DNA from: Falsirhodobacter halotolerans
GTDB lineage: Bacteria; Pseudomonadota; Alphaproteobacteria; Rhodobacterales; Rhodobacteraceae
Reading direction: 5' to 3'
Length of the DNA: 64,000 nt
NCBI RefSeq assembly: GCF_022899245.1
Contig: NZ_JALJAZ010000001.1
Span: 1,643,501 to 1,707,500 of the forward strand
The notes under the pieces: model-generated
Seen by the model: only the letters and a program-made list of their open reading frames with translations
What the model was told of the DNA's origin: nothing
The model's database searches: none
Translations under genes and position numbers: made by a program
In this document: positions 1 to 64,000 of the stretch, piece by piece
Layout: the number at the start of each line of letters is the position of its first letter
Numbering within the stretch: the stretch's first letter is position 1

Positions 1-47
1 CAGGCGGGACCGGCGGCAAGCGCCAGAAGAAGCAGTCCGCGTTTCAT
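1..47 (-). CDS. N-terminus of a secreted protein, cut by the window edge
   Basis: Only the first 15 codons are present, reading leftwards from an ATG at 47-45. They encode MKRGLLLLALAAGPA, a typical start of a Sec signal peptide (two positive residues, then a leucine/alanine-rich hydrophobic run). The product is therefore probably exported or a lipoprotein, but the mature part lies outside the window and no function can be given. It is transcribed divergently from cysK. Confidence 0.5.
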   Translation of the reverse strand, partial: MKRGLLLLALAAGPA

Positions 48-199
48 GGTCGGACGGGTGTAATGGCATGCAGTCTCATCCGAACCTCCATTCGTGGACA
101 ATCTTCCCTATTTCGCCCGCGCCCGGCCCGGATTCAAGGCGGCCGCTTGAGTTCGCAAGGTCGCACCCCTACCCTTTCCCCAAGAACAGGAGAGTTTGC

Positions 200-1231
200 A
201 TGGACACCCGCACCGATCTTGCCGACGCCATCGGCAATACCCCCCTCATCCGCCTGCGCCGCGCGTCGGAGGAAACGGGCTGCGAGATCCTTGGCAAGTG
301 CGAGTTCCTGAACCCCGGCCAGTCGGTCAAGGACCGCGCGGCGCTGTTCATCATTCGCGATGCGGTGGCCCGCGGCGCGTTGCGGCCCGGCGGCACCATT
401 GTCGAGGGAACGGCGGGCAATACCGGCATCGGCCTCGCCCTGGTGGGGGCGTCGATGGGCTTTCGCACGGTGATCGTGATCCCCGAGACGCAAAGCCAAG
501 AGAAGAAGGACATGCTGCGGCTGGCCGGCGCCGAACTGGTGCAGGTTCCCGCAGCCCCCTACAAGAACCCCAACAACTATGTCCGCTACTCCCAGCGTTT
601 GGCGGAGCAACTGGCGAAGACCGAGCCCAACGGGGCGATCTGGGCCAACCAGTTCGACAACATCGCCAACCGTCAGGCGCATGTTGAAACGACCGGCCCG
701 GAAATATGGAAGCAGACCGACGGCAAGGTGGACGGGTTCGTCGCCGCCGTCGGATCGGGCGGGACGTTGGCCGGCGTGGCCATGGCGCTTCAGCCCAAAG
801 GGGTGAAGATCGCGCTGGCAGACCCCGAGGGGGCGGCGCTTCATTCCTTCTATACCACGGGCGACTTCGCCTCCCCCGGCACGTCGATCACCGAAGGGAT
901 CGGCCAAGGGCGGATCACCGCGAACCTTGAAGGATTCACCCCCGACTTCAGCTATCGCATCTCCGACGCCGAAGCGCTGCCGATCGTGTTTGACTTGCTG
1001 GAGGAGGAGGGGCTGTGCGTCGGCGGATCCTCGGGCATCAACATCGCGGGTGCGATGCGCCTGGCCCGCGATCTGGGGCCGGGCCACCGGATCGTGACGA
1101 TCCTGTGCGATTACGGCAACCGATATCAATCCAAGCTGTTCAACCCCGACTTTCTGAAGGGCAAGGGCCTGCCGGTTCCCGAATGGCTGGACAAGGCCCC
1201 GCGCGCCATTCCCGAAGTCTACGAGGACTGA
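200..1231 (+). CDS. cysK: Cysteine synthase A (O-acetylserine sulfhydrylase)
   Basis: This PLP enzyme makes L-cysteine from O-acetyl-L-serine and sulfide in the cytoplasm. The 343-residue protein has the fold-type II signature NPGQSVKDR, whose lysine binds PLP, followed by EGTAGNTGIG, the substrate loop, and a phosphate-binding glycine loop VGSGGTLAG. The frame is open further upstream, but the ATG at 200 is preceded by AGGAGAG at a good distance and starts the usual conserved N-terminus, so it is preferred. A strong hairpin follows the stop. The protein is a little longer than classic CysK (about 310-320 aa) because of a C-terminal tail rich in proline and acidic residues. Related alphaproteobacterial proteins are also called cysteine synthase. 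Confidence 0.92.
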   Translation: MDTRTDLADAIGNTPLIRLRRASEETGCEILGKCEFLNPGQSVKDRAALFIIRDAVARGALRPGGTIVEGTAGNTGIGLALVGASMGFRTVIVIPETQSQEKKDMLRLAGAELVQVPAAPYKNPNNYVRYSQRLAEQLAKTEPNGAIWANQFDNIANRQAHVETTGPEIWKQTDGKVDGFVAAVGSGGTLAGVAMALQPKGVKIALADPEGAALHSFYTTGDFASPGTSITEGIGQGRITANLEGFTPDFSYRISDAEALPIVFDLLEEEGLCVGGSSGINIAGAMRLARDLGPGHRIVTILCDYGNRYQSKLFNPDFLKGKGLPVPEWLDKAPRAIPEVYED

Positions 1232-1243
1232 GGCTTGCGTCGG

Positions 1244-1282
1244 CCCGTCCCCTTGCCTATCTGATGGGGGACGGGTTCTGCT
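1244..1282 (+). terminator. Rho-independent-like terminator after cysK
   Basis: A perfect 9-bp stem, CCCGTCCCC (1244-1252) with GGGGACGGG (1267-1275), encloses a 14-nt loop 13 bases after the cysK stop. A weakly T-rich tract, TTCTGCTCTT, follows. The stem is strong but the T run is imperfect, so the strength is uncertain. Confidence 0.55.
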
Positions 1283-1449
1283 CTTCGCGTGCGTGGCCTT
1301 TTTCCAGTGGCCGATAAGCACTTCCGAGGGAGTTGGCTCTGCCATGATCCTGGTCATGGTATCCGGCGCCCACCTGATAATGTCAGGCTCGCGGAAATCC
1401 CAACCACCACGGCCGCTGCGGGCCCGTCACCTTTCCCACATCGCCAAAT

Positions 1450-1479
1450 GAAAAAGGGGCGGCGCGAACGCCACCCCCC
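1450..1479 (-). terminator. Terminator of the DUF481 gene
   Basis: Read on the minus strand, a GC-rich stem of about 9 bp (GGGGTGGCG with CGCCGCCCC, one G-U pair) closes on a TTCG tetraloop and is followed by TTTTTC. It lies about 20 bases downstream of the minus-strand stop at 1502, so it fits as the intrinsic terminator of that gene. Confidence 0.8.
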
Positions 1480-1501
1480 AGTCGGTCGTAACCGGGTTTT
1501 C

Positions 1502-2419
1502 TTAGAACCCGTAAACCAGCGACACGCCCAGCGTGTTGTCGGTACGGATCGCACGGCTCTCGTTGTAGTCCGAGAGGTAGCTGACGCGGGTCGAGAAAGC
1601 GTCCGTGATGCGGAAGTTCACGCCGAGGTCGTTGTTCACGCGCAGGGCTTCGTCGGAGTTCAGCGCATCGGTGTCCATGGTCACGAACACGTTCTCATTG
1701 ATGCCCCAGTAGAAGCGCGAGGACAGGACGTAGCCGACTTCCGACTCGCTGCGGCCGTCGCCGAACTTCAGGTAGGACTGGCCGACACCGGCCTGCAAAC
1801 GCCATGCCAGATCCGGCTGGTCGAAGATGCGGTAGCCCGGACCGATACCGATGAAGGCATCCTGTTCGATTTTGCGCGCGATGATCGCATCACGCTCGCC
1901 TTGGGTCAGGTCCGATTCCAGAACGCCACGCGGCAGATCTTCGTCGGTGACTTCGTCGGCCAGACCGTCGGTGATGACACGGCCCATCACGAAGCCGTAG
2001 AAGCGCGGCGTGAAGTCATAGAGGCCGTCATAGACGCCATAGACTTTTTTCACGGTCGACTCGTTGTCGTCTTCCTCGAAGCGCATCAGGAACGACAGGT
2101 TCTGCGAGAACGGACCGGCTTTGTGCGTCAGACGCGCGCCGATGTTCAGGTTCTGGCTTTCGTCGTTGCCGGTCGCGCCGGCATAGCCGAGCGAGGCGCT
2201 GCCCGACAGGCCTTCACGGTAGTTCGGCGATCCGAAACGGTAGGAGTCGTTCGCGCGGTCGAACTGCTGTTCCACGTTGAAACGCTGCTGGTCGATCTGG
2301 TCGTCGATCGCGTTCGGGTTGACGATGCTGTCCTGTGCGGATTGTGCCAAAGCCGGAGCGGCCGCGCCAAGCATAAGGGCCAACGCCGAAACGCCTGCGA
2401 TTTTATAAGTCTTGCTCAT
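1502..2419 (-). CDS. DUF481/YdiY-like outer-membrane beta-barrel protein
   Basis: The 305-residue protein begins with a clear signal peptide (MSKTYKIAG, hydrophobic core, AAPALA cleavage site before QSAQD). The mature part alternates polar and hydrophobic residues in short stretches with many aromatic girdle residues and ends in VYGF, with the C-terminal Phe typical of outer-membrane barrels. It resembles the DUF481 (YdiY) family of salt- or stress-induced outer-membrane proteins, whose function is not established. The start at 2419 follows GGACAGGAA; an in-frame ATG five codons upstream is less well placed. It has its own terminator and a long upstream region, so it is probably a single-gene unit. 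Confidence 0.75.
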   Translation of the reverse strand: MSKTYKIAGVSALALMLGAAAPALAQSAQDSIVNPNAIDDQIDQQRFNVEQQFDRANDSYRFGSPNYREGLSGSASLGYAGATGNDESQNLNIGARLTHKAGPFSQNLSFLMRFEEDDNESTVKKVYGVYDGLYDFTPRFYGFVMGRVITDGLADEVTDEDLPRGVLESDLTQGERDAIIARKIEQDAFIGIGPGYRIFDQPDLAWRLQAGVGQSYLKFGDGRSESEVGYVLSSRFYWGINENVFVTMDTDALNSDEALRVNNDLGVNFRITDAFSTRVSYLSDYNESRAIRTDNTLGVSLVYGF

Positions 2420-2730
2420 TTCCTGTCCTTTCAACTGCTGACCTTGAAGGTCACGGCTGAGGCTCGTCTCTCGTGCCTGACAGAAAAGTAGCGACGCATA
2501 CGGAAAGGTCGAGAACCCGATTCACGGCAAGTTTTTTTTAAGATCTGCCCGTCACCGCCCCTTGACAGTTGACACTGTCACACGATCGTCAAAATGTGTT
2601 TACTGTAAACGACTTAGGAGGAAGAATGGGGGGATAACGTTCGGGTGATCTGCCGTGACGGTCAACATTGCAGGTCAAGGTTGTCAAATTTGCCCCCATC
2701 CTCCAGCCTGACTGTTGCGCCAACGCCACA
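2420..2730. other. Non-coding region upstream of the DUF481 gene, with palindromes
   Basis: No convincing gene is present. The stretch holds a run of eight T (2530-2537), two overlapping TTGACA-like boxes around 2562-2574 within a TGACAG/CTGTCA inverted repeat, and a perfect 13-bp palindrome GTTTACTGTAAAC at 2598-2610. A strong Shine-Dalgarno-like AGGAGG (2616-2621) precedes an ATG at 2626 that opens only a two-residue reading frame. It presumably contains the promoter and perhaps operator sites of the minus-strand DUF481 gene, but I cannot assign them. Confidence 0.4.
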
Positions 2731-2753
2731 AAAAATCCCGCCGAAGCGGGATT
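2731..2753 (-). terminator. Terminator of the rib-nusB operon
   Basis: A perfect 7-bp stem ATCCCGC / GCGGGAT closes on a TTCG loop (minus-strand reading), flanked by runs of T on either strand. It lies immediately after the nusB stop codon, so it is a good intrinsic terminator for the minus-strand operon and could act in both directions. Confidence 0.85.
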
Positions 2754-2758
2754 TTTCA

Positions 2759-3220
2759 TCAGAAACGGTCGGGAGCGATCTCTCGGGCCATGTGATCCAG
2801 CACCGCGTTGACGAACTTCGCCTCCTTTCCCTCAGGGAAAAAAGCCTTCGCCACGTCCACGAATTCGCTGATCACCACCTTCGGGGGCGTGTCGTTCTGG
2901 ACAAGCTCCGATCCCGCCGCGCGGAACAGGGCGCGAAGCACCGGGTCGATCCGCGCGATCGGCCATTTTGCCACAAGGGCGCGGTCGGTCGTCTGGTCGA
3001 TCCGCGCCTGCCGGTTCACCGCCTCGGACACCAGACGGCGGAAATGCTCAGGCTCGCCCTCCACCATCTCCACATCGTCGTAGACCGCGCCGAACCGGTG
3101 GGTGGTGAACTCCTTCACCACAGCCTCCACCGTCTGGCCCGCCGCTTCCATCTGATACAGCGCCTGCACCGCATAAAGACGCGATGCGGATTTCATCTGG
3201 CGCTTTTCGGCCGGAGTCAT
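2759..3220 (-). CDS. nusB: Transcription antitermination factor NusB
   Basis: The 153-residue all-helical protein matches NusB (usual length 130-160), which binds boxA RNA with NusE/S10 and supports antitermination in rRNA operons. Recognisable stretches are RLYAVQALYQME near the N-terminus and a C-terminal region with FVNAVLDHMAREI, the usual last helix. Its start overlaps the ribH stop by four bases (ATGA), so translation is probably coupled. The ribH-nusB pairing is common in proteobacteria. It is the last gene of the operon and ends at a strong terminator. Confidence 0.9.
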   Translation of the reverse strand: MTPAEKRQMKSASRLYAVQALYQMEAAGQTVEAVVKEFTTHRFGAVYDDVEMVEGEPEHFRRLVSEAVNRQARIDQTTDRALVAKWPIARIDPVLRALFRAAGSELVQNDTPPKVVISEFVDVAKAFFPEGKEAKFVNAVLDHMAREIAPDRF

Positions 3221-3753
3221 AGAAGCGTTCCTTCGCCTTTGGTCAGATGCTCGTCGGTGCGAAAGCCGATCTGCCCGCGCGGGGCTGCCAGCTTCCGGCG
3301 CAACGCGATCAGGTGCAGCGCCGCCGCCGCCGCGCCGCCGCCCTTGTTCTGCCCCTCCGGCTCGGCCCGCACCACGGCCTGGTCCCGATGTTCCACCGTC
3401 AGAATGCCGTTGCCGATGCAGGTGCCCTGAAGGCCCAGCAAGGTCAGCGCGCGACTGGAATCGTTGCAGACCGTATCATAATGCGTCGTCTCGCCCCGGA
3501 TCACGCAGCCCAGCGCGACATAGCCGTCAAAGCCCTGCCCGCGTTCGCAGATCGCGATGGCGGGCGCGATTTCCAACGCGCCGGGCATCTCGATCACCTC
3601 GACCTCGGCCCCGACCTGTGCGGCCACGCCCCGCGCGCCGGCGACCAGCGCATCCGCGATGTCGCGGTAATAGGGGGACACGACGATCGCCAGCCGCACC
3701 GGCGCGTCGAAGCTGGGCAGTGCCAGGGTGTGATGCTGTTCGGAACCAGCCAT
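3217..3753 (-). CDS. ribH: 6,7-dimethyl-8-ribityllumazine synthase
   Basis: The enzyme condenses 5-amino-6-ribitylamino-uracil with 3,4-dihydroxy-2-butanone 4-phosphate to give lumazine, the penultimate step of riboflavin synthesis. The 178-residue sequence shows the family landmarks VSPYYRDIADALVAGA, EMPGALEIAPA, GCVIRGETTHYD (substrate and phosphate site) and GILTVE. It is slightly longer than the usual 150-160 aa because of an N-terminal extension. It sits between ribB and nusB in the same operon, one base after the ribB stop. Confidence 0.92.
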   Translation of the reverse strand: MAGSEQHHTLALPSFDAPVRLAIVVSPYYRDIADALVAGARGVAAQVGAEVEVIEMPGALEIAPAIAICERGQGFDGYVALGCVIRGETTHYDTVCNDSSRALTLLGLQGTCIGNGILTVEHRDQAVVRAEPEGQNKGGGAAAAALHLIALRRKLAAPRGQIGFRTDEHLTKGEGTLL

Positions 3754-3754
3754 G

Positions 3755-4855
3755 TCAGTCCTTCCTGATGGAACGCGTGCCGGTGATGGTCAGCCCATAG
3801 GCGTCCAGACCGACCACTTTCGGGGCTGCCGAGTTGGTCAGCAACGTCAAATTGTGCAAGCCCAGGGCGGCGAGGATCTGCGCCCCCACCCCATATTCGC
3901 GCAAGGTATGCGGCGCCCCGCTGCCCGAAGGCGGCACCTTGGCATCCACGTCCCGCAGCAGGACGACCACGCCGCGCCCCTCCTGCGCGATCAGGCGCAT
4001 GGCCTGCGGCACCTCGTCCAACCGCTCGGGCACGGTGGCAAGAACATCCTCCAGCGGGTTCAGCACATGCATCCGCGTCAGCACCGGTTCGGGCGTCGTG
4101 ATGTCGCCCTTGGTCAGCACGATATGCTCGGTCCCCGTGGGTTCGTCGGTGAACACCCGCATCAGCCAGTCGCCGCCATGAACCGACTGGATCGGCTGGA
4201 CATCGCGTTCGCGCACCAGATTGTCGTGCCGACGACGATAGGCGATGAGGTCGGAGATGGTGCCGATCTTGATCCCGTGCTTCTGGCCGAAAGCGATCAG
4301 GTCGGGCAGACGGGCCATCGTCCCGTCCTCGTTCATGATCTCGCAGATCACGCCCGACGCGTTCAGCCCCGCCAGACGCGCGACATCCACCGCCGCCTCG
4401 GTATGGCCCGCGCGGACCAGAACGCCGCCGTCGCGGGCGCGCAGGGGAAAGACGTGGCCCGGCGTGCGGATGTCGGCGGCCCCGCGGGCGGGATCGGTTG
4501 CCACGGCCACCGTGCGGGCGCGGTCATGGGCGGAAATGCCGGTCGTCACGCCGTCCACCGCCTCGATCGACAAGGTGAAGGCGGTTTCGTGTCGGCTACC
4601 GTTGCGCGGCGACATCAGTTCCAGCCCCAAGGCCTCGATCCGGGCCGAGGGCAGCGCAAGGCAGATGAGCCCGCGCCCATGGGTGGCCATGAAATTGATC
4701 GCCTCGGGCGTGCACATCTGCGCGGGGATCACCAGATCGCCCTCGTTCTCGCGATCCTCGTGATCAACCAGGATGAACATCCGTCCGTTGCGGGCATCCT
4801 CGATGATCTCCGCCACCGAGGAGATCGCGTCGCTGTATTCCGTTTTGTCCGACAT
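3755..4855 (-). CDS. ribB: 3,4-dihydroxy-2-butanone 4-phosphate synthase with a degenerate GTP-cyclohydrolase-II-like half
   Basis: The N-terminal half (about residues 1-210 of 366) is RibB, which makes DHBP from ribulose 5-phosphate. It carries DHEDRENEGDLV, whose acidic residues bind Mg, and HTEAAVDV near its end. The C-terminal half has the length and overall course of a RibA domain, but the zinc cysteines of the C-x10-C-x-C motif are absent: the corresponding place reads FTDEPTGTEHIVL. GTP cyclohydrolase II activity is therefore unlikely, and a true RibA should be encoded elsewhere. Such RibB-RibA* proteins are known in alphaproteobacteria. The start at 4855 is chosen because it opens the conserved domain; the frame extends upstream without homology. 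Confidence 0.88.
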   Translation of the reverse strand: MSDKTEYSDAISSVAEIIEDARNGRMFILVDHEDRENEGDLVIPAQMCTPEAINFMATHGRGLICLALPSARIEALGLELMSPRNGSRHETAFTLSIEAVDGVTTGISAHDRARTVAVATDPARGAADIRTPGHVFPLRARDGGVLVRAGHTEAAVDVARLAGLNASGVICEIMNEDGTMARLPDLIAFGQKHGIKIGTISDLIAYRRRHDNLVRERDVQPIQSVHGGDWLMRVFTDEPTGTEHIVLTKGDITTPEPVLTRMHVLNPLEDVLATVPERLDEVPQAMRLIAQEGRGVVVLLRDVDAKVPPSGSGAPHTLREYGVGAQILAALGLHNLTLLTNSAAPKVVGLDAYGLTITGTRSIRKD

Positions 4856-4928
4856 CACCGATCTCGACTTTCTGGGCCCCGAAATGTTGCACAGGGGCAT
4901 AGCCCGCGCGCGGCCCGAAGGCCAGAGG

Positions 4929-5516
4929 TCATGCCCATTCCCCAAGCCGCGCGACATAGCGGGCCATCGTATCCACCTCAAGGTTCACGCGCTGCCCCTG
5001 CACGGCCCGCCCCCAGGTGGTCACCTCCTGGGTGTGGGGGATCAGGTTCACGCCGAATTCGGCCCCGTCCACCTCGTTCACGGTCAGCGAGGTGCCGTTC
5101 AGCGCGACCGACCCCTTGGGGGCCACGAACTTCGCCAGCGCGTCCGGCGCGCGGAACGTCAGGCGCAGGCTGTCGCCCTCGCGCCGCAGGGCCGTGATGG
5201 TCGCCACCCCGTCCACATGGCCGGAGACGATGTGGCCGCCCAATTCGTCCCCCACCCGCAACGCACGCTCCAGGTTGATCGGCGCCCCGACGGACCAGCC
5301 GCCCACCGTCGTCACGCCCACCGTTTCGGCCGAGATGTCCACATCGAACCAGTCGCCGCCCAGCGCCACGACCGTCAGACACACCCCGTCGCAGGCGATG
5401 GAGGCGCCAATGTCGATGCCCGCCGTGTCATAGGCGGTGCGTATGCGGGCGCGCAGATCGCCGTCCTGACGCAGGTCCGCGATGGTGCCGATGTCGGTGA
5501 TGATGCCGGTGAACAT
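4929..5516 (-). CDS. ribE: Riboflavin synthase alpha subunit
   Basis: The enzyme dismutates two molecules of dimethyl-ribityllumazine into riboflavin. The 195-residue protein starts with the diagnostic MFTGIITDIGTI and contains two tandem lumazine-binding repeats, with GASIACDGVCLTV in the first and GSVALNGTSLTVNEV in the second. GAGG lies a few bases upstream of the ATG at 5516. It is the first gene of a ribE-ribB-ribH-nusB operon and is divergent from the capsule genes. No ribD or FMN riboswitch was seen in this window. Confidence 0.92.
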   Translation of the reverse strand: MFTGIITDIGTIADLRQDGDLRARIRTAYDTAGIDIGASIACDGVCLTVVALGGDWFDVDISAETVGVTTVGGWSVGAPINLERALRVGDELGGHIVSGHVDGVATITALRREGDSLRLTFRAPDALAKFVAPKGSVALNGTSLTVNEVDGAEFGVNLIPHTQEVTTWGRAVQGQRVNLEVDTMARYVARLGEWA

Positions 5517-5603
5517 GGCTGGCCTCTTGCTTTTTGTCGTGCCTACCCCTCGTATAGGGACAGGACAAGTCCCTGCGGGGAACCACAGCCCTGGAATAAT
5601 CGC

Positions 5604-6878
5604 TTGCCGCAGACCTCGCGACATTTTCTTTTCCTGCAAGGCCCCCATGGGCCATGGTTCCGAACCCTGGGCGAAGGCGTGGCGGCGTCGGGTGCGAAGG
5701 TGGGACGCGTGGCCTTCAACGCGGGCGACGCGGCCTTCTGGCCTGCCGAGACGCTCATCCCCTTCAACGCCCCGCAGGAGGATTGGCCCGCCACGTTCCG
5801 CGCGCTGCTGTCCGAACGGGGGGTTACGGACATTGTCCTTTATGGCGACACCCGCCCCGTCCACGCCCAGGCCGTCGCCATCGCGCGTGAGGTGGGGGTG
5901 ACCGTCCACGTGTTCGAGGAAGGGTATCTGCGCCCCCATTGGGTCACCTATGAACGCGGGGGATCGAACGGCCATTCCCGCCTGATGGACATGTCGATCC
6001 CGGAGATGCGCGAGGCGCTGCACGCATCGGGGATGGAAATGCCGCAGGCCCCGCCCCGCTGGGGCGACATGAAACAGCATATGTTCTGGGGCGCGGCCTA
6101 TCACTGGAAGGTGTGGCGGGGGACGGGATACGACCATTTCCGCCCCCACCGCACGCTGACCGTGGCGCAGGAGTTCCGCCTTTATCTGCGCCGTCTGGCG
6201 CTGATGCCCGTCCACCACATCGAACGGCGTTTGGCCACGCGGCGGATCATGCGCGGCGGATTTCCGTTCCATCTGGTGCTGCTGCAACTGGAACATGACG
6301 CCAGTTTCCGAATGCATTCGCCCTTTTCCACCATGACCGACTTTCTTGAGGTGGTGACCGAAGGCTTTGCCACCGGCGCGCCGCGCCACCACCATCTGGT
6401 GTTCAAGGCCCATCCACTGGAGGACGGCCGCGTGCCCGTGGCCGAGGAGGTCGCGCGTCTGGCCCGGATGCACGGCATCACCGACCGCGTGCATTTCGTG
6501 CGGGGCGGCAAGCTGGCCCACCTGCTGAACGACGCCCGCAGTGCTGTCACCGTGAACTCCACCGCCGCCCAACAGGTCCTGTGGCGCGGGCTGCCGCTAG
6601 CGGCCCTTGGGCGCGCCGTCTATGACAAGCCCGACTTCGTCACGCCGCAACCCCTGGCCGACTTCTTCGCACGCCCCCAGCGGCCCGACGGTCGCGCCTA
6701 TCGCGTCTATCGTCATTATCTTCTTGAAACCTCGCAGATTCCCGGCGGGTTCTATTCCCGTCGCGGACGCCACGCGTTGCTGCGGCAGGTGGTGGACATG
6801 ATGCTGTCGGACTACGACCCCTATGACGCCCTGCCCGCGGGTGAGGCGGCGCCGCGACAGCCCTTGCGCAACGATTGA
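5604..6878 (+). CDS. kpsS: Capsular polysaccharide export/biosynthesis protein (KpsS-like)
   Basis: The 424-residue protein belongs to the capsule-synthesis family that includes KpsS, a Kdo transferase that builds the lipid-linked Kdo linker of group 2 capsules at the cytoplasmic face. Visible features are FLQGPHGPWF at the N-terminus, VFEEGYLRPHW, KAHPLEDGR and VNSTAAQQVL in the C-terminal half, all typical of this family. No ATG fits the start; a TTG at 5604 (after GGAATAA) gives the conserved beginning MPQTSRHFLFLQGP. The frame is open much further upstream but that part is antisense to ribE. It heads a set with the KpsD-like and KpsC-like genes. Confidence 0.8.
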   Translation: MPQTSRHFLFLQGPHGPWFRTLGEGVAASGAKVGRVAFNAGDAAFWPAETLIPFNAPQEDWPATFRALLSERGVTDIVLYGDTRPVHAQAVAIAREVGVTVHVFEEGYLRPHWVTYERGGSNGHSRLMDMSIPEMREALHASGMEMPQAPPRWGDMKQHMFWGAAYHWKVWRGTGYDHFRPHRTLTVAQEFRLYLRRLALMPVHHIERRLATRRIMRGGFPFHLVLLQLEHDASFRMHSPFSTMTDFLEVVTEGFATGAPRHHHLVFKAHPLEDGRVPVAEEVARLARMHGITDRVHFVRGGKLAHLLNDARSAVTVNSTAAQQVLWRGLPLAALGRAVYDKPDFVTPQPLADFFARPQRPDGRAYRVYRHYLLETSQIPGGFYSRRGRHALLRQVVDMMLSDYDPYDALPAGEAAPRQPLRND

Positions 6879-6963
6879 CGAGGCCCCTCTTTTTCTGTCG
6901 CAATGACCTTCACTTTCTGTAATATCGCGGAAAAATACCCTTTGAATGGAGCGGGACGTGACG

Positions 6964-8088
6964 ATGAAAGCCTCCAGGCTGGGCCGGACAGCCATGATTC
7001 TTATGCTCGCCTCCAGCGTGGCCGCCTGCGGATTGCCGCGCTCGGGGCCGAACATGCGCGAGATCATGGCCGGCTCGGTGGAGAATGGCGGCGACTCGTT
7101 CATCGTGACCGTAACGCCGCAGGTGAACCGCCTTGTCTCCGTTCCCGCGCGGTATGGCTTCAGCAGCGCGTTCCAGAATGCGGGCGAAGTGGGGCCGGAC
7201 ACCATTTCCTCGGGTGACCAACTGACGCTGACCGTGTTCGAAAACGTGCGCGACGACCCGCTTCTGGGCAACAGCGGCCAACGCGTGTCCGCCTTGAACG
7301 AAGTTCAGGTGGGCGGCGACGGGTTCATCTTCGTCCCCTATGCCGGGCGTATCCGCGCGGCGGGCCAAACGCCCGAGGCCTTGCGCCAGACGATCACGCG
7401 GTCGCTGGAAAACCAGACCCCCGATCCGCAGGTGCTGGTGCAGCGCAAGGCCGGCGACGGTGCCACCGTATCCGTCAGCGGCACGGCCGGAACGGCGGGC
7501 GTCTTTCCGCTGGGCCAGCCCTCGCGCACCTTGCTGCGCGTTTTGTCGCTGGCCGGGGGCGTCACGTCCGAACCTTCGGCCACGGTCGTGCGGGTGACGC
7601 GCGGGGGGCAGACGGGCCAGGTGTGGTTGCAGGATCTTTATGACAATCCCAACCTCGACATTGCGCTGCGCAACGGCGACGTGATCACCGTGGAACGCGA
7701 CCGCCGCCGCTTCATGTCGCTGGGCGCGACGGGGCAGTCGGTGGTGCCGTTCGAACGTGCGAACATGTCCGCGCTGGAGGCGATCGCCCAGGTCGGTGGG
7801 CTTCAGACCAACCTTGCGAATCCCAGCGGCGTGTTCGTGTTCCGCGACGAACCCGCCAGCACCGTCCGCAGCCTGACGGGCCGCGCCGATGTCGCGGGGC
7901 CGCAGCGGGTCGCCTATGTCCTGAACCTGACGCAGCCCTCGGGCATGTTCGAGGCGCGGGACTTCCTGATCAAGGACGGCGATACCCTTTACGTGACCGA
8001 GGCGCCCTTCGTCCAATGGACCAAGACGATCCAGGCCATTCTGGGCACGACCAGCGCGGCCAACAACATCACCCAAGTCGGCAATTGA
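6964..8088 (+). CDS. Polysaccharide export lipoprotein (Wza/KpsD family)
   Basis: A lipoprotein signal peptide ends in the lipobox SSVAAC, so the mature protein is anchored to the outer membrane by a lipidated cysteine. The 374-residue sequence contains a Poly_export region (GDQLTLTVFEN, then VGGDGFIFVPYAGRI) and two SLBB-like repeats further on. This is the architecture of outer-membrane capsule export proteins that form the exit channel. An in-frame ATG at 6946 exists, but 6964 places the signal peptide correctly. The stop overlaps the probable start of the KpsC gene, so the two are coupled. Confidence 0.85.
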   Translation: MKASRLGRTAMILMLASSVAACGLPRSGPNMREIMAGSVENGGDSFIVTVTPQVNRLVSVPARYGFSSAFQNAGEVGPDTISSGDQLTLTVFENVRDDPLLGNSGQRVSALNEVQVGGDGFIFVPYAGRIRAAGQTPEALRQTITRSLENQTPDPQVLVQRKAGDGATVSVSGTAGTAGVFPLGQPSRTLLRVLSLAGGVTSEPSATVVRVTRGGQTGQVWLQDLYDNPNLDIALRNGDVITVERDRRRFMSLGATGQSVVPFERANMSALEAIAQVGGLQTNLANPSGVFVFRDEPASTVRSLTGRADVAGPQRVAYVLNLTQPSGMFEARDFLIKDGDTLYVTEAPFVQWTKTIQAILGTTSAANNITQVGN

Positions 8089-10070
8089 CCGAAGGGGACG
8101 CCGGGGGCCTTCCCCGGCGCCTGTGCGTGTTCAACGGCGGGTTTCTGCAACAGGAACGGCTTCGCCGCATCCTGCGTCTTGCCGGGCACGATCTGGCCAT
8201 TGGCCTGCCGGGGCCGCAGGACGGCGTTCTGGTCTGGGGCCGTTCGCCCGCCGCGCGGCGGGGCGAATGGGTGGCGGCCCGACGCGGCGTTCCAGTTCTG
8301 CGGATGGAGGATGCCTTTCTCCGCTCCGTCCATCCCGCGCGGGCACGGGGCGGGCCGCCGCTGGGGGTGTTTCTGGGCCATGGTGTCCATTTCGACAGCC
8401 ACGCCCCCTCCGATCTGGAACGCCGCATCCAGACGGCCGCGTCCCCCGCCCTCTTGGCCCGGGCCGAGGATGGGATCGCCCGCCTGCGCCACCTGGACCT
8501 CAGCAAATACAACGCCTTCGATCCCGCCGCCGCCCTGCCGAAGCCGGGCTTTGTCCTTGTGATCGATCAGGTGCGGGGCGACGCCTCCATCCGGCATTCG
8601 GGCGCAAACGCCGGAACTTTCGCCACGATGCTGGCGGCGGCGCGGCGCGAAAATCCCGGCCGCCCCATCGTGATCAAAAGCCACCCGGAAACCGCGCAGG
8701 GCCAGCGCGCGGGGCATTTCACCGCCCGGGACGGCACGCTTCTGACGACCCCCGTGTCACCCTGGCGCCTGCTGGAGCGGGCGGCGCGGGTTTACACCGT
8801 CTCGTCGCAACTGGGGTTCGAGGCGATTCTGGCCGGCCACCGCCCCCGCGTGTTCGGCCTGCCCTTCTATGCCGGTTGGGGCCTGGGCGAGGATGCGATG
8901 GCCATCCCGCGGCGCACCGCACGGCCCAGCGCCGCCCGTCTGTTCGCCGCCGCGATGATCGAATGCCCGTTGTGGTTCGACCCCTGCCGGAACCGCCTGT
9001 GTTCGTTCGAAACCGCCGTGGATCAGTTGGAGGCCGAGGTGCGCGCCTTTCGCGACGACCGCCGGGGGCATGTCGCGACCGGAATGCGCGCGTGGAAACG
9101 CACACGTCTGCAGGCGGTGTTCGGGCGTGAACGCCCCCTGCGCTTCGTGGCCGATCCCGATCGGGCGGTGCAGGCCGCGCAGCGTGACGGGCGCGACGTG
9201 CTGATCTGGGGCGCGGCCCCGCTGGCGGCCCCGGTGACCGTGCGCCGGGTGGAGGACGGGTTCCTGCGGTCGCGCGGGCTTGGGGCCGATCTGGTGCCGC
9301 CGATGTCGCAGGTGGCCGACGATCTGGGCATCTATTACGACCCCACCCGGCCCAGCCGGTTGGAGCGGCTGATCCTGGACCCACCCCCGCCGGGGGCCAG
9401 GGATCGGGTGGAACGGCTGATCGAGGCGGTGATCGCCGCGGGTCTGACGAAATACAACCTGTCGGGCGCCATCCCCGATCTGCCGAAGGGTCGCCGCATC
9501 CTTGTTCCGGGGCAAGTGGAAGACGACGCCTCGCTGCGCCTTGGCGGGGGGGATATGCGCACCAATTCGGGGCTTTTGGCCGCGGCGCGGGCCGCGCATC
9601 CGGGGGCGGTCCTGATCTACAAACCCCACCCGGATGTGGAGGCGGGCCTGCGCCCCGGCGCGATCGGGGCGCAGGACGCCGACGTGGTCGCCCGCCATGC
9701 CGATCCCTTGGGCCTGATCGCTTCGGTGGACGAGGTCTGGACCATGACCTCGCTTCTGGGGTTCGAGGCGCTGTTGCGGGGGAGGCCCGTCACCTGTCTC
9801 GGCCGCCCGTTCTATGCTGGATGGGGGCTGACGACGGACCTTGTTCCGCCCCCCGCCCGCCGCGCACCCCGCCCCCTGTGGCAGGTGGCCCATGCCGCGC
9901 TGATCGCCTATCCCCGCTACTACGATCCGGTATCACGCCGCCCGTGCCCGCCCGAGGTCGTGGCCGAACGTCTCGCCTCCGGGCACATCCCCCGCCCCGG
10001 CGCCGTCAACCGGCTGCTGGCCAAGGCGCAGGGCGCGCTGGCCGGACATGCGCATCTGTGGCGTCAATAG
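8085..10070 (+). CDS. kpsC: Capsule Kdo transferase with duplicated catalytic half (KpsC-like)
   Basis: KpsC adds beta-linked Kdo residues to the lipid anchor of group 2-type capsules and contains two related halves. Here the duplication is easy to see: MEDAFLRS and VEDGFLRS, DLSKYNAFDP and GLTKYNLSG, SHPETAQG and KPHPDVEAG, and PFYAGWGLG and PFYAGWGLT recur about 330 residues apart in the 661-residue protein. The likely start is a TTG at 8085 that shares bases with the preceding stop (TTGA). An ATG at 8016 in the same frame lies inside the export-protein gene and gives unrelated sequence. The 3' end overlaps the convergent MarR gene by seven bases. Confidence 0.85.
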   Translation: MTEGDAGGLPRRLCVFNGGFLQQERLRRILRLAGHDLAIGLPGPQDGVLVWGRSPAARRGEWVAARRGVPVLRMEDAFLRSVHPARARGGPPLGVFLGHGVHFDSHAPSDLERRIQTAASPALLARAEDGIARLRHLDLSKYNAFDPAAALPKPGFVLVIDQVRGDASIRHSGANAGTFATMLAAARRENPGRPIVIKSHPETAQGQRAGHFTARDGTLLTTPVSPWRLLERAARVYTVSSQLGFEAILAGHRPRVFGLPFYAGWGLGEDAMAIPRRTARPSAARLFAAAMIECPLWFDPCRNRLCSFETAVDQLEAEVRAFRDDRRGHVATGMRAWKRTRLQAVFGRERPLRFVADPDRAVQAAQRDGRDVLIWGAAPLAAPVTVRRVEDGFLRSRGLGADLVPPMSQVADDLGIYYDPTRPSRLERLILDPPPPGARDRVERLIEAVIAAGLTKYNLSGAIPDLPKGRRILVPGQVEDDASLRLGGGDMRTNSGLLAAARAAHPGAVLIYKPHPDVEAGLRPGAIGAQDADVVARHADPLGLIASVDEVWTMTSLLGFEALLRGRPVTCLGRPFYAGWGLTTDLVPPPARRAPRPLWQVAHAALIAYPRYYDPVSRRPCPPEVVAERLASGHIPRPGAVNRLLAKAQGALAGHAHLWRQ

Positions 10071-10567
10071 ATATAGCGGATCTGGTCGGTCCAATACCGT
10101 TCCAGATTGCGCAGCGCCGCGTTCACCCCCTCCACCCGGTCCAGCGAGAGGATGCGGCGGTCGCCCAGACCCGTGGCATGGCGGCGGAACAGGTCCGACA
10201 GGATGGCGCGCGTGGCCAGCCCCTTGTCCGTCAGCCGCACCCGAACCGAGCGGCGGTCGGTGGCCGAGCGTTCGTGGTGCATATACCCCAGATCGACCAG
10301 TTTGCGCAGGTTGTAGCTGACGTTGGAGCCCTGATAGAAGCCGCGGCTTTTGAGTTCGCCCGCCGTCACCTCCTGCGCGCCGATGTTGAACAGAAGCAGC
10401 GCCTGAACCGAGTTGATCTCAAGCACGCCCAGACGTTCGAATTCGTCCTTCACCACGTCCAGAAGCAAGCGGTGCATCCGCTCCACCAGGCTCAGCGTTT
10501 CAAGATAGCCGGACATCATCGCCGTGGTCGTCCCGTCGATGATGTCGGCCGAAATCGTGGTGTCCAT
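10064..10567 (-). CDS. MarR-family winged-helix regulator (LdtR-like)
   Basis: The 167-residue protein has a MarR-type winged helix: helices around NSVQALLLFNIGAQEVTAGEL, a recognition region with QGSNVSYNLRKLVDLGY, and a wing with ERSATDRRSVRVRLTDKG. From memory of the family, this pattern is closest to the alphaproteobacterial LdtR group, which controls L,D-transpeptidase and stress genes; that assignment is an inference. The start at 10567 begins the conserved protein, although the frame is open further upstream. It stands alone, convergent with kpsC and followed upstream by the sdhE-like gene on the same strand. Confidence 0.8.
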   Translation of the reverse strand: MDTTISADIIDGTTTAMMSGYLETLSLVERMHRLLLDVVKDEFERLGVLEINSVQALLLFNIGAQEVTAGELKSRGFYQGSNVSYNLRKLVDLGYMHHERSATDRRSVRVRLTDKGLATRAILSDLFRRHATGLGDRRILSLDRVEGVNAALRNLERYWTDQIRYIY

Positions 10568-10632
10568 ATGTGCGCCCCGCAGTCCTTGATGATTCAAGCG
10601 TCGGCGCAAAAAAGAAACATATGGTAAACGGA

Positions 10633-10896
10633 TCAGGATTTTGCGAAACGCACCCGTGCGAAGGCCGCGATCCGGGTCGCAAGGTCGTGGGTCGGTCCCT
10701 CTGGAATGGGGCGCTGGCCCAGCATCCAAGCCAGAAGCTCCTGGTCATTCTCCTCCAGCAGCAGATCATAGGCGGCCAGATCCCCCTCGCCCAAATCCGC
10801 CAGATGCGTGTCGGACCAAGGGCCCAGGATCAGGTCCATCTCCTTCATGCCGCGCCGCCAAGACCGCATCGACATGCGTTTGCGCCGATCATCCAT
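10633..10896 (-). CDS. sdhE: FAD assembly factor SdhE (SdhAF2-like)
   Basis: The 87-residue protein has the family signature RRGMKEMD, the RGxxE motif that contacts SdhA, early in the chain, followed by the acidic GEGDLAAYDLLLEENDQELLAWM segment typical of SdhE/Sdh5. The family promotes covalent attachment of FAD to the flavoprotein subunit of succinate dehydrogenase. The length is normal. No sdh genes are nearby, which is usual in this group. The promoter must lie in the short region before aspC, which is divergent. Confidence 0.88.
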   Translation of the reverse strand: MDDRRKRMSMRSWRRGMKEMDLILGPWSDTHLADLGEGDLAAYDLLLEENDQELLAWMLGQRPIPEGPTHDLATRIAAFARVRFAKS

Positions 10897-10985
10897 TTAC
10901 CATCACTCCCGATTTTCTGCCGGACGCGCGGCGCAGAATCGCCCGGCGGGCATCTGCGCTTGCGTGCGGGTCGCCCGCACCCTAA

Positions 10986-12224
<1,239 letters not shown>

Positions 12225-12227
12225 CCG

Positions 12228-12635
12228 ATGCCGGCGCGCTTGCCCTCCCTGTATTTCCGCATTCGCGACACGGGCGCGTCGGTGTTTCGTATCGATACGG
12301 AACACCGACACCAGCGGCTTGAGATGGAGCATCTGGCCAATATCAACATGGCCAAGGGCGATTACCGCACCCAAGGTGAGCGCACCGCCACGCCGGAGGA
12401 GGATGCGGCGATCCGCGACTGGATCGCCACCCGGCGCCAGACCTTGGACATGCGGGCCCGCGACGACGTCATGCGCCTGATCGACGCGCTGAACCTGACC
12501 ACCCAATGGGCGCATGGACGCGCGACGGACGCGGATCTGGACCTTGTGACCGACCCACTGCTGATGGCGATGCACGATCTGCGGGCGACGCTGGTGCGCA
12601 AGATGGCCGACCGGCTGGACCCCGGCGAGGATTGA
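12228..12635 (+). CDS. Conserved-looking hypothetical protein
   Basis: I do not recognise this 135-residue protein. It is soluble, with no signal peptide or membrane segment. A beta-like N-terminal stretch (LYFRIRDTGASVFRIDTE) leads into a helical, charged C-terminal part. It starts three bases after the aminotransferase stop and ends 37 bases before sdaA, so it is probably cotranscribed with both. Codon use with strong GC at third positions agrees with a real gene. Confidence 0.7.
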   Translation: MPARLPSLYFRIRDTGASVFRIDTEHRHQRLEMEHLANINMAKGDYRTQGERTATPEEDAAIRDWIATRRQTLDMRARDDVMRLIDALNLTTQWAHGRATDADLDLVTDPLLMAMHDLRATLVRKMADRLDPGED

Positions 12636-12672
12636 ACGGTATAGTTTCCGGCAACCAACCGGGGACGCGCCG

Positions 12673-14046
12673 ATGTTTCTTTCCGTATTCGACATGTTCA
12701 AGATCGGCATCGGCCCGTCGTCGTCCCACACGATGGGGCCGATGGTGGCGGCCGAGCGTTTTCTGGACCTGGTGCGGGGGCTGAAATTTCATCCAAAGGG
12801 TCTGAAGGCATCCCTACACGGCTCGCTCGCCTTTACCGGCGTGGGCCATGCGACCGATCGCGCGGTCATCCTGGGCCTTGCGGGATTCCGCCCCGACACG
12901 TTCGATGCCGACGCCGCCGAGAAGTGTCTGGCCCGGATCAAGACGACGGGCCGGATCACCCCGCCCGGCCTGCCCGAAATGCGGTTCGATCCGGCCCGGG
13001 ATCTGACCTTCGACATGGGGCCGCCGCTGCCCGGCCACACCAACGGCCTGAACCTGAGCGCGACCGACGCGCAAGGCGACCGTCTTCTGTCCCAGACCTA
13101 TTACTCCATCGGCGGTGGTTTCGTCGTCACGGCTGAGGAGATGACAGAGCCGACCGCCGCGCCCGCCGGGGCCGATGTGCCGTGGTCCTTTCATACGGCG
13201 GATGCGATGCTGGCCATGGCCCGCCGCTCTGGCCTGTCCATCGCCGCGATGAAGCGCGAGAACGAGCTGCGCCATCGCAGCGCCCCCGATCTGAAGCAGG
13301 GGCTGGCCCGGATTCATCAGGTGATGGACGACACGATCGAACGGGGGATCGCCTCGGACGGGATCCTGCCCGGCGGCCTGCGGGTGCGGCGGCGGGCCAA
13401 GGCCCTGCATGACGCCCTGATCCGGGAACGGGGGACGAATCAGGCCCCGCCCCACACGATCAACGATTGGATCGCGCTTTATGCCATGGCCGTGAATGAG
13501 GAAAACGCGGCGGGCGGGCAGGTCGTCACGGCCCCCACCAACGGCGCGGCGGGGGTGGTGCCGGCGGTCCTGCGCTACTGGTTGCGGCATGTTCCGGGCG
13601 CGCGGCCCGACCGGGTCGAGGATTTTCTTCTGACCGCCGCCGCGATCGGCGGGTTGATCAAGCACAATGCCTCGATCTCGGGCGCCGAATGCGGGTGCCA
13701 GGCGGAGGTGGGGTCGGCCAGCGCGATGGCCGCGGCGGGCCTGTGCGCGGTTCTGGGCGGCACGCCCGAGCAGGTTGAGAACGCCGCCGAAATCGCTTTG
13801 GAACACCATCTGGGCATGACCTGCGATCCGATCAAAGGGCTGGTGCAGGTGCCATGCATCGAACGCAACGGCCTGGGCGCGATCAAGGCGGTGTCGGCCG
13901 CCAGCCTTGCGCTGCGCGGCAACGGCACACATCTTGTCAGCCTGGACGCCTGCGTGGAGACCATGCGCCAGACCGGGCGGGACATGGACGCGCGTTACAA
14001 GGAAACGTCCTTGGGGGGGCTGGCGGTCAACGTGCCCAATTGCTGA
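12673..14046 (+). CDS. sdaA: L-serine dehydratase, single-chain iron-sulfur type
   Basis: The enzyme deaminates L-serine to pyruvate and ammonia using a 4Fe-4S cluster instead of PLP. The 457-residue single chain joins the beta part (N-terminal, [21 protein letters not shown]) and alpha part (C-terminal, [15 protein letters not shown]). Likely cluster cysteines are in [21 protein letters not shown] and [11 protein letters not shown]. The length fits the usual 450-460 aa. The gene ends 20 bases inside the convergent thiamine pyrophosphokinase gene. Confidence 0.92.
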
Positions 14047-14692
14047 CCGCGCGGATCAGGGCGCCCAGACGGCGGCGCGGCACGATCAGGATCATGCCCG
14101 GCCCGTCGAAATCCAGGGTGACACGTCGATCAAGGGCGGCGTTCGACGTGCCGATCGGCCCCATGGGCTGGAAATCCAGATCGTTGATCGGCCAACGCAG
14201 GCCCATGGCGCGGCCACGGACCGGGCCCATCGGGCACAGGGACACGCGGTCGCCCACCGCCAGTTCCAACGCGATCGGGCGCGACAGGTGCAGCGCCACG
14301 TCCCGCCGCCCGATCAGCAAAAGTGCCCGCCGATCCTCGGCCAGACTGCGCAAGGCGGCGAAGGTGTGATCCACCCGCCCCCCCAGAAATCCCAGCCCAA
14401 GGATCAGCGGCGCGTCAATCGCCCGCAGCGCCTTGTCGAGGTCGGTGCTGTCCTGTTCGGCGACGGGATGCAGGCGCCCGGCCAACCGGGCCCGCGCCGC
14501 CGGCCCCAGCGAATCCAGATCGCCCACCACCGCATCCGGCATCACCCCGGCCCGCAGCGCCGCCTGCGCCCCGCCATCCGCCGCCACGACCCGATCCGAC
14601 CGCGCAACGCAGGCCCGCAGATCCCGCAGGGCCACTGGCCCGCCGCCGATCAACGTGATCGCAAGGGATGATTGAACAATCGCGCCTGTCAT
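14027..14692 (-). CDS. Thiamine pyrophosphokinase
   Basis: The enzyme pyrophosphorylates thiamine to the coenzyme TPP using ATP. Motifs visible in the 221-residue protein are VVAADGGAQAAL, VVGDLDSL and EQDSTDLDKAL, the acidic catalytic and metal-binding positions of the TPK catalytic domain, followed by a TPK_B1-like C-terminal beta domain. The length is normal. It overlaps sdaA tail to tail. No thiamine-biosynthesis genes or TPP riboswitch were seen next to it. Confidence 0.88.
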   Translation of the reverse strand: MTGAIVQSSLAITLIGGGPVALRDLRACVARSDRVVAADGGAQAALRAGVMPDAVVGDLDSLGPAARARLAGRLHPVAEQDSTDLDKALRAIDAPLILGLGFLGGRVDHTFAALRSLAEDRRALLLIGRRDVALHLSRPIALELAVGDRVSLCPMGPVRGRAMGLRWPINDLDFQPMGPIGTSNAALDRRVTLDFDGPGMILIVPRRRLGALIRAVSNWAR

Positions 14693-14812
14693 GCGAGTGA
14701 GGGGGCCATTCGACCAGAAATACCCAATGGGAACCTTTCCACCATCCCGGCTTCAACCGCGATCTGTTTACCAAGAACCAGACCCGGATCGGGCCGGAGG
14801 GGCGGACACCGT

Positions 14813-15445
14813 ATGAGCGGACAAAAAAAAATTCTGACCGTCTCTTACGGGACCTTCAGCTGCACCTTGGAGGGATTTGACGATCCCATCAACACGTTGC
14901 AGCAGGTGACCGCGCATTTTCAGAAGTTGACAACCGCCGATCCCGGCTTCGGGACGGGGGCCGTTCCCGCATTGTCGCCCGCCCCGCCCGAAGACGCGGC
15001 CGTGGATCGCCTGATCCGAACCTCCGATACCCATATGAGCGAACCCGAAAACAAACGCCGCCAATCGGCCATCCAGCATCTGAAAGCCGCCGTTGCGGGC
15101 CGTGTCGCCACCCGGCTGGAGGCGGCGCCCCCCGCACCGGCCCCGCCGCGCGCCGACCCCGCCCCTATCTCCACCGGGTTTGCCAGTTTCGCCGACCACC
15201 TGACGGCGGAGACGCCGCCCGAACTGATCGAGGCGGCGGCGGTCTGGACGTTCTGCGTGGAAAACCGCCCGACCTTCACCCGGCAGCAGGTGCTGCGCCA
15301 CGTCGCCAGCCTTGGCAGCCTGACGCATGAGGTGATGATGCAGGCCTTCGAGACCCTGGTGCGGGAGGCGATTCTGGAAAAGCAGGAGCGCGGCCGGTTC
15401 GCCCTGACCGCGCGGTCGCTGTATCTGCGCGAAGTGCGTGGCTGA
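14813..15445 (+). CDS. Hypothetical protein with a conserved N-terminal domain
   Basis: The 210-residue protein starts ILTVSYGTFSCTLEGFDDPINTL, a pattern I associate with large Rhodobacteraceae proteins of unknown function that begin with the same domain; its role is not known to me. A proline/alanine-rich linker lies around residues 105-130, and a helical C-terminal part contains FTRQQVLRHVASLG. GGAGGGG precedes the ATG at 14813; the longer open frame upstream overlaps the divergent kinase gene and looks non-coding. There is no membrane segment. It is convergent with purA. Confidence 0.65.
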   Translation: MSGQKKILTVSYGTFSCTLEGFDDPINTLQQVTAHFQKLTTADPGFGTGAVPALSPAPPEDAAVDRLIRTSDTHMSEPENKRRQSAIQHLKAAVAGRVATRLEAAPPAPAPPRADPAPISTGFASFADHLTAETPPELIEAAAVWTFCVENRPTFTRQQVLRHVASLGSLTHEVMMQAFETLVREAILEKQERGRFALTARSLYLREVRG

Positions 15446-15470
15446 TCGCTCTGCCGCGCCTTTCCCGACG

Positions 15471-16763
15471 TCAGTCCGCGAAGGGGTCCGTAACCAGGAT
15501 CGTGTCATCCCGCTCGGGCGAGGTGGACAGCATCGCGACCGGGCACTGGATCAGCTCCTCGATCCGGCGAACGTATTTGATCGCCGCGGCGGGAAGGTCG
15601 TTCCAGGACCGCGCGCCGGCGGTCGATTCGCTCCACCCCTCCATCTCTTCATAGATGGGGGTGCAACGGGCCTGCTGGTCGGCGGCGATGGGCAGGTAAT
15701 CCAGCCGTGTGCCGTCCAGATCATAGCCGACGCAGATCTTAAGCGTCTCGAACCCGTCCAGCACATCAAGCTTGGTCAGCGCGATGCCCGACACGCCGGA
15801 GGTGGCGCAGGTCTGGCGCACCAGAACCGCGTCGAACCAGCCGCAGCGGCGTTTGCGCCCGGTGACGGTGCCGAATTCGTGCCCCCGCTCGCCCAGACGC
15901 TGGCCGTCGGCATCCTGCAATTCCGCCGGGAACGGGCCTTCACCCACGCGGGTGGTATAGGCCTTGACGATGCCCAGCACGAAATCGATCGAATTGGGGC
16001 CAAGGCCGGTGCCCGTCGCCGCCTGCCCCGCGATCACGTTGGACGAGGTGACGTAGGGATAGGTGCCGAAGTCGATGTCCAGAAGCGCGCCCTGCGCCCC
16101 TTCGAACAGGATGCGCTTGCCCGCGCGGCGCGCCTCGGTCAGCACCTTCCAGACCGGGGCGGCATAGGGCAGGACCTGAACCGCGATCTCGCGCAGTTTG
16201 GCCAGAAGCGCGGTGCGGTCCACCGGCTCCATCCCGAGACCGCGGCGCAGCGCGTCGTGATGGACCAGCGCGCGGTCCACACGCAGTTCCAGCGTGGCGT
16301 CGTCGGCCAGATCGGCCACGCGGATCGCACGGCGCCCCACCTTGTCCTCATAGGCCGGTCCGATGCCGCGCCCCGTGGTGCCGATCTTGGCGACCGACGC
16401 CTGGCTTTCCCGCGCACGGTCCAGCTCGCCATGCAGCGGCAGGATCAGCGGCGCGTTTTCGGCGATCATCAGGTTGTCGGGCGAAATCTCCACGCCCTGC
16501 CCGCGCAGCTTCTCGATCTCGGACACCAGATGCCACGGGTCCAGAACCACACCGTTGCCGATGACCGAAATCTTGCCTCCACGCACGATGCCCGACGGCA
16601 GCAGCGAGAGTTTGTAGACCGCCTCGCCGATGACCAGCGTGTGGCCGGCGTTGTGGCCGCCCTGAAAGCGCGCGATGACATCGGCGCGCTCGCTCAGCCA
16701 GTCCACGATCTTGCCTTTTCCTTCGTCGCCCCACTGGGCGCCGACGACGACGACATTGGCCAT
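15471..16763 (-). CDS. purA: Adenylosuccinate synthetase
   Basis: The enzyme joins IMP and aspartate with GTP hydrolysis in the first committed step to AMP. The 430-residue protein has GDEGKGK at the N-terminus (P-loop-like, catalytic Asp and Lys), GHNAGHT soon after, the [13 protein letters not shown] region, and a C-terminal [18 protein letters not shown] (guanine specificity). The length matches bacterial PurA exactly. It is a single-gene unit divergent from dacC. Confidence 0.96.
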
Positions 16764-16925
16764 ATGGCGGTCCTTTCCGGTCCTTGGTCAAACCGTCTGT
16801 GCTATAGCCGCTGTGGCGCTGGGGTGAAACCTGAAAATGCCAGCGGGGTCGTGAACGGCGCGCCCTTCCCTTGGCGGGCATCCGCTTTTATGGTGGCGCG
16901 CGACAGGATTTGGAAAGGATGCGCG

Positions 16926-18089
16926 ATGAAACGCCTGATGCTCGCCCTTCTGGTGACGGCCCTCCCCACGGCGAGCCTTGCGTTCGAGACGCGCGCCCAG
17001 GCGGCCTGGGTCTATGACGTGACCACCGGCACGGTTCTGCTGGACAAGAACGCGCAGGCCCCGCTGCCGCCGGCGTCTATGTCTAAGCTGATGACGCTGA
17101 ACATGCTGTTCGAGGCGCTGCACGATGGCCGCGTGACGATGGACACCACCTTCCCCGTGTCGGAGAAGGCTTGGCGCATGGGCGGGTCGAAGATGTTCGT
17201 CGAACCCGCCGACCGCCCCTCGGTGGAGGAGTTGATCCACGGCATCATCATCAATTCCGGCAACGACGCCTGTGTCGTGGTGGCCGAAGGGCTTGGCGGC
17301 ACAGAGGAGAACTTCGCCCGCATGATGAACGAACGCGCCGCCGCCCTTGGGCTGAGCGCGTCGCATTTCGCCAATGCCTCGGGCTGGCCGCATCCCGAAC
17401 ACCGCATGTCGATGCATGATCTGGGGGTGCTGGCCGTGCGCCTGATCACCGAATTCCCGGAACTGTATCAGAATTTCGCGTTGACGAACTTCAACTACAA
17501 GGACCGCGTGCCGTCCAACGCCAACAACCGCAACCCACTTCTGGCGCTGGAGGCGGGCGACTGGCATGCCGACGGCCTGAAGACCGGCCACACGCAAGAG
17601 GCGGGCTATGGCCTGACCGGATCGGCCGTGTCCTCAATCGACAACCGTCGCGTGGTCTTCGTCCTCAGCGGGCTGCAGAGCGAGGCGGACCGGGCGGCGG
17701 AATCCGAGGCGGTCGTGAACTATGCCTTCCGCCAGTTCACCCAGAAGAACGTGGTGCGTGCGAACCAGCGCGTGGGCACGGCCGATGTGTGGATGGGCGG
17801 GGCCGAACAGGTGGGCCTCGTGGCACCCGACGGCGTGTCGCTGCTGGTGCCCGCGCAGGCCCAGAACGACATCACCGCCGAGGTCGTCTATACCGGCCCG
17901 ATCGAGGCCCCCGTCACCAAGGGGCAGGAGCTGGGCCAGCTGATCGTCCGCGTGCCGGGAATGGAGGATCACACCGTCCCGCTGGTGGCTGAAAGCGACG
18001 TGGCCCAGGGCGGGTTCGGCACACGCCTGTCCACCGCCGCCCGTGTTCTGGCGGATCGGTTCCTGGCTGCGGACCAGCCCGCCTCGTGA
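16926..18089 (+). CDS. dacC: D-alanyl-D-alanine carboxypeptidase (PBP5/6-like)
   Basis: The secreted serine carboxypeptidase trims the terminal D-Ala of peptidoglycan pentapeptides. A signal peptide (MKRLMLALLV to SLAFET) is followed by the penicillin-binding motifs SMSK at 51-54, SGN at 111-113 and KTG at 218-220. A C-terminal PBP5-like beta domain occupies roughly residues 270-370, and a basic/hydrophobic tail may act as the membrane anchor. The frame is open far upstream, but that part is antisense to purA; the ATG at 16926 starts the signal peptide. The stop overlaps the tmk start, and the order dacC-tmk-holB-tatD is a conserved operon in this family. Confidence 0.93.
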   Translation: MKRLMLALLVTALPTASLAFETRAQAAWVYDVTTGTVLLDKNAQAPLPPASMSKLMTLNMLFEALHDGRVTMDTTFPVSEKAWRMGGSKMFVEPADRPSVEELIHGIIINSGNDACVVVAEGLGGTEENFARMMNERAAALGLSASHFANASGWPHPEHRMSMHDLGVLAVRLITEFPELYQNFALTNFNYKDRVPSNANNRNPLLALEAGDWHADGLKTGHTQEAGYGLTGSAVSSIDNRRVVFVLSGLQSEADRAAESEAVVNYAFRQFTQKNVVRANQRVGTADVWMGGAEQVGLVAPDGVSLLVPAQAQNDITAEVVYTGPIEAPVTKGQELGQLIVRVPGMEDHTVPLVAESDVAQGGFGTRLSTAARVLADRFLAADQPAS

Positions 18090-18706
18090 TCGACGCGCGG
18101 CGGTTCATCAGCTTTGAAGGCATCGACGGGTCGGGCAAATCCACCCAGGCCCGCCGTCTGGCCGACGCCCTGCGCGGCACGGGGCGCGACCTTGTCCTGA
18201 CCCGCGAACCCGGCGGCAGCGCGGGGGCCGAGGAGATCCGCCGTCTGGTGCTGGAGGGGGAGGCGGACCGCTGGTCGGCGGGGACGGAACTTCTGCTGTT
18301 CACCGCGGCCCGCCGCGACCATGTGGAAAAGACCATCCGCCCGGCGCTGGCGCGGGGCGCAACGGTCATCACCGACCGTTTCGCCGACAGCAGCCGCATG
18401 TATCAGGGTCTGCGCGGCGGACTGACGGCGCAGGTGGACCAATTGCACGACGCCTTCGTGGGGATCGACCCCGCACTGACCTTCCTGATCGACCTGCCGC
18501 CCGAACTGGGCCTTGCCCGCGCGCAGGCGCGCCATGGCGCGGAACAGCGGTTCGAGGATATGGGACTGGATTTGCAACGCCAGATGCGCGACGGGTTCCG
18601 GGCGCTGGCGCAGGCCCATCCGCGCATCCGCGTGATCGACGGCGCGCGCGATGCCGACATCGTGGCCGCCGACATTCTGGCCGTCGCCCGCGCGCATCTG
18701 GGGTAA
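18086..18706 (+). CDS. tmk: Thymidylate kinase
   Basis: The enzyme phosphorylates dTMP to dTDP. The 206-residue protein has the P-loop FEGIDGSGKSTQ at the N-terminus, the DR motif in ITDRFADSS, and a LID region with arginines near RHGAEQRFE. It begins with GTG at 18086, overlapping the dacC stop by four bases, so translation is coupled. It lies directly before holB, the usual neighbour. Confidence 0.94.
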   Translation: MIDARRFISFEGIDGSGKSTQARRLADALRGTGRDLVLTREPGGSAGAEEIRRLVLEGEADRWSAGTELLLFTAARRDHVEKTIRPALARGATVITDRFADSSRMYQGLRGGLTAQVDQLHDAFVGIDPALTFLIDLPPELGLARAQARHGAEQRFEDMGLDLQRQMRDGFRALAQAHPRIRVIDGARDADIVAADILAVARAHLG

Positions 18707-18709
18707 CGC

Positions 18710-19795
18710 ATGGCCGAAACCGAGCTTCCCGAACCCGACCGCGTGGAGGGCGCGCCCCATCCCCGCCATACGCCCCGCCTGTTCGGGCATCAGGCAGCCG
18801 AGGCGGCGTTTCTGGACGCCGCACGCTCGGGCCGATTGCATCATGGCTGGCTGATCAGCGGCCCGCGCGGGGTGGGCAAGGCGACGTTCGCCTGGCGGAT
18901 CGCACGCCATCTTCTGGCCGGAACGCCGGACATGGAGGTGCCCGCGGATCACCCCGTGGCGCGGCGCATGGCGGCCCTGTCGGAACCGCGCCTGTTCCTG
19001 CTGCGCCGCGGCGCGAATGCCACCGGCAGCGCCCTGTCCGCCGACATCCGCGTGGACGAGGTGCGCAAGCTGAAATCCTGGCTGACGATGAGCGCGGCGG
19101 ATGGCGGGCACCGTGTGGCCATCATCGACACCGCCGATGACATGGCGAGCGCCAGCGCCAATGCGATTCTGAAACTACTGGAGGAACCGCCCCCCCGCGT
19201 GACGCTGCTTCTGATCAGCCACCAGCCCTCGGGGCTTCTGCCCACCATCCGGTCGCGCTGCCGAGAACTCCGCCTGCCCGCCCTGCGCGCCGAGGCGATG
19301 CGTGATGCGCTGACGCAGGCGGGCGCGGTGGTCGACGACCCGCTTTCCCTGGCCGAACTGGGCGGAGGATCGGTGGGCGAGGCGGTGCGGCTTTTGAACC
19401 TCGACGGGCTGGAGGCGTATCAGACGCTGGTCGATCTGATGGGGACCCTGCCCCGGTTGGACCGCGCACGCGCGCTTGCCTTGGCCGAATCGGCGGCAGG
19501 GCGCGGGGCGGAAGCGCGGTTCGACCTGATCGTCGGCCTGATCGACCGGTTTCTGGCCCGGCTGGCCCGCGCGGGCACCCTTGGCACCACCCCGCCCGAG
19601 GCGGCCCGGCACGAGGCGGACGTGATCGCGCGCCTTGCCCCCACCCCCCGCGCCGCGCTGAAATGGGCCGAGTTGCAGCAGACCCTGGGCGCACGGGCGC
19701 GAAAGGGACGGGCCGTGAACCTTGACCCTGCCGCGCTTCTGATGGATATGATCCTGAAGATCGACGGGATGGCGGCCGAGCTCGCCCAGAGATGA
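18710..19795 (+). CDS. holB: DNA polymerase III delta-prime subunit
   Basis: Delta-prime is the stator of the clamp loader that opens the beta clamp for loading onto DNA. The 361-residue protein has an AAA+ fold with Walker A SGPRGVGKATFA, a Walker B-like segment near IIDTADDMASASANA, and the SRC-type motif RSRCRELRL. I see no CxxC zinc module between the Walker motifs, unlike E. coli HolB. It starts three bases after tmk and is followed by tatD in the same operon. Confidence 0.9.
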   Translation: MAETELPEPDRVEGAPHPRHTPRLFGHQAAEAAFLDAARSGRLHHGWLISGPRGVGKATFAWRIARHLLAGTPDMEVPADHPVARRMAALSEPRLFLLRRGANATGSALSADIRVDEVRKLKSWLTMSAADGGHRVAIIDTADDMASASANAILKLLEEPPPRVTLLLISHQPSGLLPTIRSRCRELRLPALRAEAMRDALTQAGAVVDDPLSLAELGGGSVGEAVRLLNLDGLEAYQTLVDLMGTLPRLDRARALALAESAAGRGAEARFDLIVGLIDRFLARLARAGTLGTTPPEAARHEADVIARLAPTPRAALKWAELQQTLGARARKGRAVNLDPAALLMDMILKIDGMAAELAQR

Positions 19796-19798
19796 GCG

Positions 19799-20590
19799 AT
19801 GACCGAACAGCCACATATCGTTGACAGCCACTGTCACCTCGACTTTTCCGATTTCGATGGGGAACTGCCCGATGTGATCGCCCGCGCCCGTGCGGCGGGG
19901 GTGCGCCGGATGGTGACCATCTGCACCCGCATGGATCACGAACCCCGCGTCCGCGCGATCGCCGAAGCCTATGACGGCGTGTTCTATGCCGCCGGCGTCC
20001 ATCCCATGCGCGCGGGCGAGGAAACTCCGGTCACGGTGGACCAGCTTGTGGCGCTGGCCGCGCATCCCAAATTCGTGGGCATCGGCGAAACGGGGCTGGA
20101 TTACCATTACAGCGTCGACAGCCTGCGCGCGCAACAGGACAGCCTGCGCGTCCACATCGCTGCGGCGCAGCACACCGGCCTGCCCCTGATCATTCACGCC
20201 CGCGCGGCGGATGACGACATGGCCCGCATCCTGACCGAAGAACATCGCGCGGGGGCGTTTTCCTGCGTGATGCACTGCTTCTCCTCCTCGCCCGAACTGG
20301 CGCGGACGGCGCTGGATCTGGGGTTCTATCTGTCGATGTCGGGGATCGCGGCCTTTCCACGGTCGTCAGACCTGCGTGACATCTTCGCGCAGGCCCCGCT
20401 GGACCGGATTCTGGTGGAGACGGACAGCCCCTATCTCGCCCCCCCGCCCCATCGCGGACGGCGAAACGAACCGGCCTTCACCGCGCTGACGGCCAAGGTC
20501 GGCGCGGAGGTGTTCGGCCTGTCCCTGCCCGAATTCGCCGCCGCCACCACGGCCAATTTCGACCGGCTGTTCACGAAAGCCGCCGCATGA
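19799..20590 (+). CDS. TatD-family metal-dependent hydrolase/deoxyribonuclease
   Basis: The 263-residue TIM-barrel protein has the metal ligands of the TatD family: DSHCHLDF at the N-terminus, GIGETGLDYHY in the middle, IIHARAADDD, VMHCFSSS, and ETDSPYLAP near the end. Members act as 3'-5' exonucleases on damaged DNA; the exact substrate is not proven for most. It overlaps the next MBL-fold gene by four bases (ATGA) and is part of the dacC operon. Confidence 0.92.
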   Translation: MTEQPHIVDSHCHLDFSDFDGELPDVIARARAAGVRRMVTICTRMDHEPRVRAIAEAYDGVFYAAGVHPMRAGEETPVTVDQLVALAAHPKFVGIGETGLDYHYSVDSLRAQQDSLRVHIAAAQHTGLPLIIHARAADDDMARILTEEHRAGAFSCVMHCFSSSPELARTALDLGFYLSMSGIAAFPRSSDLRDIFAQAPLDRILVETDSPYLAPPPHRGRRNEPAFTALTAKVGAEVFGLSLPEFAAATTANFDRLFTKAAA

Positions 20591-21393
20591 TGATGCGTCT
20601 GACCATCCTCGGATGCGGTTCGTCCGGGGGGGTCCCGCGTCTGGGGGGCATCTGGGGGGCGTGCGATCCGGCGAACCCGAAGAACCGCCGCCGCCGCTGC
20701 TCGCTTCTGGTGGAACGGACCGGGGCGGAGGGGACGACGCGGGTGTTGATCGACACCGCCCCCGACATGCGCGACCAGCTTCTGGACGCGGGCGTGGGCG
20801 CGCTGGATGCGGTCGTCTATACCCATCCCCATGCCGACCATGTGCACGGGTTGGACGACCTGCGGCAGATCGTGTTCAACACCGGCACCCGCCTGCCCGT
20901 CTGGGCCGACGCCGCCACGGAGGAGGCCCTGCTGGCCCGCTTCGGCTATGCCTTCACGCAACCCCCCGGATCGTCCTATCCCCCGATCTGCGCCATGAAC
21001 CGCATCGACGGGCCGTTCACGGTCACCGGCGCGGGCGGTGCCATTCCGTTCCGCCCGTTCCACGCCCGCCACGGCAACATCGACGCCTTGGGCTTTCGCA
21101 TCGGGCGGGCGGCCTATCTGCCCGACGCGGTGGCGTTGCCCGATGCGGCTTGGGACGAGCTGCGCGATCTGGACCTTTTCATCGTGGACGCCCTGCGCCG
21201 CGCGCCCCATCCCACCCATGCCCATCTGGCGCTCGCGCTGGACTGGATCGCCCGCGCACGGCCCCGCCGCGCCGTGCTGACCAACATGCATGTCGATCTG
21301 GATTACGCGACCCTCTCGACCGAACTTCCCCCGGGGGTCGAACCGGCCTTCGACGGCATGACATTGGACCTCCCGCATGAGCGCGCTTCTTGA
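20587..21393 (+). CDS. MBL-fold metallohydrolase, PhnP-like
   Basis: The 268-residue protein carries the metallo-beta-lactamase motif THPHADHVHG, and upstream the GCGSSGGVPRLGG start seen in PhnP-type phosphodiesterases. A further histidine motif HARHGN is near residue 160. PhnP cleaves cyclic ribose phosphates, but genes in this operon position are usually only called MBL-fold hydrolases, so the substrate is unknown. Three consecutive ATG codons occur at the start. The 3' end overlaps the AEC transporter start by 17 bases. Confidence 0.85.
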   Translation: MMMRLTILGCGSSGGVPRLGGIWGACDPANPKNRRRRCSLLVERTGAEGTTRVLIDTAPDMRDQLLDAGVGALDAVVYTHPHADHVHGLDDLRQIVFNTGTRLPVWADAATEEALLARFGYAFTQPPGSSYPPICAMNRIDGPFTVTGAGGAIPFRPFHARHGNIDALGFRIGRAAYLPDAVALPDAAWDELRDLDLFIVDALRRAPHPTHAHLALALDWIARARPRRAVLTNMHVDLDYATLSTELPPGVEPAFDGMTLDLPHERAS

Positions 21394-22312
21394 CATCATC
21401 CTGCCCGTCTTCCTGATCATCGGCTTCGGCTATGCGGCGCGCAAGACGAACCTGATCCTCGACTCGGGGGTGGACGGGATGATGCGATTCGCGCAGAACT
21501 TCGCCATCCCGTGCCTTCTGTTTCGCAACATGGCCACGCTGGACATCGCGGCGAACTTCGAGCCGGGGATCTTCGCCGCCTTCTATTCCGGGGCGTTCTT
21601 CTGCTTTATCGCCAGCGGCCTTCTGGCCTTTTACGCGTTCAAGCGCGCGCCCGAGGATTCGGTGGCCATCGGGTTCTGCTGCCTGTTCTCGAACTCGCTG
21701 CTTCTGGGTCTGCCGATCATGGAGCGCGCCTATGGCAGTGCGGCGCTGGCCGGGAACTTCACCATCATCGCGCTGCATTCCCCCATCCTCTATACCGCCG
21801 GCATCGCGGCGATGGAGGTGGTGCGCGCGCGTGGCACCGGCCTGTCCCCCACGGCACTGACGACCAAGATCGCCAAGCAGATTGTCCGCCAGCCGCTGGT
21901 CATCGGGATCTTGCTGGGTCTGGCATGGAACCTGTCCGGCCTGCCCCTGTTCGCCGTGGCGGACGGCGCATTGCAACTCATGGCGCGCGCGGCCCTTCCG
22001 GTGGCGTTGTTCGGGCTGGGGGGCATTTTGTGCCAATACAGGTTCGGGGGCGACATGCGGGTGATCGGCATGATCTGCGCCCTGTCGCTGATCGTGCATC
22101 CGCTGATCACCTTCACCTTGGGCAAGGCGGTCGGGCTGAACGTGGACCAGCTTCGTTCGGCCGTCGTGACGGCGTCGATGGCACCGGGGGTGAACGCCTA
22201 TCTGTTCGCCAACGCCTATGGCGTCGCGAAACGGGTCAGCGCGTCGAGCGTGCTTCTGGCGACCGCGCTGTCCATCCTGTCGATCGTGGTCTGGCTGCAC
22301 ATCCTGCCCTAG
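21377..22312 (+). CDS. AEC-family (auxin efflux carrier type) transporter
   Basis: The 311-residue inner-membrane protein consists of about ten hydrophobic segments, starting LLDIILPVFLIIGFGYAA and ending VLLATALSILSIVVWLHIL, with two five-helix halves. This is the layout of the AEC family, whose bacterial members carry malate, malonate or other organic anions; the substrate cannot be read from the sequence. It starts inside the MBL-fold gene, so translational coupling is likely. It ends four bases inside the convergent histidine kinase gene. Confidence 0.87.
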   Translation: MSALLDIILPVFLIIGFGYAARKTNLILDSGVDGMMRFAQNFAIPCLLFRNMATLDIAANFEPGIFAAFYSGAFFCFIASGLLAFYAFKRAPEDSVAIGFCCLFSNSLLLGLPIMERAYGSAALAGNFTIIALHSPILYTAGIAAMEVVRARGTGLSPTALTTKIAKQIVRQPLVIGILLGLAWNLSGLPLFAVADGALQLMARAALPVALFGLGGILCQYRFGGDMRVIGMICALSLIVHPLITFTLGKAVGLNVDQLRSAVVTASMAPGVNAYLFANAYGVAKRVSASSVLLATALSILSIVVWLHILP

Positions 22313-23601
22313 CGGGCCAGAACGATCTCGGCCCGCAAGCCGCCCATGTCCGCGCTGCTGCCCAAACGAAGATGGCCGCCGTGGCTGCGGGCGATGTCGG
22401 CGGCGATGGACAGGCCAAGGCCCACACCGCCGCCCAGGTTGGGATCCCGCTCGGCCCCCAGCCGGGTGAAAGGGGTCATCGCCTCGTCCCGCTGTTCGGG
22501 GGGGATGCCGGGGCCGTCATCCTCGACCACGATGCGCAACGTGCGCTCGCCCCGCAGCAGGCTGACCCGCGCGGTGGTCCCGTACCGTATCGCGTTCATG
22601 ACCAGGTTCTCGGTCGCGCGGCTGACGGCCTGGGGGCGCAGGGGCACCTCGGCGTCATCGGCGATGTCCCCCTCCTGAACCGATTGCCCCATGCGGCGGG
22701 CATTCGCCACGATCTGGCGCAGAAGCGTGGACAGGTCGGTGGTGACCACCTCCTCGGTCGCGTCCCCGCGGCTGAAGGCCAGAAACTCGTCCACCAGCCG
22801 TTCCATGTCCTGCACGTCGCGCAGAAGGTCGCGCACCTCGTCCTCGTCCATCATCGCCAGCTCCAGCTTCATCCGCGTCAGCGGGCTGCGCAGGTCATGG
22901 CTGATACCCGACAGCATCAGGGTGCGCTGTTCGATGAAGCGTTCGATCCGCGCCCGCATGTCGAGGAACGCGTTGCCCGCCGCCCGCACCTCCAGCGCGC
23001 CCCGCGGGCGATAGGGGATGGACCGCCCCTTGCCGAACGCCTCCGCCGCCTGGGCCAGCCGCGCAATGGGGCGCAATTGGTTCGACAGGAACAGAAAGGC
23101 GATCACGGTCATCAGGATGGAGGTCACGATCATCAGCACCAAAAGCTGGTGCGGGTTCGAGGCGGACATGCGGCGGCGGCTCACCTCCACGTTGATCGGT
23201 CCGCGATCGGTCTGCAACAGCAGAAGAACCATCGAATTGTCCCGCTGAAGGTCCACCGCCGTCACCGGCAGGCCGTCGCGCAGGGTGGCGATGATCGCCC
23301 GCCCGGACACGTCGAAGAAGTCGCGACGATCCGCGCCTCCGGTCCAGTAGGCAGGGTCGGTCACGGTGAAATGCAGCTCATCCGCCACGCGCGCGGCCAA
23401 GGCCGGGTCGGCGTTGAACGCGTCGAGGAACAGCGACAATTCCAGCTCCACCCCGCGCGACATCTGCTGGGTCACCCCCTCGTAATGGCGCTGGATGAAC
23501 TGCAACGCAAAGACGAGCTGGATCGTCAGGATAGGCAGGATCAGGATCAGCGCGGCCCGACCGTAAAGGCTGCGCGGAAGGGGGATGCGAAATCTGGACA
23601 T
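22309..23601 (-). CDS. Sensor histidine kinase (EnvZ-like), no adjacent regulator
   Basis: The 430-residue protein has a membrane segment near the N-terminus (ALILILPILTIQLVFAL), a periplasmic region, a second segment around LLVLMIVTSILMTVIAFLF, and a HAMP domain. It then has a HisKA domain with the phospho-accepting His in SGISHDLRSPLTRMKLE and an HATPase domain with NLVMNAIRYG and EDDGPGIPPE. The general order is that of EnvZ-like kinases. No response regulator gene lies beside it in this window, and the next gene on the right is divergent. Confidence 0.88.
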   Translation of the reverse strand: MSRFRIPLPRSLYGRAALILILPILTIQLVFALQFIQRHYEGVTQQMSRGVELELSLFLDAFNADPALAARVADELHFTVTDPAYWTGGADRRDFFDVSGRAIIATLRDGLPVTAVDLQRDNSMVLLLLQTDRGPINVEVSRRRMSASNPHQLLVLMIVTSILMTVIAFLFLSNQLRPIARLAQAAEAFGKGRSIPYRPRGALEVRAAGNAFLDMRARIERFIEQRTLMLSGISHDLRSPLTRMKLELAMMDEDEVRDLLRDVQDMERLVDEFLAFSRGDATEEVVTTDLSTLLRQIVANARRMGQSVQEGDIADDAEVPLRPQAVSRATENLVMNAIRYGTTARVSLLRGERTLRIVVEDDGPGIPPEQRDEAMTPFTRLGAERDPNLGGGVGLGLSIAADIARSHGGHLRLGSSADMGGLRAEIVLAR

Positions 23602-23653
23602 GGGCGAAGCTTACAGCCTTGGCCTGCCTGCGCAAACCGCTATCATCGCGCGA

Positions 23654-24475
23654 ATGGACATATCCCTTCCCTATGGCCAGGTCACGTGGCCCGAGCCCGG
23701 CATCCGCTGCATCCTGGCGCCCAACCCAACCCCGATGACGGGGCGCGGCACCAACACCTATATCCTTGGCACGGGAAAGGTTGCGATTCTGGACCCCGGC
23801 CCGGACGATCCGCGCCATCTGGCCGCACTGACCGACGCGCTGCGGGACGAGGAGGTGAGCCACATCCTCCTGACCCACGATCACGCCGACCATCTGGCGT
23901 TGGCCCATCGCCTGTCGGACACCGTGCGCGCGCCGATTTGCGGCCTTCGAACCCCGCAGAGCACCTACGAGCCCGATCTTCATCTGGCCGATGGCGATAT
24001 TCTTGGCGATGCGACCTGGCGCGTGCAGGCCATTCACACGCCCGGCCACACCGACGACCACCTTTGTTTCGGCATGGGCGACATCTGCCTCACGGGCGAT
24101 CACGTCATGGGTTGGGCCACCAGCGCCATCATCGCCCCGCGCGGGCGGGTGGACGCCTATGTGGCCTCGCTGAAGCGGCTTGCCCTGACGCCGTGGCGGC
24201 GCTTCCTCTCGGCCCATGGCGATCCCATCAACCAACCGGCCCACCGCCTTGACGTTCTGATCCGTCACCGCCTGGCGCGCGAGCGCGCGATACTGGACGT
24301 GCTGACCACCGGCCCCAAGACGCAGGCCGACATCGTCGCCGCCCTCTACACCGGTTTGCCGGAGGGCCTGATGCGCGCCGCCACCCGCAACGTCGAAGCG
24401 CATCTTCTGGACCTTCTGCGCACCCGGAAGGCCGCGTTCGACGATACGGGCCATTACCGCACCCATGCCGAATGA
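23654..24475 (+). CDS. MBL-fold metallohydrolase (LACTB2/glyoxalase II-like)
   Basis: The 273-residue protein has the metal-binding motif LTHDHADHLAL, a second histidine in HTPGHTDDHLCF and the aspartate in LTGDHVMGW. A C-terminal winged-helix-like part (about residues 215-270) ends the protein. This layout matches LACTB2-type hydrolases, which include RNA endonucleases and thioesterases; the substrate is unknown. The ATG at 23654 starts the conserved sequence; the frame extends 23 codons upstream. Confidence 0.82.
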   Translation: MDISLPYGQVTWPEPGIRCILAPNPTPMTGRGTNTYILGTGKVAILDPGPDDPRHLAALTDALRDEEVSHILLTHDHADHLALAHRLSDTVRAPICGLRTPQSTYEPDLHLADGDILGDATWRVQAIHTPGHTDDHLCFGMGDICLTGDHVMGWATSAIIAPRGRVDAYVASLKRLALTPWRRFLSAHGDPINQPAHRLDVLIRHRLARERAILDVLTTGPKTQADIVAALYTGLPEGLMRAATRNVEAHLLDLLRTRKAAFDDTGHYRTHAE

Positions 24476-24587
24476 CGTGTCTTATCCATACCTTACCGAC
24501 GCCCGGTTCTTTTTTTCGATCCAGCCGGAAAAATCGCAAAAACGCTCTGGACAGCCCCGGAGCGAGCCAGTAATACACCCCTCGTGT

Positions 24588-24662
24588 TCCGGCGTAGCTC
24601 AGCGGTAGAGCAGTTGACTGTTAATCAATTGGTCGTAGGTTCGATCCCTACCGCCGGAGCCA
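24588..24662 (+). tRNA. tRNA-Asn (anticodon GTT)
   Basis: A 75-nt cloverleaf with encoded CCA is present. The acceptor stem TCCGGCG pairs with CGCCGGA, the D arm contains TAGCTCAGCGGTAGAGC, the anticodon loop is CTGTTAA with anticodon GTT, and the T arm is GTAGGTTCGATCCCTAC. Its 3' end faces the integrase of the genomic island, so it is the likely attachment site. I found no second copy of the tRNA 3' end elsewhere in the window. Confidence 0.97.
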
Positions 24663-24784
24663 AAACTTCCGCAAGTCGTTGAAGTTGCTACGATTTTCCT
24701 GATCTCGCTTCGGCGTGTCACATTCAGGTGTCACACTGCCCTGCATGATCCGAGGGCCGCCCGCGCATCATGCGAGGATCGGCC

Positions 24785-26743
24785 ATGGGCCATACCCTTC
24801 ATCTCTTTCGGCGGGGCGACACCTATCAATGGCGCCGTCGCCTGTCGTCTCCGTCCACAGGTTCGTGGGTCCTGCAGGTGTCCTTGAGGACGACGGACCC
24901 GGCTCGGGCGCGTATACTCGCACGCAGATTGACTGCCGAGAGCGACCGCATGCTGGACCAGATCCACGACGAAATCCTGACCCCTGCCGAGGCCAGCGCC
25001 TGGCTCCGCCATGTCGTGACCGAGGAGATGGCACGCGCCCGCAAGAATCGGGACATCATCTTTGCCGACGGCGGGGCGGACGCACGTGCCGACTGGGCGA
25101 TGGCGACGGCGTGGCGGATGCTGGCCCGGCGGAGCGTGAACGCCGAGTTGGAGGACGAGGACATCGAGGAACTCCAACGGCAAGGTCGCTCGGCAGCGGA
25201 TGTCCACCAGCTCGACGTCACGCTCGACATGCTCGGGCAGGAAGTCCGGAGCGAGCCGCGTATCCGGAAGATGGCACGGGCATTCCGCGACCTGACAGGG
25301 CGCGGCGATGCGCACATCCCGGTCCCGATGCTCCTCCAACTCCGGAAGCTTTTCGTCGAAGGTCGGGCGGCTGCATGGGAGAAGATGCCCGAGGATCAGG
25401 GCATGAGCATCGCGTCGGAACTGGCTGCCAGCCTTGCCGAGGATATCGTCAGGAGTGAGCGGGATACTTTCTTGGATGCGGTGAAACCATGGGATGGAGT
25501 CATGCGCGCGGCGGAGCCTGTGGTGCCGGCTCCGATCGTTCCGGATGATGGCATGGAATTGGTATCCGCGCCATGTGTCACACCGGTTCCCGAAAGCGCC
25601 GCGTCTGCGACAGATCATCGTCACGCGCTTCCCCCCACTGTGCTTGACCTGTCGGAGCCCGGGTTCGACCCGGAAATCTCGAGTGTGATCGACAGGCTTG
25701 TCGCGCAGAAGGCACGTGCGAACGTTTCCTCGGTGACCTTGCAACAATACCGGACGTTCGGGGCACTGTTCATGCGGGTCACGGGAGTTGCAGATGTTCG
25801 AGGCATCCGGAAACATCACGTGGCACGGTTCCGAGACGTGCTGCAACGCATGCCGAAAAGTTGGGGTAAGAGCCCGGGCGACGCGAATGCAACAGTAGAA
25901 GACATGCTCGCCAAGGCTCGCACCCTGCCGAAGGATCGCGTTGGCCTCGCCCCTAGCACGATCAACCGCCACCTCGAAAACCTCAAGCACTTGCTCGAAC
26001 ATGCTTCGGATGAGGGCATCCACATCGACGAAAAAGTTAAGCCGGCCCGACTGCGGCTGGCAGAAGAAAAGCGAGAGCGGGACAAGCGGTCATCTTTCCG
26101 CCGCGCCGAACTGGAGGCACTCTTCCAGCACACAATCTGGCAAGGTTGCAAATCGCACGCTCGCCGGAATCATTTCGGGACCGAGATCATTACGGACGGC
26201 CTTTACTGGGTCCCGATCCTCGCGGCGTATACTGGCGCACGACGGGAGGAGTTGGCGGCCCTCACCGTTCGGGATGTCCAGGTCGAGGACGGCGTTCACT
26301 TCTTGAACCTCGCCGAAAACGACAACCGAGGCTTGAAAAACTTTTCTTCAGTGCGCCGTGTGCCGCTTCACGATCGGGTGCTCGCATTGGGCTTCATGGA
26401 CCATGTCCAGAAGGCGCGCCGGCGGGGAAAGGACGTTTTCCCGGAACTCCGGCCCATGAAACATTCGAAGGACGATCGGTCGAAGAAGTTCGGAGACCGG
26501 ATGTATTACGCGTTCGGGAAGGCGCTGGAGCATATTTTTGAGGGTAATCCCCGGAAGCTGTGCCTGCACTCCATGAGGCACTACGTCCGTGACCAGTTGG
26601 CCCTCGACACGACCATCGCCGAGAAAGTTCGCTACGACCTCATCGGCCATGAGATGTCGGATGTCGACAGCCGGACCTATGGCGAAGCCAGTCCTCTACA
26701 AGCGCTTCATCAGGCGATCAACAAGCTTCCGGTGGTGATCTGA
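24785..26743 (+). CDS. Tyrosine-type site-specific integrase of a genomic island
   Basis: The 652-residue recombinase starts with a DUF6538-like N-terminal domain (HTLHLFRRGDTYQWRRRL), has a core-binding region around residues 295-400, and a C-terminal catalytic domain. Catalytic residues are the Arg in GARREEL, the HxxR in LHSMRHYVRDQ and the probable nucleophile Tyr in SRTYGEA, 20 residues from the end. It lies 122 bases downstream of the tRNA-Asn and reads away from it, the usual place for an integrase that uses the tRNA 3' end. The ATG at 24785 is preferred over one at 24770 because it begins the conserved domain. Confidence 0.9.
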   Translation: MGHTLHLFRRGDTYQWRRRLSSPSTGSWVLQVSLRTTDPARARILARRLTAESDRMLDQIHDEILTPAEASAWLRHVVTEEMARARKNRDIIFADGGADARADWAMATAWRMLARRSVNAELEDEDIEELQRQGRSAADVHQLDVTLDMLGQEVRSEPRIRKMARAFRDLTGRGDAHIPVPMLLQLRKLFVEGRAAAWEKMPEDQGMSIASELAASLAEDIVRSERDTFLDAVKPWDGVMRAAEPVVPAPIVPDDGMELVSAPCVTPVPESAASATDHRHALPPTVLDLSEPGFDPEISSVIDRLVAQKARANVSSVTLQQYRTFGALFMRVTGVADVRGIRKHHVARFRDVLQRMPKSWGKSPGDANATVEDMLAKARTLPKDRVGLAPSTINRHLENLKHLLEHASDEGIHIDEKVKPARLRLAEEKRERDKRSSFRRAELEALFQHTIWQGCKSHARRNHFGTEIITDGLYWVPILAAYTGARREELAALTVRDVQVEDGVHFLNLAENDNRGLKNFSSVRRVPLHDRVLALGFMDHVQKARRRGKDVFPELRPMKHSKDDRSKKFGDRMYYAFGKALEHIFEGNPRKLCLHSMRHYVRDQLALDTTIAEKVRYDLIGHEMSDVDSRTYGEASPLQALHQAINKLPVVI

Positions 26744-26787
26744 GACCGACATCACGCGTTTTATCCTGATCGCTAAACGACACCCTG

Positions 26788-26818
26788 CCCTGAGATTTCG
26801 ATTTTCACGATCTCGGGG
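26788..26818. repeat. Inverted repeat before the mobilization genes, possible oriT
   Basis: CCCTGAGAT (26788-26796) and ATCTCGGGG (26810-26818) form an imperfect 9-bp inverted repeat around a 13-bp AT-richer centre, in the non-coding gap between the integrase and the MobC-like gene. Origins of transfer often lie just upstream of mobC and carry such repeats next to the nick site. A weak terminator of the integrase gene is an alternative; no T run follows. Confidence 0.3.
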
Positions 26819-26904
26819 CATCCTGGACATCAAGGCTCCTGCGCCCCGGGTGTATTCGTTCCGGACGAGGAGAATTCAGGATTTTATCCGATCAGGGATG
26901 CGAC

Positions 26905-27222
26905 ATGGCAAGACGGAAGGCGACAGACGAACGGCCCCGGCGGCGCGAGATCTACGCGACGGATTCCGAGTGGGGCCGGATCACGATCCTGGCGCGCGAC
27001 CACGGTCTGAGCATCTCACGCTATCTGGTCGAACGCCCGGACCCCGAGGTCCTTCCTTCCATTCCCCGCACGCCTCAGCTTGCCCTGGCCGTTGCCCGCA
27101 TGCATGCCGAGATCGAGGACCTGGCGGCCATGGTGAATGATCTGCCCGGGGCGTTGCGGCTGCTTCCCAGGCTTGTGGCCGTGGAGCGGGTCCTGATCTC
27201 TCTGGCCCAGGACATGTCATGA
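26905..27222 (+). CDS. MobC-like relaxosome accessory protein
   Basis: The 105-residue basic protein resembles plasmid mobilization MobC proteins: TDSEWGRITILARDHGLSISRYLVER is the typical DNA-binding segment (ribbon-helix-helix type), followed by a helical region ending in a leucine-rich tail. Such proteins bind oriT and help the relaxase nick DNA. The start codon of the relaxase overlaps its stop by four bases (ATGA). The pairing supports that the island can be mobilized. Confidence 0.75.
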   Translation: MARRKATDERPRRREIYATDSEWGRITILARDHGLSISRYLVERPDPEVLPSIPRTPQLALAVARMHAEIEDLAAMVNDLPGALRLLPRLVAVERVLISLAQDMS

Positions 27223-28961
27223 TCACCACCTGGTCCCGCATCGATCCGGATGCCACGTTCAAGGGCCTGTCGAAATACTTCCCGGACGTCGCCGTTCGGA
27301 AGAGGATCGGTGCAACATACACTACGATCGTCCGGGATCCGGCCCCTGAACCGCTGGTCGGCGATGCCACCGTGGTGGCGCAGGTCGTCGACCATCTGCG
27401 ACATCGCCATCGGGCCAGTGTCGCCACCCTGTCCTTCGCGTCATCGGACATCCCCGTCCCGGACTTCAACGCAGGGAGGGGGCCCTATCGCGACCGCGTG
27501 GCGCGCATCCTGACCCTCGCGCTGGAGGTGGCCTTCGCGGGCATTCCGCCGGGCCGCCGACCGCCCGTCTATGCCAACGCGCACACCCATACCGGACGCG
27601 TGGAGATCAACCTCATCCTGCCGCGCATGGTTGTGCTGCCCGGTGGGATCGTCCGGGCCCACAACCCGCATCCGCCGAACGCGGCCAGCCGTCGCCTGTG
27701 GGACGCGTTCACGGCGACCGTCAACACCAGGTTTGTCTTCCGCGACCCGCTTTGGCCTGAGAACCAACGTCTTGTCGCCTTGCCAGACCCGCACCTCAAA
27801 GACCAAGCCGAGGCGCGGAGAGCCGGGGTGGTGCCCGAACGCACGCATGTCGACCTGGTGGCCGAGTTGATCATGGACCTTCACCGGCGCGCGCCATTCG
27901 CGGATCGTGCGGGACGTCTCGCGGCGATGGCGCCGCAGCTTGACGCCTGGTCGGTTGAGATCGCATCCCGGTCGGACGACGCGGTCACGTTCCGGGCCCC
28001 CGGAACGACGTTCCGGCTCGGGGGCCTTCTCATGGCCCAGGGGCAAGGAGGTGATGCATCGACCGAGACGGCGTTGAGAACCGCTCAGCTCGATCGCGCC
28101 GCGGAGATCCTGGATGTGGAGATGCTTCATCGGGCCGCCGGGCATGCGGTCGCCTACAAAGTGGATCATGCGGTGCGCCACCCTCTGGACATCCTCGCTG
28201 ACATCCCCGTGCCGATCCCACCGCAGCACCCGGGTGCGAGGCCCGGCACGACCACGATTTCCTCGCGGCTGATCGCTGTCGCGACCAAGGCAATGGCCCA
28301 CCTTCGGGATCTCGTGCTGACGTCTCTCATTCGACGATCGCTTTCCGCTGTCCCTTCCCTCATCCCTATCCGCCATCGACTGGAGCGCCTGAATGCCCGA
28401 TACGACCTCCCCATTGCCCGACCTGACCGAACTGCTGACCATCAACCGCACGCTCGCCCGGCTGATCGAGCCGTTGGAGACCCTGCTGGCGATGGAACGC
28501 GCCCCGGGGATCGGGCAGCGGCTCGAGGAGTTCATGTCCGAGCTCTCGGGCATCCGGGTGCAGATGGACCGCGCGGCCACCATCATGCAGACGGCTCTCG
28601 AACGGCGGGAGGCGGAGGTGGCGCGAGAGCGCCAGACAGCGTCCATGATCGCAGAGATGCGGAAGGACATTCAGGCGCTCAAGGCATGGTTTTCCGCCCC
28701 CCCATCGGAAGTCGAGGAGACATCCTGATCCGCCTCCGGAGAAGTGCCGCCGATCAGTCCCCCCCTCTGGACGTCAGACTGGCGGGGACGTCGCGCGGCT
28801 CCATCCGCATCTCGGGTCGGGGACTCCGGGCCGAGGTGGGCCGGCATGGGGCCTACGATATCCTGTGCCGGGATGACCAAGCCGCAGAGAACCTGACGAC
28901 GCTTCTGTTCGGTGCCGGTATCCCGTTACCGAAAGCCGAAGACGGCCCCTCCCCGATCTAG
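27219..28961 (+). CDS. Relaxase/mobilization nuclease; reading frame stays open into downstream genes
   Basis: The N-terminal part shows a histidine-triad-like segment ANAHTHTGRVEINLILPR, the metal-binding core of MOB-type relaxases that nick oriT and bind its 5' end through a tyrosine. The first about 370 residues look like normal protein. From about 28,390 on, the frame gives low-complexity Ala/Arg/Gly/His-rich sequence typical of a non-coding frame, while another frame holds a good gene. The last about 80 residues again look real and may be a separate gene. In a second frame, 28,321-28,392 ends in TGA directly before that gene's ATG, so a small indel may have removed the true stop. No coupling protein or type IV secretion genes are near. 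Confidence 0.6.
   Translation: MITTWSRIDPDATFKGLSKYFPDVAVRKRIGATYTTIVRDPAPEPLVGDATVVAQVVDHLRHRHRASVATLSFASSDIPVPDFNAGRGPYRDRVARILTLALEVAFAGIPPGRRPPVYANAHTHTGRVEINLILPRMVVLPGGIVRAHNPHPPNAASRRLWDAFTATVNTRFVFRDPLWPENQRLVALPDPHLKDQAEARRAGVVPERTHVDLVAELIMDLHRRAPFADRAGRLAAMAPQLDAWSVEIASRSDDAVTFRAPGTTFRLGGLLMAQGQGGDASTETALRTAQLDRAAEILDVEMLHRAAGHAVAYKVDHAVRHPLDILADIPVPIPPQHPGARPGTTTISSRLIAVATKAMAHLRDLVLTSLIRRSLSAVPSLIPIRHRLERLNARYDLPIARPDRTADHQPHARPADRAVGDPAGDGTRPGDRAAARGVHVRALGHPGADGPRGHHHADGSRTAGGGGGARAPDSVHDRRDAEGHSGAQGMVFRPPIGSRGDILIRLRRSAADQSPPLDVRLAGTSRGSIRISGRGLRAEVGRHGAYDILCRDDQAAENLTTLLFGAGIPLPKAEDGPSPI
28393..28728 (+). CDS. Small coiled-coil protein overlapping the open relaxase frame
   Basis: The 111-residue protein is helical and charged with heptad-like spacing (LTELLTINRTLARLIEPLETLL, then RREAEVARERQTASMIAEM). 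Third-codon positions are almost all G or C in this frame, which marks it as the coding frame here. I do not recognise a family; small coiled-coil proteins often follow relaxases in mobilization operons. An in-frame TGA lies directly before its ATG. Confidence 0.65.
   Translation: MPDTTSPLPDLTELLTINRTLARLIEPLETLLAMERAPGIGQRLEEFMSELSGIRVQMDRAATIMQTALERREAEVARERQTASMIAEMRKDIQALKAWFSAPPSEVEETS
28686..28961 (+). CDS. Possible small gene at the end of the mobilization operon
   Basis: The segment from about 28,725 encodes a plausible folded sequence (PLDVRLAGTSRGSIRISGRG, AYDILCRDDQAAENLTTLLF) in the same frame as the relaxase. The ATG at 28,686 lies inside the previous gene and has no good ribosome site. 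GAGGAG at 28,713-28,718 is spaced well for a CTG at 28,725 that shares bases with the previous stop. It may be a third gene with a non-ATG start or the C-terminus of a once-fused protein. Function unknown. Confidence 0.35.
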   Translation: MVFRPPIGSRGDILIRLRRSAADQSPPLDVRLAGTSRGSIRISGRGLRAEVGRHGAYDILCRDDQAAENLTTLLFGAGIPLPKAEDGPSPI

Positions 28962-29017
28962 AGATCCGTTCGACGTTCGCCTGTTGGAAGGAAGTGCTGG
29001 CGAATGGTCGGGCCGCT

Positions 29018-29245
29018 TCACGGGTAGTCTTTGTCCCTGAGCAGGTCGGACGCCTTCAGTCCCAGGACCTGCGCGAGGCGATCCACGACATCGATCGACG
29101 CGCTGTAGACGCGGCGCTCGAGCGCGCTGACATAGGTCCGGTCGATGTCGGCCTGGTGGGCCAGCTCTTCCTGCGACCAGCCCTTGGCGCGGCGGGCCTT
29201 TTTCAGATTTTCAGCGAATATGTCCCGGATGCTCTGCGTGTTCAT
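29018..29245 (-). CDS. XRE-family HTH regulator
   Basis: The 75-residue protein is a single helix-turn-helix domain: NLKKARRAKGWSQEELAHQADIDRTYVSALERR, followed by VDRLAQVLGLKASDLL. This is a complete Cro/C1-type domain. The frame is open far upstream, but the ATG at 29,245 begins the domain. It is divergent from the secreted-protein gene; a promoter and a GTATA/TATAC inverted repeat between them are candidates for its operator. Confidence 0.85.
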   Translation of the reverse strand: MNTQSIRDIFAENLKKARRAKGWSQEELAHQADIDRTYVSALERRVYSASIDVVDRLAQVLGLKASDLLRDKDYP

Positions 29246-29263
29246 CGGCCGGAACACAAAGAA

Positions 29264-29292
29264 TTGACGCGTATATTGCCACGGAGTATACT
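29264..29292 (+). promoter_or_regulatory. Sigma-70-type promoter with overlapping inverted repeat
   Basis: TTGACG (29264-29269) and TATACT (29287-29292) are separated by exactly 17 bp, close to the housekeeping consensus. The spacer and -10 box carry the inverted repeat GTATA (29271-29275) / TATAC (29287-29291). It points to the secreted-protein gene at 29,393 and lies just outside the start of the divergent XRE gene, so XRE binding here would control both genes. The last step is inference. Confidence 0.6.
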
Positions 29293-29392
29293 CGACATAC
29301 CGTGTCTCGCGTCCGAGAGAGCCACCTCGGGATGCGTCCCGCAGCCATCTCGCGCGGCGTCCGGCTGTTTTACCCTGACCGGAGGAAGCCCC

Positions 29393-29839
29393 GTGAACCT
29401 GCCCCGCTTTGCCCGCCCCACCGCCGTCCTGTTCGCGTTTCTCGTCGGCACGTCGGCCGCTCAAGCCGCATGGGACCATGCGTCTGCGCCGGGTGGTCAG
29501 TATGAGGGAACCGCTGCGGGCGATGGCCTGCGGATCGAGTATGGCTGCACCGGGTTCAGCGCCCGCCTGCGGATAGCCGTGCCGGGCGACCATGCAGGCC
29601 CCGCCCGCGTGAAGGTCGATGGGCAGGAGATCACGACAGTCGCCCTCACCCACCGCCCAACGCTCAAGGCCAGCACCATCGACCTGGACGCCGATACGCC
29701 CGCCGCGAAGGCCGCGCTGAACCGGGTGATCGACGCGCTGGCGGGGGGACGCGAGATGACCGTTGTCACCGCCGATGGTCAGGCGGGGACGCTGTCGCTC
29801 TCCGGTTCCGCCCCCATCCGCAACTGCCGCGCCCAATAA
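29393..29839 (+). CDS. Secreted hypothetical protein
   Basis: The 148-residue protein starts at a GTG preceded by GGAGGA and has a signal peptide (AVLFAFLVGTSAAQAAWDHA). The mature part (about 120 residues) looks beta-rich and contains two cysteines (EYGCTGF and the C-terminal IRNCRAQ), which could form a disulfide in the periplasm. I do not recognise a family. It lies behind the promoter controlled from the XRE intergenic region. Confidence 0.7.
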   Translation: MNLPRFARPTAVLFAFLVGTSAAQAAWDHASAPGGQYEGTAAGDGLRIEYGCTGFSARLRIAVPGDHAGPARVKVDGQEITTVALTHRPTLKASTIDLDADTPAAKAALNRVIDALAGGREMTVVTADGQAGTLSLSGSAPIRNCRAQ

Positions 29840-29870
29840 TCCCCGGACGCTCTCTGAACAGGACAACCGC

Positions 29871-30506
29871 ATGACCGACACAGCATCGCCCATTACCCTC
29901 GCCGCCGGGATCATCGTTGCCGCCCAGAACCAGACCGTCGCCGAGGTGTCCGGATCCTCGCACCAGTCCGGGGTGCTGGGCTACTCGGCCAACGGCACCG
30001 GGATGACCGTGGGCGGCGGTGGCTCCGGACACGTCACTACAAGCGTGGTCAACGTCGAGAAGGGATCGCTCGAGCGTTACGCCGACGGCTACGAGATCAG
30101 CTACGACTTGCGGATGGCACCGTTCCTGCGCCTCGGGGAGGACGCGGCGCTCATTTATGCAGGCGAACGCTGCATTGGAGCGGCAAAGCTCAGGACCGGC
30201 CAGTGGCGCACCGAGGATCTCGACTTCGGCGCTATCCAGGGCATCAAGGTCATGGATTCGACGATCCGAGTCGGAAGTTTTATCGGGCTTTTCGCCTTTC
30301 CGGCCCTGACCGGAAACTACCTGCTTTCGCTGGCCTGCATCGCTGCATTCATTGCGTCGGTCTATGTGGGTCGTGGCAAGAAGAAAGAGGCTTACGAAGC
30401 GAACCGGGCGGCGATCACCGCCGAGGTGGCGAAGGTTCGAGAGCAATGGGCGGATCGGATTGGGCAGCGGGACGTGCCGATGGGCGAGATTCGCGCTTCG
30501 GCATGA
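29871..30506 (+). CDS. Membrane-associated hypothetical protein
   Basis: The 211-residue protein has a soluble N-terminal half with glycine-rich beta-like sequence (NGTGMTVGGGGSGHVTTSVV). Two hydrophobic segments (about VGSFIGLFAFPALTG and YLLSLACIAAFIASVYVG) and a basic cytoplasmic tail GRGKKKEAYEANRAA follow. It follows the secreted-protein gene by 31 bases and is probably cotranscribed. No known domain is recognised. Confidence 0.65.
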   Translation: MTDTASPITLAAGIIVAAQNQTVAEVSGSSHQSGVLGYSANGTGMTVGGGGSGHVTTSVVNVEKGSLERYADGYEISYDLRMAPFLRLGEDAALIYAGERCIGAAKLRTGQWRTEDLDFGAIQGIKVMDSTIRVGSFIGLFAFPALTGNYLLSLACIAAFIASVYVGRGKKKEAYEANRAAITAEVAKVREQWADRIGQRDVPMGEIRASA

Positions 30507-30671
30507 CAATCAGCGGCGTGGTCCGGTAAAGTTCCGAGGCGGATTCTCCCGGCAGGGCAATCTGGATGAGGAAACGCGCGCGGGACTATGCCGGTCCCCT
30601 GCGTCGGAAAAAGAGTCGGCCTGGACGATTTGCATCGCCAGGCTGGTTCCCTAACATCCATTCCCGAGGTG

Positions 30672-31616
30672 TCAGAAGCGGATTTCCACCTCCGTCTTCG
30701 CCTCCGGGCACAGATACGTTCCTGCGTGAGCCGAGGCGGGCACGAAGTCCGTTGCCGGATGGTCTGCGGGGGACATGACGGTCAGTCCGAAGGTGTAGGC
30801 GTCCTCCTCGCCATACCGAACGAATTGACCGCCTTCAGGCGTATCGGTGTGGACGACAATGAATGCATTGCCGTGATACTCTTCCATCAGCGTGTGCAGC
30901 AGGGTGAATTTCGGCCCTTCGGCCATACTTCCGAGGCTGAGCCCCAGCAGCTCGTCCGGATCGAGGTCGAAGGTGTCGCGCGGATCCACATCGACATCCG
31001 CGCACATTTCCTTGCCAGCCTTGATGGCGTCCTCGAGTGCTTCGACGGCATCCCGCACTTCGGCTTCCAGGTCGGCATCGACATCCCCAGTGGCATCGAA
31101 TGCGGCTTTGACCCTGTCGATTGCCTCCCGGATATCGTCGTTCGCGCTATTCAGGCTGTCGACACTCAGGTCCTGCACCGATACGAGGTCGAAATCAGTG
31201 CCAACCACTGCCATGCCGTCATCGTCCACCGCCCAGATTTCCATATCCTCGAGATGCGCAGGGATCCGATTCGACGGCAGATCCGAGAGGTCGATCACCT
31301 GCTCCAAGGTTCGCCACGAGGAGCGGCGGCAGAGGGATCCGAGATCGTTCAGCCAGCGGACCAGAGTCCTCGCATCCACCGTGTTCCACCCTGCGATGTC
31401 GTCAGCCAGCAGAGCGATCTGTTCCTCGATGTCCTCCTCCTCGCCGTCTTCGTCCCCATCGTCTTCATCTTCATCTTCGTTTTCGTCTTCGACGCTGCGC
31501 TCTTCTTCGACGTTGTCGTGCGCGGTGTCACCGACTTGCTCCACGTCGGCATCGCCTTCGTGCTCAGTATCCTGGGTTTCGCCATTCAGGCGGAGTTCGT
31601 CGTCCTGTTCGGCCAT
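30672..31616 (-). CDS. Very acidic hypothetical protein
   Basis: The 314-residue protein has an N-terminal tract (about residues 1-65) made mostly of Asp and Glu, followed by ordinary sequence with moderate hydrophobicity (AGWNTVDARTLVRWLNDLG) and further acidic stretches (DVDADLEAEVRDAVEALED). No family is recognised. Such tracts occur in nucleic-acid mimics, chaperone-like or disordered adaptor proteins. It is the last gene of the minus-strand set that contains the AAA+ protease. The upstream region at 31,617-31,700 is unusually AT-rich and may hold its own promoter. Confidence 0.65.
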   Translation of the reverse strand: MAEQDDELRLNGETQDTEHEGDADVEQVGDTAHDNVEEERSVEDENEDEDEDDGDEDGEEEDIEEQIALLADDIAGWNTVDARTLVRWLNDLGSLCRRSSWRTLEQVIDLSDLPSNRIPAHLEDMEIWAVDDDGMAVVGTDFDLVSVQDLSVDSLNSANDDIREAIDRVKAAFDATGDVDADLEAEVRDAVEALEDAIKAGKEMCADVDVDPRDTFDLDPDELLGLSLGSMAEGPKFTLLHTLMEEYHGNAFIVVHTDTPEGGQFVRYGEEDAYTFGLTVMSPADHPATDFVPASAHAGTYLCPEAKTEVEIRF

Positions 31617-31695
31617 GCGGCCCTCCTCAATCGATCTTCAGTGGCGTCTTCGATGCTGCATGATAACCTCTTCAAGATAATGTTTTATAACGATA

Positions 31696-31815
31696 TTATT
31701 TGTAGATAGAGAAATAGTTCTGTGGAAAACCACTTGACGGGAAAGTCTCTCCTGAGCGTGCGTGCCACTTACGGACAAGCGGCACGTCCCAGACGAGGAG
31801 GAGCATACCGCTCAT
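31696..31815 (-). CDS. Possible 39-residue small protein coupled to the AAA+ protease gene
   Basis: The ATG at 31,815 overlaps the protease stop codon (ATGA) and is preceded by GGAGG at good distance. The peptide begins MSGMLLLVWDVPLV, a short hydrophobic stretch, then a polar tail. Overlap and ribosome site support translation, but the short length and lack of homology make it uncertain. Confidence 0.3.
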   Translation of the reverse strand: MSGMLLLVWDVPLVRKWHARSGETFPSSGFPQNYFSIYK

Positions 31816-33986
31816 CTTTCCACCTCCGGCACCTGCGCCAGCCACGCGTCCAGATCCGCCCCCGTCAAGCGCCGCACCTCGCACAAGGCGTCCGCCATCC
31901 GGATGAGCAGGTCCTGCTGGTCGGCGAGAATGCGTCCGGCGTGAACCTCAGCCGCCATCAGATCGCGCCGAACGCGGTCGCGGACCTCCGGATCGCGCAG
32001 GGCGGCCTGCGGCGTCTCGGACCAGAGCGGCCCCTGCCAGCCGATGCCGAGCTGAGCGTGGACTCCGGTGGCAAGAAGCGTAGCTTGCGCCAAATCGGAC
32101 TCCGGACCGCCCCCGGCGCCGGCGGAGACATCACCGAGAACCAGTGCCTCGGCGGCACGGCCCGCTAGATGCACCGCCAGTTCCCCGTCGAACTCCGACC
32201 GGAGGCCAACAGCCGGATGCCGCGTTCGGGCCGCCTCACCGCCTCCGGGGCCGATCGCAAGACGGGTGATCGTGCTGCCGCCAAGGGCCGTCGCCACGAT
32301 CGCGTGCCCGCATTCGTGGATCGCCACGCGGCGGTCGATCTCGGTCCTGTCGGCATGGAGATCGAGGGCGCGCACGATGTCGTCTTCCGAGATGTCGCGG
32401 CCTGCTCTCCGGACAGTCGCCAGCGCCGTCCGCACCCCGGCATCGACCGCGGCAGACGTTTGACCAACCGCCCGGCGGGCGAGGGTTCGGAGCGTCGCCT
32501 CCGGAAGCCGCCCCTCCAGATGCTGCGACAGGACGAACAGAAGCAGGTCCGGCCCCGGGAGCGGCATTTCGACCCGCAGATCGAACCGCCCCGGACGGAC
32601 CAGCGCCGGATCGATCCGATCCGGAAGATTGGTCGCGCCGATCAGGAGGGTGCCCGCGCAGCGCAGCACTCCGTCGATCTCCTGCAGGAGACCGTTGATC
32701 ACCTGATTGCGGTAGTTGCTGTTGTGACGTTCTTCGTCGGACCGGGACCCGACGGCGTCGAGCTCGTCGAGGAACAACACGCAAGGGGCCTTTCGACGCG
32801 CAGTCGCGAACGTCTCGCGCATCGCGCGCAACATGTCGCCCAGGTGGCCGCTGGCCTGCCACTCGGCGAGGCTGCCCTGGATCAGCGGGATCCCCGCAAC
32901 CTCGGCCACCTGATGCGCGAGATACGTTTTGCCCACGCCCGGTGGGCCATACAGAAGGAGCGAACGCGGAATCTCGGACCACGCCGTCTCATCCGCCTGC
33001 CACGCCCGGAGGTCGGCCAGCAGGCCGCGCGCCGCCTCCACGGCGGGACCGCTTCCCGGAATGTCGGCGGCCCGGCTTCGGAGGGTTGCGGCCCCGATCT
33101 CCGCCAGGCGTTCGGCCACCGCCCGCGCGGTGCGCGCGCGGAAGGCCGCGTGAAGCTCCGGAGGCTCAAGCGCCCGCAGCACGCGATCCTCCGGGAGGAC
33201 GGCCCGCACCGCATCCATGTCGATGCGCCCTGTGGCGGAATGCGAATGCCGCAGCGCGCAGATCAGCATGTCGGCATCCAGCGGCACCACCGGGACCGGA
33301 CGGGGCAGCAGCCGGAGGAGCGCGCCGGGAAGCGGCGCCGCGCCGGGCATGAGGATCAGAAGGGTCCGGTCGACAGCCAGTGCCGCGCCGACGGCGCGGG
33401 CGAACCGAGCGGGACCATTGCGGGCCATCTCGCCGTCGGTGATCTCCGGCTGCAGCAGCATCAGTTCCGGGCCGGCGGGCGCGCGGGTGGTGAGGGTCCG
33501 GATGATCGGACGGGCCTTGTCCACGATCCCGCGCCGCAGGACGCGCCCCACGACCTCGACATCGCGAAGCTCCGGAACCGAGAGCACGGTGATCGTTCTG
33601 GGAGACAGCGCCTGCTCCAGCGCCTCCGGAGTCCGGAACGTCGCGGCCAGCCGGGCCGCCATCAGGAGATGCGTCACCGGCACCCGGACGGCGGGACGAT
33701 CGCCGCCATCGGCGTTCGTCGCGACCGGATCCCCGCCCTCGGCGCGGATGTCCTCCGCCATCCCGGGAGGCAGCCGCGCGGCATCCGCATGGGCCAGGAG
33801 GCTCTCCAGCGGCGGCCGGACTGCGGGGATCGGCCAGGGTTTGTTTTCGTCACCGTCCGTGCCCTCGTCCTCCGGATCGGCGGGGCGCTGCGGATCGGTG
33901 TGATAGGCGCGAAGCTGGGCGATGATGCGCGTGGCGAGGGTGTCCCAGTCGGGACGCGGGGTGGTGGTGATCGAAGGTCTGGGCAT
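31812..33986 (-). CDS. Soluble FtsH-like AAA+ ATPase with M41-type metalloprotease domain
   Basis: The 724-residue protein has an N-terminal region of about 300 residues without membrane segments, then an AAA+ domain: Walker A GPPGVGKT at 347-354, Walker B VLFLDELDA at 403-411, and the second region of homology ATNLPDRIDPALVRPGRFD. A peptidase domain follows with the zinc motif HECGH at 557-561 and the third ligand Asp in PESDLAQAT near 631. This is the core of FtsH, a processive protease, but FtsH has two N-terminal transmembrane helices and HEAGH; both differ here. It should therefore degrade soluble substrates in the cytoplasm. An ATG at 34,043 is possible but gives an unconserved extension. 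Confidence 0.8.
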   Translation of the reverse strand: MPRPSITTTPRPDWDTLATRIIAQLRAYHTDPQRPADPEDEGTDGDENKPWPIPAVRPPLESLLAHADAARLPPGMAEDIRAEGGDPVATNADGGDRPAVRVPVTHLLMAARLAATFRTPEALEQALSPRTITVLSVPELRDVEVVGRVLRRGIVDKARPIIRTLTTRAPAGPELMLLQPEITDGEMARNGPARFARAVGAALAVDRTLLILMPGAAPLPGALLRLLPRPVPVVPLDADMLICALRHSHSATGRIDMDAVRAVLPEDRVLRALEPPELHAAFRARTARAVAERLAEIGAATLRSRAADIPGSGPAVEAARGLLADLRAWQADETAWSEIPRSLLLYGPPGVGKTYLAHQVAEVAGIPLIQGSLAEWQASGHLGDMLRAMRETFATARRKAPCVLFLDELDAVGSRSDEERHNSNYRNQVINGLLQEIDGVLRCAGTLLIGATNLPDRIDPALVRPGRFDLRVEMPLPGPDLLLFVLSQHLEGRLPEATLRTLARRAVGQTSAAVDAGVRTALATVRRAGRDISEDDIVRALDLHADRTEIDRRVAIHECGHAIVATALGGSTITRLAIGPGGGEAARTRHPAVGLRSEFDGELAVHLAGRAAEALVLGDVSAGAGGGPESDLAQATLLATGVHAQLGIGWQGPLWSETPQAALRDPEVRDRVRRDLMAAEVHAGRILADQQDLLIRMADALCEVRRLTGADLDAWLAQVPEVER

Positions 33987-34075
33987 GACGGACTCCGGAC
34001 GGCGATCCCGGACGGGGCCGGGATCGGGGAACTCTGGAAGCAAGGAAGAAGAGGACGCAGACGGCGCCGGGAGGA

Positions 34076-35023
34076 TCAGGCGGGTTTTTTCCGCGCGGCC
34101 AATGCCTCAAGGCGGCTTCGGATCTCCGGTTCGAGATGCGCCTCGTAAACCTCGGACCGGACGGTCAGCCACGGCGCGAACGTCTCCGTCGGGATCACCG
34201 TCTCCGGAAAGGCCTTCCGGAGATCGGAGTGCATCCGGGTTTCCTCGCGCACCGCATCATGTCCGGTGGGCGTCGGAACCAGGGTCACGATCTCGATCTG
34301 CACCCGCCTGTCCCGCGGCAATGCCTGAAAGATCCTGGAATCAGGATATCGCGAATAGCCCAGTTTGATCCAGCGGCGACTATCCGGGAGAGCGATCCGG
34401 ATAAGATAGATCCAGCTGGGCGCAGCGCACCAGCCCGGGTTACAGGCCGCGCAGCCGACGCGCGCGTTCTCTAAGTTGATCACTGCGATCTCCTGCTCGT
34501 GGCCGCACTCGTGTCGGTAGCGCCGGTAGTTCGGGCCGCGCTCGTCTGCGGGGCCGAGAAGCGTCCATCCCCGGATGCCTGCGGTCGCGGCACGCCGGGC
34601 GGTGAGGCAGGTCGCGCAGCGCAGCCCCGTCTCGCCGCGCGCCACGCGTTCGATCAACCCGACTTGGCGCGTTGTCTCATGACCGCAGCGCAGGCGGTAG
34701 CGGGCGTAATGGCGGCGGTCCGGATCACGCCCAAGGAACGAGATGTTCGCCCGCCGGGCCGTTTCCGTCCAGGCGGCCTCCATGCAGGCCTGACATGCCG
34801 GGCGCGCCGTCATCAGCGTGTGGAGGCGGTGCACCGTCTGCCCGCCGCAGCGGTGGCAGGCGAGCGCGACATGGTAGCGGTCCCTGACGCGGGCCCGGAG
34901 GTCGAACCCCTTGCTGCGCGCCATCGCGCGCCAGTGGGAGTGGATCGGCCCCGTCCACGGGTGGGGCGGCGTGCGGGAGGCGGTGGAAGAACGGCGGGGC
35001 GAACGGAGAATGGCTTCGGGCAT
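34076..35023 (-). CDS. Zinc-ribbon repeat protein with GIY-YIG-like nuclease domain
   Basis: The 315-residue protein has an N-terminal array of zinc ribbons: pairs CHRC, CQAC, CATC and CAAC plus CGHE/CGHEQ knuckles between about residues 55 and 195, in three repeats. The C-terminal part (about 200-300) reads SWIYLIRI, then WIKLGYS, an arginine in PDSRIFQ and a later glutamate, the spacing of GIY-YIG nucleases of the MUG113/T5orf172 kind. It could be a DNA-binding nuclease of the element. The start is uncertain: ATG at 35,023 is used here, but 35,137 and 34,924 are possible and none has a strong ribosome site. Confidence 0.6.
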   Translation of the reverse strand: MPEAILRSPRRSSTASRTPPHPWTGPIHSHWRAMARSKGFDLRARVRDRYHVALACHRCGGQTVHRLHTLMTARPACQACMEAAWTETARRANISFLGRDPDRRHYARYRLRCGHETTRQVGLIERVARGETGLRCATCLTARRAATAGIRGWTLLGPADERGPNYRRYRHECGHEQEIAVINLENARVGCAACNPGWCAAPSWIYLIRIALPDSRRWIKLGYSRYPDSRIFQALPRDRRVQIEIVTLVPTPTGHDAVREETRMHSDLRKAFPETVIPTETFAPWLTVRSEVYEAHLEPEIRSRLEALAARKKPA

Positions 35024-35188
35024 GTGGGGGGCTCCATACGAAAGGATACTCCGGGACCAGCCAGTCAGGCCAATCCTCGGGAAGCATCGGGTAATGGGGA
35101 TCCAGATCGCAGCGCAGTCGTCATCGGTCCGCGCCATCAGGGCGCGAGGATGAAGTCCGCGGGATCAGGCGGGATCAGGAGGTGAGGA

Positions 35189-35707
35189 TCAGGCGTGAAC
35201 CAGGTCGGCCACGAGATCGTCCGGATGCGGGTCGTCGCACATCTCGGCGATCATCCGGAGCTGACTGACCTCGTCGAGGCGCCGCAGAGCCGTGTCGACC
35301 ATGACGTTAACGCGACGGGCGATCGGTCCCGATCCAGATGCGCGGAACATCGGCCGGTAGCTGTCCACGAGGCCGCGCAGGCCCTCGAACTCCGCCCGGG
35401 TCTCGCTGCCGAGGGCGCGGTGCAACAGCATGGCCGTGTAGCGCAGGGGGCGGTCGGCGTGACGGGTTAGCTCAGCTTCAAAAGACTGACGGGCCAGCAT
35501 CATCGTGTCCTCGAGCGCGAGCTCCGAGCGGCGCAGGGAGCCATCGAAGGCCGGGTCGGACGTCATCATGACCTCAACGTCGCGCTCTGCCTCGACGAAG
35601 GTGGCGAGGTGCGTGAGGAAGCGCGCGAACGCCCGCGTCACGTCCGTCGGCGCGAACGGCGCGTCTTCAACCGCGCCGGGGCGCGTGGTAGGGGTATCAG
35701 TAGCCAC
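35189..35707 (-). CDS. Helical hypothetical protein, first gene of the protease operon
   Basis: The 172-residue protein is mostly helical and acidic (ALEDTMMLARQSFEAELTRHADRP, MVDTALRRLDEVSQLRMIAEMC). No domain is recognised. GGAGAG lies five bases before a GTG at 35,707, better than upstream alternatives. A near-consensus promoter with a palindrome lies about 70 bases upstream, next to a divergent ribbon-helix-helix gene, so the gene is probably controlled by it. It reads in the same direction as the zinc-ribbon and protease genes. Confidence 0.65.
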   Translation of the reverse strand: MATDTPTTRPGAVEDAPFAPTDVTRAFARFLTHLATFVEAERDVEVMMTSDPAFDGSLRRSELALEDTMMLARQSFEAELTRHADRPLRYTAMLLHRALGSETRAEFEGLRGLVDSYRPMFRASGSGPIARRVNVMVDTALRRLDEVSQLRMIAEMCDDPHPDDLVADLVHA

Positions 35708-35774
35708 GTTGTCTCTCCACATGAGATGGCTGGTCAGAGCTGAGCTTGGGCGGCAACCCTTGCTCGGCTCGCCT

Positions 35775-35803
35775 AATATGACTATATGACCTCGAATAGT
35801 CAA
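35775..35803 (-). promoter_or_regulatory. Promoter with overlapping palindromic operator
   Basis: On the minus strand TTGACT (35803-35798) and CATATT (35780-35775) are 17 bp apart, a good housekeeping promoter for the gene at 35,707. The inverted repeat GACTAT (35780-35785) / ATAGTC (35796-35801) overlaps both boxes, a classic position for a repressor site. The divergent gene encodes a ribbon-helix-helix protein, the probable binder. Confidence 0.6.
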
Positions 35804-35829
35804 GAACTTTGTCGAGGAGATTCGCAGTC

Positions 35830-36003
35830 ATGGCACGCATGGGCAGACCCCCCGTCGATTCCGAAGCCGTCACCGTCCGCATGGAGCGTGAGCTTCTTCG
35901 CGCCATCGACGACTACAGGCGCCAGCAGGACGACCTGCCCTCCAGGCCGGAAGTCGTTCGCCGCGTCATGGCGGAATGGCTGGGCAAACAGAAGCATGGC
36001 TAG
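35830..36003 (+). CDS. Ribbon-helix-helix DNA-binding protein
   Basis: The 57-residue protein has the pattern of a CopG/Arc-type regulator: a beta strand VTVRMERELLRAIDDYRRQQ, then PSRPEVVRRVMAEWL for the second helix. GAGGAG lies 11 bases before the ATG at 35,830. Its stop codon is TAG, of which the last G belongs to an inserted IS5-family element; without the insertion the stop would be TAA at the same place, so the protein is unchanged. It probably represses the divergent operon. Confidence 0.75.
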   Translation: MARMGRPPVDSEAVTVRMERELLRAIDDYRRQQDDLPSRPEVVRRVMAEWLGKQKHG

Positions 36004-36853
36004 GTCATGTTGACAAATGGCGGATCCAGAGACGGATCGACGTGATGTCAATGAAGCCGAGGAAGCTTTCCGCCGTCTTGTCGTAGCGGGTCGCGACACG
36101 CCTGGCGTTTTTGAGCTTGTTGAAGCAGCGTTCGACCAGGTTCCTCAGGCGATACATCGAGCGATCGACACCAATCCGCTTCTTGCGGGACTTGCGCATC
36201 GGGATCACGGGCAGGACGTTGCGCGCTTCCATGCCGTCTCTGATCTTATCTGCATCGTAGCCGCGATCCGCAAGCAGCACGCTCGGGCGGGGCAGATTAT
36301 CCGCCATCACCAGATCGAAGCCGAGATAATCCGACGTCTGGCCTGGCGTGATCTCTGCCCTCATGGGAAGCCCGTGTGCATTGACGAGGAGGTGGATCTT
36401 GGTCGTAAAGCCACCTCGAGAACGGCCGAAACCTTGTCGTGGAGTCCCCCTTTAGCGCCCGCTGCCTGATGGTGGGCGCGGATCACGGTGCTGTCGATCA
36501 TCTGCAGGGCGCTTGGCACAGCTCCGCTCTGGTTCAGTGCCTCCATGATGTCCTCCCAGAGCCCGGTCAACGTCCAGCGCCGGAATTGCCGATAGACGCT
36601 CGACCACTTCCCGAACCCCCCGGGAAGATTACGCCATGGCGCCCCGGTTCGGGCAATCCAGAAAATCCCATCAAGAACGAGGCGGTGGTTGGTGGATTTA
36701 CGCCCGTTCGGAGCGCGGACGGCGAGGATGAAACGCTCAAAGAACGCCCATTCCTCGTCCGACATAAGGTCTCGTGCCAAGCTGGTCTCCATCGCAGATG
36801 CCAGCTTGAATCATGCTCAAAGCCTGATGTGAATCTCTTTTGTCAACACGACC
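36003..36853. mobile_element. IS5-family insertion sequence, copy 1 (851 bp)
   Basis: The ends are inverted repeats GGTCATGTTGACAAA (left) and, read inwards, GGTCGTGTTGACAAA (right), differing at one base. The element is flanked by a TA duplication (36001-36002 and 36854-36855). It encodes a two-phase transposase on the minus strand. Size and TA duplication fit the IS427/IS1031-like groups of IS5. It sits exactly within the stop codon of the ribbon-helix-helix gene. Confidence 0.85.
36005..36792 (-). CDS. IS5-family transposase made by -1 frameshifting
   Basis: The first frame (36,792 to about 36,446) holds the N-terminal part with DEEWAFFERFIL, APWRNLPGGFGKW and the catalytic Asp in MIDSTVIRAH. 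The second frame (to 36,005) continues with SRGGFTTKIH, LLADRGYDAD (second Asp), and RYRLRNLVERCF-like C-terminal sequence with the catalytic Glu. The junction is AAAGGGGG (minus strand, 36453-36446), a slippery run, and the combined length fits a -1 shift. DDE chemistry is expected. Both halves look intact, so the element may be active. Confidence 0.82.
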
Positions 36854-36926
36854 TAACCTTATGCATTTCGAATAAAACGGCGAGGCGCACACGGCGCTTC
36901 ATGTTGATAGGGATCTTTCCGTTGGG

Positions 36927-37139
36927 CTATTCGGAGGAAACGACAAACGAGATGCGATGGCTTTGGCCCGACATCCGGATCAGATCATCGATCATCGGCT
37001 GCGACATGTTGCTGTCGGCCACAATGATACCTTCGCCGTCGAGCACGGCCGCGAAATGGCGCATGGCCGCGAGCTCAGAGGCATCGGTGATTTCACGGGT
37101 GTTACCGTCAATGGTGTATTTTATCCTGGTTATACTCAT
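36927..37139 (-). CDS. Small hypothetical protein
   Basis: The 70-residue protein starts at an ATG behind a strong GGAGGAGG. It reads as a compact alpha/beta protein (ITRIKYTIDGNTREITD, then MRHFAAVLDGEGIIVADSN, ending RISFVVSSE). No family is recognised. It stands alone between the IS5 element and ligD. Confidence 0.55.
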   Translation of the reverse strand: MSITRIKYTIDGNTREITDASELAAMRHFAAVLDGEGIIVADSNMSQPMIDDLIRMSGQSHRISFVVSSE

Positions 37140-37277
37140 GCCATCCTCCTCCCCAGAGGAAATAGGACGATTCGCGCATTGTGCCACACTGGTGCAAAAC
37201 TGGTATGTTGGACTTCACCTTCGGGTATCAAACCTAGACCTAGGTGGTAGCAACACAGCCGGCTCGGAAATGCTCGC

Positions 37278-39647
37278 TCACTGTATCAACCGGGCTAAAA
37301 TCGCGCTGCTGATCGTCGAAGGCTTTGGCAGGTCAGGCCAGTTGCGATCCAAAGCTGCTTTCATCCCGAAGGCATCCGCACGACGAAGACGGGGAAGTTC
37401 GTCCCACGTCACCGGCACCGCCACAGGGGCACCGGGTCGGGCGCGCACGGAGAAAGGGGCGATTGCGGTGGCCCCTCGTTCATTGCGCAACCAGTCGATG
37501 AATATGCGGCCCCTGCGTTTGGCCTTTGACATCGTGGCGGTGAAGCGATCGGGAGCGCGGTCGGACATGAGGGTCGCGATCAGCTGCGACAGGGTTCTAA
37601 CCGTGTCCCAGCCGACGGTGCGACGCAGAGGAACAATCACATGGATGCCTTTTCCGCCAGACAACATCGGCCATGACGCAAGGCCAACGCTTTCCAGAAC
37701 CTCTCGCACCTCCAGAGCCCCGCGTCGGGTGGTTGCAAAGCCCAGCCCCTCGTCCGGGTCCAGATCGAAGACCATCCGTTCCGGACGGTCCAAGCGATCG
37801 GACCGCGCCCCCCATGGGTGAAACTCCACCGTGCCCATCTGCACGGCCCCCACGAGTCCGGCCGCGTCCGTGATGCGGATATACGGCTCGTTGTCGATAT
37901 TGACGTGGCGCACCGATGTGGGAAATCCTTTGCCCGCATGTTTCTGAAAGAAGCGTTCGCCCTCCAGTCCCTCGGGCAGTCGCAAGAGAGAGCACGGGCG
38001 ATCCGCCAATGTCGGAAGGATGCGGTCGGCCATCGCCTCATAGTATCGGGCCAGATCGAGCTTGGTCATTTTCGGTTTGAGGAACACCACGCGGTTGGCG
38101 TTGCTGATACCGATCCCTGCAATTTGGGGGCGGTCGCTTTGCTTCAGGCCCACCTCCGTGGCGGGGTCCATCGCCACCTCTTTCGGTGGCTTGTCTTCGC
38201 GCAGCCCAACGAACCGTGCATGCCGCAGAAGACCGTCGGCCGTGCGTTCGGCATAGGCGATTTCGGCTACCAGACGAGGCTCCACCCATTTCGCCGCCAC
38301 CGACGTCTGCAAGGGTGGCTTGCGGCGCGGGATGAAGGCCGCGAGCATTTCATCTTGCATGGCGGCGTTGAACCCGGTTCCCACCTTGCCCCGATACCGC
38401 AGTTCGCCGGCCTCCATTGTTGCCAGCAGCAAAGACGAAAGCGCCCGACCGCGTTTTTCGGACGGCTGATACCCGACGATCACGAACTCGGCCCGATGGG
38501 TGCATTTCGTCTTTTGCCAATCTGATGATCGCCCGCCGCGATAAGGGGCGGCGCGACGTTTGGAGATGATCCCTTCACCTCCCGCCGCGCAGACCGCGTC
38601 CCGCGCGGCGTCGCCGTCGAGGTTGATCAGCGGCGACAGGCGCACAAACCCCTGCGGTGCGACATCGGCGAACAGGTTTTCCAGTGCTCGGCGACGGTCG
38701 GTCAGGGGATGGCCGGACATGTCCATTCCGTCCAACGCCAGCAGGTCGAATGCGTAGAACAGGAAAGGTCCGCCCGATTTGATGGCCGCCTGCAAGGCCG
38801 AAAACCCCTGAAGCCCCGCCCCTGCCACGATCTCGCCGTCGATCAGGGCGCTGTCGCAGGACAGCCGCGCCAAAACCGGCGCGAGCTCGGCAAACCGCTT
38901 TGTCCAGTCCTGCCCGGACCGCGTCCGGATGACGACCCCGCCTTTGCCAATCGCGATCTGCGCGCGATAGCCGTCGTGCTTGACCTCATGCCACCAGCCA
39001 TCGCCCTCCGGAGGGGTGCCGACCAGCTGCGCCAGTTGCGGCGCGCGAAACTTCGGGACAGGGGCTTTGCGCGATGGCAAAGCCTGCGGCGGCGCCCCTT
39101 CGGCAATCTGCGCCACGGTGCGGTGGCTGGAGACGCTGCGGTCAAATTGCAGGTGGCGACCGGCATCGGCGTCCCGCTCCTTTATCATCAGCCAGTTTTC
39201 CCGACCGCGATCCGCAGGCTTGCCCTTCATGCGCACAAGCGACCACCCGCCCGTCGCCCTTTGCCCATGCAGCCGGAAATGCAATCGGCCTTGAGCCAAG
39301 CCCTCGGCCACATCATGCAGCGGCTGCCACCACCCCAGATCCCACAACATGACCGTGCCGGCGCCATATTGGCCCTTCGGGATCGTCCCTTCCCATGTCA
39401 GATAATCGAGGGGATGATCTTCCGTCCGAACCGCCAAACGTTTGTCGGCGGGATTTGTCGATGGCCCCCGAGTGACAGCCCAAGACAGCAGAACCCCCTC
39501 CCACTCCAGACGCAGGTCCCAGTGCAGGCGTGTGGCGTCATGCATCTGCACCGAATATCGCAAGGCCAGTCCACGTCCCGTCCCCCCTTGCGGCTCGGTC
39601 GTTCGGGCAAAATCCCGCTTGGAACGGTAGGTGCGAAGAGCGTCCAT
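37278..39647 (-). CDS. ligD: ATP-dependent DNA ligase D (NHEJ ligase)
   Basis: LigD seals double-strand breaks in bacterial non-homologous end joining. The 789-residue protein has three domains: a 3'-phosphoesterase at about residues 25-165 (HDATRLHWDLRLEWEG), an ATP ligase at about 200-480 with the adenylated lysine K223 in EVKHDGYR, and a primase/polymerase at about 510-789 with metal-binding FDLDPDEGL. Its start overlaps the ku stop by one base (TGATG), so the two proteins are made together. The order PE-LIG-POL is a common bacterial variant. Confidence 0.95.
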   Translation of the reverse strand: MDALRTYRSKRDFARTTEPQGGTGRGLALRYSVQMHDATRLHWDLRLEWEGVLLSWAVTRGPSTNPADKRLAVRTEDHPLDYLTWEGTIPKGQYGAGTVMLWDLGWWQPLHDVAEGLAQGRLHFRLHGQRATGGWSLVRMKGKPADRGRENWLMIKERDADAGRHLQFDRSVSSHRTVAQIAEGAPPQALPSRKAPVPKFRAPQLAQLVGTPPEGDGWWHEVKHDGYRAQIAIGKGGVVIRTRSGQDWTKRFAELAPVLARLSCDSALIDGEIVAGAGLQGFSALQAAIKSGGPFLFYAFDLLALDGMDMSGHPLTDRRRALENLFADVAPQGFVRLSPLINLDGDAARDAVCAAGGEGIISKRRAAPYRGGRSSDWQKTKCTHRAEFVIVGYQPSEKRGRALSSLLLATMEAGELRYRGKVGTGFNAAMQDEMLAAFIPRRKPPLQTSVAAKWVEPRLVAEIAYAERTADGLLRHARFVGLREDKPPKEVAMDPATEVGLKQSDRPQIAGIGISNANRVVFLKPKMTKLDLARYYEAMADRILPTLADRPCSLLRLPEGLEGERFFQKHAGKGFPTSVRHVNIDNEPYIRITDAAGLVGAVQMGTVEFHPWGARSDRLDRPERMVFDLDPDEGLGFATTRRGALEVREVLESVGLASWPMLSGGKGIHVIVPLRRTVGWDTVRTLSQLIATLMSDRAPDRFTATMSKAKRRGRIFIDWLRNERGATAIAPFSVRARPGAPVAVPVTWDELPRLRRADAFGMKAALDRNWPDLPKPSTISSAILARLIQ

Positions 39648-40492
39648 CAGGCGGATCGTTTCGCCTTGGCGGTCTTGGAAGACGGTTTGTTCCGACCGCT
39701 CCCGGTAGACCCAAGGCTCTGCTTCAGCGCTTCCATCAGATCGACCACATTGCCGCCTTTGGCCTTCGCGTCCTCATCCCCGGTCATGGCGCGTGGGGTT
39801 TTGCGGTTTTTGCGCTTGGCGGCGATCAAGGCGCGCAAGGCTTTATCATAGTGGTCTATGAAGGCCGCCGCGTCGAACGGAGCGGATTTTCGTTCGATAA
39901 GCTGTGTCGCCACGGCCAACAGTTCCTTGTCCGCAGGCCCGTCTTCGATGCCGGAAAACAGCGGATCGGCCGACCGAATTTCGTCGGCGTAATGCAATGT
40001 CTCCATCAGCAGCCCGTCGCCGCAAGGCCGGATGGAGCACAGATATTCCCGCCCGCGCATCGTCAACTGCCCCAGACCCACCTTTCCCGCCTTGCGCATG
40101 GCATCGCGCACAACGCGGTAGGCATCCTCGGCCAGATCGTCGGTCGGCACGACGTAATAGGGTTTGTCGTAATACAGCGGCGAAATCTCGGACGCGTCGA
40201 CGAACTGCACGAGCTCGAACGTCTTCTTGGTTTCCAGTCGAATATCGTCGATTTCCGCCGGATCAAGCAGCAGGTATTCGTCCTTGCTTGTCTCGTAACC
40301 TTTGAGGATATCCTCGGTTTTTACCCGCCCGACACCCGCCACCGTCTTCTGATACCGGACGGGCTTTCCGGTGGGCCGGTGGATCTGCCGAAATGCGACC
40401 CGCGCCCCGGATTTCGTCGCCGGATGCACCTCTACCCCGATCGACACGAGGGAGATCCGAAGCTGACCCGTCCACACCGCACGCGATGCCAT
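39647..40492 (-). CDS. ku: Non-homologous end joining protein Ku
   Basis: Bacterial Ku forms a ring on DNA ends and recruits LigD. The 281-residue protein shows the Ku core: MASRAVWTGQLRISLVSIGVE at the N-terminus, VRYQKTVAGVGRVKTEDILKGYE, and LYYDKPYYVVP. The C-terminal tail is lysine/serine-rich, as usual. CAGGAGAG precedes the ATG at 40,492. It is the first gene of the ku-ligD pair. The operon protects non-replicating cells, in line with the neighbouring catalase. Confidence 0.95.
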   Translation of the reverse strand: MASRAVWTGQLRISLVSIGVEVHPATKSGARVAFRQIHRPTGKPVRYQKTVAGVGRVKTEDILKGYETSKDEYLLLDPAEIDDIRLETKKTFELVQFVDASEISPLYYDKPYYVVPTDDLAEDAYRVVRDAMRKAGKVGLGQLTMRGREYLCSIRPCGDGLLMETLHYADEIRSADPLFSGIEDGPADKELLAVATQLIERKSAPFDAAAFIDHYDKALRALIAAKRKNRKTPRAMTGDEDAKAKGGNVVDLMEALKQSLGSTGSGRNKPSSKTAKAKRSA

Positions 40493-40559
40493 AACACTCT
40501 CCTGCCAAGACCATGGTCCCAAGCATGAATGCCGGGGGCCGGTTCCGGAAAACCTTGGG

Positions 40560-40586
40560 GGGGCGGGTCAAAGACCCGCCCCCCTA
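40560..40586 (-). terminator. Strong hairpin after the Mn-catalase gene
   Basis: GGGGGCGGGTC and GACCCGCCCCC (40561-40571 and 40575-40585, extendable by one pair) form a perfect 11-bp stem with an AAA loop, seven bases past the minus-strand catalase stop. A clear T run is missing, so it may act as a weak terminator or an mRNA-stabilising 3' hairpin. Confidence 0.55.
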
Positions 40587-40592
40587 TCCGCA

Positions 40593-41519
40593 TCAGCGGG
40601 ACTTTTTGTAGAGTTTTTCGGCAATCTCGAACATCTCCTCCGGCGCATAGTCCGGGGTGAAGGCCGAGGGTATGCCGGTCAGATCATGGATCTTCCCGCC
40701 CTCCGGTGCGCCGTCCACAACCTCCAGCCCTCCCGGGGGATCGTCGGGCAAGGCCACTTCGCCATTGCCCCAGATGCCGCGGATTTCCTGATAATCATCC
40801 GGGCTGAAGGTATAGAGCCGGCGATGCGCGCCCTCTCCCAGATATTTCTGGCATTCGGGAATGTTGCCCAAAGGAATGTTCGGCGTGGGCAGGAACTTGT
40901 CCAGATCGACGCCCGTCAGCTTTTTCAACGCCAGTGCATAGGCGTGGGCATGAACCGAGCCGCGCACCAGAAGATAACCGCAGACCTCGCGCCCCGTCGG
41001 ATCTACAAGGCTTTCATAGACGCGCAGCTTGTGCAGCCGTGCGCCGCATTCCAGATGGAAGTTGTGCAGAAGATCGACGATCACGTTGCCGGTCGTGGTG
41101 ACGAAATCGTTGTTCCACGACTGGCCGTTGCTGTTGACGGGCATGGCCCCGCCGCCGGCGGAATAAAACGCGCCCGCCAGCCGCGCATCCTTCATCGCGT
41201 CATATGGCGCACCGGAGATGTCACCGCCGTTGGTGCTATCATCATTGCTGCTGTCGGGGCCGTTGGCCAGCATGGCGACGCCGTTGCTGACGAGTTCCAC
41301 ATGGCCGATTTCCTCGGCGGTGATGGCCGCGACAAGGCTATAGAACGGCCGCAACTTGCTTTTGCTGCGGAAGTTGAAGCTCTGGAACATATAGTTCCCG
41401 AGGGTGGACATCTCGCCGTATTTTCCCCCCAGCAGTTCCTGCAGAGCGGCGGCGGCGTTGGGGTCCTGGCGCTTGGGCGGGGGCAGATCGATTTGAAGCT
41501 TGTCGACACGTAGGAACAT
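40593..41519 (-). CDS. Manganese catalase (di-Mn, ferritin-like)
   Basis: The enzyme breaks down hydrogen peroxide without heme. The 308-residue protein starts MFLRVDKLQIDLPPP, the usual N-terminus, and has the four-helix metal motif AAITAEEIGHVELV (ExxH) plus a second set around NFHLECGARLHKLRVYE. GGAG lies before the ATG at 41,519. The length agrees with family members of about 290-310 aa. It is placed upstream of ku-ligD on the same strand, separated by a hairpin. A second, different Mn-catalase lies at 61.3 kb. Confidence 0.92.
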   Translation of the reverse strand: MFLRVDKLQIDLPPPKRQDPNAAAALQELLGGKYGEMSTLGNYMFQSFNFRSKSKLRPFYSLVAAITAEEIGHVELVSNGVAMLANGPDSSNDDSTNGGDISGAPYDAMKDARLAGAFYSAGGGAMPVNSNGQSWNNDFVTTTGNVIVDLLHNFHLECGARLHKLRVYESLVDPTGREVCGYLLVRGSVHAHAYALALKKLTGVDLDKFLPTPNIPLGNIPECQKYLGEGAHRRLYTFSPDDYQEIRGIWGNGEVALPDDPPGGLEVVDGAPEGGKIHDLTGIPSAFTPDYAPEEMFEIAEKLYKKSR

Positions 41520-41707
41520 TGGAATCTCCAAACTGTTCGGGTGTGATCGGCTGGCCCGAAGGATTTCCGGCCGCACCACAGGTAGCGCCCCCGCATCACA
41601 AACCAAACTTTGTCACACAGGAGGGCTCGCGATACCCGCAACGGTGCTTGGCAGACGTCTGCGCCATCCTAGGTTGATGGTGCGGGGAGACCATCGCCAC
41701 ATGTTTC

Positions 41708-42673
41708 ATGACACCTGATATCGTCATTGCCGTTCCGATGCGGAACGAAGCGCGGTCCGTGCCGCGTCTGTTGCGCAGCCTTGGCCGCGCGGCACGGCGG
41801 GTGGAGGGACGTGTCACCGTTCTTGCCCTTGCCAACGATTGCGAGGACGGCACCGCCGACGCCCTACGCCGCGCGGCGATCCCTTTTTTGGATGTGGTTA
41901 TCGAAGAACTCCGTCTGCCCCCCGACCTGAGTTCGGCGGGCTATGCCCGTCGTCTGTGTATGGACCATGCCGCCGCTCTGGCACCGGAAGGCGTGATGCT
42001 GACCACCGATGCCGATGCCGTCGTCACGCCTGGGTGGATTGCCGCCGCCCTGACCGCGTTGGACAACGGCGCCGATCTGGTCTGCGGCACGATTGCCGTT
42101 TGCCGCCACGCCATTCCCCCGTCCGTATCAAACGACCGGATCGTGCGGGCGGAGCGTGCCTATGCCGACCTGCTGCACGAAGTGCGGTATCGTCTGGACC
42201 TGCGCGCGGGACGTCAGCCCCCGACTGGACGGCCGCATTACATGGAATCAGGCGCGGCTTTGGCCTTGCGCACCCGCACCTATCACGCCTTGGGCGGTCT
42301 GCCGCATGTATCCACAAGCGAGGATCGCGCTTTGGTCCATCGCGCCGGTGAGGTCGGCCTGCGCGTCACATATTGCCCGCAAATGCGGACCTTCGTGTCG
42401 GCGCGGATGGACGGGCGGGCGGAAGACGGTATGGCCGCCTGCCTGCGCACCCGCATGACCGTGGCCGATCCACCCGCCGACCAGTCTATGCTGTCCGTCG
42501 CCACCTTGGCCGACCTGTGGGCGGCGAGCCTGTCCGACCCCACCCGCCCCTTTCCCGACCGCAGCCATCCGTTCGGGGCGCGGCTGCGTGCATCCGATCT
42601 GGAACGCATGTTGCCCGAATTGCAGCGTTTCGTGACCGAGGTTGTCCATGCCGGAATCGATCATGCCGCATAG
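41708..42673 (+). CDS. GT2-family glycosyltransferase of a NodS/PIG-L cluster
   Basis: The 321-residue protein has a GT-A fold of family 2: nucleotide-binding start IVIAVPMRNEARSVPRLL, a DxD motif in TTDADAVVTPGW, and the acceptor region ALAL..GGLPHVSTSEDRALVHR with the ED pair. No membrane segment is obvious, so it is cytosolic. The sugar is unknown. It is the first of four tightly overlapping genes (next start lies inside it), so a shared pathway is very likely. Confidence 0.85.
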   Translation: MTPDIVIAVPMRNEARSVPRLLRSLGRAARRVEGRVTVLALANDCEDGTADALRRAAIPFLDVVIEELRLPPDLSSAGYARRLCMDHAAALAPEGVMLTTDADAVVTPGWIAAALTALDNGADLVCGTIAVCRHAIPPSVSNDRIVRAERAYADLLHEVRYRLDLRAGRQPPTGRPHYMESGAALALRTRTYHALGGLPHVSTSEDRALVHRAGEVGLRVTYCPQMRTFVSARMDGRAEDGMAACLRTRMTVADPPADQSMLSVATLADLWAASLSDPTRPFPDRSHPFGARLRASDLERMLPELQRFVTEVVHAGIDHAA

Positions 42674-43709
42674 CATCCCCGCCACAATGGCGCGTCTGAC
42701 CGCCCTACCCGCCGACGGGGCCGACGGACCTTCCGGCCCGTCGCTGGTGGGCGCGTTGCGCGACGGGGGGGCCTTGGCGTGGGCGGCGGGTATGGCGCAT
42801 GAACCCTCCGACCCCCTCGCCTTGGCCGAGGCGCTGGCCGCCATCGGGGCTGAAAGCCTGTCCGCTGGTCGTTTGTTTGAAGGCCATGTCAACGCGCTGA
42901 AACTGATCCGGCTGTATGGCGACGGGGCCGATCTGGACGCGGCCCGTCGCGGCGCATTGTTCGGCATCTGGGGCGCGGACGGGCCAAATCCGGTGCGGAT
43001 ATGTGGCGACCACCTGCACGGCACGAAATTGTTCGCCAGCGGGGCCGACATGGTGGACCGGATCATCGTCACCGCCCGAACCGAGGCTGGCCCTCAACTT
43101 TTGCTTCTTCGGCGCGAAATGCTAAGGGATCGGCTGTTCCCCGAGGAATGGCAGGTGTCGGGCATGTGCGCCACCGCCTCGGGACGCTGCGATCTGGACG
43201 GGGTTCCGCTGGATCAGGCCACCCCCCTCGGCGTCCCCGGCGATTACCTGCAAGAGCCGTATTTCCACGGTGGGGTCTGGCGTTATGCCGCCGTCCAGAT
43301 GGGGGCGATGCGGCGGTTGACGCAGGCCACAATCCGGCAGCTTCGGGCGCGGGGCCAGACCGAGGCTCCGCTGCAAGCCCTTCGCCTGCGCTACATGCTG
43401 ACCGCCTGCGAAACCGCCCGCCTGTGGGTTCAGCGCGCGGCCATCCGCTGCGAAGCCGCTGCGGCCATGCCGGAGGCGGCGGACGATGCGATCCTTGCGC
43501 GGCTGGTGGTCGCGGATCTGGCCGAGGAGGTGCTGCGCCACATGGACCACGCCTTAGGTGCTGCGTCGTTCCTGCGGGGGCACGAGGTGGAACGTATCCG
43601 CCGCGATCTCGGCTTCTATCTGCGGCAGGCCAATCCCGACGGGCTGTCGCAGACGGCGATCCAACGTCTGGTGTCGGACCCCGCACGGTTGGACGGGTGG
43701 CTGTCATGA
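42648..43709 (+). CDS. Acyl-CoA-dehydrogenase-like flavoprotein of the NodS/PIG-L cluster
   Basis: The 353-residue protein has the course of an acyl-CoA dehydrogenase fold: a helical N-terminal domain (LAEALAAIGAESLSAGRLFEGHVNALKLI), a beta domain around ALFGIWGADGPNPVRICGD and KLFASGADMVDRIIVTA, and a C-terminal helical bundle (LRLRYMLTACETARLWVQRAA). The catalytic base is not clear, so it may be an oxidoreductase or monooxygenase-like relative. ATG at 42,648 overlaps the glycosyltransferase gene by 26 bases; 42,663 is an alternative. Confidence 0.7.
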   Translation: MPESIMPHSIPATMARLTALPADGADGPSGPSLVGALRDGGALAWAAGMAHEPSDPLALAEALAAIGAESLSAGRLFEGHVNALKLIRLYGDGADLDAARRGALFGIWGADGPNPVRICGDHLHGTKLFASGADMVDRIIVTARTEAGPQLLLLRREMLRDRLFPEEWQVSGMCATASGRCDLDGVPLDQATPLGVPGDYLQEPYFHGGVWRYAAVQMGAMRRLTQATIRQLRARGQTEAPLQALRLRYMLTACETARLWVQRAAIRCEAAAAMPEAADDAILARLVVADLAEEVLRHMDHALGAASFLRGHEVERIRRDLGFYLRQANPDGLSQTAIQRLVSDPARLDGWLS

Positions 43710-44371
43710 CCGCGACGCTGGACGATCTTCTGGCGGGCCGGACCTCCATCACCGTGATCGCGCCGCATCCCGATGACGAAACGCTGGGCTGCGGTCGGTT
43801 GCTGGCGGATGCGCGGGCCGCCGGTATTGCCTGCACCGTGGTGTGCGTGACCGACGGGGCGCGGTCGCATCCGAACTCCCGCCGCTATCCGCCCGAAAAG
43901 CTGGCGGCTCTGCGGCGGGCGGAACTGGAGATGGCGGTGCAGAAGCTCGGCTCGGGCATCGGGGTCGATCATCTCGGCTATCCCGATTGCGCGGCCCCGC
44001 AGGACGGTCCCGCCGTGGATCGCATATGCTTGCTTATGGCCCCCGCCACGCTCCTGCTGTCGCCGTGGAGGGGCGATCCGCATGTCGATCATCAAAGCTG
44101 CGCCACGCTTGCCGCCCATGTGACAAAGCGCATGGGCTGCCGCCACTTGGCCTATCCCATCTGGGGGCGGGTGCGCCCTGTGGCCTCGCCGCCGACGGAC
44201 ATCCTCCGCTATCACGGCAGCGCCGAAGCCGCCGCCCGCAAGCGCGACGCTTTGGCCTGCCATTGCAGCCAGATGACCGGCCTGATCGACGACGACCCCG
44301 AAGGGTTCGTCATGGATGCCGATCTGCAGGCCATGTTCCTGACCGAACCGGAGCTGTTCCATGCCCCGTGA
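43706..44371 (+). CDS. PIG-L family N-deacetylase
   Basis: The 221-residue protein carries the zinc motif APHPDDETLGCG at its N-terminus and a later histidine in DPHVDHQSC, the set used by PIG-L/LmbE deacetylases to remove N-acetyl groups from amino sugars. ATG at 43,706 overlaps the previous stop by four bases. In this cluster it probably deacetylates a GlcNAc unit placed by the glycosyltransferase; this is inferred from order and family. Confidence 0.87.
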   Translation: MTATLDDLLAGRTSITVIAPHPDDETLGCGRLLADARAAGIACTVVCVTDGARSHPNSRRYPPEKLAALRRAELEMAVQKLGSGIGVDHLGYPDCAAPQDGPAVDRICLLMAPATLLLSPWRGDPHVDHQSCATLAAHVTKRMGCRHLAYPIWGRVRPVASPPTDILRYHGSAEAAARKRDALACHCSQMTGLIDDDPEGFVMDADLQAMFLTEPELFHAP

Positions 44372-44915
44372 GGATACTCTGCGCCATCTGGCAGCACTCT
44401 ATGACCGCAGCGACGATCCGTGGGATCACCGCACATCCCCCACCGAGCAGGCGAAGTATGCGGCGACCCTGCAGGCCATCGGGCCGGGACCGTTCCGTCA
44501 CGCGGTGGAGGTGGGGTGCGGCAACGGCACGCTTCTTGCCCGCCTTGCACCCCGCTGCCAGCGCCTGACCGGGATCGACTGCATCCCCCGCGCCGCTGAC
44601 GCCGCGCGAAACGCCGTGTCGGATTTTCCACAGGTGGAGGTGATCGACGGTGCCGCCCCCAAGGCGTTGCAGGGTCTTTCGCCCGATCTTCTGGTCCTGT
44701 CCGAGGTGCTGTATTTCCTGACGCCGGAGGAGATCGGCCAACTGTCCGCATGGATCCGCCAGACCCCTGTGCGCACGGTGGCGGTCAATTGGCTTGGCCC
44801 GACGGACGAAGATTTGGACGGCACCACCGCGCTGGACTGCCTGACGCGTTGGCTGGGCGCGCCGGATACGACGCATGTGGCCGAAACCTACCGGATCGAT
44901 GTGTTCGGCATCTGA
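44361..44915 (+). CDS. NodS-like SAM-dependent methyltransferase
   Basis: The 184-residue protein has the class I methyltransferase motif VEVGCGNGTLLARLA (motif I), a later acidic loop GIDCIPRAADAAR, and LLVLSEVLYFLTPEE (motif IV region). The start PREDTLRHLAALYDRSDDPWDH resembles NodS, which N-methylates deacetylated chitooligosaccharides in Nod factor synthesis. Paired with a PIG-L deacetylase, N-methylation of the freed amine is a reasonable guess. It overlaps the deacetylase by 11 bases. Confidence 0.82.
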   Translation: MPREDTLRHLAALYDRSDDPWDHRTSPTEQAKYAATLQAIGPGPFRHAVEVGCGNGTLLARLAPRCQRLTGIDCIPRAADAARNAVSDFPQVEVIDGAAPKALQGLSPDLLVLSEVLYFLTPEEIGQLSAWIRQTPVRTVAVNWLGPTDEDLDGTTALDCLTRWLGAPDTTHVAETYRIDVFGI

Positions 44916-45229
44916 AAAAGGGCGACCATGACGAGACGGTTACGGCGGCCACCCGTCCAGAATGACGTCCGTCGGCACGGCCTCCACCTAGCTCGGCAAA
45001 ACAGTTGCGATAGAGGTCCATCAAAGCATCGTGGCTGCGATCGGAGGAACTGCAGGTTCCGCCGTCTTCAATACATGTGCGGGACAATCTTACAGCGGAT
45101 GGAAACCTACCTCATGGGCGTTGTTCCGACTGAGCTAGCGTCGGAGACGAAGCTGTTGCTCCCGATCTTAAGGATGAGTCAGAGTTCACGTCGACCGTCC
45201 GCTTTTTGTGCGAATGGGAATTTGTGATT
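44916..45229. other. Gap without a clear gene
   Basis: No convincing gene is seen. A minus-strand frame around 44,920-45,087 contains SHDALMDLYRNCFAELGGG, which looks protein-like, but it has no good start and is not recognised; it may be the rest of a broken gene. The remainder is of lower GC than the neighbouring operon. Confidence 0.3.
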
Positions 45230-45859
45230 TCAAACGGAGGATGACAGCTCCGCGTTCAGCATTTTGGCCAGCGAGCGACGCCCGAAAAAGCCGTCGATTT
45301 GCCGGGCCTTGAATGTGGTGGGACGCAGCCGCACAATACCCCTGTTGCAGGTTTCCAAGACATAGTCCCGCTCGGCACCATACAGGGAGGCCCGACTGGC
45401 TGTTACCGTTACCACCGTCACCTTTACGCCTACAAAATCCATATGGCAGTCGAGATCCGGATTTTCTTCACACGCCCGGTCGATCAGGATGCTGAAGCGC
45501 CCGATATCCTTTTCTTCCCCGCTCACGAGCGGCCCGACGTTCGTCGCAATGCGCGCATCACCATCCTCATCATCCCGATGGCGTTCGTTGCGCTCGGGAA
45601 TAATGGCGCGAAAACTTCGGCCGTCGGCAATACGGACGTCTAGGATGATGTCTAAAAGGTAGACAGGCTCAAGACCCAGATTTGTTACGAAGCAGTGAGA
45701 TTTCATGCCACGGCCAGCGCCAGAGGTGATCAGAATAGATGGCTGATGCTGGCGCCGGTAACTCGACAAAAAGACGTTCAGGTAAACAATCCAGATCATG
45801 GCGGTTACCCCCGCCATGACAGCGGAAATAAGGGGGGCGTATTGGAGGAATGAGGTCAC
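45230..45859 (-). CDS. Membrane-anchored hypothetical protein
   Basis: The 209-residue protein has one hydrophobic segment at the N-terminus (LISAVMAGVTAMIWIVYLNVFL), a basic stretch SSYRRQH, then a soluble domain of beta-like strands (GMKSHCFVTNLGLEPVYLLDIILD). Its layout suggests an inner-membrane anchor with a cytoplasmic domain; its role is unknown. A GTG at 45,859 is taken as the start since it begins directly before the membrane segment; an ATG at 45,985 gives an unconserved extension. Confidence 0.6.
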   Translation of the reverse strand: MTSFLQYAPLISAVMAGVTAMIWIVYLNVFLSSYRRQHQPSILITSGAGRGMKSHCFVTNLGLEPVYLLDIILDVRIADGRSFRAIIPERNERHRDDEDGDARIATNVGPLVSGEEKDIGRFSILIDRACEENPDLDCHMDFVGVKVTVVTVTASRASLYGAERDYVLETCNRGIVRLRPTTFKARQIDGFFGRRSLAKMLNAELSSSV

Positions 45860-46348
45860 GGGGATCAATCTATCTTGGCGATCTGACACGCGGGTGGAGA
45901 CGAAGGTGAACCTGAAAGACGCGCTATCTGTTCCAAAAGCCGCGCGACCCCGCCCTTTGTGCTGCCCTGTAAACTTCCCCCGCATATGGACCGCTTCTTG
46001 CTAGGTTACCTGTATCAAGGGGCTAAATGCATTCCACGCAACCTCAAATATGCATTTTACGCGGCCCATCTTCCTGTGCCTCATGCTTTGCCTTCATGCA
46101 GAAGAGCCCCTACTGAAGCCTTTGAAGGCCCTGTTTGACCTATCGGAACGGCGGGCGTGTCGGCTTATGGGGGCGGATCGCAAGATGGTCCGCTACTAGG
46201 GAAATCGTGCGCCGGACACGATGCGATTGCTGGTCACATCGTCGTCGTCGGTCTCGGCGACGCTTCAGCAGCACGAGCTTTACAGCTAACGTGCGAAGTA
46301 TGACGGCAATCCTGTAGACCGCTACCAATGATGGCACAATCGTATCTT
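45860..46348. other. Intergenic region with IS3 relic
   Basis: This about 490-bp stretch carries a fragment of an IS3-family transposase (listed separately) and otherwise no gene. Several short open frames do not resemble proteins. GC content is lower than in the surrounding core genes, which fits decayed mobile DNA. Confidence 0.45.
46113..46200 (+). pseudogene. Relic of an IS3-family transposase OrfB (N-terminal part)
   Basis: The frame reads LFDLSERRACRLMGADRKMVRY followed directly by a stop; the SERRAC..LG..R..VRY pattern is the conserved N-terminus of IS3-family OrfB. A few more residues with weak similarity follow to about 46,286. There is no start codon and no catalytic core, so it is a decayed fragment. 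Confidence 0.65.
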
Positions 46349-47866
46349 TCAGGCAGGGTCATTTGCGGCCCCGAGTGCCTCCAACCCCATAAGAAGCGCG
46401 GCTTTGATGGGAGTCGCCAGAACCTCCTCCGGCTCGCCTTCGAAGTTGAATTCGCGGGCCACAGGCGGCTCGCCCCGGAGGCAGGATGCAATGCAGACAT
46501 ATCCGGCCGGTTTGCCCTGATCGGATCCCGGTCCGGCAACTCCGGTGACCGCCGGAGCTAAGCCTGCCTCCGGCGCGGCTTCCAATGCACCGACGGCCAT
46601 CTGCCGGGCAACCTCCGGGTCATACACTGTTCTTGCCGCAATAAGCGCCTCCGACACGCCGAGAGCGGCTGTCTTCAATGACGCGCGGTAGGTGACGAAG
46701 CTACCTTCCAAAGTATCCGAACTGTCCGGGACTGCAGCCAAACTTGACGCCAGAAGCCCGCCCGTGCATGATTCAGATGTCACGAGCCGCATGCCGCGCT
46801 TGTTCAAGCATCGGCACAGATCCGCAGCAGAGACCTCTGTGTCCGTTGGAATATCAACTTTCGCACGATCGGTTCGCAAGACCGGCGGTCGGAAAAACCG
46901 TTCATCAATCATGTCCAGAAGGGAGAACCGATCGGTTAATGGATGATCAAGACGGATGGGGTTCACCCGCTTATACCAAGTGGTCTGTAGCCGATGTAGC
47001 ACTGACCCCAAGACTATCTGAGCATGCTGATCTCTTTCCATTCCGAGGATGGTAACCAGATGTTGGGTGGTCACGCGGGGATCCTTGGTCAGGACCTTGC
47101 CAAGCGAAAAGAGAACGATGTCCCATTCCAGATATGTTGCCCCGATCTGCGCCTCATCGCCCGCGCCGATGCCAAGCCCGTCGGTGGGTGCTGCCCGCCA
47201 TGTTTTCTCGGGAACGCCTGCTCGACGGGCAAGCCACGGAATTTCCCAAGACTTGATCAGGCCCTGAAGCGGAGCCAAATCACCAACATCACCATGTAGC
47301 GTCCAGAAGCCGGCGCCAAGTTCGGAGAAATTGTCCGTGCTGGCTACGATACCGCCGACGCGATGCGCTTGATCGTAGAGCGCCATCATTCGCAGCCGTG
47401 CGCGCAGGTTGCCCCGGCGTGTTCGTGCTGGGCCTTCATCGGAAGACACAAGAGAATGATCCAATCCACCCAATGACGCGACCATTTCGTCAAACCGGGT
47501 GCTCAGATCAAGATGGTTATGTTCCACCCCAAGGGCCGCGCACGCCTCGATGCCCCGCTCGGTCTCTTCTACATTCTGGTAGATCGGCAAAGTGAACCCA
47601 ATGACCCGCCAACCGGCCTTCTTGAACAGCGCAGCAGTCAAGGCGGAATCCACCCCGCCAGACATGCCAAGCACGGCGGTGCCAACTTCCGCCTGATCGC
47701 GGTAGTCCGATAGATCCTGACAGATTTTTTCAAGGACCGTCTCGAGATCCTCTTCGGGAAGGAACACCCCCTCCTCGATCTGCTTCTCCCGTTGCTCCTT
47801 GAACCAGAGGGTAGGCCCCTCGCCCCCCGCCTGACGCGCGAGGTTCAGAATATCCAAGTAAAGCAT
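46349..47866 (-). CDS. nadE: NAD synthetase fused to a CinA/PncC amidase domain
   Basis: The N-terminal part (about residues 1-330 of 505) is an NH3-dependent NAD synthetase: the PP-loop LGMSGGVDSALTAALF at 67-81, ASTDNFSELGAGFWT, and an acidic TDGLGIGAGDEAQ loop. No glutaminase domain is present. The C-terminal part (about 345-500) is a CinA_C/PncC domain with TSESCTGGLL at 363-372, TYRASLKTAALGV and AVTGVAGPGSDQ at 439-450. PncC deamidates NMN to nicotinate mononucleotide. The fusion would join two steps of NAD recycling. GGAGG precedes the ATG at 47,866; longer starts lack one. Confidence 0.85.
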   Translation of the reverse strand: MLYLDILNLARQAGGEGPTLWFKEQREKQIEEGVFLPEEDLETVLEKICQDLSDYRDQAEVGTAVLGMSGGVDSALTAALFKKAGWRVIGFTLPIYQNVEETERGIEACAALGVEHNHLDLSTRFDEMVASLGGLDHSLVSSDEGPARTRRGNLRARLRMMALYDQAHRVGGIVASTDNFSELGAGFWTLHGDVGDLAPLQGLIKSWEIPWLARRAGVPEKTWRAAPTDGLGIGAGDEAQIGATYLEWDIVLFSLGKVLTKDPRVTTQHLVTILGMERDQHAQIVLGSVLHRLQTTWYKRVNPIRLDHPLTDRFSLLDMIDERFFRPPVLRTDRAKVDIPTDTEVSAADLCRCLNKRGMRLVTSESCTGGLLASSLAAVPDSSDTLEGSFVTYRASLKTAALGVSEALIAARTVYDPEVARQMAVGALEAAPEAGLAPAVTGVAGPGSDQGKPAGYVCIASCLRGEPPVAREFNFEGEPEEVLATPIKAALLMGLEALGAANDPA

Positions 47867-47939
47867 GACGGCCTCCATTATTTTGTCTGCAGCGCCTGAG
47901 GCATAAAAACAAGCCGCCATCGGGCCCCAAGGATCCTAG

Positions 47940-48779
47940 GGTCAGGACCCATTGAAGTCATCGGATTGAGCTGATTCATTTGCCTCGAAGGAGGCGACTG
48001 ATGAGTGACCTTTTTCTGGCTGAGTGACGCTCAGATGGCGCGTCTGCGCCCTTACTTTCCAAAGTCTCACGGCCGTCCTCGCGTGGATGACCGGCGCGTG
48101 TTGAGCGGGATAATCTTCGTCAATCGTAACGGCTTGCGGTGGCGGGACGCCCCTCGTGAATACGGCCCGGCGAAGACACTCTACAATCGATGGAAGCGAT
48201 GGGGCGACATGGGCGTCTTTTCCCGGATCATGGCGGGCCTTTCTGCCGAAGCTGCCACACCGAAGACGGTGATGATCGACGCCACCTATCTGAAAGCCCA
48301 TCGCACGGCCACCAGCCTTGGGGTGAAAAAGGGGGGCGCGGGCGGCTGATCGGCCGCACGAAAGGCGGTATGAACACCAAGCTGCACGCCGTCACCGATG
48401 CCGAGGGACGACCGATCCGGCTCTTCATGACGGCGGGCCAGGTCAGCGATTATACCGGTGCGGCGGCTTTGATGGGCAGCCTGCCCGAGGCGGACTGGCT
48501 GCTGGCAGATCGCGGCTATGACGCGGACTGGTTCCGCGAGGCCCTGCAGAACAAGGGCATCGCGCCCTGCATTCCCGGCCGTAAGTCTCGCGGCAAGTCC
48601 GTCAAATATGACAAGCGAAGATACAAGCGCCGCAACCGCATCGAGATCATGTTCGGCCGGCTCAAGGACTGGAGACGTGTGGCGACCCGATACGACAGAT
48701 CGCCGAAAGTCTACCTCTCCGCCGTCGCCCTTGCAGCAACCGTCATGTTCTGGCTGTGACTGAGGAACGAGTCCTGACC
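47940..48779. mobile_element. IS5-family insertion sequence, copy 2 (about 840 bp)
   Basis: Inverted ends GGTCAGGAC (left, 47940-47948) and GTCCTGACC (right, 48771-48779) are flanked by CTAG on both sides (47936-47939 and 48780-48783), which fits the C(T/A)AG target duplication of IS5. It encodes a two-phase transposase on the plus strand. It differs clearly from the copy at 36 kb. It separates the nadE-pncC gene from the ars operon. Confidence 0.85.
48005..48759 (+). CDS. IS5-family transposase made by -1 frameshifting
   Basis: Phase one (48,005-48,349, GTG start) has FFWLSDAQMARLRPYFP, NGLRWRDAP and the first catalytic Asp in VMIDATYLKAH. Phase two runs to 48,759 with RTKGGMNTKLHAV, LLADRGYDADWFR (second Asp), and RNRIEIMFGRLKDWRR with the catalytic Glu. 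The phases join at a slippery A5G6 run (48326-48336), and the total length fits a -1 shift. Both parts look intact. Confidence 0.85.
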
Positions 48780-48906
48780 CTAGGCCGGACCGAGCACCGC
48801 CGTGCCGTAAAGGATGGGACAAAGCGGACTCTCGCACTGGTCGCAACCCCTTGCGTTTGAGCCCTCATCCTCGCATCATATCAACATTAGTTGAGAGGTT
48901 GATTCG

Positions 48907-49263
48907 ATGGAAGAGGAACGCGCGCTTGCCGCTTTTGCGGCGCTGTCGCAGGAGACGCGGCTCCGCATCGTGCGGCTGCTGATACAGGCTGGACCGGACG
49001 GCATGGCGGCGGGGGCCATTGGGGAGGCCATCGGCGCGACCACCTCGCGCCTGTCCTTCCATCTGACGCATCTGGAACATGCCGGGTTGATCCGGTCGCG
49101 CCGCGATGGGCGGTTCATCATCTACGCCGCGCTCTACCCGTCCTTCTCCGCTTTGATCGAGTTCCTGATGCGCGACTGCTGTCAAGGCCATCCCGACATC
49201 TGCGCTCCCGCGATGGCCGCACTGGAATGCGATTGCGAACCTGCTGCCACCGAAAGGGCCTGA
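48907..49263 (+). CDS. arsR: ArsR-family arsenic-responsive repressor
   Basis: The 118-residue protein is a winged-helix repressor (FAALSQETRLRIVRLLIQAG, then GATTSRLSFHLTHLEHAGLI, RRDGRFIIYAA). Cysteines near the C-terminus, in DCCQGHPDIC and ECDCEP, are the likely As(III) site; this C-terminal placement differs from the classical ELCVC motif in helix 3 of E. coli ArsR. It is the first gene of the ars operon and probably controls it. Confidence 0.9.
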   Translation: MEEERALAAFAALSQETRLRIVRLLIQAGPDGMAAGAIGEAIGATTSRLSFHLTHLEHAGLIRSRRDGRFIIYAALYPSFSALIEFLMRDCCQGHPDICAPAMAALECDCEPAATERA

Positions 49264-49265
49264 CC

Positions 49266-49691
49266 ATGGACGTCATCATCTACCATAACCCCGCCTGCGG
49301 CACGTCACGCAACACGCTGGCGATGATCCGCAACGCAGGCATCGAGCCGCATGTGGTCGAGTATCTGAAGACACCACCCTCGCGGGTGCTGCTGGTGCAG
49401 CTCATCGAACGGATGGAGATCACACCGCGCGCCCTGCTGCGGGAGAAGGTAACGCCCTATGCGGAGCTTGGTTTGGATGACCAGGCGCTGTCCGATGAGG
49501 CCCTGATCGACGCAATGATGGCGCATCCGATCCTCATCAACCGGCCCATCGTCGTCAGCCCGAAGGGCGTTCGGCTCTGCCGCCCCTCCGAGGCCGTGCT
49601 GGATCTCCTGCCGCCGCAGCAGGCCGCTTTTGCCAAGGAAGACGGCGAGCAAGTCGTGGACGAGCACAGCAACCGCACCCGTTCCGCCTGA
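49266..49691 (+). CDS. arsC: Arsenate reductase, glutaredoxin-linked type
   Basis: The enzyme reduces arsenate to arsenite with glutathione and glutaredoxin. The 141-residue protein has the catalytic cysteine in [14 protein letters not shown] (Cys11), and the arginine region [22 protein letters not shown] that binds the oxyanion. The length fits the ArsC family. It starts two bases after arsR in the operon. Confidence 0.94.
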
Positions 49692-49704
49692 CCCGGAGAA
49701 GATC

Positions 49705-50781
49705 ATGAGCATGTCGCAACCGACTCGTCGGCTGTCCTTCCTCGACCGTTATCTGACGCTGTGGATCTTTGCCGCCATGGCGCTCGGCATTCTGTTGGGC
49801 ACGGTGTTCACCGGGCTGCCTGAGGCGTTGGGTGCCATGTCGGTCGGCTCCACCAACATTCCCATCGCCATCGGCCTGATCCTGATGATGTATCCGCCCC
49901 TGGCCAAGGTCCGCTACGAGGACCTGCCGCAGGTGTTCACCGACACGCGCGTGCTGCTGCTGTCGCTGGTGCAGAACTGGATCATCGGGCCGGTCCTGAT
50001 GTTCGCCCTTGCGGTGATCTTCCTGCGCGACAGCCCCGAATACATGACCGGCCTGATCCTGATCGGTCTGGCCCGCTGCATCGCCATGGTGCTGGTCTGG
50101 AACCAGCTTGCGCGCGGGGACAGCCAGTATGTCGCGGGGCTGGTGGCCTTCAATTCTATCTTCCAGATCCTGTTCTTCTCCACCTATGCCTGGCTGTTCC
50201 TGACCGTCCTGCCGCCCCTGTTCGGGTTGGAGGGCAGCGTGATCGACGTGGGGTTCTGGACGGTGACCGAGGCGGTGCTGATCTATCTGGGCCTGCCGTT
50301 CATCGCAGGCTATCTGACGCGCCGCGTCCTGATCGCGCGGCGGGGCGAGGGGTGGTATCAGGACAGGTTCCTGCCGAAGATCGGCCCGCTGACGCTGGTG
50401 GCGCTGCTGTTCACAATCGTCGCGATGTTCAGTCTCAAGGGTGGCGATGTGCTGCGTCTGCCGCTGGATGCGTTGCGGATCGCCGTGCCGCTGGTGATCT
50501 ACTTCGCCGTGCAGTTCATCGTCAGCTTCGCGATGGGCCGCTGGATCGCGAAGGACTATCCGCGCACCACCGCCATCGCCTTCACGGCGGCGGGCAACAA
50601 CTTCGAGCTGGCGATTGCCGTCGCTATCGCGGCCTATGGTCTGGCCTCGCCCGTGGCTTTCGCCGCCGTTATCGGCCCGCTGGTCGAGGTGCCGGTGCTG
50701 ATCCTGCTGGTGAACGTGGCCTTGCGCCTTGGCCGTCAGTGGTTTCCCCACGATGCCGCGCTGAAGGAGGGCCGCGCATGA
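49705..50781 (+). CDS. acr3: Arsenite efflux permease ACR3
   Basis: The 358-residue inner-membrane protein has about ten hydrophobic segments, starting [19 protein letters not shown], and the family hallmark [18 protein letters not shown] with the functional cysteine. It exports arsenite by proton antiport. It overlaps arsH by four bases. The cargo order arsR-arsC-acr3-arsH is common in alphaproteobacteria. Confidence 0.94.
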
Positions 50782-51467
50782 TCCCTGACCTGCCGAACCT
50801 GTCGCCCGAGGCCCTGCGCCTGCCGCAGATCGACGGCCCTCCGCCGCGCATCCTGCTGCTGTATGGCTCGCTCCGCGAACGGTCCTACAGCCGGTTCGCC
50901 ACGCTGGAAGCTGAACGCCTCCTGCGCCACTTCGGCTGCGAGACGCGGGTATTTCATGCAGACGGCCTGCCGCTGCCGGACGATGCCGAGGCCGATCATC
51001 CCAAGGTGCAGGAGCTGCGCGATCTGTGCCTCTGGTCCGAGGGACAGGTCTGGACCAGCCCCGAACGACACGGCGCGATGACCGGCGTGATGAAGTCGCA
51101 GATCGACTGGATACCGCTGTCGATGGGCGCGATCCGCCCCACGCAGGGGCGGACGCTGGCCGTCATGCAGGTGTCGGGCGGATCGCAGAGCTTCAACGCG
51201 CTGAACCAGATGCGCATCCTGGGCCGCTGGATGCGGATGGTGACGATCCCGAACCAGTCCTCCGTCGCCAAGGCGTATCAGGAGTTCGAGGAGGACGGCC
51301 GCATGAAGCCGTCGCCTTACTATGACCGGATCGTGGACGTGATGGAGGAGCTGGTGCGCTTCACCCTCCTGACGCGCGACCGGTCCGACCTGATCGACCG
51401 CTACAGCGAGCGCAAGGAAGCGGCCGAGAAAGTGCAGGAGCGCCTGAATCTGAAGGACGCGACCTGA
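50778..51467 (+). CDS. arsH: Organoarsenical NADPH-dependent FMN oxidoreductase ArsH
   Basis: The 229-residue flavodoxin-like protein binds FMN through [14 protein letters not shown] and has the [21 protein letters not shown] segment typical of ArsH. ArsH oxidises trivalent methylated or aromatic arsenicals to less toxic pentavalent forms. It is fourth in the ars operon, and its stop overlaps the start of the MFS gene. Confidence 0.93.
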
Positions 51468-52657
51468 TGCAGACGGCGCGGCGCTGGCCGGTCATTTGCG
51501 CCCTTGGCATCGTTCAGATATTCGCCTGGGGCAGCAGCTACTACCTGATGGCGGTGCTGGCCGCGCCCATTGTTGCCGATACTGGATGGCCGCTACCGTG
51601 GGTGGTCGGGGCTATCTCGGTGGCCTTGGCCTGCGCCGGAATGGTGTCGCCAAAGGTGGGTAACGCCATTGCTCGCTTCGGCGGACGGCCCGTGCTGGCC
51701 GTGGGCTGCATCCTTCTGGCATTGGGCCTCACCCTCGTTGCGACGGCTCTGAACCTTCCTGCCTTCTATGCTGGATGGTGCATCATGGGTCTGGGGATGG
51801 GCGCAGGGCTTTACGATCCGGCCTTTGCCACGCTTGGCCGTCTCTACAAGCAGGACGCGCGGGCGGCGATCACGGCCCTGACTCTGTGGGGCGGGTTCGC
51901 CAGCACGGTGTGCTGGCCCTTGTCCTCCTGGCTGTTGGATCAGGTCGGCTGGCGCGGAACGGCGGCGACCTATGCCGTGATCCACCTGCTGATCTGTCTG
52001 CCCCTGATCTTCGGCCTGATCCCGAAGGAGTCGGAGGTCCAGCCCGAGGCGGATCAGCGCGCGGTAGGCTCCGCGTCCTTGGTCGGCCATGAGCGCATGG
52101 CGTTCCTGATCATGGCCTCGATCCTCATCACCGCCGGGCTGGCCGTCACCCTGATCTCGGTGCATCTGCTGACGCTTCTTCAAGCGCAGGGTCTGTCTCT
52201 TTCGGAGGCCGTCGCCATCGGTGCGCTGCTGGGACCGGCGCAGGTCGCGGCGCGTGTCGTGGAAATGGCGGGGCGCGGACGACACCATCCGATCTGGACG
52301 CTGATCGTCGCAACTGGCAGTGTCGCAACCGGTCTTGTGCTTCTGGCGCTGGAAATGGACGTGCCGGGTCTGGCTGTGATCCTCTATGGCGCAGGCAATG
52401 GCATCTTCTCCATCGCACGCGGCTCGCTGCCCTTGGCGCTGTTCGGGGCTGATCGCTACCCGGTCGTGATGGGCCGTCTGGCGCGGCCCTCGCTTCTGGC
52501 GCAGGCCGCCGCCCCCATGCTGGGCGGAGCGCTGATCGCAGGCATGGGAGCGGAGGGCGCTTTGACGGTCGTTGCCTGCCTCGGGATGGCGAACCTCGTG
52601 CTGGCAATGACGATGTGGGGTATGATCCGACAGCGTGCGGAGCGGCCAACGGCTTAA
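51467..52657 (+). CDS. MFS transporter of the ars operon
   Basis: The 396-residue protein has about twelve hydrophobic segments (first: VICALGIVQIFAWGSSYYLMAV) of the major facilitator superfamily, with a GRPVLAVG-type loop between helices 2 and 3. It starts at the last base of the arsH stop, so it belongs to the operon. MFS exporters of arsenicals (for example ArsK, ArsJ) are known in such operons; which this is cannot be decided. No GAPDH gene for an ArsJ pathway is next to it. Confidence 0.8.
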   Translation: MQTARRWPVICALGIVQIFAWGSSYYLMAVLAAPIVADTGWPLPWVVGAISVALACAGMVSPKVGNAIARFGGRPVLAVGCILLALGLTLVATALNLPAFYAGWCIMGLGMGAGLYDPAFATLGRLYKQDARAAITALTLWGGFASTVCWPLSSWLLDQVGWRGTAATYAVIHLLICLPLIFGLIPKESEVQPEADQRAVGSASLVGHERMAFLIMASILITAGLAVTLISVHLLTLLQAQGLSLSEAVAIGALLGPAQVAARVVEMAGRGRHHPIWTLIVATGSVATGLVLLALEMDVPGLAVILYGAGNGIFSIARGSLPLALFGADRYPVVMGRLARPSLLAQAAAPMLGGALIAGMGAEGALTVVACLGMANLVLAMTMWGMIRQRAERPTA

Positions 52658-52702
52658 GATCGGAAGAAGGCGAAGGTCCGGTTTGGGCTCTGAGCACCCT
52701 CT

Positions 52703-53764
52703 TCAGAGGTCCGCAAGGTCGATCAGCTCCCGCAGGACCTGATCGCACTCCTCGGCCGTCCCGACGGAAATGCGCAGCCAGTCCCGGATCCTCGGCTGCC
52801 GGAAGTGCCGCACGAGGATGCCGCGTTCCCTCAGGCCGGCAAGCAGGTCCTCCGCATCCCTCGTCGGGCGGGACATCAGCAAGAAGTTCGTCGCGGACGG
52901 CAGGACGGTGAAACCTGCGTGCCTCAACCCCTCCGCCAGCCGATCGCGATCCGCCATCACCTTCGCACGCGTGAGGTTGAACCAGTCCCGGTCCTGCCAG
53001 GCTGCCAAGGCTCCCGCCTGCGCCAGCCGGTCGAGGGGATAGGAATTGAAGCTGTCCTTGATCCGCCGCAGCGCTGCGATCAGATGCGGCTGGCCCATGG
53101 CGAAGCCCGCATGCAGGCCGGCCAGGCTGCGGGACTTCGAGAAGGTCTGTGCCACCAGAAGATTGTCGTAGCGCGGAATGAGAGAGGCTGCGCTCTCCGC
53201 ACCGAAGTCCACATAGGCTTCATCCACCAGCACCACCACATCGGGATTGCGACGAAGGATGTCCTCGATGGCGGGCAGCCCAAGCGCGATACCGGTCGGC
53301 GCGTTCGGGTTGGCGAGGATGATGCCTCCGTTCGGGCCGACGTAATCCAGCGGATCGATGGTGAAGTCCGATCGCAGAAGGACCTGCCGGAACGCGATCT
53401 CGTAGAGCATGCAGTAGGTGACGTAGAAGCTGTAGGTGATGTCCGGGAAGAGGATCGCGCCCTTGCCACGGAACAGGCCGTTGACCGCATGGGCCAGCAC
53501 CTCGTCGCTGCTGTTGCCTAGAAAGACATGATCGGCCGTCAGGCCGTGCGTGTCCGCGATGGCCTGCGCCAGCTCGGAAGAGGTCGGGTCGGGATAAAGA
53601 CGGAGGTCGTCGTTCGTGGCCGCGCGGATGGCGTTCAGCACGCGGGGCGACGGGCCGTAGGGATTCTCGTTCGTATTCAGCTTGACGAAGCGCTGGCCCT
53701 TCGGCTGTTCACCGGGGGTATAGGGCACCAAGTCGTGGACGAGCGGGCTCCAGAGCGTGCTCAT
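52703..53764 (-). CDS. hisC: HisC-like histidinol-phosphate aminotransferase
   Basis: This PLP enzyme of fold type I (353 residues) has [14 protein letters not shown] at the N-terminus, LANPNAPTG, a VDEAYVDF aspartate/tyrosine pair and the PLP lysine in [16 protein letters not shown]. These are the landmarks of HisC, which aminates imidazole-acetol phosphate in histidine synthesis. It is probably an accessory paralogue, since it lies alone in a metal-resistance block; related enzymes also act on other phosphorylated substrates. ATG at 53,764 is preferred to 53,794. Confidence 0.83.
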
Positions 53765-53892
53765 GGTCGATCTTCTTTCATCCGGCGCGGTCACGATCGG
53801 CAGGACGCTAATCCAAAATGTTCGACACCACCATCAGGCATGGCAATGAAAATCACCCGCCATCTCATTCCCAACCATGCTATCCTTTGCCT

Positions 53893-54576
53893 GCATCATT
53901 CCGAGAGGCGGGCGGGGGCGGTGGATCGGAAGGCACTGCCATGTCCACCGAACTTATTATCACCCCTCTGCCACGACCGCGGGTCGCTTGGAACAAAGGC
54001 CGCATCGTCGGTCAGAAACGGCCATAGCAACCGAAGCACGTCTGGTCCATCCGAATCCGGCTGGAGATGTCCGGCAATCTGCGGGATCTCGCTCTCTTCA
54101 ACATGGCGATCGACAGCAAGCTGCAAGGCTGCGACCTTGTTCGCCTACAGGTGCGAGACGTGTTCGCGGCAGGACAGGTCCGAGAACGAGCTTCCGTTAT
54201 CCAGCAGAAGACAGGCCGCCCTGTCAGGTTCGAGATCACGGAGACCACCCGCACCTGTCTCAAGCAATGGATCGCCACCCCTGCGATGACGGGGCGGCAG
54301 TATCTTTGGCCCAGCCGGTTCCACGACCGGCCCCACATGTCGACTCGCCAGTATGCGCGGCTTCTTCGCGAATGGGTGAGTTCGATTGGGCTGGAGGTCA
54401 GCAGCTACGGCACGCACTCCATGCGGCGGACGAAGGTCGCGCAGATTTACAAGAAGACCGGCAATCTGCGGGCCGTGCAACTGCTCCTCGGGCATACGAA
54501 GATGGACAGCACGGTTCGATACCTTGGGATCGAAGTAGACGATGCGCTCGCCATCTCGGAAGCCATAGATCTGTAA
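53893..54576 (+). repeat. Direct repeat copy A (with integrase)
   Basis: From GCATCATTCCG at 53,893 to the integrase stop the sequence is nearly the same as 56,308-56,990, including about 48 bp upstream of the ATG. The two copies bracket chrA and the DUF305 gene, in the same orientation. Confidence 0.85.
53941..54576 (+). pseudogene. Small tyrosine recombinase, broken by a stop at codon 29
   Basis: The frame is the same length (212 codons) as the copy at 56,355 and starts the same way, MSTELIITP, but codon 29 is TAG at 54,025-54,027 where the other copy has CTG. The rest is open and includes the catalytic motifs HSMRRTK (HxxR), LLGHTKMDS and the likely Tyr in TVRYLG. A shorter product could start at ATG 54,067, losing about 42 residues. 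Small integrases of this family are common near resistance genes. See the intact but altered copy. Confidence 0.8.
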
Positions 54577-54681
54577 AACGTTAAGATTCACCCGAGGCAC
54601 AACATACTGTTCTCGGGTGAGCCTCCGAGCGTGACCGGATGGGAAATTGCTGACATTCATCTGGCGTAGCGTGCGCCCGGA

Positions 54682-55851
54682 TCAGCGGGTCGCCACTCCG
54701 GCCACCGCGCCGCCCAGAACGACCATCCATGGCGGTGCCCGCCACGCCGTCAGGGCAATGAATGCCATCGCCACCATCGCGAAATCCCCCCGATCGCGGA
54801 TGCCGCCGACGAACAGCGGATCGTAAAGAGCGAGGCCGAGGATGCCGACCACAGCGGCGTTGGCCCCCTGCATCAGACGCAGGGTGCCTGGACGCGTCCG
54901 CAGGCCGTTCCAGAAGGGCAGCACGCCGATCAGCAGCAGAAACCCCGGCAGGAAGATCGCCAAAAGCGCGACCACTGCCGTTGTAATACCGCCCGCCCCC
55001 TCACCATCGACTGCACCGAGCCACGCCGCGAAGGTAAACAGCGGTCCTGGCACCGCCTGCGCCAGCGCGTAGCCCGCCGAGAAGTCCTGCGCCGTCACCC
55101 ATCCGGTCGCCACCGTCTCTGCCTCCAGCAGAGGCAGCACGACATGACCACCGCCGAAGACAAGCGCCCCGGCGCGGAAGAAGCCGCTGGCCACGGCAAG
55201 GTCATGGCTGACCTTTGCCAGCAGCGGGAGCGCGAAGAACAGCAGCCCAAACGCAAGAAGCGCGGCCATGCCCGCACCGCGACCTAGGGGGATGGGCGGA
55301 TGCGCTTCCACCACCGGCTGCGGCCCGCGCAGAAGAAGGCCCGTAACTGCGCCCGCACCAATGGCAGCCATCATTCCTCCTGTTCCCGGCCAAACCACCA
55401 TGATAATCACCGCGCCTACCGCGATAGTGGCGCGCGGCGCGTCAGGGCAAAGCGCCCGCGCCATCCCCAATACCGCCTGCGCAACGATGGCCACGGCCAC
55501 GATTTCCAACCCGTGTAGCAGACCTGAGGGCACCCTCCCGCCAGCCGCCAGCAGCGCCAGCGCTGTCAGCAACACCGCCGAAGGCAGCGTGAAGGCGCAG
55601 AAGGCGGCGATTGCCCCCACCCACCCCGCGCGCGTCAGGCCAAGCGCGAACCCCACCTGACTAGAGGCGGGGCCGGGAAGAAATTGGCACAGCGCGACCA
55701 GATCGGCATAGGCGGCCTCGGACAGCCAGCGCCGCCGGACCACCAGTTCGTTCCGGAAGAAGCCCAAATGCGCGATCGGCCCCCCGAACGAGGTGAGGCC
55801 GAGCTTCAGGAAAACGCGGAAGACCTCTGCGGCACTGCCGGGCACAGGCAT
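54682..55851 (-). CDS. chrA: Chromate transporter ChrA (long, two-domain type)
   Basis: ChrA pumps chromate out of the cytoplasm. The 389-residue membrane protein has two homologous halves: LKLGLTSFGGPIAHLGFFRNELV and the FLPGPASSQVGFALG region in the N-half, and FGGGHVVLPLLEAE with QAVPGPLFTFAAWLG in the C-half. The length is that of the long-chain group. It starts two bases after the DUF305 stop on the same strand. The neighbouring repeats suggest it arrived on a mobile unit. Confidence 0.92.
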   Translation of the reverse strand: MPVPGSAAEVFRVFLKLGLTSFGGPIAHLGFFRNELVVRRRWLSEAAYADLVALCQFLPGPASSQVGFALGLTRAGWVGAIAAFCAFTLPSAVLLTALALLAAGGRVPSGLLHGLEIVAVAIVAQAVLGMARALCPDAPRATIAVGAVIIMVVWPGTGGMMAAIGAGAVTGLLLRGPQPVVEAHPPIPLGRGAGMAALLAFGLLFFALPLLAKVSHDLAVASGFFRAGALVFGGGHVVLPLLEAETVATGWVTAQDFSAGYALAQAVPGPLFTFAAWLGAVDGEGAGGITTAVVALLAIFLPGFLLLIGVLPFWNGLRTRPGTLRLMQGANAAVVGILGLALYDPLFVGGIRDRGDFAMVAMAFIALTAWRAPPWMVVLGGAVAGVATR

Positions 55852-55852
55852 G

Positions 55853-56197
55853 TCAGTCCGGCGCCTCGACGCCCAGACGGGACAGCATGGCCCTCATCTC
55901 CGCGATCTCGTGTTCCTGCGCGTTGATGATCTTGCGGGCCATCTCCTGCGTGGCAGGATCATCGCCGTGTTCCAGCTCCACCCGTGCCATGTCGATGGCG
56001 GACTGGTGGTGCGGAATCATCATCAGCAGGAAATCCGCATCAACGTCGCTCGAGGAGGCCATGCCGTCCATCGCCTCCATCATAGGCACCATAGTGGCCA
56101 TGTAGGGGGCCATCGTGCCATGCCCCTCGTGATCCTGCGCGAAGGCGGGCGGTGCCAGAAGCGCCAGCGTGGCGATCAGGGCGTAGCGTGCGGGCAT
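55853..56197 (-). CDS. DUF305-family secreted protein
   Basis: The 114-residue protein has a signal peptide (ALIATLALLAPPAFAQD) and the DUF305 hallmark FLLMMIPHHQSAIDMARVELEH, with PHH and further methionine/histidine residues that suggest metal binding in the periplasm. DUF305 proteins are often found with copper or other metal-resistance genes. It is cotranscribed with chrA, two bases away; a role in metal handling is inferred. Confidence 0.88.
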   Translation of the reverse strand: MPARYALIATLALLAPPAFAQDHEGHGTMAPYMATMVPMMEAMDGMASSSDVDADFLLMMIPHHQSAIDMARVELEHGDDPATQEMARKIINAQEHEIAEMRAMLSRLGVEAPD

Positions 56198-56307
56198 GGA
56201 TCATCTTCCTCTTCTGATAGCAGCATGCCTCGATCATAAGCGGAACAGGTGAATGTCTGCAAAGGGCTCCCAGCGACGAAAGGCCGTGATTGTGCTATAT
56301 TGGCTCG

Positions 56308-56990
56308 GCATCATTCCGAAAGGCGGGCTGGGGCGGCGGTCGGAAGGCACTGCCATGTCCACCGAACTCATCATTACACCTTCGCCGCCGGCGCGGATCG
56401 CCTGGAACAAAGGCCGCATCGTCGGTCAGAAGCGGCCACTGCAACCGAAGCACGTCTGGTCCATCCGAATCCGCCTGGAGATGTCGGGTGATCTGCGGGA
56501 TCTCGCACTGTTCAACATGGCGATCGACAGCAAGCTGCGGGGCTGCGATCTCGTTCGTCTCCAGGTGCGTGACGTGTTCGCGGCCGGACAGGTGCGGGAA
56601 CGCGCGTCCGTCATCCAGCAGAAAACAGGTCGCCCCGTCAGGTTCGAGATTACCGAGACGACGCGCACCTGTCTCAAGCAATGGATCGCCAGCCCTGCGA
56701 TGACCGGGCGGCAATATCTGTGGCCGAGCCAGTTCCACGACCGGCCCCACATGTCGACGCGCCAGTATGCTCGGCTTCTTCGCGAATGGGTCAGCTCGAT
56801 CGGGCTAGAGGTCAGCAGCTACGGCACGCATTCCATGCAACGGACAAAGGTCGCGCAGATTTACAAGAAGACGAGCAACCTGCGGGCCGTGCAACTGCTA
56901 CTCGGTCATACGAAGATGGACGGCACGGTTCGATACCTTGGGATCGAGGTGGATGATGCGCTGACCATCTCTGAGACCATCGATTTGTAG
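56308..56990 (+). repeat. Direct repeat copy B (with integrase)
   Basis: Nearly the same as 53,893-54,576, about 2.4 kb apart. Recombination between the copies would delete chrA and DUF305 as a circle with one integrase copy. Confidence 0.85.
56355..56990 (+). CDS. Small tyrosine recombinase, intact frame but altered HxxR motif
   Basis: The 211-residue protein is open from MSTELIITPSP to its end and has LLGHTKMDG and the likely nucleophile in TVRYLGIEVDD. However, the HxxR motif reads HSMQRTK: the Arg (CGG in the other copy) is Gln (CAA). This Arg is part of the catalytic set in tyrosine recombinases, so activity is doubtful unless the next Arg takes over. The neighbouring copy keeps the Arg but has a stop at codon 29. 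Confidence 0.85.
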   Translation: MSTELIITPSPPARIAWNKGRIVGQKRPLQPKHVWSIRIRLEMSGDLRDLALFNMAIDSKLRGCDLVRLQVRDVFAAGQVRERASVIQQKTGRPVRFEITETTRTCLKQWIASPAMTGRQYLWPSQFHDRPHMSTRQYARLLREWVSSIGLEVSSYGTHSMQRTKVAQIYKKTSNLRAVQLLLGHTKMDGTVRYLGIEVDDALTISETIDL

Positions 56991-57020
56991 GGAACAGTGG
57001 GCGACCCTTGGTAGAACGAC

Positions 57021-57458
57021 TTGCTTGAGGGTCGCCATTCAGCGCGATTGTGGGACGAAGCTGACGCTCACCAGGCCTGGCGGATATCGCGCACGCTGGA
57101 AGCGGACTTCTGTGTCGAAGCGCTGAACGAAGCCATCCACCGCTTCGGCGCGCCGGGGATCATGAATACGGACCAAGGTTCACAGTTCACAATTTTCTTC
57201 TGGACCGGTCGGCTGAAGCGCATCGGCCCCCGCATCTCGATGGACGGCAAGGGGCGGTGCATCGACAAAGTCTTCATAGAGCGTCTGCGGCGATCGCTGA
57301 AGTATGAATGTGTCTATCTGCACGCTTGGGAAACAGGATCGCAGGTAAAGGCCGCCATCGGATCTTGGATCACCTTCTATAAACATCGAAGATTCCACAC
57401 TGCCCATGGCGGACAGTTGCCCGCCGTGGTCTACTTCAACAGGATCGAAACCAACTAG
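57021..57458 (+). pseudogene. C-terminal fragment of an IS3-family transposase
   Basis: The part from about 57,075 reads like the end of the IS3 OrfB DDE domain: EADFCVEALNEAIHRFGAP, GIMNTDQGSQFT (second Asp), SMDGKGRCIDKVFIERLRRSLKYE (catalytic Glu) and FYKHRRFHTAHGGQLPAVVY. The first part of the protein with the first Asp is missing, and the residues before 57,075 are unrelated. It is a relic, not a working transposase. Confidence 0.8.
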
Positions 57459-57596
57459 CAAGCACAGGCAGTAGCTTAAATATCCCCGGAAAATGTCCAA
57501 GGATCGGGGAGTAGCTCATACAGCCAATCTTGATCGCTTCTCCGTTGAGCACATTCAATCCGAACTGGCGGAGAATATGCTTCGGAACGCGCATCG

Positions 57597-58202
57597 TCAT
57601 CGCCATACCCAAAGGAGTTCTTCGACCGCCGCCATTTCAATCTGTTCGGAAAACCGTGATCGGAAAAGGAACATCAGCGCATCATGCGTGGCGTCAGCAG
57701 ATCCGCAGATTGCGTCTTGGGCAAGGATGACACGGTAGCCTCTGTCGACCGCTCCAATCACCGCCCCAAGAACGCAGACGTCCGTTTCCCCGCCCGAAAT
57801 GACCAACGTATCGACGCCCGTGCTGGCAAGCATTCCGTCCAGGTGTCCTTCGGTCCAGGGGGAATACACCGTTTTGTCTATAACCCGCGCCGGTGGGCTG
57901 AACCTTTCAAGCTCCGGCACAATACGCAAATATTCGGGCGCAAGGCTTTGCCGCGTCATCTCGCTCCACCGTTCGTAATACCGGCGCCAGGTGCCATGCG
58001 CATCTTCGAGACGTTTGGGAGGGATGAAACGGGTGAAGATAGTGCGGTCCGCATGATGCCGTGTCAGGGCTTCGATATTCGGCAGCACCGCGTCCATCCA
58101 TGGCACGGCCCAAGGCAGGCCGGGCCCGAACATGCGTTGCATGTCGATGCACAGATGGATGCAGTTCGGCCCAAGCGGTCCATATCGAAGTCCGCTCGCC
58201 AT
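57597..58202 (-). CDS. Isochorismatase-family cysteine hydrolase
   Basis: The 201-residue protein has the catalytic set of the family: Asp20 in CIDMQRMF, a lysine in VIDKTVYSPW, and the nucleophile Cys in GGETDVCVLGAV. The fold is that of nicotinamidase-like amidohydrolases; the substrate is unknown. It starts one base after the SDR stop, so it is the last gene of an operon of stress-type genes. ATG at 58,202 fits better than the upstream one at 58,250. Confidence 0.87.
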   Translation of the reverse strand: MASGLRYGPLGPNCIHLCIDMQRMFGPGLPWAVPWMDAVLPNIEALTRHHADRTIFTRFIPPKRLEDAHGTWRRYYERWSEMTRQSLAPEYLRIVPELERFSPPARVIDKTVYSPWTEGHLDGMLASTGVDTLVISGGETDVCVLGAVIGAVDRGYRVILAQDAICGSADATHDALMFLFRSRFSEQIEMAAVEELLWVWR

Positions 58203-58203
58203 G

Positions 58204-58953
58204 TCAGTCCCGGGGCTTTGATAGACGACGATGCGCCTCGGCCACCACACCTGCGGGAAGATGTTCGCCGGCGGCGGCCTGAAGCTTGTTCAGGACGCCC
58301 GGTGTCACCTGCTCACGGCCGGCCATCAGGGCCTCGTATCCGTGCCGAGCAACCCATGCGGGATCGTCCTTCTTCATGTCCCCGACGATGGTGTTATCCA
58401 TTCCGGCACGACGAAAGAATTCGGTCTCCGTCGCGCCGGGCATCAGGCATGTGACGGTCACTCCGGTCCCTTTCAGCTCGTGCGCCAAGGCGCCCGCAAA
58501 CGAATTTATGAACGCCTTCGTTGCATTGTAAACGGCCTGGTAGGTTCCCGGCATGAACCCGGCGATCGATCCGGTCAGGAGGATCCGTCCCTCCCCGCGC
58601 GCGACCATGGCATTCGCAAGGGGATGCACCAGGCGGAGGGGGCTCATGACGTTGGTCAGGACGGTTCGCTCGATCCCGTCCAGCGGTTGCTCCAGAAAGC
58701 CATGACCAAGTCCCGTTCCCGCATTCACAAGCAGCAGGTCGACCTCTCTCTCCGCAATGGTCGCGAGGAGAGCCTCATTACCCTCAGGCGTGGCGAGATC
58801 GGCTTCCACAGCCTCGCCGTTCAGCTCGGTCGCGACCTGATGAATGGCCGGTTCGTTTGCCAAAACGATAACGTCATGCCCCTCGGCGGCACAGACGCGC
58901 GCGAGTTCCAGGCCGATGCCGGTGGATGCGCCGGTAATGACGGCAAGGGTCAT
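58204..58953 (-). CDS. Short-chain dehydrogenase/reductase
   Basis: The 249-residue protein has the NAD(P)-binding TGASTGIG at residues 8-15, NAG in LLVNAGTG, the catalytic Ser in LTGSIAGF and YxxxK in YNATKAF. These are classical SDR signatures. The substrate is not known. It overlaps the zinc alcohol dehydrogenase gene by four bases and lies in the same operon. Confidence 0.9.
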
Positions 58954-60119
58954 GGATTCAACACCACCTTGATACAGCCATCGGCCTTATCCCGGAATGT
59001 CTTGTAAAGCTCCGGCCCGTCTTCCAGCCGGCCTTTATGGGTGATGACGAAGGAGGGATCGATCTTCCCCTCTTCGATCAATCCCAACAGTTTGGGCAGG
59101 TAGCGCTGCACGGGCGTTTGCGCCATCCGGAAGGTGATGCCACGATTAATGGCCGAACCCATCGGCATCTTATCCAGCAGTCCCGCATAAATGCCAACAA
59201 TCGATACGGTCCCGAAATTGCGACAGCACATGATCGCCTGACGCAGCACATGCGGACGATCCGTGCCCATGAACGTCGCGACCTTGATCCGGTCGATCAC
59301 CGCCATGAACCCCGAGGCGGTGTCCGGCTCGGTCCCGACCGCATCGATGCACGCGTCCGCCCCGCGCCCCTCGGTGCGGCTCATGATCTCGTCATAGACA
59401 TCCACATCGGCGAAATCGAGCACCTCGGCCCCTGCGGCGGCGGCAAGCGCAAGCCGCTCGGGAACCGTATCGATCGCGATCACCCGTTCCGCGCCCAGAA
59501 GAAAGGCCGACCGGATCGCCATCTGTCCCACCGGTCCGCAGCCCCAGATTGCCACCGTTTCGCCCCCCTTTAGATCGCAGAACTCGGCGGCCATGTATCC
59601 GGTTGGAAAAATGTCGGACAGAAACAGCGCCTGATCGTCGGTAAGGTTCGACGGCACCTTGATATGCCCGACATCGGCGTAAGGGACCCGAAGGTATTCG
59701 GCCTGCCCACCGGAATATCCCCCCAGAAGATGGGAATAGCCGAACAGGCCCGCCGGCGAATTGCCCCAGAGGGTCTTTGCCTTGTCGAAGTCGCGGTTCG
59801 ACCGCTCGCACCCCGAGAAGAACCCGCGCTGGCAGAAGAAGCATTCGCCGCAGGCGATGGTGAAGGGGATCACGACCCGATCACCGACCTTGAGCTTGCT
59901 TGTCTCCGCACCCACCTCGACGACTTCGCCCATCGTTTCATGGCCGATGACGTCGCCATGCTCCATGCAGGCCATCACACCGTCATAGATATGCAGGTCC
60001 GATCCGCAGATCGCGCAGGACGTCACCTGAATGATCGCGTCTTTCGCATCCTCGATCTGCGGATCGGGAACTGTTTCGTAGCGCATGTCGCTTTTGCCGT
60101 GCCAGGTCAGTGCTTTCAT
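58950..60119 (-). CDS. Zinc-dependent alcohol dehydrogenase (formaldehyde dehydrogenase-like)
   Basis: The 389-residue MDR-family protein has the catalytic zinc Cys in [26 protein letters not shown], a structural-zinc lobe with cysteines in [17 protein letters not shown], and the coenzyme fold [12 protein letters not shown]. The long insert is as in glutathione-independent formaldehyde dehydrogenase-like enzymes seen in stress clusters; the substrate is unproven. It lies ten bases after the neighbouring SDR stop. Confidence 0.9.
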
Positions 60120-60129
60120 GGCGATCTCC

Positions 60130-60987
60130 TCAAATGATGGGTTGTCCGCCGGTGATCGCTATCGTCGCGCCGGAGGTGTAGCTGGAGCGGGGATCGGCCA
60201 GCATCACATAGGCCGATGCGAGTTCGGCCGGCTGCCCTGCCCGCTTGAATGGGACCTGCTTGCCAAAATTCGCAACGCTGTCCGCCGGCATCGTGGACGG
60301 AATCAGCGGCGTCCAGATCGGACCCGGCGCCACGCAGTTTGCACGGATGCCTTGCTCCGCCAGTCCTTGAGCCAGTCCGGCGGTGAAATTCTGGATCGCC
60401 CCTTTGGTCGTTGCATAAGCCAACAGGCCGGGATTCGGTTTGTCAGCATTGATCGACGTCGTGTTGATGATCGACGAACCCGGTTTCATATGTGGCACGG
60501 CAGCCTTGGTTAGGTAGAACATGGCGTGGATGTTCACCGCAAACGTCAGCTCCCACTCGTGATCAGGAATATCCGTGATGCTGTCAAACGTAGCTTGATG
60601 GGCCGCGTTGTTTACGAGGATGTCGAGGCCGCCTAGCTCTGCCATTGCCGTTTCTATTATAAGGCGACAATGCGAAGGGTCCTGTATATCGCCTGCCACC
60701 AGCACCGCCTTCCGCCCTGCATCGCGCACGAGCTGCGCGGTATCTTCGGCATCGGCGTCTTCGTTCAGATACGAAATAAGGACATCCGCACCTTCACGCG
60801 CATAGGCAATGGCAACCGCGCGGCCAATGCCGCTGTCTCCGCCGGTGATAATTGCTTTCAATCCGGCAAGACGATCCGAGCCGGTGTAGCTATCCTCACC
60901 ATGATCGGGGCGCGGCTCCATGGCATCGGTGACACCTGGCATGTCCTGCTGCTGCTCGGTTTGTGGGGGTTTCGGATAGTCGGTCAT
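60130..60987 (-). CDS. Short-chain dehydrogenase with N-terminal extension (YghA/GSP39-like)
   Basis: The 285-residue SDR has an extra N-terminal part of about 40 residues ([24 protein letters not shown]), then [31 protein letters not shown] and YATTKGA. The Pro/Gln-rich lead segment is typical of YghA and Bacillus general-stress protein 39 relatives. It heads the operon SDR-ADH-SDR-isochorismatase. The substrate is unknown. Confidence 0.88.
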
Positions 60988-61259
60988 CGGTATCTCCGAT
61001 TCTGTATTTTAAATGCTTATGCAGCCGAGAAGGGGCGTCGCCGAACCCTTATCACCATCACAGTGCGATGCTGATAACCCGGCCATCGCGCCCGGGATCA
61101 AAGGCAACCATGGTCGGGCCCAAGCTGGCGAAAGTCAGGATTCCGCAAAACTTCACCAGCCGGCCTAAATTCCACGTCAGCGCTTTCTCAGCGCCATCTT
61201 GATCCGATAGATGACGTCAGACAAACTAACGGTGATGTCGCGATCCACGGCTGTTCGTG

Positions 61260-62081
61260 TCACATCTGTTCGGATTGGGCACCGCTATTCGGCTTCGCCT
61301 TTCCAAGGTCAGGCACCTGCGACGAGGGCTCCAGAACACCCGTGGTGAATTGGCCCTTTCCGTCAATGGATGGGCCATCCGACCACCGTCCCGAAGCCGG
61401 CGCGCTGCCATCCGCCTGAAATCCGAGATAGGCGTAGCTGAACTTGGTGTTCTCTTCGGCCTGCGGGTGGCTGTTGGGAATGGGAAACGCGGCCGTTCCG
61501 CCCAGCTCCTCGAGCGCGGCCATCCACTGGTTCTGGTGCATGGTGTCACGCGCGATCAGATACTGAAGCATGTCCTTCATGCCCGTATCGTCGGTCATGT
61601 TGTAAAGCCTAACCGCAAGGGTGCGACCCGTGGATTCCGCGGCGATATTGGCAGTCATGTCGGCGGCGATATTCCCGCTGGCATAGATGTGGGACATGTC
61701 GAACGGCACGCCGTCACTGTCCACCGGCATGGCCGACAGCCCCGACGACAATAGGTTTTTCAGGTTCAGTCCGCCCATGACCGCGCCGACTGCTGCGTCC
61801 TTCGCCATCTGCTCCTTGAGGCTGAGGGGAGCGCCCTCAAGGTTCATGGCCACCGCCGTTGCCAGCATCTCGATATGGCCAAGCTCCTCTGCGGCGGTGT
61901 TCATGAGGAGATCGCGGAACTTCGGATTTCCCCGCGCGCCGCAGGCCTGGAAGAAATACTGCATGGCCACGCGGATTTCGCCTTCAACGCCCCCGATCGC
62001 CTGCTGCAACGCGCGAGCAAACAATGGGTTCGGCGCATCGACGCGCACAGGGTATTGCAGTTTATTGTCGGTATAGAACAT
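61260..62081 (-). CDS. Manganese catalase, second copy
   Basis: The 273-residue protein starts MFYTDNKLQYPVRVD, typical of the shorter Mn-catalase group, and has AAEELGHIEMLATAVAM (ExxH) plus a second helix pair around DTMHQNQWMAALEELGG. It differs clearly from the copy at 40.6 kb. It follows two ferritin-like DUF892 genes on the same strand and is probably transcribed with them. Confidence 0.92.
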   Translation of the reverse strand: MFYTDNKLQYPVRVDAPNPLFARALQQAIGGVEGEIRVAMQYFFQACGARGNPKFRDLLMNTAAEELGHIEMLATAVAMNLEGAPLSLKEQMAKDAAVGAVMGGLNLKNLLSSGLSAMPVDSDGVPFDMSHIYASGNIAADMTANIAAESTGRTLAVRLYNMTDDTGMKDMLQYLIARDTMHQNQWMAALEELGGTAAFPIPNSHPQAEENTKFSYAYLGFQADGSAPASGRWSDGPSIDGKGQFTTGVLEPSSQVPDLGKAKPNSGAQSEQM

Positions 62082-62120
62082 AGGAATTTCCTGTCTTTGC
62101 CGTATGCAAATAGGGGCAGA

Positions 62121-62618
62121 TCACGCCGCGTTCTGGGCCGCCGCGTTGATGACACCGTTCGCCAGATCCGAGAGCTTCTTATCCGTCGCCAACTCTTCCT
62201 GCAGAGTGGCATCCAGCAGCTTTGCAGCGTCATCCATGCCAAGCTCGACAGCCCACGCCTTCAATGATCCGTAGCGCGAGATTTCGTAATGCTCGACCGC
62301 CTGCGCGGCTGCCAGAAGGCCGGCATCATGGGCCGGGCTTCCTTTGAATTCTTCCATGATCTCCTGCGCTTCAGAGATAATCCCCTCGATCGCATCGCAG
62401 GTCTTGCCCCGGGGGCGCTTGCCGATCATGTCGAACACCTGCGTCAGACGTTCGAGCTGGGTTTGCGTTTCGTCCTCATGCGTCTCAAATGCCGCCTTAA
62501 GGTCGGACGATTGGGCCGCGCGCGCCATTTTACGCAGGTTCGTCGTCAGTTTTCGCTCAGCATAGTAGATGTCTTTCAGGGTTTCGTGGAACAGCGTGTC
62601 GAGCGTTTTGTCAGCCAT
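62121..62618 (-). CDS. DUF892/YciF-type ferritin-like protein
   Basis: The 165-residue helical protein shows the family's TLDTLFHETLKDIYYAERKLTTNLRKM start, the ETQTQLERLTQVFDMIG helix with acidic residues, and AAQAVEHYEISRYGSLKAWA. DUF892 proteins are ferritin-like and linked to stress, often beside Mn-catalases; their exact activity is unknown. It starts 17 bases after the next DUF892 gene ends. Confidence 0.92.
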   Translation of the reverse strand: MADKTLDTLFHETLKDIYYAERKLTTNLRKMARAAQSSDLKAAFETHEDETQTQLERLTQVFDMIGKRPRGKTCDAIEGIISEAQEIMEEFKGSPAHDAGLLAAAQAVEHYEISRYGSLKAWAVELGMDDAAKLLDATLQEELATDKKLSDLANGVINAAAQNAA

Positions 62619-62635
62619 TTGGGTCTCCTTCGGTA

Positions 62636-63151
62636 TCAGATGTCGGCGCGCTGATCGCTGGCCGACAGGGCGATGTATTGACGGACCACGTCGGGCAGAC
62701 TGTCCTGAATCGCGGCGGCCATCCGCCGCTCTTCGTCAAGAGTCTGCTCAAGCAGCGGGATCGCGGCGGCGGCCCCGGCTTCCTCCGCCGTAGTGATCAG
62801 GGCGGTGTATGCGGCGATCTCAAAATTCTCGAACGCGAAATTCGCCATCGAATTTTTCAAGATTTCGTCGCTGGCCATTGAATGGGTTACGGCAGCCATA
62901 GATCCGGTGAATGACAGCGACACGTCCTTCAGCGTCGATGCGCCTTCGGCGACACCGTCCAGTATCTCATCCAGCCGCGCGATCTGGCCTTCCGTTTCGC
63001 GTATATGCCTGTCGAGCATCGCCGACACGTCGGGATAATGCTCCAACCGTTTTACTTGAGGTTCCATGATGGAAAGCGCCTGCTTTTCCATTGCGTGTGC
63101 ATTGCGCAGACCGTCGACAAAGATGTCGCGGGCCGAAGCTGTGCTGGTCAT
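62636..63151 (-). CDS. DUF892/YciE-like ferritin-like protein
   Basis: The 171-residue protein is related to its neighbour: ARDIFVDGLRNAHAMEKQALSIMEPQ, HIRETEGQIARLDEIL, then FEIAAYTALITTAEEAGA with the helix of acidic residues. The divergence shows it is an old paralogue, not a recent copy. It is the first gene of the DUF892-DUF892-Mn-catalase operon, right behind an EcfG-type promoter. Confidence 0.9.
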   Translation of the reverse strand: MTSTASARDIFVDGLRNAHAMEKQALSIMEPQVKRLEHYPDVSAMLDRHIRETEGQIARLDEILDGVAEGASTLKDVSLSFTGSMAAVTHSMASDEILKNSMANFAFENFEIAAYTALITTAEEAGAAAAIPLLEQTLDEERRMAAAIQDSLPDVVRQYIALSASDQRADI

Positions 63152-63175
63152 GATGATCTCCCCTTATGCCGAGTC

Positions 63176-63200
63176 AACTTAAGGTAGAGAGGAAGGTTCC
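63176..63200 (-). promoter_or_regulatory. EcfG-type general-stress promoter
   Basis: On the minus strand GGAAC (63200-63196) is followed after 16 bp by AGTT (63179-63176), close to the alphaproteobacterial EcfG consensus GGAAC-N16/17-CGTT. The -10 element lies about 25 bases before the ATG at 63,151. It fits the content of the operon; one base of the -10 differs from consensus. Confidence 0.6.
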
Positions 63201-63457
63201 TGCATTTGTGATTGAGGGCGTGAGCCGGAGGCCTGTTCAGCAAAGGTCCGCCCATCCAATATCCGGACGTCCTCATAACAGAGCCCCCGGGCATCTGACG
63301 ATCCTGCCCTCCCCGTCGCGAACGTCCTTTGACAAAGCGAACCATGTCAGGGCCGTCTCATCCTTCGGCGTGACTCAGACGCAAATCGCAATAAGCGGCA
63401 TGGGGTGGCTTCGCGGTGATTTCGGAACATTCGGCGGCGCGGGGGAGTCTGAGGCTT
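63201..63457. other. Divergent intergenic region
   Basis: No gene is apparent between the DUF892 operon promoter and the cupin gene; with the leader of the DUF892 gene the gap is about 300 bp. Short frames on both strands lack plausible protein features. It should contain the promoter of the cupin gene, which I could not locate with confidence. Confidence 0.4.
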
Positions 63458-64000
63458 ATGACCTTATGCCTCTCATCGATCCAATCCCTCGCCACCGCCA
63501 TGTTGGCCAGTTACCGCACAAAAGCCACGTCAGGTATTGGACCATCAGGGTCTCTCCATGAAACCGCGCGCCTGCTTGAACATGTAAACTGGAGGGCTGG
63601 CTTCGCCTCCGCGCCGACATCCGCAGCGCATTCCGTGCCCGCCCTGCGTCACCTTCCCATAGCTTTGGCCCGGATGGGCGAAGGCGCAAGCCCGGACATG
63701 CAGGAGGCCGTGCGCGCTGTCATCGGCTATGCCCTATGGCAGACCTTTTATGCCGACAGCGACTGGACGCGTCCGTTTCTGGCGGACATCGCCTGCGCCA
63801 CTCTCGTCGGTCCGGCTGGCATCGTGCGATCCGATGAAGTGGCCCTTGGCCTGTTTCTGCTCGGCCCCCATACAACCTATCATGAGCACGCGCATGGGCT
63901 GGACGAGGTCTATCACGTGGCTTCTGGGCGTGCGGAGTGGCGTTTCGATCATGAGCTTAACCGCCAAGCATTCGGACTAGGCGAGATCGTGCACACGGAG
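63458..64000 (+). CDS. Cupin protein resembling DMSP lyases, cut by the window edge
   Basis: The 181 residues present end with a cupin motif GPHTTYHEHAHGLDEVYHVASGRAEWRF, with two His and a Glu as metal ligands and a preceding Tyr, followed by ELNRQAFGLGEIVHTE. This resembles the DMSP lyase family (DddL/DddQ/DddW-like cupins), which split dimethylsulfoniopropionate into DMS and acrylate. The upstream helical part (ALWQTFYADSDWTRPFLADIACATLVGP) also fits. The rest of the second cupin motif is missing. ATG at 63,458 follows GAGG; ATG 63,500 is another choice. Confidence 0.55.
   Translation, partial: MTLCLSSIQSLATAMLASYRTKATSGIGPSGSLHETARLLEHVNWRAGFASAPTSAAHSVPALRHLPIALARMGEGASPDMQEAVRAVIGYALWQTFYADSDWTRPFLADIACATLVGPAGIVRSDEVALGLFLLGPHTTYHEHAHGLDEVYHVASGRAEWRFDHELNRQAFGLGEIVHTE

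Follow-up and report, generated by a model that had tools for sequence, protein, structure and literature searches.

A rare fusion of NAD synthetase with a PncC-derived domain in Alphaproteobacteria, often found near stress-related genes

The window analysed here is a stretch of 64,000 nucleotides from Falsirhodobacter halotolerans. On its minus strand, at 46349–47866, lies an open reading frame of 505 aa, which starts with an ATG at 47866; alternative in-frame ATGs upstream would give 509 or 523 aa, and the plus strand of the same interval contains many stops. The frame encodes two domains. The first (aa 45–278, 47033–47734, minus strand) is an NAD_synthase domain, PF02540 with E 3.8e-36 and 124.9 bits (cut-off 21), also matched by nadE TIGR00552 with 126.4 bits (cut-off 63.65). 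The second (aa 348–493, 46388–46825, minus strand) is a CinA/PncC domain, PF02464 with E 6.1e-36 and 123.8 bits (cut-off 23.5), also matched by PncC_domain TIGR00199 with 87.1 bits (cut-off 68.9). An AlphaFold monomer, predicted from a 16-row alignment, has two confident domains and a low-confidence stretch at 329–338 (mean pLDDT 82.1, pTM 0.64). In Foldseek comparisons the predicted N-terminal half resembled the solved NadEs 2e18, 1xng and 3fiu (target TM 0.80–0.86), and the C-terminal half the CinA structures 2a9s (0.88) and 5kol (0.85). An earlier note, which had placed NadE and CinA/PncC in one 505-residue frame here, is thus borne out by Pfam, NCBIfam, AlphaFold and Foldseek; its coordinates were right, the strand is minus, and the motifs it quoted are present.

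Just upstream of the fusion, on the plus strand, is an IS4/5-type transposase (48005–48759; PF13340 with E 4.3e-23 for 48005–48349, and a second overlapping frame to 48759), which possibly separates the fusion of the window from its former promoter. At 46234–46362, on the minus strand, is a probable remnant of a Pyr_redox (thioredoxin-reductase-like) gene, of which only the first ~15 residues (MTLPERYDCAIIGSG) resemble the intact neighbour of the relatives. Genes for LigD, Ku, two Mn catalases, two DUF892 proteins, an SDR and an alcohol dehydrogenase lie within 20 kb of the fusion in the window. LigD and Ku form an end-joining pair at 37278–40492 (minus strand). The alcohol dehydrogenase, the SDR, one Mn catalase and the two DUF892 genes lie together at 58950–63151 (minus strand), and the DUF892 gene at 62636–63151 has an EcfG-type promoter motif, of the kind discussed below, at -49. 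A protein without a Pfam match, at 45230–45985, has such a motif 66 nt upstream of 45868, a possible start. From the translations we take 48907–52657 to be an arsenic cluster (ArsR, ArsC, ACR3, ArsH, MFS), and 41708–44915 presumably encodes a glycosyltransferase, an acyl-CoA dehydrogenase, PIG-L and a methyltransferase; PIG-L is the one gene of that row that was run against a profile library.

The two-domain gene was found at 12 loci, in the window and in 11 other genomes (ten intact, one frameshifted), always with the same domain order; one of the scans behind this number, of genome contigs, works from short peptide patterns and gives a lower bound. The other carriers are R. xinxiangensis (81% identical), P. 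mutanolyticus, P. yeei, Rhizobium albus, another five members of the family to which F. halotolerans belongs, and two genomes of a second family in the class, a family represented by those two genomes only. In the R. albus copy (L011 5968–7514) a frameshift splits the NadE half, and an EcfG-type motif is still present at -46. The same type of NadE without the PncC domain was found at six loci, three in Paracoccus and three in the family genomes G073, G200 and G038; a more distant NadE-only match in G280 (37% identity) was left out of the counts. The NadE-only gene of G073 adjoins what we take to be a biotin gene cluster (L046, approximately 3620–8853).

The fusion is rare. With the genome of the window itself counted in each sample, there were 6 fused and 3 NadE-only genes in 394 genomes of the family (E 1e-20, best matches listed first), 3 fused genes in 385 genomes of the class and 1 in 398 genomes of the phylum (both at E 1e-45), and a wide occurrence was thus not seen in the class and phylum samples at this threshold. 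In a plasmid collection of 72,556 records, in which relatives of the genome of the window may be missing, no single place covered 80% of the protein, and the best two records matched the NadE half only. Among the papers listed in the literature searches we noticed no earlier description of a NadE-PncC fusion.

Both halves of the fusion look conserved by selection. Between the window and R. xinxiangensis dN/dS (Nei-Gojobori) was 0.074 for the NadE part and 0.094 for the PncC part, and the seven pairs that allowed a comparison of both halves gave 0.07–0.35 and 0.09–0.49, respectively; these values are rough, since dS exceeds 1 in several pairs, window against R. xinxiangensis included. The earlier note had named a frameshift-type error as one way in which two separate genes could appear joined. 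We reject such an assembly artefact, and regard it as having practically no chance of being true, since the order recurs in eleven other genomes (the one frameshift being in the NadE part) and dN/dS is below 0.5 for both halves in all seven pairs.

A tree of the NadE domain was built from 17 rows, without R. albus, and rooted at the midpoint, with G200 forming a long branch. It grouped the fused rows with the three NadE-only Paracoccus in one clade (97/97). Inside this clade the Paracoccus trio stands beside the fused Paracoccus, and the remaining three NadE-only rows fall outside. In the tree of the PncC domain the 12 fused domains formed a single clade (98/96) on a long stem, apart from 30 standalone rows; the bootstrap of this tree had not settled, and the tool warned that long branches meet. 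The simplest reading of the trees is one fusion event, followed by a single loss of the PncC half. As three Paracoccus genomes keep the NadE half alone, this half can persist without its partner.

Aligned to its relatives and to solved NadEs, the NadE half retains the PP-loop, the STDNFSE block, the KS lysine and PTDGL...DEAQ.G..Y. The SGGxDS loop (SGGVDS, aa 69–74, 47645–47662, minus strand) and the substrate-side residues are invariant in the 16 aligned relatives and align with those of the solved NadEs; a one-residue deletion shortens the GDGxxD loop to GDVGD. Compared to the single-domain, ammonia-dependent NadE, type N in the part of PMC3376133 available, the PP-loop, STDNxxE, KS/KT, PT.GL...DE...G..Y and the fold are common to both, whereas the fusion adds the CinA/PncC domain, has the shorter GDVGD in place of GDGxxD, and has ~70 aa between the two Pfam matches, a part of which is kept in the NadE-only relatives. 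The glutamine-dependent NAD synthetase (type F in the same excerpt of PMC3376133) also joins a synthetase to an amide-hydrolysing domain, but there the partner is a nitrilase-type glutaminase, while in the fusion it is of PncC type and C-terminal.

A search with PF02540 showed that 11 of the 12 fused genomes have a further NadE. The second NadE of P. mutanolyticus (G1118:C1:1028798-1029564) is split between two frames, and the fusion may for this reason be the sole intact NadE of that genome. In G051, which has 7 contigs and is listed as 100% complete, no NadE-type gene was found beyond the fusion; the only two other matches are presumably GMP-synthetase-like and MnmA-like, named from their frames. 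NadD is present in G051, and the fusion, being the sole NadE-type gene found there, therefore probably makes the NAD of this genome. The NadE half is for this reason probably a working NAD synthetase. It is conceivable that the NadE half is instead an NMN synthetase, as in Francisella, so that a regulated cycle would arise from two halves that act on one nucleotide in opposite directions. The best match among solved structures is indeed 3fiu, titled NMN synthetase from Francisella, but ordinary NadEs are nearly as good (82.0 vs 80.0 bits), and G051, with its NadD and no other NadE found, calls for amidation of NaAD. We consider an NMN synthetase very unlikely.

We compared the 12 fused PncC domains to 21 standalone PncCs of the family. 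The ESCT block (aa 365–368, 46763–46774, minus strand), with the nucleophile Ser366 corresponding to Ser31 of AtCinA, is present in all 12 and all 21. The equivalents of Ser31 and Tyr58 and the TG-AGP loop are kept in all fused domains and Lys63 in 11, and the window protein has the catalytic Ser/Lys dyad as well as the tyrosine. The P. yeei copy (L007) has an Arg at the expected catalytic Lys, equivalent to residue 398 of the window protein. Two other blocks are replaced. In place of GAVS(E), of which G, V and S are found in 21/21 standalone proteins, the window protein has TVYDP (aa 413–417, 46616–46630, minus strand), and T-x-Y-(D/H)-P is found in 12/12 fused domains. The GRxxVR block is absent in every fused domain, with L, I or V in place of its second Arg; at this site the window protein has PEEVL (aa 479–483, 46418–46432, minus strand; from alignments, numbered against 2a9s, with a register of +/-1 residue). 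Moreover, an Asp (D449) follows AGP in the 12 fused domains where all 21 standalone proteins have Ser, and the window protein has an Asp at the equivalent of Gly46.

In NMN deamidases GRxxVR contains the Arg that binds the phosphate; by the numbering of 2a9s this R145 is the Arg of the GR pair. Profile-profile alignment places a Pro at this position in the fused domains. A replacement of R145 by Pro is uncertain by one residue, as single-sequence HMMER alignments can shift by one position and a K or R directly follows the Pro in 6 of the 12 copies, two of which also have an Arg just before it. The available part of PMC5384747 reports undetectable activity for the AtCinA mutants S31A, Y58A, K63A and R145A, and a melting point 31 degrees lower for the destabilised R145A. 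The salt bridge of the Arg to the phosphate is described in the accessible portion of PMC4246079, and in lineages described as inactive in an excerpt of PMC3855486 the GA/VVS block and R145 are altered or missing.

The C-terminal half could be a normal NMN deamidase, in which case NMN would be converted to NaMN and ammonia, NadD would make NaAD, and the NadE half would re-use the ammonia, perhaps locally, thereby recycling NAD. The kept Ser, Tyr and Lys equivalents, the TG..AGP loop and the predicted fold, which matches AtCinA, are in line with this reading. However, the GAVS and GRxxVR blocks are lost in 12/12 fused domains, the positions concerned are those changed in the inactive lineages, R145A lost detectable activity in the work cited above, and a separate standalone PncC is already found in 18/18 genomes examined, the best one per genome having a GAVS-type block in 18/18 and GRxxVR in 17/18. 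We therefore regard a normal NMN deamidase as rather unlikely. Two genomes, G596 (L071) and G487 (L079), have a further, very diverged CinA-type protein with ESSAGG or ESSTGG, and without the usual GAVS or GRxxVR.

The word complete, which the earlier note had used for both domains, is thus unfit for the CinA/PncC part, where two conserved blocks of the NMN site have been replaced, and an action of this domain on NMN is not supported in the form given there. The NadE half is probably active. The mechanism proposed in that note is half supported, an NAD synthetase being likely and a canonical NMN deamidase doubtful.

It is also conceivable that the PncC-derived domain is no longer an enzyme, but serves the NadE half as a module for dimerisation or ligand sensing. 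PncC dimers share the active site between subunits according to the part of PMC3855486 available, and for this reason a scaffold role is possible; furthermore, the substrate-binding blocks are lost, the catalytic lysine is an Arg in P. yeei, and one Paracoccus lineage, which branches from within the fused ones, has kept NadE but not this domain. Against this stand the catalytic Ser and Tyr in 12/12 copies and the Lys in 11/12, and the new invariant residues T413, Y415, P417 and D449 in the replaced blocks argue for kept chemistry. A non-enzymatic domain thus appears unlikely. From the pattern of kept and replaced residues we infer an amidase in which the chemistry has been retained and the outer pocket rebuilt, with a changed recognition of the 5' end. 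Compared to the PncC/CinA NMN deamidases (AtCinA 2A9S, E. coli YgaD), the fused domains have in common the fold, ESCT, Tyr58, Lys63 (11/12) and TG-AGP, but differ in the replaced GAVS and GRxxVR blocks (12/12) and form a clade of their own. The two-domain CinA (COG1058/MocF-PncC, as in T. thermophilus, from the accessible portion of PMC4246079) likewise is a bifunctional NAD-salvage protein with a C-terminal PncC domain; its N-terminal partner is an ADP-ribose pyrophosphatase domain, in the fusion it is NadE.

The company of the gene at the other loci is often rich in stress-related functions. We considered 15 clade genomes, the 12 fused ones and the three NadE-only Paracoccus. A DUF892 gene lies within 15 kb in 10 of them and within 3 kb in 7; with 1–6 DUF892 copies per genome, such a proximity is estimated to arise by chance in about 2% per genome, and the independent events are fewer than the genomes, as the set contains three sister species and some short contigs. 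In the three NadE-only genomes outside the clade, DUF892 gave no match at all. A Pyr_redox gene, which we take to be thioredoxin-reductase-like, overlaps the stop of the gene at four loci (L005 and L008–L010), is convergent at L045, and the end of one is seen at L041. At some loci the neighbours include Mn catalase, 4-alpha-glucanotransferase, DUF2243, DUF4142, lipocalin, alcohol dehydrogenase and luciferase-like genes. An RHH regulator and a PHB-depolymerase-type esterase lie beside the fusion of P. mutanolyticus, and the neighbours in G596 presumably belong to ordinary metabolism.

Among the EcfG-dependent genes of Sphingomonas melonis are Ku, 4-alpha-glucanotransferase, catalases, thioredoxin reductase and ferritin-like proteins, and the EcfG motif in this species is GGAAC-N17-20-GTT (both from the part of PMC6599016 available). 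For each gene we chose a start ourselves and scanned the 120 nt before it for GGAAC-N16-20-GTT. The motif was found in 5 of the 12 fused copies (G051, G047, G217, G596 and R. albus), all at -46 to -56. Among 2000 trials with shuffled upstreams, 1812 had no match, 178 had one and 10 had two, which means that ~0.1 matches were expected as compared to the 5 observed. The remaining seven copies (the window, R. xinxiangensis, both fused Paracoccus, G487, G050 and G091) lack the motif within 120 nt upstream. A motif was observed before an upstream gene with which the gene is possibly co-transcribed in the Paracoccus trio (DUF892), G050 (luciferase-like) and G091 (DUF892); in G091 a further gene and a gap of 148 nt lie between the motif-bearing DUF892 gene and the fusion. 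In G487 a divergent DUF892 gene bears the motif. The three NadE-only genes outside the clade have no motif within 120 nt upstream either.

In these stress-rich loci 28 of the 281 genes predicted by our own simple gene finder bear the motif, and a part of the promoter signal thus reflects the neighbourhood. NepR (PF18557) was found in the genome of the window and in 6/6 fused genomes of the family sample, as compared to 188/394 overall, so that about every second genome of the family sample has it in any case, and NepR was not listed for the 3 NadE-only genomes of the family. As PhyR of R. sphaeroides has a specialised role only, according to the available part of PMC5830050, the Rhodobacterales may have a narrower stress control than other orders. 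The link to stress genes and to a candidate stress promoter is the main addition to the earlier note.

In our preferred reading, to which we give about an even chance, the fusion is an accessory bifunctional enzyme linked to the general stress response of Alphaproteobacteria, consisting of an NAD synthetase and a PncC-derived amidase of altered specificity. The N-terminal half would adenylate NaAD with ATP and amidate it with free ammonia to NAD, like single-domain NadEs. The C-terminal half would be a Ser/Lys amidase, most likely still able to hydrolyse a nicotinamide-ribose compound at its amide. With the clamp for the 5'-phosphate and the outer block of the pocket lost, NMN is probably not the substrate; candidates in which the 5' end would be held differently are nicotinamide riboside or a dinucleotide. 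In the motif-bearing copies the EcfG sigma factor would switch on the gene under stress, with the neighbouring DUF892, catalase or reductase genes, and this induction would serve to rebuild the NAD pool. The copy in the window may have lost its stress control, as it has a transposase upstream, no motif was found within 120 nt, and the reductase is a remnant.

A more far-reaching possibility, which we consider improbable, is that the fusion represents a class of self-supplying NAD synthetases. The amidase with its rebuilt 5' pocket would then free ammonia from an unphosphorylated or dinucleotide nicotinamide compound and hand it to the NadE half, and a stressed cell could rebuild NAD from damaged or leaked compounds without glutamine.

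If the preferred reading, of an accessory stress-linked bifunctional enzyme, is true, the amide-adding step and an amide-removing step of pyridine-nucleotide metabolism would be joined in one chain, and the renewal of NAD would be tied to the general stress response. It would also imply that the NMN phosphate clamp has been lost naturally in a PncC-type domain, which would make the substrate specificity of the CinA family directly testable.
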